From: a virus
Length of the DNA: 36,536 nt
IMG/VR virus record: IMGVR_UViG_3300044641_005635
Coordinates: 1-36,536 of that record
Direction: 5' to 3' (one strand)
The position numbers and the translations under genes were made by a program. The notes beneath the pieces are model-generated. The model did not search any database, had not been told where the DNA came from, and saw nothing but the letters and a program-made list of their open reading frames with translations. Below, piece after piece: positions 1 through 36,536 of this stretch. Numbering within the stretch: position 1 is the stretch's first letter; each line of letters begins with the position of its first letter.

Positions 1-2
1 AA

Positions 3-2747
3 TCCTCAAAGATTTATAAAGTAATACAAGACCCTATTAAGGGTAAAATGTTACGCCCCGACACATTTATTCCATTTGCTTGGGTTGGTGACTTGAAAGG
101 TAAAAACTTTTACAAGAACGATAAACATGCACAAAAACGTGCGATGAGTGAAAATGGTATTATCATAGAAAGGCTTGATACTCACGGTGATGAACGTTTA
201 GAAAACGGATTAAAGTATTTGGTTAAAACAACCAAGTCATATTCCAATCTTGTAAACTTCTTTAAGGGTGGTGGATTAGACCCGTGGGGTAGAGACAACA
301 CAGACTCAATTCAAATATTATCACCTGTCGAACAATACTTAATTCAAAAAAGTAAAAGACTATTCAAAGGTTTTGATGAATACGATGAAATCCACAGGTT
401 TGTATTCGATATCGAGACCACAGGTCTTGACCCCAAAACAAGTAAGATATTCTTGATAGGGATGAAAGACAATCGTGGTTTTCTAAAATTATTATCGGCA
501 CAAAATGAAGATGAAGAACGACAAATGATTGTCGACTTCTTTAAGACTATTGATGAGTTAAAACCATCTTTGATTGGGGGTTACAACTCAGCATTCTTTG
601 ACTTCCCATTTATTTTGAAAAGAGCTGAGATATTAAAAGTTAACATCAAAAAAATCTGCAAGACCTTACATCCCGATTATACACTGAAACAAAAAGATGG
701 TATCCTAAAGTTAGCAAACGAAATGGAACCATACGTTCAGACTCAGATGTGGGGATATAATATTGTGGATATTGCCCATGCGGTTCGTAGAGCACAAGCA
801 ATCAACTCAGACATTAAGAGTTGGTCTTTGAAGTATATCACCAAATTTATTGAAGCAGAAAAACCAAATCGTGTTTATGTTGAAGGTGATAAGATTGGTA
901 AAATCTATTTCGATAATTTTGAATATTGGATGAACAAAGAAAACGGAGCTTACAAAAAAGTTGGGTTTGATTCAAAAATAGATGAGGTCTGTAAAAGAAG
1001 GGATGATGTTTATAAATTAGTTACAGGTTCAAAAATTATTGAAGACTACTTGGACGATGACCTTTATGAAACAATGGTGGTTGATGAGCAGTTTAACCAA
1101 GCGAACTTCTTGTTGTCTAAACTTGTACCAACAACTTATGAAAGACTTTCGACGATGGGAACCGCAACATTATGGAAAATGATTATGTCCGCATGGTCAT
1201 ATAAACATAATTTAGCGTTACCAAGAAAATTAGAAAAAAGAAAGTTTACGGGAGGTCTTTCTCGTTTGGTTCAGGTTGGGTTCTCTAAAAACGTATTGAA
1301 ACTTGACTACTCTTCACTGTACCCATCTATTCAGTTGGTTCACGATGTGTTTCCTGCTTGTGATGTAACAGGAGCGATGAAGAGTATGTTAAAGTATTTC
1401 CGTGATACACGTATTAAATACAAGAACTTAGCAAGTGAATATAAGTCTATTGACCCAAAACTTGCTATTTCTTATGACCGTAAACAATTACCAATTAAAA
1501 TCTTTATCAACGCATTCTTTGGTTCATTATCTGCACCACAAGTATTTCCGTGGGGAGACATCGATATGGGTGAACAGATTACTTGTACGGGTAGACAATA
1601 TCTAAGACAGATGATTATGTTTTTTATGAAAAGAGGTTATGTTCCACTTGTAATGGATACGGATGGTGTAAACTTTGAAACCCCGCAAGATAGAGAAGAG
1701 TATAAGTATATTGGAAAAGGGTTGAACGGTTTGGTTAAAGAAGGTAAGGAATATATTGGTGCGGAAGCCGATGTTGCTGAATACAATGATTTATTTTTAA
1801 GAGGTGAAATGGGATTAGATATTGATGGGGTTTGGCCCTCAACAATAAATGTGGCTCGTAAAAACTACGCACTTCTTACAGATAAGGGTAAAGTAAAACT
1901 TACAGGTAATAGTATTAAATCTAAAAAACTTCAAACATATGTTGCCGAATTTTTAGATAAAGGACTTCGAATGTTATTGGATGGTAAAGGTGGTGAGTTT
2001 TTAGATTTCTACTATGAGTATGTAGACAAACTCTATAACAGACAAATCCCTTTGGCTAAAATCGCAAACAAAGCTCGTGTTAAACAATCCATCGACGATT
2101 ATAAAGTTCACATTACAAAAACCACTAAGGCTGGTAATATGATGTCTCGTCAAGCCCATATGGAACTTTTAATTAAAGAAGGTAAAAATCCGGGTCTTGG
2201 TGACACAATCTTTTATGTTAATAATGGTGAAAAAAAATCACACGGAGATGTTCAAAAGAAAAAAGATGAATTAGTTTTAAATTGTTATTTGATTGATGAA
2301 CGTGACATAGAAATGAATCCAGACTTATTGGGTGAGTATAATGTTCCTAGATACTTGGCGGCGTTTAACAAAAGAATTGAACCATTACTTGTTGTTTATA
2401 GACCTGAAATTAGAGAAGACATTTTAATTGAGGACCCGAAAGATAGACCTATTTTTACTAAAACTCAAACTGAATTAGTACGTGGTTATCCCATGAAAGA
2501 AGCTCACCAAGATACGTTAGAAGAAGTATTAACGTTATCTGATACGGAATTAACGTTTTGGAAGAATGTGGGTATTGACCCTTACTATATGTATTTGGAC
2601 GGGACGGTTGATTTAGTAGATACTGAATGGGTTGAAAATAACAGAGTTTTAATGGAGAAATATGTTCAACAACAAAAGAAAGTAGATGCTGACGAATATT
2701 ATGAATTTGATGTTGATGGTGATTTGATGGCTCTTAGTTTCGACTAA
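3..2747 (+). CDS. 43: Family B DNA polymerase, T4 gp43-like (5' partial)
   Basis: Replicative DNA polymerase with 3'-5' proofreading. The frame is open back to the window edge (first codon at 3) and the sequence before the first Met (48) reads as coding, so the true start lies upstream. Numbering from Met48: Exo I FDIETTGLD (D121, E123), Exo II GGYNSAFFDFP (D185), possible Exo III YLDDD (334-338); Pol motif A LDYSSLYPS (D420), motif B KIFINAFFG (484-492), motif C MDTDG (D537, D539). All catalytic acidic residues are present, so the enzyme should be active. Two motifs deviate from the family: motif C is VMDTDG rather than YGDTDS, and motif B has NAFFG rather than NSLYG. The last four bases overlap the convergent minus-strand gene. 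Family assignment is secure; a strict T4 gp43 relationship is inferred from the other T4-type genes. Confidence 0.96.
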   Translation, partial: SSKIYKVIQDPIKGKMLRPDTFIPFAWVGDLKGKNFYKNDKHAQKRAMSENGIIIERLDTHGDERLENGLKYLVKTTKSYSNLVNFFKGGGLDPWGRDNTDSIQILSPVEQYLIQKSKRLFKGFDEYDEIHRFVFDIETTGLDPKTSKIFLIGMKDNRGFLKLLSAQNEDEERQMIVDFFKTIDELKPSLIGGYNSAFFDFPFILKRAEILKVNIKKICKTLHPDYTLKQKDGILKLANEMEPYVQTQMWGYNIVDIAHAVRRAQAINSDIKSWSLKYITKFIEAEKPNRVYVEGDKIGKIYFDNFEYWMNKENGAYKKVGFDSKIDEVCKRRDDVYKLVTGSKIIEDYLDDDLYETMVVDEQFNQANFLLSKLVPTTYERLSTMGTATLWKMIMSAWSYKHNLALPRKLEKRKFTGGLSRLVQVGFSKNVLKLDYSSLYPSIQLVHDVFPACDVTGAMKSMLKYFRDTRIKYKNLASEYKSIDPKLAISYDRKQLPIKIFINAFFGSLSAPQVFPWGDIDMGEQITCTGRQYLRQMIMFFMKRGYVPLVMDTDGVNFETPQDREEYKYIGKGLNGLVKEGKEYIGAEADVAEYNDLFLRGEMGLDIDGVWPSTINVARKNYALLTDKGKVKLTGNSIKSKKLQTYVAEFLDKGLRMLLDGKGGEFLDFYYEYVDKLYNRQIPLAKIANKARVKQSIDDYKVHITKTTKAGNMMSRQAHMELLIKEGKNPGLGDTIFYVNNGEKKSHGDVQKKKDELVLNCYLIDERDIEMNPDLLGEYNVPRYLAAFNKRIEPLLVVYRPEIREDILIEDPKDRPIFTKTQTELVRGYPMKEAHQDTLEEVLTLSDTELTFWKNVGIDPYYMYLDGTVDLVDTEWVENNRVLMEKYVQQQKKVDADEYYEFDVDGDLMALSFD

Positions 2748-3076
2748 GAGTTTTTCAATCCATCAGAAGATAAAATATACCAGTAATCACCTATTTTTCG
2801 ATATTCAACACAAGCACCTTTATCTAATTCGATGATATCGAATTCTTCATCTATTGGTGAGTCTGCAGTTACATTGACTTTGGTTAGGGCTTTAATAACA
2901 ACGTGGTCTGTTGTTTTAGAATCTAAAAATAAATCACAAACATCAATGTCTTTTATTACTATTGCCGATTCACCATTTGTTGAATAATTTTTGTTTGTTA
3001 CAACAGCAACATCTGAAGTCATAATTTCAACTCCATTGATTATTCTTCTCGATGGTATTGACCTAAATACTGACAT
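2744..3076 (-). CDS. Small beta-rich protein of unknown function, possibly structural
   Basis: A 110-residue protein I do not recognise by family. It has no signal peptide or membrane segment and is rich in short alternating hydrophobic stretches, suggesting a compact beta fold. It ends in a YWYILSSDGLKN pattern that I associate loosely with small beta domains of phage structural proteins. It lies 5 bases downstream of the gp13-like neck gene on the same strand, so it is probably co-transcribed with it, and its 3' end overlaps the convergent polymerase gene by 4 bases. A role on the head or neck surface is inference from position only. Confidence 0.75.
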   Translation of the reverse strand: MSVFRSIPSRRIINGVEIMTSDVAVVTNKNYSTNGESAIVIKDIDVCDLFLDSKTTDHVVIKALTKVNVTADSPIDEEFDIIELDKGACVEYRKIGDYWYILSSDGLKNS

Positions 3077-3081
3077 AAAAA

Positions 3082-4203
3082 TTAAATTACTGTGTATGGG
3101 CTTTGGAAGGCTCTTAACTTTAATAATTTGTTTAAGTTCTCCGCTTGTAAAGCCTTTTGTTCCATCATTTTTTCTGGACGTAATCTTTCAAGTCTTGCTT
3201 TAAGTTCTTCCCACAACATTGCCTTCTCATCTTTTGCTTCAGTTGCTAATGATGTATAATCCATTGTTAATTCAGAATCAGGTGTTTTAAGATTACCACT
3301 AAACTTACCTCTTACTCTACCTAAAGTTTCTTTACAATATGCAGTGAACCATCTTCTAACCCACGTTTGTGCAGGTGGATTAAGTTTATCCCATCTTAAT
3401 TTATCTAATGGAACATCAGAAGGAAGTCTAATAACGTCTGGGTTTTTAGCCAAACAATCTTCTCTATCGTAAGTATCATAATACCAATACCAAACTCGAT
3501 AGTCATTTCGTTTCATATTACCAAAATCAAACTTACCACCAGGTACATTCATCAAGTGAATTGCTTTTTTTCCTTCAGGTAATGCTGTAACTCTATATGT
3601 TAAATCACCTGTAATAATTCTTCTTTTCATTTGAATGTCTGCCATTCTTAAAAGAATGTCAAATGCTGGTGTAATAAAATAATTACCCGTTGTTCCCATT
3701 TGTGAAAAACCAGCACCACCACCTAAACCGATACCACCAAAACCTCCAAATCCACCCATGAATGGGTCAAAGTATGCTGCATCCAATTCAGGTCTTGCAA
3801 ACCATAACAATTCGTTAAGTTCACGTCCTGCAGGTATTTCATAAACTTGTTGGTTTGGTACTAAATCTATGTAATCTTTTTTCAATACCCAATCGCCACC
3901 AGCCTGTAAACCTACAATTTTTGAATAAGCGTAAGTGAATTGTGTTTCCCAATCCATACTACGAGTGGATAGTGCTCTTGTGATAGATTGTTCGTCAAGA
4001 TTTAATCCGTAAACCGATGTCCATTGTGATTCAATTAACCAATCTTGTACGTGTTGTTCATAATCTTCAATAGATAACTCCAATAGTGAGTCCATCATTT
4101 CGTCTTCAAGTTCTACTGAACGTAAAGGCGCCCCCAAAAGATTACGTATTCTTTTGTAAAGTTTACTTCTGTCGGGCTCATTTATGATTACAACGTTTGA
4201 CAT
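3082..4203 (-). CDS. Neck (head completion) protein, gp13-like
   Basis: A 373-residue protein. The N-terminal region (about 10-60) has the pattern I associate with T4-type gp13 neck proteins: a short helix, LLGAPLRSVELEDEMMDSLL, then a helix ending in a DYEQHVQDW segment. A beta region LVPNQQVYEIP near 115-125 leads into ELLWFARP. Gp13 helps close the filled head and provides the surface on which the tail docks. Odd features: a Gly/Phe-rich stretch (FMGGFGGFGGIGLGGGAGF, about 148-166) in the middle, and somewhat greater length than T4 gp13 (about 309 aa). It is on the opposite strand from the other tail genes. A TATTTATA element lies 11 bases before its ATG. It could instead be another connector protein; I consider gp13 the best fit. 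Confidence 0.6.
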   Translation of the reverse strand: MSNVVIINEPDRSKLYKRIRNLLGAPLRSVELEDEMMDSLLELSIEDYEQHVQDWLIESQWTSVYGLNLDEQSITRALSTRSMDWETQFTYAYSKIVGLQAGGDWVLKKDYIDLVPNQQVYEIPAGRELNELLWFARPELDAAYFDPFMGGFGGFGGIGLGGGAGFSQMGTTGNYFITPAFDILLRMADIQMKRRIITGDLTYRVTALPEGKKAIHLMNVPGGKFDFGNMKRNDYRVWYWYYDTYDREDCLAKNPDVIRLPSDVPLDKLRWDKLNPPAQTWVRRWFTAYCKETLGRVRGKFSGNLKTPDSELTMDYTSLATEAKDEKAMLWEELKARLERLRPEKMMEQKALQAENLNKLLKLRAFQSPYTVI

Positions 4204-4214
4204 AGATTTTTTAA

Positions 4215-4222
4215 TATAAATA
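4215..4222 (-). promoter_or_regulatory. TATTTATA element, candidate late promoter core
   Basis: On the minus strand the sequence reads GATATTTATATTAAAAAA, 11 bases before the ATG of the gp13-like gene. The same 8-mer in the same orientation precedes many structural genes in this window. Confidence 0.5.
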
Positions 4223-4240
4223 TCTTAGTAATTATTTATG

Positions 4241-5329
4241 TTACGATTTTCTAATTTTTAACTGAGTAGTGTAAAGGTCATTCACAAACCCCCAATTAAC
4301 TACTTTCCAAAAATTTGAGATATATTCATCTCTTTTGTTTTTATATTTCAAGTAATAAGCATGTTCCCATAAATCTAAACCTAACAATGGGTAACCATTT
4401 TCTTTTTCAGTGTTCATTAAAGGATTATCTTGGTTGGATGTTGTAACAATTTTTAATCTATTATTTTTTGTTAAAATTAACCAAGCCCAACCAGAACCAA
4501 ATTTAGATTTAGATTCCTCACTAAATTGTTCTTTAAATTTTTCAAATGAACCAAAATCTTTTTTTATTTTTGAAAGTATTGGGTCTGAGATTTCTTGTTT
4601 TTTTGGAGATAACATTTTCCAAAACAATGCGTGGTTAAACGCACCACCACCATTATTTTTAACAGATTTGTTGAATCTTGAAATCTTTTCGATTATTTCT
4701 TCTAAATCTAAATCCTCCCCTTTAATTTTATCTAACTCATTATTTAATTTTTCAACATATCCCTTGTAATGTTTATTATAGTGAGTTTTCATTGTTTCAC
4801 CATCAATAAATTTTTCTAACGAATCAAAACCGTATGGAAGTTTTTCAATACTAATATTTTTTATTTCAGATATTATTGTTTCTTTTTTTGATGACTCAAC
4901 CTCTAATATAGACTCGATTTTTTCTATTTGTTCAGAAAAAGATTTATAGATAATCTTTTCCATATCTTTGTTGTTTTTTTCAAACTTTTTGATTTCTTGA
5001 GACGCCTGTGAACTTGCTTCATCCTCGTTTTTTCCACCAATATCCTTTCCTTTTTTTCTTTTCAAAACGGTTCTTTGATATTCGTGTGACCATTCGTGAG
5101 CTAATGTTCTTAACACATCACGGTTCAATCTATCTTTTACTAAAATTTTAAGTTTGTTTTTGTCAGTTCTTGAACCTGTAGTCATCGTACCTGTTCTTTT
5201 ATTTTGGAATACGATATCTAAATTATCCTTTAATGGGTAATTTTTTTTAAGTTGTGTAATAAAATCGTTGATTAAGACTTTATCACCTTTGCTAGATTCA
5301 ATTCCAATATATTCAACATTTACGTCCAT
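4241..5329 (-). CDS. HExxH metallopeptidase-like domain fused to Mn-type superoxide dismutase
   Basis: A 362-residue two-domain protein. Residues 1-112 carry a zinc-peptidase signature LAHEWSHEYQ (H78, E79, H82) followed by DEASSQA (E104), a plausible third metal ligand; this resembles small gluzincin-like phage domains. A Lys/Glu-rich, probably coiled-coil linker covers about 113-160. Residues 161-355 are a complete Fe/Mn superoxide dismutase starting at EKLPYGFDSLE. Metal ligands H183, H233, D319 and H323 are all present (MKTHYNKHY, FNHALFW, LDLWEHAYY), as are the gateway Tyr (Y191), GSGWAWL and VVNW. The second-sphere Gln is in NQDNPLM (Q300), the Mn-type position, and not before the second His as in Fe enzymes. 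The dismutase should convert superoxide to peroxide and oxygen. The TATTTATA element abuts its start, suggesting late expression. Peptidase activity is inference. Confidence 0.9.
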   Translation of the reverse strand: MDVNVEYIGIESSKGDKVLINDFITQLKKNYPLKDNLDIVFQNKRTGTMTTGSRTDKNKLKILVKDRLNRDVLRTLAHEWSHEYQRTVLKRKKGKDIGGKNEDEASSQASQEIKKFEKNNKDMEKIIYKSFSEQIEKIESILEVESSKKETIISEIKNISIEKLPYGFDSLEKFIDGETMKTHYNKHYKGYVEKLNNELDKIKGEDLDLEEIIEKISRFNKSVKNNGGGAFNHALFWKMLSPKKQEISDPILSKIKKDFGSFEKFKEQFSEESKSKFGSGWAWLILTKNNRLKIVTTSNQDNPLMNTEKENGYPLLGLDLWEHAYYLKYKNKRDEYISNFWKVVNWGFVNDLYTTQLKIRKS

Positions 5330-5333
5330 GATA

Positions 5334-5341
5334 TATAAATA
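5334..5341 (-). promoter_or_regulatory. TATTTATA element, candidate late promoter core
   Basis: The minus strand reads GATGATATTTATATATCATG with the ATG of the peptidase-dismutase gene only 4 bases after the 8-mer. If this is a -10-like promoter, the transcript would be leaderless or nearly so. Confidence 0.45.
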
Positions 5342-7105
5342 TCATCGGTTTCTAGAAATCATATTTAACATTTCTTCTATTACCGATGCTTCATCAAATG
5401 TATCATCACCCATCACAGTTGATATGATTTTTTTCTTTCTATTAAGGATGTCGTAAATAGCGCCTTCTATTGTGTTTTCAAATAGGGGGTAATAAACTGA
5501 TGTTGAATTTTTTTGTCCTATACGGTGTGACCTGTCTTCGGCTTGTGAATGTTCTGCAGGAACAAAAGATAAATCATTCATGATTACAGCTTCCGCTGAG
5601 GTTAAAGTAATACCAACACCTGCGGCTTTCAAGTTTCCAACAAATACTTTGATTTTATCGTTTGTTTGAAATTCATCAACCGCATTTTGTCTGTGGAACT
5701 TAGAACAACTACCATCTAAATAAACCGCAGATTTACCAAAGTGGTTATAGATTTGATTTAAAGTATCTGTAAAGTTTGTGAATATAATAACTTTTTTACC
5801 TTGCTCTATAATGTTTTCCGTTAACTCGATTGTGTTATTAATTTTTTCTTGTGCGATGACTTTTCTTACTTTCATTAATTTTGAAAACTGAATGGTAAGT
5901 GACGAAGACTCTTCAGGGTTTTGGTCATACCAATCAAAATATTCACCTACTAAATCTTCGTAATCTTTTGATTTGAGTCTCAAATAAACAGGAGTTATAA
6001 TTTTTTCAGGTAAGTCTAAAACGTCTTCTTTTAATCTTCTTAAGATATGTGTTGAGGTTCTTTCTCTTAATTCTTCAAGATTAGATGCTCCCGTAACGTT
6101 CCATACCTTTCTTTTTCCCACACTAAATTGGAATCCATTACAATATCTTTTAGCATATGCCATCCAATTCATAGCTACGGGGCTATCAACAAGGTTTAAT
6201 AAATTGTAATAATTCATAGGTCGTGAAGTCATCGGCGTTCCAGATAATAACCAAACTCTATTTGATTTACTTGCGATATCGTTGGCAATTTTTGTTCTTT
6301 GTGCCTGCGGGTTAGAAATCATATGGGCTTCATCCATGATAACCAAATCAAAATTAATTTTCATAATTTCTGATTTTTCTTTGTCCTTTGTATCATGGAA
6401 ATTTTTTAAGATGTCATAATTTACAATAACAAAATCATGTTCATCTGAAAATTTCTTACCTTCTGCGATATATACAGTTCTATCTGAATAATTTGCAATC
6501 TCTCTTTGCCAGTTTATTTTCAAAGATGCTGGACACACAATCAAAACTTTTTTGGCACCTGTTTCTAAAGCTGCAATGATGGTTGATGTGGTCTTACCAA
6601 GACCCATGTCATCAGCCAGAATAAACTTTTTATTTTTTACAAGTTTTTCAATTGCTTCTTTTTGATGTTCCATAGGTGGTCTATGGGTGTATTTGTCATA
6701 ATCAATAGAAATGTTTTTAACTTCATTATCTTTTAATAATGCCGATTTTGGCATCCAAAAGTCGTGTAAAGTTTCTCCCGAAAAGATTTTACCCCATATA
6801 TGATAAGCTTTATCCTTTTCAACCAACAACTTCTCAACATAAATTTCTGAAGGTTCTTTGGTATACATTTTATCTTCCATCAGTTTTTTACCAAAATATG
6901 AATCTAACTTGACCCATTTTTTTGCGACTTTTGGTTGTAGGGTATGATAATTATTTATGTAATCGGCCTGAGGTCTCGTAGGAACAAAAGACTTACTATT
7001 TTGTTTTTTGTGTTTTAAGTTAAGGATATAGTTATTTGACCCTTCATAATCGTCTAATATTAAAAGGGCTTTTGATTCGGGTGTTTTAGGCACAAAATCT
7101 TCCAT
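5342..7105 (-). CDS. SNF2-family DEAH-box helicase / ATP-dependent translocase
   Basis: A 587-residue superfamily 2 enzyme. Motifs in order: Q-like MEHQKEAI (145-152), Walker A DDMGLGKTTS (165-174), motif Ia VLIVCPASL, Walker B/II DEAH (258-261), motif III SGTP (289-292), then the second RecA lobe with VIIFTNFTDT, GVGITLTSA, and motif VI QAEDRSHRIGQ (about 521-531), the SNF2/SMARCAL1-type signature. The N-terminal 140 residues are an accessory region of unknown fold. It probably remodels forks or moves on duplex DNA during replication or recombination, a role played in T4 by UvsW, though the motifs are SNF2-like. I place the start at 7105 (MEDFVPKTP); a longer frame to 7375 runs antisense through the next gene and its extra residues look non-coding. 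It sits among structural genes next to the dismutase fusion, possibly as an inserted block. Confidence 0.93.
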   Translation of the reverse strand: MEDFVPKTPESKALLILDDYEGSNNYILNLKHKKQNSKSFVPTRPQADYINNYHTLQPKVAKKWVKLDSYFGKKLMEDKMYTKEPSEIYVEKLLVEKDKAYHIWGKIFSGETLHDFWMPKSALLKDNEVKNISIDYDKYTHRPPMEHQKEAIEKLVKNKKFILADDMGLGKTTSTIIAALETGAKKVLIVCPASLKINWQREIANYSDRTVYIAEGKKFSDEHDFVIVNYDILKNFHDTKDKEKSEIMKINFDLVIMDEAHMISNPQAQRTKIANDIASKSNRVWLLSGTPMTSRPMNYYNLLNLVDSPVAMNWMAYAKRYCNGFQFSVGKRKVWNVTGASNLEELRERTSTHILRRLKEDVLDLPEKIITPVYLRLKSKDYEDLVGEYFDWYDQNPEESSSLTIQFSKLMKVRKVIAQEKINNTIELTENIIEQGKKVIIFTNFTDTLNQIYNHFGKSAVYLDGSCSKFHRQNAVDEFQTNDKIKVFVGNLKAAGVGITLTSAEAVIMNDLSFVPAEHSQAEDRSHRIGQKNSTSVYYPLFENTIEGAIYDILNRKKKIISTVMGDDTFDEASVIEEMLNMISRNR

Positions 7106-7149
7106 GATATAATAAAATATAATAAACATCCATAAAAAATCAATTAAAG

Positions 7150-7157
7150 TATTTATA
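7150..7157 (+). promoter_or_regulatory. TATTTATA element, candidate late promoter core
   Basis: AAAGTATTTATAGGTATG: the 8-mer ends 3 bases before the ATG at 7161. Read on the other strand it is TATAAATA, the T4 late promoter sequence, facing the helicase gene at 7105. Since the other copies in the window face the gene as TATTTATA, I assign it to the plus-strand gene. Confidence 0.4.
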
Positions 7158-7160
7158 GGT

Positions 7161-7676
7161 ATGGCAGATAATAGAGTTCCGATAACCAGACTAAATAAGT
7201 TTTTTTCTGAAGAAGACTTTAACTTAGATATTTCTATGGGTGATGAATGGTTAGGTGGGGATATGAATTTTACCCTTGTTTTATACCGTATTGATAGACA
7301 AAGAACTATTAGTGATGATGTGTACGGTGAGACCTTAGAAGATGGAATACAGTTTTTACCTCCCGTTGAATTCAAGGGATATGTACAAATTGAAGCTCCT
7401 TCTAATGTTGATTATGGTTCCGCTAAATTATCACAAACAGAACCAGGTAATTTGAAAGTTGGCGTTTATCAAAAACAATTAGAGGAATTAGGTATTGATA
7501 TAAACTATGGTGATTATATTGGGTATTACGAAGACGAAACAAGAGTTAGATATTATAGTGTTGTAGATGACGGTCGTGTATTTTCTGATAACAAACATAC
7601 ATACGGTGGTTACAAGGCTTTCTACCGTTCTGTTATTGCGGCACCAGTAACCGATAACGAATTTAGAGGAATATAA
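7161..7676 (+). CDS. Probable neck / head-tail connector protein (gp14-like)
   Basis: A 171-residue protein. The centre and C-terminus contain a pattern I associate with T4-type neck proteins: a segment predicting a helix (VGVYQKQLEELGIDI) followed by NYGDYIGYYED and a beta strand RVRYYSVVDDGRVF, then a conserved-looking tail YKAFYRSVIAAPV. In T4, gp14 joins gp13 to complete the neck before tail attachment. Support is weak at the sequence level and relies on order: it is followed 1 base later by a probable gp15-like protein and then the tail sheath. The start at 7161 is preceded almost directly by a TATTTATA element, with no Shine-Dalgarno sequence. Confidence 0.5.
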   Translation: MADNRVPITRLNKFFSEEDFNLDISMGDEWLGGDMNFTLVLYRIDRQRTISDDVYGETLEDGIQFLPPVEFKGYVQIEAPSNVDYGSAKLSQTEPGNLKVGVYQKQLEELGIDINYGDYIGYYEDETRVRYYSVVDDGRVFSDNKHTYGGYKAFYRSVIAAPVTDNEFRGI

Positions 7677-7677
7677 A

Positions 7678-8718
7678 ATGGCATTACCAAGTAAAGTAAA
7701 AAAACATTTACCACTAACACCTGAAAAAGTTGGTCGAGAAAGAAGACAACAAATGTTAGATGATATTACTGATTATGGTACTTTTCTACCTAAAGGTGTT
7801 TTACATGCCGATTTAGATTTGGGTATCTTAGATTTTGTAAAAGAAGATTTGAAATTAGTCGTTGGTGAAAAGTTAGTACCGACAGTTGATAAAATCATAA
7901 CTAATCAAAACTGGTCACAATTTACTGAAACATGGAACTTCCAAGATTTAGATAAAAACATTTCATTACCATTTATTGCAACAGTAAGAACTCCTGAAGT
8001 TAAATACGGAACATTTCAAGGAGGAGCTGCGAATATACCAAACAGAAGACAATTCTTTTACTATACTGTACCAACATGGGACGGACAACGAAAAGGTGCG
8101 GATGTTTACACAATACCCCAACCAATTCCTGTTGATATTACATATAATATTAAATTGTTTTGTAACAGGATGCGTGAACTTAATGAGTTTAACAAAATTA
8201 TTATGCAAAAGTTCACGTCAAAACAAGCGTACACTCAAATTAAAGGTCACTACATGCCAATAATAATGGAGACGGTATCAGATGAATCGGCTAAAGATTT
8301 ACAAAAAAGAAAATATTATATTGCAAGTTATACATTAATATTAAAAGGTCTTTTAATTGATGAAGCGGAATTCAAAGTTTCACCCGCGATATCAAGACAA
8401 GTATCTTTATTTGAAACTGATGAAAGAGTAAGAACGAGAAGGGCTAACATTCAACCACCAAGACCTGATAATTTTGACCTTGACTTATTATTTGTTTCGG
8501 GTACCACACAATTATCTGAAGTTTTTAGATACACAGCAGACTTAAAAATTACTGAAACACAAAATGTAAATTCATATGATGTTTATATAAATTCTAATTA
8601 TGTTGGGTCCAATTTACCGACAATACAAATTAATGACGGAGACACTTTTTCAATAACCGTAACTAAAACAAACTCAAGTACTCTTGCAAAAATAAAAACA
8701 GTTGCATACTTAGTTTAA
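7678..8718 (+). CDS. Probable tail completion / sheath terminator protein (gp15-like)
   Basis: A 346-residue protein without catalytic motifs. The region about 150-235 (IPVDITYNIKLFCNRMREL ... YMPIIMETVSDES) matches the general pattern of T4-type gp15, which caps the tail at the neck: a paired strand-helix unit 'strand, N-x-x-x-N helix, long helix, strand'. It is longer than T4 gp15 (272 aa) because of an added C-terminal beta domain (about 270-346, ADLKITETQNVNSYDVYIN), possibly Ig-like. It starts 1 base after the preceding stop, so the two are translationally linked, and it lies just before the sheath gene region. The assignment rests on order and weak pattern. Confidence 0.48.
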   Translation: MALPSKVKKHLPLTPEKVGRERRQQMLDDITDYGTFLPKGVLHADLDLGILDFVKEDLKLVVGEKLVPTVDKIITNQNWSQFTETWNFQDLDKNISLPFIATVRTPEVKYGTFQGGAANIPNRRQFFYYTVPTWDGQRKGADVYTIPQPIPVDITYNIKLFCNRMRELNEFNKIIMQKFTSKQAYTQIKGHYMPIIMETVSDESAKDLQKRKYYIASYTLILKGLLIDEAEFKVSPAISRQVSLFETDERVRTRRANIQPPRPDNFDLDLLFVSGTTQLSEVFRYTADLKITETQNVNSYDVYINSNYVGSNLPTIQINDGDTFSITVTKTNSSTLAKIKTVAYLV

Positions 8719-8880
8719 TTACTCTCCGTAAATATCTTTTACTTCCTTACAATTTTCAGTAATTAGTTTTTCTAAAAACTTATACATCTTCAAACCATTT
8801 TTATCACAATAATCCTTTAAGATTGTATGTACTTCAGGTTTTATTTTTAAGTTTTTTATTTTTTTTTCTTGGATTTTCAT
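8719..8880 (-). CDS. Small ribbon-helix-helix-like protein (53 aa)
   Basis: A 53-residue ORF, MKIQEKKIKNLKIKPEVHTI onwards, ending KEVKDIYGE. The order is a short basic beta strand (KNLKIKP), helix 1 (EVHTILKDYCDKNG), then LKMYKFLEKLITENCKE as helix 2, which is the layout of Arc/CopG/MetJ-type ribbon-helix-helix DNA-binding proteins; the strand motif 'x-L-x-I-K-P-E-V/x' is typical of phage and plasmid members. It fills the gap between the gp15-like gene and the sheath, ends immediately after the convergent stop at 8718, and has a TATTTATC element 37 bases upstream in the correct orientation. It could act as a regulator, possibly of its own divergent region before the sheath gene. Function is inference. 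Confidence 0.72.
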   Translation of the reverse strand: MKIQEKKIKNLKIKPEVHTILKDYCDKNGLKMYKFLEKLITENCKEVKDIYGE

Positions 8881-8917
8881 AATGGTAGAAAAAAGGCAGA
8901 ATTTATTCTCACTCTTT

Positions 8918-8925
8918 GATAAATA
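8918..8925 (-). promoter_or_regulatory. TATTTATC element, variant of the candidate late promoter core
   Basis: The minus strand reads AATATTTATCAAAGAG, 37 bases before the ATG of the small ribbon-helix-helix-like gene. It sits in the 124-base divergent region shared with the sheath gene. Confidence 0.35.
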
Positions 8926-8961
8926 TTATACTAGGGTAAAGTTTTTTGTTATTTGGTGATG

Positions 8962-8969
8962 TATTTATA
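8962..8969 (+). promoter_or_regulatory. TATTTATA element upstream of tail sheath
   Basis: GATGTATTTATATATAAAAAATAAATTC: the 8-mer ends 35 bases before the sheath ATG and is followed by an A-rich leader with no Shine-Dalgarno sequence. The sheath should be among the most strongly expressed late genes, so this is one of the best candidates for a real late promoter. Confidence 0.55.
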
Positions 8970-9004
8970 TATAAAAAATAAATTCTAAAAACATTTTTAT
9001 TAAC

Positions 9005-12000
9005 ATGGCATCATCTAATAAGGTTTTTGTTTCTCCGGGTGTGTATACATCAGAAAGAGACTTAACATTTGTTGCACAAAGTGTTGGTGTAACTACATTA
9101 GGAGTGGTTGGTGAAACTCTTCAGGGACCAGCTTTCGAACCTATTTTCATCACAAACTTTGACGAATTCCAAACATATTTCGGAGGTACTAGCCCTGAAA
9201 AATTTGTAAACACACAAATACCAAAATATGAATTGGCTTACATTGCAAAATCATACCTATCACAATCTAATCAACTTTTTGTTACAAGAGTACTTGGTCT
9301 TTCAGGTTACGACGCAGGACCATCTTGGTCTATTGTAACAATAGGTAATGTTAACCCTGCAACAATTACCGCTACAGGTATAACTACGGCAGTTGGTGTA
9401 ACATTTACAGGTAGTACAGGTGGCACCGTAACATTAACATCGGTACCTGCGTCGTTAAATGCAAGCGGTAATTTCTACACACCATACACTGAATTTAACG
9501 GTGGAACATCTACAATTGGTGGTGATTTACAAACATACATTTCTAATCAAATTTCACTTTACTCAACAAGTGCATCGACTTCAGGTTCAAGTGCAATATT
9601 TTGGGGTACGGTAAGCGCATCTACATTTAACAGTACAACAGGTGTAACACTTAATGGTACAGGTTCAATTTCAGCATGGACTGAAAATTTTGGTGTGGGT
9701 GTATTGACAGGTGCGACCGCAGCTTCACTAAGCGCTCAAACAACTAACGACCCTTGGTATTACGCTTTATTTAATTACCAGCCAGGTACAATTAATTCTT
9801 ACTATGGTCAAGGTATGGGAGCAGCACTTTCAGGTATTTCAACAACACCTACTTCAGGTGTGTTCTCAGGTACTGTTGCATTCTATACAACAACATACTC
9901 GGCATTACCATACACAACATATGATGATATGGTAGTTGCAACATTAAGGTCAAGAGGTATATCTACATATACATCAACAAATGCGGGACCTTTCTATGAA
10001 GTTTCAGGTACGTCTGATGTTAAGATGATATGTACAGGTTCATATTCAGCGGTAACTGAAGACCCTTACGCAATATTCCAAATCTCAGGTAAAACTTACG
10101 ATAATGATAATTTCACATTTGAAACTTCAATGTTAAGTACCGATAAAAATTATTTGAGAAATGTATTTGGAGCATCTAACTTTGGTAAATCGAGAACTGA
10201 AGTACCTTTATTTGTTGAAGAAACATACCCTGCATTACTTCAAACAGGATATAGAGCAGGACAAATTAGAGGTTTATATTGTAATTTGGTAAGTTTACCA
10301 GGAGCAAGGTCAGGTAATTCTGATAGTATTGGATTCTACTTAGAGCAATACCAAACACCTGAAACACCATTTGTTGTTTCTGAATTAAGAGGTAATAAAG
10401 TTTTCAAATTATTTAAGTTTGTTCTAATCTCTGACGGTAACTCAGCTAATACATACGTTAAGTTGTCTATTGGTAATATTTCATTCAACAATGGAACATT
10501 CGATGTATTTGTAAGAGACTTCTTTGATAACGACCAAAACGTAAGAGTACTTGAAAGTTTCACAAACTGTTCATTAGACCCAACCCAAAACAACTACATA
10601 GCAAACAAAATCGGTACATCTAATGGTGAATACCAAGTTAAGTCTAAATATGTAATGTTAGAGATGAGTGACGAAGCACCAACAAACGCTCTACCTTGTG
10701 GGTTCGAGGGTTACATCTCAAGAGAGTATGCTAACGCAACTCCTCCGTTTGTACCTTATAAAACAAAATACTTTACTGCTGGAGAAACAATTTACAACCC
10801 ACCTTTTGGTTCTACTAATGGCGGGGATAATCCTGTAATCTCAAGTGGTGAAAACCCAAGAAGAGCTTACTTAGGTATTTCTAATATTACAGGTTTTGAC
10901 TACGACTTCTTCCAATATAAAGGAAAACAACTTCCAGCAAGTTTAGCAACAGACACAACAGGTGCAGCTTGGGGTTATTTAACTAAAGGTTTCCACATGG
11001 ATAGTGGAGCAACAGTTGTTACTATAACAAACGCTTATGCTACATCAGGCCAATCGGCATTTGAAGTAGGTGTTGGCTCATTTAATTCAGAACCAACTGA
11101 CACAAATAACCCATACTACAGATTGAATACTCGTAAGTTTACATTATTGGCTTACGGTGGTTTCGATGGTTGGGATATCTATAGAGAATATAGAACGAAT
11201 AGTGACTCATACGCTTTAGGTCAAACAGCATTCAAATATGGAGCTGCAAGTTCGGTAACATATCCTACAGCATCAGGATGGGGAGCATTTAAAGCAATTT
11301 CAGGACCTAACCAAGAAAGTTGGGCTAATACTGACTACTACGCATACAAATGGGGTCAAACAACATTTGCTAATCCTGAATCAACAAACATCAATGTGTT
11401 TGCAACACCAGGTATTGATTATGTAAATAACTCAAACTTAGTGGAAGATGCAATTGATATGATTGAAACAGATAGAGCAGATTCAATCTACATTGCTACA
11501 ACACCTGACTTCAATATGTTCTTACCATCTTACCAAGACATTACTGAAGGGTTAATTTACCCACAAGAAGCTGTAGATAATTTAGAGGGTACTGGAATTG
11601 ATTCAAACTATACCGCAACTTACTACCCTTGGATTTTAACAAGAGATACTGTTAATAATACTCAAATCTATATTCCTGCAACTTCTGAGGTTGTAAGAAA
11701 CTTAGCTTTAACTGATAACATCGCATTCCCTTGGTTTGCATCTGCCGGTTACACAAGAGGTTTAGTGAATGCGGTAAGAGCAAGACGTAAGTTGACACAA
11801 GACGATAGAGATACTTTATATAAAGGTAGAATCAACCCAATCGCTACTTTCTCAGATGTGGGTACGGTAATTTGGGGTAATAAAACATTACAAATTAGAG
11901 AATCTGCACTTGACAGAATTAACGTAAGAAGATTGTTACTACAAGCTCGTAAATTGATTTCAGCAGTAGCTGTAAGATTATTGTTCGAACAAAACGATAA

Positions 12001-12223
12001 CAAAGTAAGACAAGACTTCTTGGATTCAGTTAACCCAATCTTGGACCAAATTAGAAGAGATAGAGGTTTGATTGACTTTAGAGTTCAGGTATCTAATACA
12101 CCTGAAGATTTAGATTCAAATACATTAACAGGTAAAATCTTCTTGAAACCAACAAGAGCGTTAGAATACATCGACATCGAGTTTGTCATTACACCAACAG
12201 GAGCGTCTTTTGACAATATCTAA
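9005..12223 (+). CDS. 18: Tail sheath protein, gp18-like, enlarged
   Basis: The contractile sheath subunit, which polymerises around the tail tube and shortens on infection. The N-terminus (VSPGVYTSERDLTF ... GVVGETLQGPAFEPIFI, residues 8-50) and FDEFQTYFGG are hallmarks of phage sheath proteins. The last 200 residues form the conserved core: a Y-PW strand, IPATSEVVRNLALTDNIAFP, PWFASAGYTRGLVN, NPIATFSDVGTVIWGNKTL, RINVRRLLLQARKLI and a final beta strand. At 1072 residues it is far longer than T4 gp18 (659). The excess is a Ser/Thr/Gly/Ala-rich, probably beta-sheet region at about 110-340, and a further insertion near 540-830; both would project from the sheath surface. It is followed by a GC-rich hairpin and preceded by a TATTTATA element. 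Confidence 0.95.
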   Translation: MASSNKVFVSPGVYTSERDLTFVAQSVGVTTLGVVGETLQGPAFEPIFITNFDEFQTYFGGTSPEKFVNTQIPKYELAYIAKSYLSQSNQLFVTRVLGLSGYDAGPSWSIVTIGNVNPATITATGITTAVGVTFTGSTGGTVTLTSVPASLNASGNFYTPYTEFNGGTSTIGGDLQTYISNQISLYSTSASTSGSSAIFWGTVSASTFNSTTGVTLNGTGSISAWTENFGVGVLTGATAASLSAQTTNDPWYYALFNYQPGTINSYYGQGMGAALSGISTTPTSGVFSGTVAFYTTTYSALPYTTYDDMVVATLRSRGISTYTSTNAGPFYEVSGTSDVKMICTGSYSAVTEDPYAIFQISGKTYDNDNFTFETSMLSTDKNYLRNVFGASNFGKSRTEVPLFVEETYPALLQTGYRAGQIRGLYCNLVSLPGARSGNSDSIGFYLEQYQTPETPFVVSELRGNKVFKLFKFVLISDGNSANTYVKLSIGNISFNNGTFDVFVRDFFDNDQNVRVLESFTNCSLDPTQNNYIANKIGTSNGEYQVKSKYVMLEMSDEAPTNALPCGFEGYISREYANATPPFVPYKTKYFTAGETIYNPPFGSTNGGDNPVISSGENPRRAYLGISNITGFDYDFFQYKGKQLPASLATDTTGAAWGYLTKGFHMDSGATVVTITNAYATSGQSAFEVGVGSFNSEPTDTNNPYYRLNTRKFTLLAYGGFDGWDIYREYRTNSDSYALGQTAFKYGAASSVTYPTASGWGAFKAISGPNQESWANTDYYAYKWGQTTFANPESTNINVFATPGIDYVNNSNLVEDAIDMIETDRADSIYIATTPDFNMFLPSYQDITEGLIYPQEAVDNLEGTGIDSNYTATYYPWILTRDTVNNTQIYIPATSEVVRNLALTDNIAFPWFASAGYTRGLVNAVRARRKLTQDDRDTLYKGRINPIATFSDVGTVIWGNKTLQIRESALDRINVRRLLLQARKLISAVAVRLLFEQNDNKVRQDFLDSVNPILDQIRRDRGLIDFRVQVSNTPEDLDSNTLTGKIFLKPTRALEYIDIEFVITPTGASFDNI

Positions 12224-12237
12224 AAAAATAAAATAAG

Positions 12238-12259
12238 TGGGGGGTAGAAATATCCCCCA
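12238..12259 (+). terminator. GC-rich hairpin after tail sheath
   Basis: TGGGGGG-TAGAAATA-TCCCCCA: a 6-bp stem (T12238-A12259, five G-C pairs) 14 bases after the sheath stop. There is no long T-run after it, so it may be a partial terminator or an mRNA-stabilising 3' structure for the abundant sheath message. Confidence 0.55.
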
Positions 12260-12282
12260 TAAATTATTTAACACATAAAACT

Positions 12283-12420
12283 ATGAAAATAGAAAAAAAA
12301 TTAATCAAAGAATCTTTAGGATACAACACTAAAGGAAAACAAACTTTTGCAGATAAGAAGCAAAATATAATTATTACAGAAGCTCAATTAGAAAAATTAT
12401 TGGAAAAACTTAAAAAATAA
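12283..12420 (+). CDS. Small basic protein of unknown function (45 aa)
   Basis: A 45-residue Lys-rich ORF: MKIEKKLIKESLGYN at the N-terminus, a middle KGKQTFADKKQ, then IIITEAQLEKLLEKLKK, a strand-helix ending. Its stop codon overlaps the ATG of the phosphatase by one base (TAATG), which points to translational coupling and supports it being real. It begins with the same 'MxIxKxIxE'-type pattern as two other proteins in the window whose leaders end in LNE. I do not recognise a family. Confidence 0.62.
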   Translation: MKIEKKLIKESLGYNTKGKQTFADKKQNIIITEAQLEKLLEKLKK

Positions 12421-13334
12421 TGGATATTAGAAAGCATATAAAAGAATTTGTTAAGTCTCGTAAATTAAATGAAGGTTTTACCGATGAGGGTGAACCTGAC
12501 ACAAAATACTACGCATTTGATTGGGACGATAACCTTATGTTTATGCCAACTACAATCATTTTGTTGAGTGAAAATGACGAAGAAGTTCCAATGTCTACAG
12601 AAGACTTTGCAGAACATAGACATCAAGTAGGACAAGAACCATTTTCTTATAAAGGAACAACTATTGTTGATTTTGCACCTGATTCATTTAGACATTTTGG
12701 TGTTAAGGGTGATAAAAGATTTGTAATGGATGCAATGATGGCACCTTTAGGTCCTTCTTGGAATGACTTTGTGGAGTGTATTAATGGGGGTTCAATCTTT
12801 TCAATCATTACCGCTAGAGGTCACAACCCAAAAACATTAAAAGAAGGTGTGTATAATTTAATAATGTCTAATAAAAATGGTCTTAATAGTAGAACATTGG
12901 CTGAAAACCTTTATAGATACAGAAACATAGGTAATGAAGTAGAAGATAGTAAAAAGGTAAAGGCTCTCACACCAAAAGAACTTCGCGAGTATTTGGATTT
13001 GTGTCGTTTTTATCCCGTGACATTTGGTGAAGGTTCTGCGGTAAGTCCTGAAGAAGGAAAAAATAGAGCAATAAAAAAATTTGTTGCGTATTGTCAAGAA
13101 ATGGCCGAAGAGATAGGTAAAAAGGCTTTCTTTAAAAATGATATTTTGAACAACGAAAGTTATTCGGAGGAGTTGTGGAGTTCGGTCAAAGACAAATACA
13201 AAGCAAAAATTGGTTTTTCAGATGACGATGAAAGAAATGCTCATTCAATGAAAGGGTTTTTATCTAAAGAATATCCAGAAGACAACCCTGTAAAAATATA
13301 TTTAACTAAAGGAGGAGAAAAGAAAGAATACTAG
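12420..13334 (+). CDS. HAD-superfamily phosphatase-like protein with possible capsid-targeting leader
   Basis: A 304-residue protein with the HAD motifs in order: motif I AFDWDDNL (nucleophile D34, acid/base D36), motif II IITARGHNP (T131), and motif IV GFSDDDERN (D268-D270) near the C-terminus. A Lys for motif III is probably in the 240-262 region. This indicates a Mg-dependent phosphohydrolase; the substrate (nucleotide, polynucleotide end or protein) cannot be read from sequence. The first 18 residues, a basic helix MDIRKHIKEFVKSRKLNE followed by Gly, resemble the short N-terminal capsid-targeting peptides of T4 internal proteins, which the prohead protease cuts after (L/I)-x-E. It starts by one-base overlap with the 45-aa ORF and lies between sheath and tube genes, so it is probably made late. 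Confidence 0.82.
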   Translation: MDIRKHIKEFVKSRKLNEGFTDEGEPDTKYYAFDWDDNLMFMPTTIILLSENDEEVPMSTEDFAEHRHQVGQEPFSYKGTTIVDFAPDSFRHFGVKGDKRFVMDAMMAPLGPSWNDFVECINGGSIFSIITARGHNPKTLKEGVYNLIMSNKNGLNSRTLAENLYRYRNIGNEVEDSKKVKALTPKELREYLDLCRFYPVTFGEGSAVSPEEGKNRAIKKFVAYCQEMAEEIGKKAFFKNDILNNESYSEELWSSVKDKYKAKIGFSDDDERNAHSMKGFLSKEYPEDNPVKIYLTKGGEKKEY

Positions 13335-13339
13335 AATGT

Positions 13340-13347
13340 TATTTATA
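13340..13347 (+). promoter_or_regulatory. TATTTATA element, distal copy before tail tube
   Basis: AATGTTATTTATAATGCAAC, just after the phosphatase stop and about 97 bases before the tube ATG. A second copy lies closer to the gene. Confidence 0.35.
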
Positions 13348-13403
13348 ATGCAACAATAACTTTAAAAATTCTGGAAGTAAATAGAAAAAAATTTAGTTGG
13401 ATA

Positions 13404-13411
13404 TATTTATA
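13404..13411 (+). promoter_or_regulatory. TATTTATA element upstream of tail tube
   Basis: GGATATATTTATAATAAAAATAAAAG, 33 bases before the tube ATG and followed by a purine/A-rich leader (AAAGAAACAAAAAAATAGAT). The geometry matches the copy before the sheath gene (35 bases). Confidence 0.55.
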
Positions 13412-13444
13412 ATAAAAATAAAAGAAACAAAAAAATAGATAGAC

Positions 13445-13933
13445 ATGGCTGATTTATTAATGAAAATGCCCTTTCAGTATGAACCAAAAAGAAAAAACAG
13501 GTTCATCATAACTTTCCCATCTTCTTTGGGAATTAATTCTTGGTATGTTGAAAGTGCTTCAAGACCAAAAATTGAAATTAAAGAAGTTCCAATTCCGTTC
13601 TTGAATACTGAAACATATGTTGCAGGTCAGTTCAAATGGGGTTCAATTGACGTTACATTCCGTGACCCAATCGGTCCTTCAGCATCACAAGCTCTTATGG
13701 AATGGGTTCGTTTACATGCTGAATCAGTTACAGGTCGTATGGGTTATGCTGCTGGTTATAAAAAAGACATTGACCTTGAAATGTTGGACCCAACAGGTGT
13801 GGCAGTTGAAAAATGGATTTTACAAGGAACATTCTTAACAAATGTTGACTTTGATTCATTAGGTTACGGTGAAGATGGTTTAATTACAGTTAAAGCAACA
13901 TTAAGACCTGATAGATGTATCTTAGTATACTAA
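13445..13933 (+). CDS. 19: Tail tube protein, gp19-like
   Basis: A 162-residue protein, almost exactly the length of T4 gp19 (163). It forms the inner tube through which DNA passes. The sequence has the expected features of the tube fold: PFQYEPKRKNRFIITFP at the N-terminus, WYVESASRPKIEIKEVPIPF with the strand contacting the neighbouring ring, QFKWGSIDVTFRDPIGPSAS, and the final paired strands WILQGTFLTNVDFDSLGYG ... ITVKATLRPDRCIL. It is a single-gene unit with two upstream TATTTATA copies and a downstream terminator, as expected for a highly expressed structural protein. Confidence 0.95.
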   Translation: MADLLMKMPFQYEPKRKNRFIITFPSSLGINSWYVESASRPKIEIKEVPIPFLNTETYVAGQFKWGSIDVTFRDPIGPSASQALMEWVRLHAESVTGRMGYAAGYKKDIDLEMLDPTGVAVEKWILQGTFLTNVDFDSLGYGEDGLITVKATLRPDRCILVY

Positions 13934-13954
13934 AAACAAAATAAAATATTATCC

Positions 13955-13983
13955 AATCCCATCTATTTTAGGTGGGATTTTTT
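13955..13983 (+). terminator. Rho-independent terminator after tail tube
   Basis: AATCCCATC-TATTTTA-GGTGGGATT followed by TTTT. Nine base pairs, two of them in the inner T-G/C-G part, with a 7-base loop and a T-run to 13983. It is 21 bases after the tube stop. Confidence 0.85.
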
Positions 13984-13990
13984 ATTTACA
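13983..13990 (+). promoter_or_regulatory. Weak TATTTACA match upstream of gp26-like gene
   Basis: One mismatch from TATTTATA, 35 bases before the ATG at 14026, the same spacing as at the sheath and tube genes. It overlaps the end of the terminator T-run, so it is a tentative call. Confidence 0.25.
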
Positions 13991-14025
13991 TAAACTAAAG
14001 TCAAGTTATTTTTAAAGAAAAAATT

Positions 14026-14784
14026 ATGGACCAAAGTGCACAATACGGACAGATGGATTTCAATCTACCACACGATTTAGTTACATTACCAACTAAAGGT
14101 GTTTTCTATAAACCAAAAAAGGAAAGTTTAAAAGTTGGTTATTTAACCGCTATGGATGAAAATTATTTAGCATCCCCAAACATTATAAATGATGGTATTA
14201 TTTACACGTTACTAAAAAATAAAATATATGAACCTGGATTTGATATCAACCAATTACTTAATGTTGACGTTCAAGCTATTTTAATATTTTTAAGAAACAC
14301 TTCTTTTGGTAGTGAGTATGACTTTAAAATTAGAGACCCTAAAACTGATTCATTATTTGAAACAACAATTATGTTGGACAACATCAAAATAGTAGAGTCT
14401 GAAATACAACCTAATGAAGAAGGTCTTTTTGAATTTGTATTACCTAAAACAAAAAAGAAGGTAAAGTTACGTTTATTAAATTTAGGTGATGAAAGAGAAA
14501 TTGATAAGATGAAGGAACAATATCCTGAAAAAATGGTTGCACCTGTAGTAACAAGAAGATTGGAAAAATCTATAGTCAGTGTTGATGGAGAAACAAACAG
14601 AGAACAAATTTCAAAATTTGTGAACCAATTACCAATAATGGACTCTAAAGAATTAAGAAAATTTTTAAGAAGGTGTGAACCTGAATTAGATTTATTAAAA
14701 ACAGTTATGGCCCCGTCAGGAGAAAAAGTTACTATCGATGTGACTTTTGGGGCTGAATTTTTTCGTCCTTTCTTCGGAGTATAG
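14026..14784 (+). CDS. Tail/baseplate assembly protein, gp26-like (probable tail chaperone, short form)
   Basis: A 252-residue protein. The pattern LPTKGVFYKPKKESLKVGYLTAMDENYLASPNII (read across 21-55), then 'INDGIIYTLLKNKI', 'LLNVDVQAILIFLRNTSFGSEY' and a beta domain, is the layout of T4-type gp26 proteins; the usual zinc knuckle CPxCG is absent. The C-terminus (TFGAEFFRPFFGV) corresponds to the FFWP-type end of relatives. Immediately after the stop, in the +1 frame, lies a short ORF (14795-14914), and then the tape measure. That order, a short protein, an out-of-frame extension and the tape measure, is the standard tail assembly chaperone arrangement in long-tailed phages. I infer that it coats the tape measure protein before tube assembly. 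Confidence 0.72.
   Translation: MDQSAQYGQMDFNLPHDLVTLPTKGVFYKPKKESLKVGYLTAMDENYLASPNIINDGIIYTLLKNKIYEPGFDINQLLNVDVQAILIFLRNTSFGSEYDFKIRDPKTDSLFETTIMLDNIKIVESEIQPNEEGLFEFVLPKTKKKVKLRLLNLGDEREIDKMKEQYPEKMVAPVVTRRLEKSIVSVDGETNREQISKFVNQLPIMDSKELRKFLRRCEPELDLLKTVMAPSGEKVTIDVTFGAEFFRPFFGV
14758..14764 (+). other. Candidate +1 programmed frameshift site
   Basis: Zero-frame codons GAA TTT TTT CGT. A Phe-tRNA on the second TTT (14761-14763) can slip one base forward to TTC (14762-14764), keeping cognate pairing, after which GTC CTT TCT TCG GAG TAT is read. The +1 frame is open from before this point to the stop at 14912-14914, giving a predicted 295-residue long form (246 + 49). Confidence 0.45.
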
Positions 14785-14794
14785 AAAAAACGTA

Positions 14795-14914
14795 ATGGAT
14801 GAATTCTTTTTAATCTCAAAAGAATTAAATTTTACCTATAAGGATTTATTGGTTATGCCGACATTCGAAAGAAAATATTTCATTTCTAAAATTGTTGAAA
14901 TGTATAAAAAATAA
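14795..14914 (+). CDS. Short +1-frame ORF, probable frameshift extension of the tail chaperone
   Basis: As a free ORF it encodes 39 residues: MDEFFLISKELNFTYKDLLV then MPTFERKYFISKIVEMYKK. The frame is already open upstream, where it reads VLSSEYRKNVMDEFF, which looks like one continuous helical protein and not like random translation. The 'ELxFxYKDLxxMPxxERxYFIxK' pattern is what I recall from the second part of tail assembly chaperones and from short ORFs following gp26-type genes. It lies 27 bases before the tape measure ATG. It may be expressed by frameshifting (preferred) or from its own ATG at 14795. Confidence 0.65.
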   Translation: MDEFFLISKELNFTYKDLLVMPTFERKYFISKIVEMYKK

Positions 14915-14923
14915 GGTCCATTC

Positions 14924-14931
14924 TATTTATA
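14924..14931 (+). promoter_or_regulatory. TATTTATA element upstream of tape measure
   Basis: ATTCTATTTATAAAATAAAAACATG: the 8-mer ends 10 bases before the ATG, with an A-rich leader and no Shine-Dalgarno sequence. Confidence 0.45.
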
Positions 14932-14941
14932 AAATAAAAAC

Positions 14942-16735
14942 ATGTTATTTTTTGAAGCAGAAGTTGATGGTGGAGGGTCATCCAAGTTTAAAGCATTTGG
15001 AGGTGATAAAGGTTACTTCGCATCGTTAGGTGAAGAATTTAAAAGCTATGTTGCCACTGTAAGTGCGGATTTAGCTGAATTAACCAAAGCAATTCAAAAT
15101 CAACAACAACAATTAGTTGGTATGGATACCGCCGCTAAGAATCTTCTTAGAAGTATGGGTGGTATTGCTGACTTCACGGGAAAAGGAGCTGCCAGAGCAG
15201 AAGAATTTAGAGGTAGAATAAGCGATGCGTTATCACTAAGTATAAAATTTGGTGGTACAATGAAGGACGTACAAGAAGCCGCTGCAGGATTAGCTGAAGG
15301 TATGGGTAGAATGGTGAATCCTTCTGCTATATTTTTAAAGGATATAATTGCAACAGGAAAGGCTTTTGGTTTATCAAATAAGGAAGTGACGAAGATGGTT
15401 ACGGACCTTGTAAGGATGGGAGGTACCCAAGAAGAGGCTTTACAAACTATGAGAGGTATTGCTGATGAGGCAAGAAGAGCCGGTGTTAATACTGCTGCTT
15501 ACATGAAAGCAGTACAGGGTGGATTAAAAATGGCCAGCGGATTTGGTTTTAAAAATGGAATAGAAGGTCTGAAAAGTATGGCTAAACAAGCAGCAATGTT
15601 AAGGACTTCTATTGAAAGTATTGGGGCTAAAGGTCTACAAGCTAAAATTTTAGACCCTGAAGGGGCAATAGAAGCCGCGGCAGGATTTCAAATGTTAGGT
15701 GGTGCAATTGGTAAATTAGGTGACCCATTCCAATTATTATATATGGCTCAAAGCGATATGGCTGGTCTCCAAGATGAACTTGCGAAATCAACTGCATCAG
15801 CATTCAAGTTCAATAAAGCAACAGGAACGTTTGATGCATCAACACAAGATTTATACAGATTAAGACAACAGGCCGAACTGACAGGTGCTAATTTAGACGA
15901 CATGTTAGAATCTGGTCGAGAAATGGCAAAATTAGATTTTATTAAAAGTTCTGTTGATTTATCAACTCTTGATGATGCGCAACAAGGGGTTTTGGCGAGT
16001 TTAGCTCAAGTTGATAAAAATGGTAAAGTTAGGGTTGATATTCCTGGTTTTGATGAAGGTACAAAAGACTTGACAGAATTAATGAAAGAGCAAAGCTTCA
16101 AAGATGCCCTCAATCAGTATGAAATTGATTCCAAAAAAACTGCTGAACAAATTGCAATTAGTCAGATGAATCTTGAAGAAAAACAATTAGCATCTCTACA
16201 AGGAATAGAAAAGGCTATTGTTTTAAGTCTGGATAAAACTGACCAACAAACACTGATAAATGACATTGCTAAATCAAATGCGGATGCTGCTAAAGCTTAT
16301 GAAGATTTGATTAAGGCAGTTAAAACTCCTGTGGGTGGCGCCTTGAAGGGGTATACTGCAACCGAAGCAGCAGGTGCTGGTGTGATATCAGAAACTGCGG
16401 GAGATATTACTACAGCTTTAGGTTCAATACCTATGAGTGATGCCTTTTTTCCAAGTAATAATTCGGCTCCAACAATTTTATCCAAAGGTAAATTATACCA
16501 AGGAATTATCGGTGATGATGTTGCGGTAGGGACTAATTTGGGTGATGCATTATCAAAAGTAGGTGGTAATATTGGAGGCTCAATAGATATTAACATTAAT
16601 CTTAATGGTAGTATTAGTGGTGACAATAATCTTATTACTAATATGTTTAAAAAACCTGAAGTACAAAAAGAAATTATGGACACAGTTTTATACAAATTAA
16701 ATCAGTATAAAAGACAACAAGGCGTTATTGCCTAA
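14942..16735 (+). CDS. Tail tape measure protein, gp29-type
   Basis: A 597-residue, Ala/Gly/Met/Lys-rich, largely helical protein, very near the length of T4 gp29 (590). Features: an early coiled-coil-like stretch (SADLAELTKAIQNQQQQL, about 40-57), a helical core with repeated AxxxA/GxxxG spacing (EAAAGLAEGMGRM, MRGIADEARRAG), a second coiled coil with EEKQLASLQGIEKAI, and a C-terminal beta-forming GGSIDININLNGSISG followed by a helix. No peptidase or muramidase domain is visible. The protein sets tail length inside the tube. The position directly after the gp26-like/chaperone pair and before the baseplate giants supports this. Confidence 0.85.
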   Translation: MLFFEAEVDGGGSSKFKAFGGDKGYFASLGEEFKSYVATVSADLAELTKAIQNQQQQLVGMDTAAKNLLRSMGGIADFTGKGAARAEEFRGRISDALSLSIKFGGTMKDVQEAAAGLAEGMGRMVNPSAIFLKDIIATGKAFGLSNKEVTKMVTDLVRMGGTQEEALQTMRGIADEARRAGVNTAAYMKAVQGGLKMASGFGFKNGIEGLKSMAKQAAMLRTSIESIGAKGLQAKILDPEGAIEAAAGFQMLGGAIGKLGDPFQLLYMAQSDMAGLQDELAKSTASAFKFNKATGTFDASTQDLYRLRQQAELTGANLDDMLESGREMAKLDFIKSSVDLSTLDDAQQGVLASLAQVDKNGKVRVDIPGFDEGTKDLTELMKEQSFKDALNQYEIDSKKTAEQIAISQMNLEEKQLASLQGIEKAIVLSLDKTDQQTLINDIAKSNADAAKAYEDLIKAVKTPVGGALKGYTATEAAGAGVISETAGDITTALGSIPMSDAFFPSNNSAPTILSKGKLYQGIIGDDVAVGTNLGDALSKVGGNIGGSIDININLNGSISGDNNLITNMFKKPEVQKEIMDTVLYKLNQYKRQQGVIA

Positions 16736-16752
16736 AAAAATATAAAACAATC

Positions 16753-16760
16753 TATTTATC
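16753..16760 (+). promoter_or_regulatory. TATTTATC element upstream of the 2032-aa baseplate gene
   Basis: CAATCTATTTATCATAAAAAGACTGAATG, 13 bases before the ATG at 16774. It is the C-ending variant of the element. Confidence 0.4.
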
Positions 16761-16773
16761 ATAAAAAGACTGA

Positions 16774-19700
16774 ATGGAGAGTCCACTATCATTTAATTCA
16801 AGTGAAAATTTTAGAAAAAAGCTTTTGGTGCGAAATCTTCCACCATATAAGGTCGATAATGCTTTTTCTAATGAAAGTAAACCTGGTTCTTCTGAATTTA
16901 CTTTTAATGACCTCAGCACTGTAGACTCACCTAGTGTAGAACAAATTGGGGACAAACAAGAAAAATTATTATTACCCATAAATCAATACGGGCCACAAAC
17001 ACCAAATAAAGATTATGGTAGTGTTGTAACAATAAATGATAACCAAAATTATAAAACAAACGAAGGTGAGTATGGTTATCCTGATACTATTGGTAGTGAT
17101 TTAGAAACTATTGGTAATAATACTGAAAAACAAATTATTATAAAAAATGTTTATAGACCTGAAAACGGATTATCTGATTTTGGTTCTACAGCGTGGTATA
17201 TAAACAATGATAAAGTAATCACAACTATTGGTGAAGGTGAATATACAGTACAAGACACAGTTGGAAGTGGTTTAGAAACTACGGCAAACACAGATAGACC
17301 AACATTAATTACTAATAATCAATATGGACCACAAACACTATCAAATGTTGAAGTTTCAATAAATAATAACTTTCAGACTAACGCAAACGAAGGTGAATAC
17401 GGATTTCCTGATACTGTTGATAGCCCATTAGAAATAAAAGGGGAATCTGATAGACCTGCATTGATTGCTATAAATCAATACGGACCTCAAAATTTACCAA
17501 CAACTGAAGTATTAATTAATAATAATTTACAAACAAATTCAAATGAAGGGGAATATGGTTATCCTGATACAGTAGATAGTGAATTACAAATTGTAGGTGA
17601 AGACATAAGAAAACCAAATTTTTTACAAAATCCGTGGGGACCTGAACAGGGTCAAAGTGAGGTTGAAGTTGAACCTTACAGGAAACAAAAAAATTTAGTA
17701 ATACCACAGGGAAATTATTTAGATGAGACCGATACCTACGGTAACGAATTAGAATTCAAAGCGGGTGTCAAAGAAACTGAGGCTTACTTATCAAATAGAT
17801 ATGCGACTGGAGAAGGTTTTTACGACCCGACGGACTTTAAGAATTTTCAATTAGAGGCTCTTCAATTACCATATGCCAATTCTGATAATACATTTATATT
17901 TTTACCATCAACCTACACACCTTATAGTATTTTATTAGAAGATAACCCGTCAGGTTCTGATGGTACTTTGTCTGAGGATTCTGATTTAGCCATGATTGGT
18001 GCTAAAAGTTTGAACAAAGAATTCAAACACAGAGTTGCGTTAGAACTTTACCAACAAACTTTAGGTCAAGTAAATATATTTAATTCTAACGTAGACCCCC
18101 TTACTGGTGAAATTTCGGCAAAACCAAATACGGACCCTTTTGATGCAATTGGATTACTTACAGGAAATATTCCTATCGTATCAAGAGTTTACAACATTAC
18201 AACACCCGACTTCTTATTTGGTCAAGGAATTAATTTTGCGGCTAAGTTAGCCGGATTATACTCACCATATTCTTACATACCTGGTGAATATTTTGATTAT
18301 CCTGACCGAATAATCAATGGACCATATGTTAACCCATTATCTATAATTGGTGGAGCTATAGGTTCTTTATTTAGTGTCCTACAAGGTGCAAATCAATCAT
18401 CTTCTGAGTTGATGTTAGAATACACATCAGTTCCTACTAGAAAGTTATTATATGACCAATTAAAATACAATCAGTATAGACCAAATTATAAAATTGGTAA
18501 TAACCTAACAGCACCTCAAGGTGTATTTTATATTGGTGAAAGAAAAAATCATCTTACAGAATTATTATCCCCGGCGGGAGAACTCCCTCAAAATAAAGAT
18601 AGAACTGGCTCATCTATTGGACCTGTACAATCTTATTCAAAAATGGGTAAACTTTATGAGACGGACCAACTTGATGATACATTATTTGGTATAAATAGTA
18701 GAAACTTTTATAGTGCTGGTAGTACGAAAGATGGTTGTAATCTTATTGGTAGTAGTGTTTTTGGTGGGTTTACATGGGTTGGAAGTAAAAATCCTGAAGA
18801 AATTAATAACCCAAAACCAGGTGCTTTACAAGGTAGGGGTGGAGAACAATTTGAAGACACTAGCGAATTTAAGTTTGGACAACTTACTGATTTTGGAAAA
18901 AGTGAGTCCACAAGATACAATTTTACACCAGGGTCAATCTTAGATGTAACACAAAAGTTAATAGATGCTGGACAAAGAAAATCTGTCCAAAATCCGAAAG
19001 AACACGTAGGTAATGCTATTAATCAAATTACCAAAGTATTCAATGATGGTTATCAAGAAATTACTAAGGGTTCTAAAACATTGAGATGGACAACTAAAAA
19101 TTCAACAGGAGGAGGACAAGTCCAAGGTTTAGAATATTGTAGAGTTTTTACAAAGGATAGACCATATTATACATTTGATGAGTTACAAAAAACGGATGGT
19201 AATATTAGAAAGTTTACTTCATCAGTATTAGATAGTACTTACAACTTAAATATAGCACCTGTCGAAGGTAGTAGTTTGAGAGACGGTAGGGTTAAAAAAT
19301 ATATGTTCTCTCTTGAGAACTTAGCTTGGGGTAGTTCAAATAAAAAAGGTTACACTTATGATGATTTACCGGCATGTGAAAAAGGACCAAATGGAGGTAG
19401 AATTATGTGGTTCCCCCCTTATGAGTTATCATTTGATGAAAGTATATCAACATCATGGCAAGATAATAACTTTTTAGGTCGTACAGAACCAATATATACA
19501 TATACTAATACATCAAGAAAGGGTAACGTATCCTTCAAAATAATAGTTGACCATCCATCAATATTAAACTTATTGGTTGATGAGGAATTAAAAGATATAA
19601 GTGATGGTAACGAAATAACACAAATTATTGATTCATTTTTTGCTGGATGTACTAAATACGATTTATGGGATTTAGTATCTAAGTTTCCTAATTTTACACC

Positions 19701-22700
19701 AAGTGACATATTTCAAGCACAAATTCTTACACAAGAAGATTTAGTAACGGTTGTAGAACAAAATAGCTACACTACAATACAACAAAATATAGATATTGGC
19801 GGACAAGTTGAAACCACACCAAAAGCTTCAGACTGTGTTGTATTTCATTATGAAATTGGTTTAAATACCAATTTGGAGTATACTGCTTGTAGTGGTAACC
19901 AACAAATATTAACTTTAAGTGCTGGTGACAAGGGTGATATATGTGTTAAACGAGGAACCACACCAAATATAGTAACCCCCGACCCATCAAATATTGTAAC
20001 ACCAACAGGACAAGATTGTGAACTTAATCCTTCGAGCGGACAGACACAAACAACACCTAATGAAACACCAAAACCCACAAATATTTCATTCCCTGATATT
20101 GGTTTTTACTTTGATAACGATTATCCAATAGGTAAAAATACTAGAGTGGATACTGTAGGTGAAAACGAAGACTTTGAATTTTGGTATAAAAAATACATTA
20201 ACTCTGAAAGTTGTTACTTAAACGGTGGTTGTGAAAATCAAGATTACCAAAAGGCATTAGATAAAATAATCCAATATGGTGACGCACAAAAAACAGATGT
20301 TACAAATTATGTTTTAGGTTTAGATAAAGCCGCACAAGACAAATATCTTGATAGTTTTATTGATACAAGAAAAAGTGAAATTTCTGAATTTTTTAAATTC
20401 ATTAAATCGGAATTTGATGAGGCTAAAAAATTCATTGAAACTATAGGACCATTAATGGCCGATGGAAACACCGTTAAATTTAGTTTGGGGTCTAGTGCAT
20501 CTTCGGTAAGTGATAACGGTTATAATTTACACCTTTCAAAAAGAAGACTTGATTCAGTAATTAAGTGGTTAAAAAAACAATCTTATGATGGTACTAAATT
20601 TGATAAATTCATACAACAAGGAAAATTAGTTATTACGTCTGCAACACCTTCAGGTGAAACTGCAACTATTGACGAATTATATTATAAACAAATCAACTGT
20701 AGTAAACCATTCAAGACTAGTGATGCTGAAGGAACCGTTTCGGTAAACGCCATGGCTTGTAGGAGAACTAAAATTTTTAACGTAGATGTAGTAAAAAATA
20801 ATTCAGAAAACGAGAATGGCGACCAACAACCAAGCAATACTCAAGTAAATCAAGAAACCGCTGGACAAGATTTTACTATTAATGGTCAGAGTAATATAAC
20901 ACCAACCACCACCACTTCACAACAACCAAATACGTCCACAAACCCTTTTGTTAATCAACAACCTGATTCAGACCCTAATACTGTAACACCACCTAACACT
21001 AGAGAACAAGTGGTAAATAGACAAGAAAGACAAACATATAAAGACTTAACTAAACGTTTGGCTAGAAAATTATTAACAGAATGTAACTATTTTGAATATT
21101 TGGAAAGAACAAATCCTATGATTTATGACGGAATAAAATCCAAAATAAAATATTTTCAACCCGCTTTCCACTCTATTACACCTGAAGGATTAAATTCCAG
21201 ACTGGTTTTCCTACAACAATGTATGAGACCTGGTGATACAATACCTACCGTTTCTACAACAGGTCAAGGACAAGAACAATTAATATATAATGATGTTTCA
21301 AATAGTGCGTTTGGGGCACCTCCTATCTGTGTTCTTAGAATTGGTGACTTCTTCAATACTAAAATAGCAATCGACCAAATATCATTAAAATATGATGACG
21401 GTAAATTTGATTTGAATCCTGAAGGTATCGGTATCCAACCTATGATAGCAACAGTAAGTATATCTTTTAGTTTCATTGGTGCTCATGGTTTAGCGGGACC
21501 TGTAGCTAAGTTACAAAATGCATTATCATTTAATTACTATGCTAATACTGAAATGTATGACGAACGTGCTGAATCTACAGAAACTTTAGACCAATTAGAA
21601 ACATACGATAGACAGATTTTAGACCAAGTAGAAGAACAAGTAGGTGTCGTAGACACCTCAGCTCCAAGACCTGAAATAAATAATGGAGGTGTTACTATCG
21701 GTAAAACTTTAACAAATGTATTAAACATAGATACATCCGTTACTACAGGTACAATTGAATATAAAGATATTTTTAGTAATTTAGTAGACGGTACAAAAAA
21801 TTATGCAGATAAGGTAACAACAACTTTAGAAAAAATTAATGAAGAATTTTTATTTGGTGGGTTACAAATCTTTACTAAAGATAGAAAATATACTGAGGGT
21901 AACTTTAATTATTTAGGTGGTAATATGACGGATACTGCAACTATTTTCGGTTACTCAGATAAGATTCAAACAAAAATGGACAATTTGGCAACAGAAGCTA
22001 AAACTGATGTTGATGATGGAACGACTCCATTACTTGTTGGTATTGGTGATGAGAATTTATCTGAGGTAGAAATAAGAAAAGTTAAAAGACAAATTAAAAA
22101 AGACATAGATTCTAAAAAAGATAAAATGTTGAATTCACTACAAAACTATTCAAACGAGATAACAAATACAGAATTGAATTACATCAATTTGATTGATAAA
22201 ATAAATTATGTGTCTAACGGTAACGATGGGTTTATAAAGAAAAATAATTCAACAATCATTTATAATTTATCTGGTACAACAGAAGTAACTCAACCAACAC
22301 TAACAGGAGTGAATAATACTTTACAAGAATTGATTGAAGATTCACTTTTAATTAAAAATGATTTGAATGATGTGAATCTAAAGTTAATTGAGTTTAGTTT
22401 GATACCAACAGGTAACTATGATTATAGTGAAAACTATACGCAGGATATGTATTTTAGTTCACCGCAACCACCAAATAAGGTTGTATATTTTATGTTGTTT
22501 GGAAAAGAAATAATAGACGACCCGAATAAGTTTGCTGAAAACTTAATATTAAATGCAATACCTGATATTAGTGATGAATCAAAAACTAATTGGATGACTT
22601 GGCTTATGACTACACTTACAGGTGCTAATGGGCTTGTTGACATATACAAATCATCAAAAACGACAGTTGATAAAAAAATATCTGATTATAAAACAACTTT

Positions 22701-22872
22701 TTATAATCCATTATTTAATACTTACAAGACTTCACTTAAGGGTAAAGTAAGAAAAATGTGGTACGAATCACAATTAACACCAACAGAAAAAACCATCGAA
22801 GACTTAAAAATTATTTATTCTAATAAAAGTCCAAAAGGGGATAAATTTAACTTACAAAAATCATTTAAGTAA
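16774..22872 (+). CDS. Giant baseplate protein with N-terminal repeats and OmpA-like domain
   Basis: A 2032-residue protein. Regions: residues 48 to about 330 are six copies of a 52-57-residue repeat; about 350-760 is a unique structural region; about 878-936 has MWFPPYELSFDES followed by TYTNTSRKGNVSFKIIVDHP, a tube/baseplate-like beta unit; about 1104-1345 is OmpA-like (FYFDNDYP start, NLHLSKRRLDSVIKWL, and CRRTKIFNVDVV end) with a helical insertion; about 1515-1595 holds a second beta unit (VLRIGDFFNTKIAIDQISL ... QPMIATVSISFSFIGAHG); the C-terminal 400 residues are mostly helical. No signal peptide or membrane segment. It lies between the tape measure and a gp53/LysM-like protein, so it is most likely a fused hub/tube-initiator baseplate component. 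I cannot match it to one T4 gene; T4 gp48/gp54-like parts are possible. Its stop overlaps the next ATG (TAATG). Confidence 0.85.
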   Translation: MESPLSFNSSENFRKKLLVRNLPPYKVDNAFSNESKPGSSEFTFNDLSTVDSPSVEQIGDKQEKLLLPINQYGPQTPNKDYGSVVTINDNQNYKTNEGEYGYPDTIGSDLETIGNNTEKQIIIKNVYRPENGLSDFGSTAWYINNDKVITTIGEGEYTVQDTVGSGLETTANTDRPTLITNNQYGPQTLSNVEVSINNNFQTNANEGEYGFPDTVDSPLEIKGESDRPALIAINQYGPQNLPTTEVLINNNLQTNSNEGEYGYPDTVDSELQIVGEDIRKPNFLQNPWGPEQGQSEVEVEPYRKQKNLVIPQGNYLDETDTYGNELEFKAGVKETEAYLSNRYATGEGFYDPTDFKNFQLEALQLPYANSDNTFIFLPSTYTPYSILLEDNPSGSDGTLSEDSDLAMIGAKSLNKEFKHRVALELYQQTLGQVNIFNSNVDPLTGEISAKPNTDPFDAIGLLTGNIPIVSRVYNITTPDFLFGQGINFAAKLAGLYSPYSYIPGEYFDYPDRIINGPYVNPLSIIGGAIGSLFSVLQGANQSSSELMLEYTSVPTRKLLYDQLKYNQYRPNYKIGNNLTAPQGVFYIGERKNHLTELLSPAGELPQNKDRTGSSIGPVQSYSKMGKLYETDQLDDTLFGINSRNFYSAGSTKDGCNLIGSSVFGGFTWVGSKNPEEINNPKPGALQGRGGEQFEDTSEFKFGQLTDFGKSESTRYNFTPGSILDVTQKLIDAGQRKSVQNPKEHVGNAINQITKVFNDGYQEITKGSKTLRWTTKNSTGGGQVQGLEYCRVFTKDRPYYTFDELQKTDGNIRKFTSSVLDSTYNLNIAPVEGSSLRDGRVKKYMFSLENLAWGSSNKKGYTYDDLPACEKGPNGGRIMWFPPYELSFDESISTSWQDNNFLGRTEPIYTYTNTSRKGNVSFKIIVDHPSILNLLVDEELKDISDGNEITQIIDSFFAGCTKYDLWDLVSKFPNFTPSDIFQAQILTQEDLVTVVEQNSYTTIQQNIDIGGQVETTPKASDCVVFHYEIGLNTNLEYTACSGNQQILTLSAGDKGDICVKRGTTPNIVTPDPSNIVTPTGQDCELNPSSGQTQTTPNETPKPTNISFPDIGFYFDNDYPIGKNTRVDTVGENEDFEFWYKKYINSESCYLNGGCENQDYQKALDKIIQYGDAQKTDVTNYVLGLDKAAQDKYLDSFIDTRKSEISEFFKFIKSEFDEAKKFIETIGPLMADGNTVKFSLGSSASSVSDNGYNLHLSKRRLDSVIKWLKKQSYDGTKFDKFIQQGKLVITSATPSGETATIDELYYKQINCSKPFKTSDAEGTVSVNAMACRRTKIFNVDVVKNNSENENGDQQPSNTQVNQETAGQDFTINGQSNITPTTTTSQQPNTSTNPFVNQQPDSDPNTVTPPNTREQVVNRQERQTYKDLTKRLARKLLTECNYFEYLERTNPMIYDGIKSKIKYFQPAFHSITPEGLNSRLVFLQQCMRPGDTIPTVSTTGQGQEQLIYNDVSNSAFGAPPICVLRIGDFFNTKIAIDQISLKYDDGKFDLNPEGIGIQPMIATVSISFSFIGAHGLAGPVAKLQNALSFNYYANTEMYDERAESTETLDQLETYDRQILDQVEEQVGVVDTSAPRPEINNGGVTIGKTLTNVLNIDTSVTTGTIEYKDIFSNLVDGTKNYADKVTTTLEKINEEFLFGGLQIFTKDRKYTEGNFNYLGGNMTDTATIFGYSDKIQTKMDNLATEAKTDVDDGTTPLLVGIGDENLSEVEIRKVKRQIKKDIDSKKDKMLNSLQNYSNEITNTELNYINLIDKINYVSNGNDGFIKKNNSTIIYNLSGTTEVTQPTLTGVNNTLQELIEDSLLIKNDLNDVNLKLIEFSLIPTGNYDYSENYTQDMYFSSPQPPNKVVYFMLFGKEIIDDPNKFAENLILNAIPDISDESKTNWMTWLMTTLTGANGLVDIYKSSKTTVDKKISDYKTTFYNPLFNTYKTSLKGKVRKMWYESQLTPTEKTIEDLKIIYSNKSPKGDKFNLQKSFK
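16915..17763 (+). repeat. Six in-frame 52-57-residue protein repeats
   Basis: The unit reads roughly D-T-V-D-S-x-L-E-x-x-G, a charged step, N-Q-Y-G-P-Q, E-V-x-I-N-N-N, then N-E-G-E-Y-G-Y-P. Unit starts are near residues 48, 104, 161, 213, 265 and 320 of the 2032-aa protein (nt about 16915, 17083, 17254, 17410, 17566, 17731). Copies 4 and 5 are the closest pair; the last is degenerate. DNA copies have drifted, especially at third codon positions, so the repeats are maintained at protein level. Confidence 0.85.
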
Positions 22873-23189
22873 TGGACTATTATAATAGATACAAAGATTT
22901 TTTAATAAACGGACAACAAACCGTAGTACCCTTTTTATCCATACCTTCAAGGGTTACGGACCAACAATATCTTTATCGAACAGGTAGAAGTAGATTGGAC
23001 AAAATTAGTTTTGAAAAATATGGTACACCATATTTTGGTTGGTTAATACTGGCTGCAAACGCATCTTTTGGTGGATTAGAACAAAATATACCTGATGGTA
23101 CTATTTTAATTATACCTTATCCGCTAACTGCAGCATTACAAGACTACAAATCCGCATTGGATACCTATATATTTTATTATGGCCGCTAG
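22872..23189 (+). CDS. Small baseplate protein with LysM-like segment, gp53-like
   Basis: A 105-residue protein. The central part, RLDKISFEKYGTPYFGWLIL then AANASFGGLEQNIPDGTILIIP, matches the LysM-like 'D-x-I-A-x-x-x-Y-G-x-x-x-x-W-x-I-L-x-x-N' pattern found in T4 gp53 and in small tail X-type proteins that link the baseplate wedge to the hub. Unusually short for T4 gp53 (196 aa), so it may hold only the core domain. Start by one-base overlap with the preceding giant gene and an 11-base overlap with the following one make this a tightly coupled trio. Confidence 0.72.
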   Translation: MDYYNRYKDFLINGQQTVVPFLSIPSRVTDQQYLYRTGRSRLDKISFEKYGTPYFGWLILAANASFGGLEQNIPDGTILIIPYPLTAALQDYKSALDTYIFYYGR

Positions 23190-26100
23190 ACAAAAACAAA
23201 ATAAAAAAATTTATATTGAAACTGATTATGATAACATCGTAATTGTAAACCCAAATGAAGTTTATAATTCAGATGGAAAGAAAGAGGAACGTCTTGTTGA
23301 CCACGAAGAATTGGTCTATTATGCTAATTTAGAAACTTTTATAATCCCAAGAACAAAATTAGCAATTGGAGAAGCTTTCCCAACCATAGAAAATACAACA
23401 AGTATTGCCACTCTATTTAGTGGCGATGATGCTTTGAAAGTTAATTTTTTAAAACCAAGAGGTAAAACTGAATTTGATACAAGTTGGTCAAAACAATTAA
23501 CAGGTGAGGGTTCAAGAGATGGTTTAGGTATTAATCAAAGTGCGGAACGAGTTGCTTCTGTTGACGGTAGGCAAGTGTTTAGACGTTCGGTAAGAAACTA
23601 CGAAGATACACAACTTTTAGGTATTAAATCAATTAGAGTAGCAATAAAGGCGTCAGGTGTTCCTGAAGTTAATATTGAAATGGTTGATATACAAGGAAGG
23701 TCTTTATTCGAGCAAGGAGAAAATTCGTTGTATTCTGCTTTTTTTAATTTTCCTTACCCGTTGTTTTATTTAACACTTAAAGGTTATTATGGTAAAGCCG
23801 TTAGATATAGACTTTCTTTAATGTCTTTTAATGCTACTTTCGATGCCGACACAGGTAATTACAATATTTCTTTGAAACTTGTTGGTAAGTTTACAGCATT
23901 ACTTTTTGATACCCCTTTGTCTTACGCGGTAAACGCACCTAAGATGTATAACACTCAAATAACGGTTACAGAACCTAATGGGAATAAAAGTTTTTTTAAC
24001 ACATATAAAGGAAGACAAAAGTTAAATGAGGTATATGACATATATGAAAGAAAGGGATTAATACCACCAAACTTTCCGAGATATTCCTTGGAAGAATTTA
24101 AATATAAGGTTGAAAAATTTACAACGGATTTTCAAAATGATTTAAAGGCAAAGACAGACTTTACAAAGTTAAATGATTTAGAAGACTTCTCAGAAAACTT
24201 AAAAAAACTTAATAAGGAAGTTTATGAGTATGCTATTAATAATGTTGTAGATAGAAATAGTTTTTATGTTCAGGGTGATGAAGTTTATTATCCATTTAAA
24301 AAAGAATTGACTTTTCAATCGAGAGAAGACTTCAAAACCAAAATATCAGAAAGAATAAATGCTTATGTTGCAAATTTAAAAAACAACGCCACGTTTGGTG
24401 AAAATAAAAATGCTGAGTATCAAATTAACGTAACCATAAAAGGTATAAAAGATATTCTTAGAAAACTTGATTTTAATACTTGGAGTAGTAATAAACAAGA
24501 TGTTACTAATACATACTTTTATAGAAACAATAGACCACTCGATTCGAATATTAATCCTGGTGAATATGAAAAATTCTTAAAAGACGAGCAAATTATTGCA
24601 CTTTTAGATACTAAAGTTAAAAACGAAAAGGGGGAGTGGGTTGAAGAACTTCCTGACTATTTAGTATTTGGCGATAAAATAGTTGCTGACGGTACATATT
24701 CTAGAAATTCATATTTAGATAAATTAGATGTGATGTTCACTAGTTTAAGTGCTAAACAAAAAATAATTGAAGATGAATTAACACAATATTATATTGGTAA
24801 ACAATTGAGTAATCCGTTAGAAGGTGGATTGGGATTTAAACCAACGATAAGAAATGTGTTTGCAATTATTTTAGCAGGTGCTGACGCATTTTATAGACTA
24901 ATGGATGAAAATCATGAAGAGGCATGGAATGTCAGAACTGATAAAAATCGTTTATTAGCTGTAATTCCGTCAGACAAAAATTTTTCAGTTGATGCATTAA
25001 AATCAATACAAACGTCTAGTACTAACTTGAATAGTGATAATGTTGTATATCCGTGGCCATTATATTTTACATTAGAAAAACAAGATAATGGAAGTGACTT
25101 ATATACGATACAATATCCTGGTGACGCTAAATATATAGGACAGACAAGGGCTTATGATTATAGAGTGTGGCCTGAAGTTGGTTTTGTAGAAGCATTTATA
25201 AAAGCAACATTAGAAAAATCAAAACCAGAAGTAAGATATTCTTATGACAACCCTAAGGATGTAACAAAATATGTATCATGTAATGCTATTGAATTTCCAT
25301 TCAAAACGGCACCTTACCAAGATTTAGATGCCATCAAAACCTTTTATGAAATTTTTGAAAGAACTTATATCGCATCACATTATGGTAATTTACCATCGGA
25401 TATTGCAAGTAGTAAACAAATCGACCAATTTTATGGTGATATAGAAAGTCTTAATATTAGTTTAGTGGCTCCATCCGATATTACAATAAATCAAACCTTA
25501 AAGAACTCAGCATTTAATTTAAGTAAACTTGTCGATTACATGAAAACAATTTCAAATAATGGACAAGGACAAAGTTGGCAAACATATATAAGAGATTACT
25601 TTAACACAGATTATCTTAAAACTCTTTTAGCTAATGTTAATGAAATATATTCAATAGACACCTTAGCTGGAGCATCAATACAAGTTTCGGCGGACTTACC
25701 ATTAGCACCAAACATGAAAGAATTTTTAGAAGATAGTGCAACCTCTAAACAAAAAAAATTAGATGTTTACCCCTTCACCAATGTAGATTGGTTAAAAAAA
25801 TATATGTCTAATGGTGAAAGTATTGGTTCATATGAGGACTATAACAATACAACTAGAAGTTATATATTCTTGGACGATAAAAAAACCATAGCAAGAATTA
25901 ATGCGACTGAAAAGTATGAAAATTTAAAACTTTTTACATCTAATGCTGTGTTTCAAAATAACACACAACCACTTTTAGTTGACCCATCAAGTGATGACCC
26001 AATTGATTCGGCACTTTCTTTGAAAGAATATTATAATAGAAGGCAATATGAAGATTTGTTTTTAACTGAGTCATTTATTGATTACGGTAATAGTTATAGT

Positions 26101-29100
26101 GGTAATTTAGGAACATTCATTCAAACAACGTCGTTGATGAATACGCCTTATTTTGTTAATGCAATATTGGATGGTGTACAAAAACAAAAAAACAACGAGG
26201 AAAATCCATACGCAGCTTTAGGTTATATGTACCTAAACTCTTTACCTCTAATTACAACAAAAGAAAAAATTAAAGATGTTACAAACGATGTTGTAACTGA
26301 CCTTGACTATTTGGCGGCAACATTCAATAAGTTTTCATCTATTCATCAGGTACCATATGCTTGGGTTTTGAAGTACGGTTCAATATGGCATAGATATAAA
26401 ACATATATTGAAAAAAATATTGATATTTTAGAAGATACGTGGAAAGATTTTGACTATGTATTTTCTTATGACCCAACAACAGGAAGTTCAAGTACTAAGT
26501 ATACTATATTAGATTATAGTGGAAACCCAACCACAATCTCTCTTCAAAATGTTGAATTATATACACCAGCATTTAACGTGTTCAACCTAAAAGAGACTTA
26601 TGATACAGGATTTTATCCAAAAGTTATTAATTCTATTGAATATTACCTGAATGGAAAAGATTTAATAACTGGTTATACACCTACTGATTTTAGTAAACTT
26701 TATACTGAACAAGGATTAAAAATTGGATTTAACCCAACTAACGAGGTTTATTATTTCCCACAAGGTTATGACGCAAGTAATCCAAATAAAGAATTATTAA
26801 AAAGAAATTTATTTACTTATAGAAAATATAAGAAAAATAATGTCGACTCAGAACCATCAACAATCATTATGTACCCTTCTATGGGAGGGATACCTTTTGA
26901 CCAAGCAATTTATGAGTGTTTTAATCCTCAGAAAAAAATAACGGAAAGTTTGTATAATAATAATTCCATGTATAATGGAACGGTACGTTCGGTTTGGGGT
27001 ATGTCCCAATTTGGATATTTTAATAATAAATTAATTAAAAAACCATTACCTACTGAATACCTTAAAATAATTAAAACAAATACAGACAAACAAAATGTTT
27101 TTGATATAACTAACACTGAGTCAACTTATTCAATGATTGATGAGATATTCAGTGTCTTTGATGTTGCTTTGTTGGATAAAATGGAAGAAAAGTTTTTAAC
27201 TTTTTGTAAGTACAAACCATTGGCTGATGAGTTAAAATTAAATGATGAAAACATCACGCCAAACTACCTTCAAACAAATGGGTTAACTAATGCGAATTTA
27301 AAATTACTTAAAAATCAAATTCAAAATCTTTTCTCATATCAAACCATATTCTTTCAACAAGTTAATGAAACTATTGATACACAAACATTAATGAACGACC
27401 AAATTAGTAACCTTTATACAAATTTGAGAGAATTTTTGAATTTTGATTGTGTCCTTAAGATAGGTAACCCTACAAATTTCGATAGAAAATTGTTTGATTC
27501 ATTAAGTACACTTAGTAATATGCAGACTGAGGATAAATTAACCTTTGGTAAATATGTTTCTGGTTCATTACCAGGTGACGGCACACTTACAACATTATTA
27601 CAAAGTACTACGTCATTACCACAATCATGGTCAACATTACACAAATATTTAGGGTTTAGTTTAATACCTGGAGTTGATTACGAAAACCAAGTCAATAACG
27701 CGTTCCCTTCAGTACCTAACCCAACATCAGCAACGACCGCAACAACTACAAACGCAAACTCAGAAATACAATTACAATATATAGGTAGTTCATATAATAT
27801 CATCACTACACCAACAAATGATAGTGAGTATATACATATTGAAAAAACAACAAGTGGTTACGATGTTTTCAAAATTATAGGAGAACCCGATAAATCAAAA
27901 ATATCACAAAGATTACAATCTATAAGTTTTTATCAACCAAACTCAAATGTACAAGATAGTAGTAATATAGTACAAAGTGAGTTTACTATGAACGCTCAAA
28001 CAAAGTATCAATATGTTGCGAAAATAATTCAAGCCCAACCTGGTAAATATCAAATGGTAGTGACGTATGCACCAAACTTACCTACGTCACCTGAGACATT
28101 ACTATTAATTGCTGATGTATCAACCTCACCTAATTTTTCATCAACAATACCACAAAATAATAATGTTTCAATTACTCCACTGGCGTTGGCAAACACACAA
28201 AAATGTCTTGTATCAGATTTCTTCATTCAAAATAATATTGCATTTAATCCTCAAAACATAAGAACACTTTATCCAATAATAAGAATTTATGTTGAGCAAA
28301 AATTAAAAGACCCTACTTTTAATAAAAACAAACTAATCACATATATTAATGATTTCCTTACAGATAGGTACGAACTACAGGATAAAATGGTAAATCAGAC
28401 TTTTACAAAGTTAAATAAGATATTAAAGAAAATTGAAGTCGATTATGGCTTACCAACCACACCTATGAATGGTGATACAACCAAGTTAGCCCTTTATAAT
28501 ACGTTAAAAGGTTTTAATGATAAATGGATTTCAGGTTCAGATTTGAAAAGTGTTACGTTGTTTGAAGACTTTTTATTTATGGATAGGTCAAACAGTGATT
28601 TAGGTAATTCTTATAATGTAGATTTGAATAAAGTGGTAAATAGACTTGCTTTAGATACGAAGCAAGACCAAAGTTTAATGTCTTTAATAAGTTCAATTTT
28701 AGAAGATAATTATTTTATTTTTATGGCGATGCCTGCCTATATTAATTTTTACGGTATCCAAAAAGCTTTAAAAGGTGGTCAACCATTAGAGGATAGTGAA
28801 ATTGGTAATTCATTGTTTGGGACTTATTTAGAAGTGGATTACACACAATCTAACCCTAAATTTTTGTGTCTATATGTTGGTAACCCATCTGAATACCCGA
28901 AACCAAAAGAAAACTCATTTAATAGATTTGGTGACGATAGTTTTGATTTAAGAGTTCCGGATAACCCATTAAGAGTTTCTGACCCTAATAGAAATTATTC
29001 ACTGAGTAATCGTGTAGTTGGATTTGCTGTTGATTTTGGAATAAGAAATCAAAACATCTTCAAAGGATTAAATTTAGATATGTCTGAAATGAAAAACACT

Positions 29101-30162
29101 TCAGAGTCATTTAAGGTTTTTGCCGATATGGGTAGTTCAGTTTCAGGAGACAAAGTAGCACAACAATCACAATCATTATATAGTATATACAAATCAAGGT
29201 CGTATCAGTGTACGGTAAGTAGTATGGGTAACGCTATGATTCAACCTACTATGTATTATATTTTAAGACACGTACCTATGTTTTATGGACCATATTGGAT
29301 TACAGAGGTAAACCATAATATCTCAACGTCAGGATTTGATACTGAGTTTAAGGGTACAAGAATACCTAAATATGCATTACCTAAAATTGATAATTTAATG
29401 GCATCAGTTAATAAAACCGTATTGGCTGAACTTAAAAATTTATTAGGGGTTACTAAGACACCAAAAACACAAGAAGTACTAGATGCTGAGAAACTACTAA
29501 GCACTAACCCACCACTTCAAACATTAAATGGAGCGGAAAATGTTTGCTTAAGTGGAGTCCCTACCGTGTATGCTAGTGTTCCTTTTGAACCTTTATTACA
29601 GACACCATTCACAAAAGATGAATTTATTCCACTATTAGATTCTGTAACTACAAATAAAGTTATGAAAGCATTGTTATGGGGGATTGCACAAAATCAAAAA
29701 TCAACCACAAATAATAACGGGGTATTTAATTGTATTAATTATAATCCATTTCAGATTGACACCCAAAGAATACAACCTGGAAACCTTAATAGTTTTATTA
29801 AAAAACAATCCTGTGTACAAATTGATAATAAAAATATTAGACTTGTTAAATTTGACACATTTACAGAATCGATACAGTTTATGAACGCTTATATGACAAA
29901 TGTGATAAACTCAATACCAAGGTTAGTAACATTAAATCCTAATACAAATTTAGATAAGAGTTACGGAGCAGCATTATTCCAACTAGCTTATACAACTTGG
30001 TATGGTACATTTGCCTTCGGTAATCCTGATGCGATACCACCTGTACCACCATTAAATGAGACTCAAATTAAAAGTAAAACAATATCTGATTTTGCATCAC
30101 TTACAAACAATTACAATACATTAGTTGAAAGTTTTACTCAAGCATGGCAACAATTTAAGTAA
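23179..30162 (+). CDS. Giant baseplate hub-like protein (2327 aa) with possible cell-wall hydrolase-like C-terminus
   Basis: A 2327-residue protein starting 11 bases inside the preceding gene. Near residues 155-255 there is a beta-rich tail domain (IRVAIKASGVPEVNIEMVDI, then FNFPYPLFYLTLKGYYGKAV). The middle 1500 residues are Asn/Tyr/Lys-rich without known motifs, including a Thr-rich spacer near 1510-1530. Around 1990-2075, YKSRSYQCTVSSMGNAMIQP ... MFYGPYWITEVNHNI resembles the C-terminal part of gp27/late-control-D-type hub proteins. Residues about 2150-2327 (KALLWGIAQNQ, INYNPFQID, RLVKFDTFTESIQFMNAYM) are reminiscent of glucosaminidase/muramidase-like folds, but no catalytic residue can be assigned. 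It probably forms the central hub. Function of the large middle part is unknown. Confidence 0.85.
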   Translation: MAARQKQNKKIYIETDYDNIVIVNPNEVYNSDGKKEERLVDHEELVYYANLETFIIPRTKLAIGEAFPTIENTTSIATLFSGDDALKVNFLKPRGKTEFDTSWSKQLTGEGSRDGLGINQSAERVASVDGRQVFRRSVRNYEDTQLLGIKSIRVAIKASGVPEVNIEMVDIQGRSLFEQGENSLYSAFFNFPYPLFYLTLKGYYGKAVRYRLSLMSFNATFDADTGNYNISLKLVGKFTALLFDTPLSYAVNAPKMYNTQITVTEPNGNKSFFNTYKGRQKLNEVYDIYERKGLIPPNFPRYSLEEFKYKVEKFTTDFQNDLKAKTDFTKLNDLEDFSENLKKLNKEVYEYAINNVVDRNSFYVQGDEVYYPFKKELTFQSREDFKTKISERINAYVANLKNNATFGENKNAEYQINVTIKGIKDILRKLDFNTWSSNKQDVTNTYFYRNNRPLDSNINPGEYEKFLKDEQIIALLDTKVKNEKGEWVEELPDYLVFGDKIVADGTYSRNSYLDKLDVMFTSLSAKQKIIEDELTQYYIGKQLSNPLEGGLGFKPTIRNVFAIILAGADAFYRLMDENHEEAWNVRTDKNRLLAVIPSDKNFSVDALKSIQTSSTNLNSDNVVYPWPLYFTLEKQDNGSDLYTIQYPGDAKYIGQTRAYDYRVWPEVGFVEAFIKATLEKSKPEVRYSYDNPKDVTKYVSCNAIEFPFKTAPYQDLDAIKTFYEIFERTYIASHYGNLPSDIASSKQIDQFYGDIESLNISLVAPSDITINQTLKNSAFNLSKLVDYMKTISNNGQGQSWQTYIRDYFNTDYLKTLLANVNEIYSIDTLAGASIQVSADLPLAPNMKEFLEDSATSKQKKLDVYPFTNVDWLKKYMSNGESIGSYEDYNNTTRSYIFLDDKKTIARINATEKYENLKLFTSNAVFQNNTQPLLVDPSSDDPIDSALSLKEYYNRRQYEDLFLTESFIDYGNSYSGNLGTFIQTTSLMNTPYFVNAILDGVQKQKNNEENPYAALGYMYLNSLPLITTKEKIKDVTNDVVTDLDYLAATFNKFSSIHQVPYAWVLKYGSIWHRYKTYIEKNIDILEDTWKDFDYVFSYDPTTGSSSTKYTILDYSGNPTTISLQNVELYTPAFNVFNLKETYDTGFYPKVINSIEYYLNGKDLITGYTPTDFSKLYTEQGLKIGFNPTNEVYYFPQGYDASNPNKELLKRNLFTYRKYKKNNVDSEPSTIIMYPSMGGIPFDQAIYECFNPQKKITESLYNNNSMYNGTVRSVWGMSQFGYFNNKLIKKPLPTEYLKIIKTNTDKQNVFDITNTESTYSMIDEIFSVFDVALLDKMEEKFLTFCKYKPLADELKLNDENITPNYLQTNGLTNANLKLLKNQIQNLFSYQTIFFQQVNETIDTQTLMNDQISNLYTNLREFLNFDCVLKIGNPTNFDRKLFDSLSTLSNMQTEDKLTFGKYVSGSLPGDGTLTTLLQSTTSLPQSWSTLHKYLGFSLIPGVDYENQVNNAFPSVPNPTSATTATTTNANSEIQLQYIGSSYNIITTPTNDSEYIHIEKTTSGYDVFKIIGEPDKSKISQRLQSISFYQPNSNVQDSSNIVQSEFTMNAQTKYQYVAKIIQAQPGKYQMVVTYAPNLPTSPETLLLIADVSTSPNFSSTIPQNNNVSITPLALANTQKCLVSDFFIQNNIAFNPQNIRTLYPIIRIYVEQKLKDPTFNKNKLITYINDFLTDRYELQDKMVNQTFTKLNKILKKIEVDYGLPTTPMNGDTTKLALYNTLKGFNDKWISGSDLKSVTLFEDFLFMDRSNSDLGNSYNVDLNKVVNRLALDTKQDQSLMSLISSILEDNYFIFMAMPAYINFYGIQKALKGGQPLEDSEIGNSLFGTYLEVDYTQSNPKFLCLYVGNPSEYPKPKENSFNRFGDDSFDLRVPDNPLRVSDPNRNYSLSNRVVGFAVDFGIRNQNIFKGLNLDMSEMKNTSESFKVFADMGSSVSGDKVAQQSQSLYSIYKSRSYQCTVSSMGNAMIQPTMYYILRHVPMFYGPYWITEVNHNISTSGFDTEFKGTRIPKYALPKIDNLMASVNKTVLAELKNLLGVTKTPKTQEVLDAEKLLSTNPPLQTLNGAENVCLSGVPTVYASVPFEPLLQTPFTKDEFIPLLDSVTTNKVMKALLWGIAQNQKSTTNNNGVFNCINYNPFQIDTQRIQPGNLNSFIKKQSCVQIDNKNIRLVKFDTFTESIQFMNAYMTNVINSIPRLVTLNPNTNLDKSYGAALFQLAYTTWYGTFAFGNPDAIPPVPPLNETQIKSKTISDFASLTNNYNTLVESFTQAWQQFK

Positions 30163-30178
30163 AAACAAAATAAAGAGA

Positions 30179-30186
30179 TATTTATA
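30179..30186 (+). promoter_or_regulatory. TATTTATA element upstream of 74-aa gene
   Basis: GAGATATTTATATTATAAAAAAACTATG, 13 bases before the ATG at 30200. It closely resembles the minus-strand copy before the gp13-like gene (GATATTTATATTAAAAAA). Confidence 0.5.
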
Positions 30187-30199
30187 TTATAAAAAAACT

Positions 30200-30424
30200 A
30201 TGAGTATGAAAGCATTATTAGACGATTACTTGAAAAAAGATACTAGAGTTACACAGAAAGATGCTGGTAATGGATATCAAGAAGTATGCGATTTAGATAC
30301 AGGTGACTGTTATACAATCAGAATGAAAGATGGTTTGATTGAACGAGTGGATAACACTATGAAAACAAATAGAACATTAAAAGTTGAAACACCTCATGGT
30401 GTAAAAACATTATTAAACGGTTAA
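30200..30424 (+). CDS. Small protein of unknown function (74 aa)
   Basis: A 74-residue protein: a short helix MSMKALLDDYLKKDTRV, then beta-rich QEVCDLDTGDCYTIRMKDGLIERVDN and KVETPHGVKTLLNG. The two Cys residues flank a possible turn. I choose ATG 30200: an upstream ATG at 30125 in frame lies inside the preceding gene, and the TATTTATA element lies between them. The next gene begins 10 bases downstream, so they are probably transcribed together. No family recognised. Confidence 0.72.
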   Translation: MSMKALLDDYLKKDTRVTQKDAGNGYQEVCDLDTGDCYTIRMKDGLIERVDNTMKTNRTLKVETPHGVKTLLNG

Positions 30425-30434
30425 AAATTAAGAA

Positions 30435-31124
30435 ATGAATATTGAAAAACAAATATTAGAAGAATTAAAACGATTTAATCAAATTAATTCATATATTCTT
30501 AATGAACAACCTGAAGCGCCGGTAGATGATGTTTCACCGGCAACTGATGCACCGGCAGGGGACTTACCACCGGCAGATGCACCAGCGGGTGATGTACCAC
30601 CGGCGGGTGATGTACCACCGGCAGATGCAGGAGCAACACCTGCACCAACCGAAGTACCTGAACCTATAGATGTTGAAAATGACCCTGACGTTGAAGAAGT
30701 GGGTGGTGAGGAAAAAACCGACGAAGAAGGTGAAAGTGAAGAGATTGATATCACTGACCTTGTGACTTCACAACAAGAAATACAATCTAAACAAGATGAA
30801 TTTATGAACGATATGTTTACTAAGTTAGATGACTTAGCATCAAAATTAGCGAACATGGACCAAATTATGACTAAGATAAATGATTTAGAGTCTAAATTTG
30901 ATAAGTATAGAGAAAAAACTCCTGAAGAAAAATTAATGTTACGTTCTTTAGATTCTTATCCTTACAATCAAAAATTGACAGATTTCTTTCAAGATAAAGA
31001 AGATGAGATGGAGAAAACAGGAAAAAATGAATATGTATTAACATCAGACGAGGTTGAGAATTTTTCTCCAAATGAGGTAAAAAAAACATTTAATATATAT
31101 GACGACGAGAATCCAAAGATGTAA
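30435..31124 (+). CDS. Pro/Ala-rich acidic protein with coiled coil and possible capsid-targeting leader
   Basis: A 229-residue protein with four regions. Residues 1-24 are an amphipathic helix ending YILNE, which fits the T4-type prohead protease site (L-x-E) and resembles a capsid-targeting peptide. Residues 25-75 are a low-complexity Pro/Ala/Asp segment with repeated PPAGDV/PADAPAGD hexapeptides. Residues 76-105 are very acidic (EEVGGEEKTDEEGESEE). Residues 106-155 form a probable coiled coil (QQEIQSKQDEFMNDMFTKLD, LASKLANMDQIM). The C-terminal 70 residues are mixed. This design suits an internal head or scaffold-like protein, but that is inference. A strong terminator follows. Confidence 0.8.
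   Translation: MNIEKQILEELKRFNQINSYILNEQPEAPVDDVSPATDAPAGDLPPADAPAGDVPPAGDVPPADAGATPAPTEVPEPIDVENDPDVEEVGGEEKTDEEGESEEIDITDLVTSQQEIQSKQDEFMNDMFTKLDDLASKLANMDQIMTKINDLESKFDKYREKTPEEKLMLRSLDSYPYNQKLTDFFQDKEDEMEKTGKNEYVLTSDEVENFSPNEVKKTFNIYDDENPKM
30585..30621 (+). repeat. 18-bp tandem repeat in the Pro/Ala-rich segment
   Basis: GCGGGTGATGTACCACCGG occurs at 30585-30603 and again at 30603-30621, an 18-base period encoding PPAGDV twice. Near copies (CCGGCAGATGC, CCGGCAGGGGAC) flank it from about 30547. This is a sharp local GC rise in an AT-rich genome. Confidence 0.85.
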
Positions 31125-31150
31125 AAAATAATAGGATAAAGAATCAATAT

Positions 31151-31177
31151 AAAGGGGGCGTTTGTCCCCTTTTTTTA
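31151..31177 (+). terminator. Strong Rho-independent terminator
   Basis: AAAGGGGGC-GTTT-GTCCCCTTT with a T-run to 31177: a 9-bp stem (one G-U) and 4-base loop. It separates the internal-protein pair from the replication genes. Confidence 0.92.
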
Positions 31178-31208
31178 TTTGACAAACTTAAATATTCACC
31201 TATATTTG
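31178..31208 (+). promoter_or_regulatory. Bacteroidota-type housekeeping promoter before the gp32-like gene
   Basis: TTTG (31178-31181), 19 bases, then TATATTTG (31201-31208). This matches the Bacteroidota consensus of a -33 TTTG and -7 TAnnTTTG. The expected transcript start is near 31213-31216, giving a leader of about 30 bases before ATG 31244. It lies directly after a terminator and before the replication block, as expected for a host-sigma-dependent early or middle promoter. Confidence 0.72.
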
Positions 31209-31243
31209 TTGTAGATAAAAGAGTAATAATTAAAAATTTATTT

Positions 31244-32098
31244 ATGGCAAATTCAGTATTAGATTCAGTACTAGCTCAGTACGAAAAAAATTCAACATCG
31301 AGCAACACACCAAGAACTAACATTTCTCAAGAAGACAGATTGAAGAAGTATTTCTCAGCAATCCTTCAGAAGAATGAAAAATCCGCATCACGAAGAATTC
31401 GTATCTTACCTACAAAAGATGGTTCATCACCATTTGTCGAAGTTTGGTACCATGAAATTCAAGTAAACGGGCAATGGGTTAAGTTGTATGACCCTGAAAA
31501 AAATGACAACGAACGTTCACCTTTGACTGAAGTTTATAATGAACTGATTTCTACAGGTAAGAAAGAAGACAAAGAATTGGCATCACAATACCGTTCACGT
31601 TTATTTTACATTGTAAAAGTAATTGACCGTGACAACGAACAAGACGGTGTTAAATTTTGGCGATTCAAACACAACTACAAACAAGAAGGTGTGTTAGATA
31701 AAATTCTTCCTATTTGGAAAGCTAAAGGTGATGTCACTGAGGCTGAAAAAGGTCGTGATTTAATCATTGAACTTACAAAAGCAAAAACACCACAAGGAAA
31801 AGAATATACAGTTATTCAAACAATCATGTATGATGACCCACAACCACTACATGAAGATAAGGGAATCATGGAAGGATGGCTCCAAGACGAACTTACATGG
31901 AATGATGTATACTCAAAGAAACCCGTAGAATATTTAGAAGCAGTTGCAGTTGGTGAGACACCAATGTGGTCATCTGAACTTAAAAAATATGTTTACGGTG
32001 AAGCTGCTGAAATTTCACTTGGAGGGGCAAAACAAGAAACACCAACTCCTGTTGACCCACAAGCGAACGAAGAACCAGCGGAAGATTTGCCATTCTAA
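31244..32098 (+). CDS. 32: Single-stranded-DNA-binding protein, gp32-like
   Basis: A 284-residue protein that should coat single-stranded DNA at replication forks and recombination intermediates. The N-terminal Lys-containing segment (about 25-60: DRLKKYFSAILQKNEKSASRRIRILP) leads into an OB-fold region VEVWYHEIQVNGQWVKLYDPE ... FYIVKVIDRD ... VKFWRF. The C-terminus has an acidic tail ending EEPAEDLPF. T4 gp32 (301 aa) binds zinc through one His and three Cys; this protein has no Cys at all, so the zinc element is missing. The tail ends D-L-P-F, like the partner-binding tip of bacterial SSB. The terminator-promoter pair just upstream and a terminator downstream make it a single-gene transcription unit. 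Confidence 0.85.
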   Translation: MANSVLDSVLAQYEKNSTSSNTPRTNISQEDRLKKYFSAILQKNEKSASRRIRILPTKDGSSPFVEVWYHEIQVNGQWVKLYDPEKNDNERSPLTEVYNELISTGKKEDKELASQYRSRLFYIVKVIDRDNEQDGVKFWRFKHNYKQEGVLDKILPIWKAKGDVTEAEKGRDLIIELTKAKTPQGKEYTVIQTIMYDDPQPLHEDKGIMEGWLQDELTWNDVYSKKPVEYLEAVAVGETPMWSSELKKYVYGEAAEISLGGAKQETPTPVDPQANEEPAEDLPF

Positions 32099-32106
32099 AT
32101 TTAATT

Positions 32107-32150
32107 AAGCATGGATACTTTTAAACATATTGTATCCATGCTTTTTTTTT
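32107..32150 (+). terminator. Strong Rho-independent terminator after gp32-like gene
   Basis: AAGCATGGATAC, 13-base loop, GTATCCATGCTT, then a run of T to 32150. A perfect 12-bp stem starting 9 bases after the stop codon. Confidence 0.94.
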
Positions 32151-32172
32151 ATAAACAAATTAAAAAAACAAA

Positions 32173-32394
32173 ATGAAACCAGTGATTGCAGAAAAATTAA
32201 AAGAAGCGTTAGTTAAAAAATATGAAGCAGAAATTGCTGATGCCGAAGCAAGACTTTATGTTTATTTCACAAATCCTGTTGGGATTGGTGAGCATCCACA
32301 ACACACAGAAGAGATGGATAATTTAGTTGGACAACTTACAGACGCAAAAGACAAGTTGGAAACTATAACAAATTTTAAAATTTACGAACTATAA
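32173..32394 (+). CDS. Small coiled-coil protein of unknown function (73 aa)
   Basis: A 73-residue helical protein: KEALVKKYEAEIADAEARL, a loop FTNPVGIGEHPQHTEEMD, and a second helix LVGQLTDAKDKLETI, i.e. a helical hairpin with a conserved-looking GIGEHP turn. I recall this turn from small proteins in the replication region of T4-like phages but cannot name a function. The stop overlaps the uvsX ATG by one base (TAATG), so translation is probably coupled and a role alongside the recombinase is plausible. Confidence 0.78.
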   Translation: MKPVIAEKLKEALVKKYEAEIADAEARLYVYFTNPVGIGEHPQHTEEMDNLVGQLTDAKDKLETITNFKIYEL

Positions 32395-33401
32395 TGGCTA
32401 TTAAAAAGAACGACTTTAGTTCACTTAAAAAGAAATTTTCCACATCGGCAAAGTATAAACCACAAAGATTCTTTGACCTTGGTGCACCGTTTTTGGATGC
32501 GGTTGGTTTACCTGGACCCGCGATGGGGCACATCAATATGTTCTTAGGACATTCAGATACGGGTAAGACAACAGCATTGGTTAAGACTGCGGTTGATGCT
32601 CAAAAGAAAGGTATCTTACCTGTGTTTATTATCACAGAACAAAAATGGTCTTTTGACCACGCTAAGTTAATGGGGTTTGAATGTGAAGAAGTTGTTGATA
32701 CAGAAACGGGAGAATTAGAGTGGGACGGTTTTTATATATTCAATAATAACTTTGATTATATTGAACAAATCACAGATTACATCAATGATTTATTAGATGC
32801 TCAAGAAAAGGGTGATTTAGATTATTCATTGTGTATTATGTGGGACTCAGTTGGTTCTGTTCCTTGTAAAATGACTTACGAAGGTAAAGGAGGTAAACAA
32901 CACAATGCAAGTGTTTTAGCCGATAAGATTGGTATGGGTATTAACCAACGTATTTCAGGTTCACGTAAAGCAGACTCTAAATATGAAAATACCCTAATCA
33001 TTGTTAACCAACCTTGGGTTGAATTACCTGATAATCCGTTTGGACAACCTAAAATTAAGGCAAAAGGTGGTGAAGCTATTTGGTTGAATTCTTCATTAGT
33101 GTTCTTATTTGGAAATCAAAAAGGTGCTGGTACTACAAAAATTACCGCAACTAAAGATAAGAGAACTGTGAAGTTTGCATCAAGAACTAAGGTGTCTGTT
33201 ATGAAAAATCACATTAACGGACTTGGTTTTGAAGATGGAAAGATTATCGTAACACCACACGGTTTCTTACCAGGAAAAGAAGCTTCCGAAGAAAAGGCAT
33301 CAATCGAACAATACAAAAAAGAATATGCTGAATATTGGAAGGAAATAATCGGAGTTGATGGTGACTTTGATTTGAAATCAGAAAAAGAAGAAGTAGAGTA
33401 G
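32394..33401 (+). CDS. uvsX: UvsX-like RecA-family recombinase
   Basis: A 335-residue strand-exchange protein. Walker A GHSDTGKT (52-59), TEQKWSF with the catalytic-type Glu near 82, Walker B CIMWDSVGS (D151), and the DNA-binding region with IGMGINQRISGSRK and IIVNQPWVE. Late features NSSLVFLFG and KNHINGLGFEDGKIIVTPHGF agree with UvsX of T4-like phages. The acidic C-terminus (DLKSEKEEVE) is also typical. T4 UvsX is 391 aa, so this one is shorter. It promotes recombination-dependent replication and repair, working with gp32. The upstream 73-aa ORF is coupled to it; a 5' nuclease follows after 21 bases. Confidence 0.94.
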   Translation: MAIKKNDFSSLKKKFSTSAKYKPQRFFDLGAPFLDAVGLPGPAMGHINMFLGHSDTGKTTALVKTAVDAQKKGILPVFIITEQKWSFDHAKLMGFECEEVVDTETGELEWDGFYIFNNNFDYIEQITDYINDLLDAQEKGDLDYSLCIMWDSVGSVPCKMTYEGKGGKQHNASVLADKIGMGINQRISGSRKADSKYENTLIIVNQPWVELPDNPFGQPKIKAKGGEAIWLNSSLVFLFGNQKGAGTTKITATKDKRTVKFASRTKVSVMKNHINGLGFEDGKIIVTPHGFLPGKEASEEKASIEQYKKEYAEYWKEIIGVDGDFDLKSEKEEVE

Positions 33402-33422
33402 TAATAATTAAAAAACAAAAAA

Positions 33423-34430
33423 GTGACAAAAACCTTATTGGTTGATGGAAACAATTTGATAAAAATTGGTTTTCACGGAGTGAAAGATTACTTTCACAAT
33501 GGACAACATATCGGTGCTATTTGGCACTTTTTAAATACTTTAAGAAAGTTCTTGGAAGAAAACAACTATAATAAAGTTGTTGTATTTTGGGACAGTGATA
33601 CGAATTCATCTCAAAGGAGGATTATATACCCGAAGTATAAATTAAATCGTAGAAACGATTCTAATGAGTTTAAACAGGCTTCTTACGAAAGTCAGAAACA
33701 ACGAGTTAAACAATATCTTGAAGAGATGTTTGTTAGACAAGTTGAAGTTAACCATTCAGAGGCCGATGATTTAATTGCTTATTACTGCCAAATTTCTGAA
33801 GACGAGGATAAAACAATTTTCTCGAGTGATAGAGACCTTACACAATTAATCTCTGAAAGGGTAACTATCTATTCACCATCCACAAAAAGATATTATAAGA
33901 TGGGGGACACAATCAAAATGAGTGATTTTGAAGTTCCCCACTTTAATGTCAAAACAATCAAAATCCTCACAGGAGATTCGTCTGATAATATTGACGGTAT
34001 TTTTTATTTAGGTGAAAAGACATTATTTAAGTTTTTCCCTGAGCTACTTGAAAGAGTGGTAGAAATACCCGATATTTTAACAAAAGGTGAGGAACTTCTT
34101 AAAGAAAATAAGGACAACAAATCATTACAAAACCTTTTATCGGGTAAGACAAAAGAGGGTGTATTTGGTGAAGAATACTATGTAATAAACAAAAAACTAA
34201 TTGATTTAGATGAACCACTCGTAAATCAAGAAGGTAAAGATTTAGTTGATGCATATTATTCAGAATCATTAGACCCTGATGGTAGAGGGTATAAAAACCT
34301 AATTCGTATGATGATGGAAGATGGGTTATTTAAATACCTACCTAAAACAGATGATAATTGGATTTATTTTTTAAAACCGTTTTTAAAGTTAACAAGAAAA
34401 GAAAAGTCAAAATTCAAAAACAAAAAGTAA
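33423..34430 (+). CDS. rnh: 5'-3' nuclease, T4 RNase H / FEN-1 family
   Basis: A 335-residue 5' nuclease that removes RNA primers and flaps from lagging strands. Metal-binding acidic residues are all visible: LLVDGNN (D8), VFWDSD (D57, D59), EADDLIAYY (E113, D115, D116), FSSDRDLTQL (D136, D138) and LTGDSSDNIDGI (D185, D188). The helix-hairpin-helix part follows (DGIFYLGEKTLFKFFPELL). T4 RNase H is 305 aa, so length agrees. The start codon is GTG (33423), the only non-ATG start I propose here; the first ATG in frame would remove motif I. The next gene starts 4 bases after the stop. Confidence 0.93.
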   Translation: MTKTLLVDGNNLIKIGFHGVKDYFHNGQHIGAIWHFLNTLRKFLEENNYNKVVVFWDSDTNSSQRRIIYPKYKLNRRNDSNEFKQASYESQKQRVKQYLEEMFVRQVEVNHSEADDLIAYYCQISEDEDKTIFSSDRDLTQLISERVTIYSPSTKRYYKMGDTIKMSDFEVPHFNVKTIKILTGDSSDNIDGIFYLGEKTLFKFFPELLERVVEIPDILTKGEELLKENKDNKSLQNLLSGKTKEGVFGEEYYVINKKLIDLDEPLVNQEGKDLVDAYYSESLDPDGRGYKNLIRMMMEDGLFKYLPKTDDNWIYFLKPFLKLTRKEKSKFKNKK

Positions 34431-34434
34431 AATT

Positions 34435-34887
34435 ATGAAAGAACAAAATGACGTAACTAAAGTTGAATTTCTTATCACATTAAATGATAATTTTGTGGTT
34501 CAGAGATTCTTTAATGTCAAAGGGTTTAACCCAAAAGCTAAAGGTAGTGTAGACCTGATGAACTACATGTTCGATTTAAGAACCGACCTACAAACAAAAC
34601 TTAGAAATAAGTGTGCGGTCTACATGTTGGAAAATAGATTCCAAATTGAGGAAGACTCAACAGTATTAGATACATCAAATACCGATGGACCTGAAAGATT
34701 TAACATTATTTTAAGAGTCGGAAATGAGACAATTTGTCACTATATCATCGACGCTAAATTGTACCCACCAAAGGTAAGATATACGCTGGATGTACGACCA
34801 TCCATAAAAAACATATTAAGAGAGCTTACTGACATTTTTTCAGCTAAAAATTTATCTTACAATTACCTAAACTATTCGTTAGTTTAA
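34435..34887 (+). CDS. Protein of unknown function in the replication block (150 aa)
   Basis: A 150-residue protein. It alternates beta strands and helices: VTKVEFLITLNDNFVVQRFF, a helix around VDLMNYMFDLRTDLQTKLRN, ERFNIILRVGNETICHYIID, and ending with a helix SIKNILRELTDIFS. No catalytic or metal motif. It lies between the 5' nuclease and the gp41 helicase, a position suggesting an accessory replication role such as helicase loading, but the sequence does not resemble gp59 as far as I can see. Function unknown. Confidence 0.82.
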   Translation: MKEQNDVTKVEFLITLNDNFVVQRFFNVKGFNPKAKGSVDLMNYMFDLRTDLQTKLRNKCAVYMLENRFQIEEDSTVLDTSNTDGPERFNIILRVGNETICHYIIDAKLYPPKVRYTLDVRPSIKNILRELTDIFSAKNLSYNYLNYSLV

Positions 34888-34890
34888 TCA

Positions 34891-34898
34891 TATTTATC
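34891..34898 (+). promoter_or_regulatory. TATTTATC element upstream of gp41 helicase
   Basis: AATCATATTTATCATATACAAAAAG, 28 bases before the ATG at 34927. This is the one clear copy in front of a replication gene, which argues that the element may not be strictly late. Confidence 0.35.
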
Positions 34899-34926
34899 AT
34901 ATACAAAAAGAAAAAAATCATAGAAT

Positions 34927-36306
34927 ATGTCAGACAAAAAGAGCTTCGGATACTTAGGAAATACCTTTCAAATTCAGTTGTTAAACAACATCATATTATA
35001 CAAGGATTTCTCAAATTCCATTCTTGAAGTCATTGACCCACATTACTTTGATAACCAATATTTTCGTATCATCTGTCAAATGATTAAGGAGTATTATTCA
35101 AAATATGAACATACTCCTACATTTGATACCTTAGAACAACTTACAAAGTCAGAAATCTCGTCTCCAATGGCTCAGAAGAGTGTCTTGGATACATTACAAC
35201 AAGTAAAGGACGTATCTGATGAAGGTTCAATCTTTGTTCAAGAGAAGTCATTAAAATTTTGTAAACAACAAGAATTACAAAAGGTTATGACCAAAGCCCA
35301 ATCAATAATTGATAAGGGTGATTTTGAAAGTTATGACCACTTGGAAGAGATGGTAAGAGGAGCTCTACAGGTTGGTGAAGTTGATAAAGGAACAACCGAC
35401 GTTTTCTTTAACCTTGAAGAGGTTTTAGATGACGACTATAGACACCCAATTCCAATTGGAATCCCTGGTATTGATAATCTTCTTCGTGGAGGTTTGGCAA
35501 AGGGAGAAATTGGCGTTATATTAGCACCTACAGGAGTTGGTAAGTCTACATTTACTACAAAAATTGCAAACCATGCATTTAATTTAGGATACAACGTTTT
35601 ACAAATATTTTTTGAAGACAATCCCAAAATTATCCAAAGAAAACACATTACACTTTGGACTGGAATGCACCCTGACGATTTAACAGAAAATAGAGAAGAT
35701 GTTATTGAAAAAGTAAGACACATCCAATCTACAAGAAAAAACAAGTTGATAATGAAAAAGTTACCTTCAGATACGGTCACTATGAACCAGATTAAAAATC
35801 AGGTTAGAAAAATGATAGCTGAGGGTAATAAAGTAGATATGGTTATCTTGGATTACATTGATTGTGTGGTTCCTGATAAAATGTTGGGAGATGAGTGGAA
35901 AAGTGAAGGTTCGGTTATGAGAGCATTTGAGGCGATGTGTCACGAATTGGATATTGCAGGTTGGACGGCAACACAAGGAAATCGTAATTCGATTTCATCA
36001 GATGTTGTAACCACAGACCAAATGGGTGGGTCAATTAAAAAGGCTCAAGTTGGTCACGTAATCATTACGATTGCTAAATCATTACAACAAAAAGAAATGA
36101 ACTTGGCAACCATAGCGATTACAAAATCAAGAATCGGAAAAGATGGTATTGTGTTTGAAAATTGTAAATTCGACAACGCAATGCTTGAAATAGATACAGA
36201 ACAAAGTGTTACTTTCTTAGGTTTAGAAGAACAAAAAGAAGATAGAAACAGAAATAGAATCAAAGAGCTTTTAGAAAAGAAAAAGCAAAAAGAACAACAA
36301 TCTTAA
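34927..36306 (+). CDS. 41: Replicative DNA helicase, gp41 (DnaB-type)
   Basis: A 459-residue hexameric helicase that unwinds the fork in the 5'-3' direction and works with primase. The N-terminal helical domain (1-150) precedes the RecA-like ATPase core: GIPGIDNLLRGGLAKGEIG (179-197), Walker A APTGVGKST (200-208), the catalytic Glu in QIFFEDNP (E230), Walker B MVILDYID (D309), and the DnaB-type TQGNRNS (349-355) and KSRIGKDG segments. T4 gp41 is 475 aa. The C-terminal 20 residues are highly charged (KELLEKKKQKEQQ) and may bind partners. nrdB starts 14 bases downstream. Confidence 0.95.
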   Translation: MSDKKSFGYLGNTFQIQLLNNIILYKDFSNSILEVIDPHYFDNQYFRIICQMIKEYYSKYEHTPTFDTLEQLTKSEISSPMAQKSVLDTLQQVKDVSDEGSIFVQEKSLKFCKQQELQKVMTKAQSIIDKGDFESYDHLEEMVRGALQVGEVDKGTTDVFFNLEEVLDDDYRHPIPIGIPGIDNLLRGGLAKGEIGVILAPTGVGKSTFTTKIANHAFNLGYNVLQIFFEDNPKIIQRKHITLWTGMHPDDLTENREDVIEKVRHIQSTRKNKLIMKKLPSDTVTMNQIKNQVRKMIAEGNKVDMVILDYIDCVVPDKMLGDEWKSEGSVMRAFEAMCHELDIAGWTATQGNRNSISSDVVTTDQMGGSIKKAQVGHVIITIAKSLQQKEMNLATIAITKSRIGKDGIVFENCKFDNAMLEIDTEQSVTFLGLEEQKEDRNRNRIKELLEKKKQKEQQS

Positions 36307-36320
36307 ATTAATTAAAAATT

Positions 36321-36536
36321 ATGGAAAAAATATTAACAGAAAACCCTGGTCGATTTGTCATCTTCCCTATCGAACACAACGATATATGGGAATATTACAA
36401 ACAACACCAAGCCGCATTTTGGACGGCAGAAGAGGTCGATTTAACAAATGACATCAGAGATTGGGAAAATTTAACAGACAACGAAAAATTCTTTATTAAG
36501 AACGTATTGTCATTTTTCGCAGCTTCAGATGGTATT
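36321..36536 (+). CDS. nrdB: Ribonucleotide reductase beta subunit, class I (3' partial)
   Basis: The first 72 residues of a class I ribonucleotide reductase small subunit, cut by the window end. [20 protein letters not shown] followed by [17 protein letters not shown] and NDNEKFFIK-type [12 protein letters not shown] is the characteristic R2 N-terminus; the Asp in EEVDL is the first metal ligand. The subunit holds the metal/radical cofactor used to make deoxynucleotides for phage replication. The remaining ligands, the radical Tyr and the subclass cannot be seen here. Confidence 0.95.

Follow-up and report, generated by a model that had tools for sequence, protein, structure and literature searches.

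On the minus strand of the window, a 36,536-nt stretch of viral DNA, a single intact gene was found to fuse a small zincin domain of the HExxH type, via a linker, to a complete superoxide dismutase (SOD) of the Mn type; related genes occupied the same locus in a widespread group of phages. With a probability of about 0.55, the best explanation is that these genes specify a late, head-packaged cargo polyprotein that is processed by a gp21-type protease like the internal proteins of T4, with SOD as its commonest module. The constant core of such a protein would be a leader followed by an intact Mn-type SOD, to which the zincin may be added as an optional extra module.

Domain composition of the fusion protein

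The fusion ORF (nt 4241–5329, minus strand, ATG at 5329) predicted a protein of 362 aa and was a single uninterrupted frame, as described in the first-pass annotation. Three parts were distinguished: the zincin domain (residues ~1–118, nt 4976–5329), a linker (residues 119–158, nt 4856–4975) whose homologue in relatives without the zincin is their N-terminal leader, and the SOD (residues ~159–356, nt 4262–4855). A complete Mn-type SOD had been proposed at residues 161–355, and this was confirmed by matches far above the Pfam cut-offs, Sod_Fe_N at residues 161–241 (E = 8e-22, 77.9 bits versus a cut-off of 27) and Sod_Fe_C at residues 250–350 (E = 3e-41, 140 bits versus 20.9), as well as by alignment of residues 161–354 to the Mn/Fe SODs of S. 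aureus among PDB sequences (E = 2.5e-60). The four metal ligands (H183, H233, D319, and H323), the gateway Y191, and the Mn-type Q300 were located where they had been predicted; all were invariant in an alignment of 56 diverse sequences, in which no ligand was lost, and the SOD residues were unchanged in every architecture. Q300 presumably points to a preference for Mn.

The same fusion, for which a search in other phage genomes had been suggested, was present in all 80 relatives fetched, which shared 54% to 91% identity. That two genes were joined artificially by an assembly or frame error is practically impossible, considering that the same frame was found in hundreds of independent contigs and that dN/dS was below 0.2 in all three parts. 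In the window clade, dN/dS was 0.15 for the zincin, 0.17 for the linker, and 0.09 for the SOD; the values for the two domains indicate that both are under purifying selection.

For the N-terminal domain, a confident AlphaFold model (residues 1–128, pLDDT 93) was obtained, and the top ranks in VIA-align were zincins, M30 lugdulysin (Z 9.9) and M1 ERAP2 (Z 9.8), with further zincin matches to YbeY-like 1oz9 (Z 9.5) and Wss1 (Z 8.6). Plain Foldseek returned no match with E < 0.001 for this model, and the alignment of the domain gave no significant match to PDB sequences. The fold shared with these metallopeptidases extended over the whole domain and included HExxH, whereas the phage domain was minimal (~118 aa), had low sequence identity to them, and belonged to no significant Pfam family. 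The HEWSH at residues 78–82 (nt 5084–5098, minus strand) was present as previously noted and, together with E102, would form the zinc site. H78, E79, H82, and E102 were invariant in 57 sequences, whereas E104, which had been proposed as the acidic partner, was conserved in at least 90% of them but not in all; judged from this alignment, the third ligand is more likely E102 (HExxH-x19-E) than E104.

The zincin fold, the invariant HExxH and E102, and the dN/dS of 0.15 would also be in line with the zincin being the working part, which matures the polyprotein or cleaves a host protein while the SOD serves it. We regard this as very improbable, since many orthologues without the zincin retain the leader, the motif preceding the SOD, and the SOD itself, and since exactly the zincin is missing in one relative (L556); in comparison with L018, the start codon of L556 is followed directly by the leader, the domain being cleanly absent, and the sequences on either side are 93% and 91% identical. 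These observations argue that the zincin is an optional module, and the anchoring or processing role suggested earlier for the N-terminal domain fits poorly with the many same-locus orthologues lacking it and with its clean absence between such similar flanks.

Distribution and relationship to bacterial SODs

In IMG/VR, the number of viral contigs with relatives of the fusion ORF was at least 565. When only the zincin was used as query, 172 relatives were obtained, and SOD followed the zincin in every fetched contig long enough to tell. In contrast, when 84,980 genomes of bacteria and archaea were scanned, the best 80 matches covered the SOD and none of them covered the zincin. When 34 phage SODs and 36 bacterial ones, the latter chosen by similarity, were placed in one tree, the phage SODs formed one group with a support of 100/100, within which at least three changes are needed to account for the presence and absence of the zincin. 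Matches in an annotated phage collection were confined to the SOD portion and shared less than 60% identity. One record of that collection with an annotated SOD, MW462191.1, had neighbours of bacterial type (aminotransferase, transpeptidase, and efflux genes) and looks like a bacterial contig.

The SOD-carrying group is a widespread lineage of uncultured tailed phages, and the fusion, far from being peculiar to one phage, represents one architecture among several that occur at this variable cargo locus. The family B DNA polymerase of the window (nt 48–2747, plus strand) had its closest annotated homologues in Salinibacter and Nostoc/Anabaena phages, with an identity of only ~25%, indicating that this group is distant from the annotated phages in the collection compared.

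A variable locus between the helicase and neck genes

The fusion gene was bordered on one side by a neck-like gene (nt 3082–4203, minus strand, 373 aa), similar over ~60 aa only to phrog_211, head-tail adaptor Ad2 (E = 2.5e-10), and on the other by an SNF2-type helicase gene (nt 5342–7375, minus strand). The order SNF2 helicase, cargo gene, neck gene was kept in nearly all fetched relatives, with the neck gene directly downstream of the cargo gene, and the contents of the locus varied among SOD alone, SOD with unrelated C-terminal modules, modules without SOD, and none. The 79 loci retrieved via the window's neck gene comprised 51 with zincin-SOD and 28 with SOD lacking the zincin; another 79, retrieved via a more distant neck gene, comprised 46 with SOD and 33 with tail modules without SOD. 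On the 281-kb contig G018, whose neck protein was 82% identical, the helicase gene directly adjoined the neck gene, leaving the locus empty, and no SOD match was found on this contig. In two other contigs (G011 and G012), a leader of the SOD type was fused straight to one of the tail modules, family E. What stays constant at the locus is a leader followed by cargo, and the zincin is optional.

In many relatives, 60 to 380 additional aa followed the SOD. Four families of these tails (A to D) were mutually dissimilar at the cut-off used, and E was a further one. The tails had no significant match in Pfam and PHROGs, nor did their alignments match PDB sequences significantly. Tails B and E were homologous (hhalign probability 94) and shared a PD-(D/E)xK-like motif, G-x-D...Q-x-K, from which both may be nucleases; neither profile nor fold comparison confirmed this identity, and one tail-B homologue had a weak match to the MjaI restriction enzyme (E = 0.005, below the cut-off). 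Tail A retained the motifs K-x-D...E-x-K; its assignment as a nuclease by fold was rejected, since its model (pLDDT 87) had no PDB match (best VIA Z 4.5; best Foldseek E ~1). The extra 340 to 380 aa in some relatives did not represent a fused neck gene, which was present separately. In L319, L325, L326, and L329, the N-terminal fusion partner of tail A was another domain, which contained a hydrophobic segment and, internally, a stretch resembling the leader.

That the cargo gene always adjoins a neck-like gene would be expected of a structural protein associated with the neck or connector, one that remains attached to the head-tail junction alongside the neighbouring neck product and has SOD activity as a secondary property. 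However, the neck gene was kept where the locus was empty or lacked SOD, indicating that the neck does not need the cargo protein, and such a role appears remote. The exchange of modules behind a common leader, with the clean absence of the zincin in L556, argues instead for head-packaged cargo. More tentatively, the helicase-neck site of this T4-type lineage may be an exchange locus for head-packaged polyproteins, in which a leader is combined with interchangeable SOD, zincin, PD-(D/E)xK-like, and other modules that the prohead protease would separate inside the capsid, so that several enzymes, most often SOD, could be injected with the DNA.

Late-type element upstream of the fusion gene

The element TATTTATA, which the first-pass annotation had placed at the start of the gene, was located at nt 5334–5341 (minus strand) and ended 4 nt ahead of the ATG. 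Further copies lay in sense orientation before the neck-like gene (nt 4215–4222, minus strand) and before structural genes including those for sheath and tube (nt 8962, 13404, and 14924, plus strand). In four related contigs, sense copies of TATTTATA upstream of genes outnumbered those of its reverse complement 2.2- to 3-fold and, by analogy with T4, the element may serve this phage group as a late promoter. TATTTAT preceded 71 of 113 zincin-less SOD genes, a count that is weak on its own because the same sequence preceded 292 of 733 other ORFs near the locus. Adjacent to baseplate genes of the window, two giant ORFs (nt 16774–22872 and 23179–30162, plus strand; 2032 and 2327 aa) were observed that had no match in PHROGs.

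Cleavage-like motifs and the prohead protease

The prohead protease gp21 of T4 cleaves behind L/I-X-E to remove propeptides 7 to 65 residues long from the N terminus, and internal proteins are drawn into the head by a capsid-targeting sequence, many of them being ejected later (PMC9026906, PMC3012670). Just before the SOD of the window, a motif of the form (I/L/V)-x-E, I153-S-E155/I156 (nt 4862–4873, minus strand), is a candidate site for such a protease. [ILV]-x-E directly preceded the SOD in 241 of 242 distinct relatives, many of them close to one another (132/132 zincin-bearing and 109/110 zincin-less sequences), and in the nonredundant sets it was found in 41 of 42 leaders and 44 of 44 linkers; E155 was invariant in the 56 diverse sequences. 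In zincin-less forms, the motif ended the N-terminal leader, which is probably helical as judged by eye and measured 28 to 49 aa to the KLPY of the SOD, or roughly 20 to 40 aa to the Glu, whereas in the window form it was internal. The junctions between SOD and tails possessed [LI]-x-E-[SN] in 32 of 42 nonredundant cases, compared with 5.6% of control stretches taken from these proteins and 9.7% of shuffled junctions. No such enrichment was found in the zincin/SOD linker (11/44 versus 21% of shuffles), where the sole conserved cut-like motif was the fixed one just before the SOD.

A gp21 homologue (Peptidase_S77) was encoded by 13 of 23 distinct related contigs (6/10 and 8/14, with one contig common to both sets), including G007, which also encodes a fusion of 87% identity. 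Its gene belonged to a head module that also contained the genes for terminase, portal, and the major head protein. The genes richest in the motif adjoined the gp21-type protease in related phages, and the major head protein kept copies near residues 42, 49, and 58; both observations support the same gp21 specificity. Many small proteins of contigs G001 (L166–L181) and G003 (L182–L195) began with MK-I-I-[IL]-[ST]-E-x-Q, soon followed by L/I-x-E; this start, also found where tail A stands alone and in a tail-B homologue, looks from its sequence like a second capsid-targeting leader.

By analogy with T4, the polyprotein would be made late and the leader would pull the cargo into the prohead, as the capsid-targeting sequence does. 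The gp21-type protease may then cut after (I/L/V)-x-E ahead of the SOD, giving an SOD of normal length, and relatives with C-terminal modules would be cut a second time behind it at (L/I)-x-E/S/N. Inside the head, free SOD may safeguard the packaged DNA; alternatively, ejection along with this DNA would allow it to reduce superoxide in the cell just infected. Packaging in the head is favoured by the motif preceding the SOD, its counterpart at the tail junctions, and the gp21 gene in larger related contigs, together with the late-type element, the neck neighbour, and the T4 precedent (PMC9026906, PMC3012670); the earlier proposal of late expression and possible packaging thus gained support. 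Evidence against it includes the atypical residue that follows the Glu ahead of the SOD, mostly M or I compared with S, N, or A behind most head-gene motifs, the lack of [LI]xE[SN] enrichment in the zincin/SOD linker, and the internal position of the leader in the window, which itself contains neither head genes nor a tail module. In addition, no gp21 match was found in G005, G008, G009, and others, all possibly incomplete contigs.

The main rival is a soluble auxiliary SOD, made late and kept unpackaged in the cytoplasm until lysis, in which the leader would act as a structural helix and folding or dimer contacts would account for the conserved Glu motif. It would agree with the invariance of the SOD residues in all architectures, the atypical residue after the Glu, and the ordinary protective function of superoxide dismutase. 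It is nevertheless rather unlikely, as it leaves unexplained both the (L/I)-x-E/S/N at junctions with unrelated tails and the leader ahead of the SOD-less tail E.

Comparison with known systems and implications

SODs and T4-type internal proteins are both already known kinds. Bacterial Fe/Mn SODs of the SodA/SodM type possess the same two Pfam domains, four ligands, gateway Tyr, and Mn-type Gln, but the phage SOD lies inside a multidomain protein with a leader, a cut-like motif, and optional modules and forms its own group in the tree. The likeness to the T4 internal proteins (IPI-III and Alt) consists of a T4-type head module, a gp21 homologue, and a leader ending in L/I-x-E with variable cargo behind it, whereas the phage cargo is a conserved metabolic enzyme, often with several modules per chain; the leader is likened to the capsid-targeting sequence by role, not by sequence homology. 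The Cu/Zn SOD of chlorovirus PBCV-1 (A245R) is a late gene product packaged in the virion, an example of a large DNA virus that packages an SOD of another family (PMC7019647). That enzyme belongs to an unrelated SOD family of an algal virus, and no fusion is mentioned in the account used here (PMC7019647), so that the two are compared only in how they may work. The literature searched contained no description of a modular phage polyprotein that is apparently segmented by a protease and includes an SOD module, although subscription papers may contain one.

The locus offers natural comparisons with and without the zincin, the SOD, and the tails, as well as an empty site. If the head-packaged cargo reading is true, the phage particle would bring a ready antioxidant enzyme, and superoxide would matter at infection or in the survival of the particle. 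The cargo of T4-type heads could then be a modular polyprotein, and candidate injected enzymes would be readable between the cut motifs.
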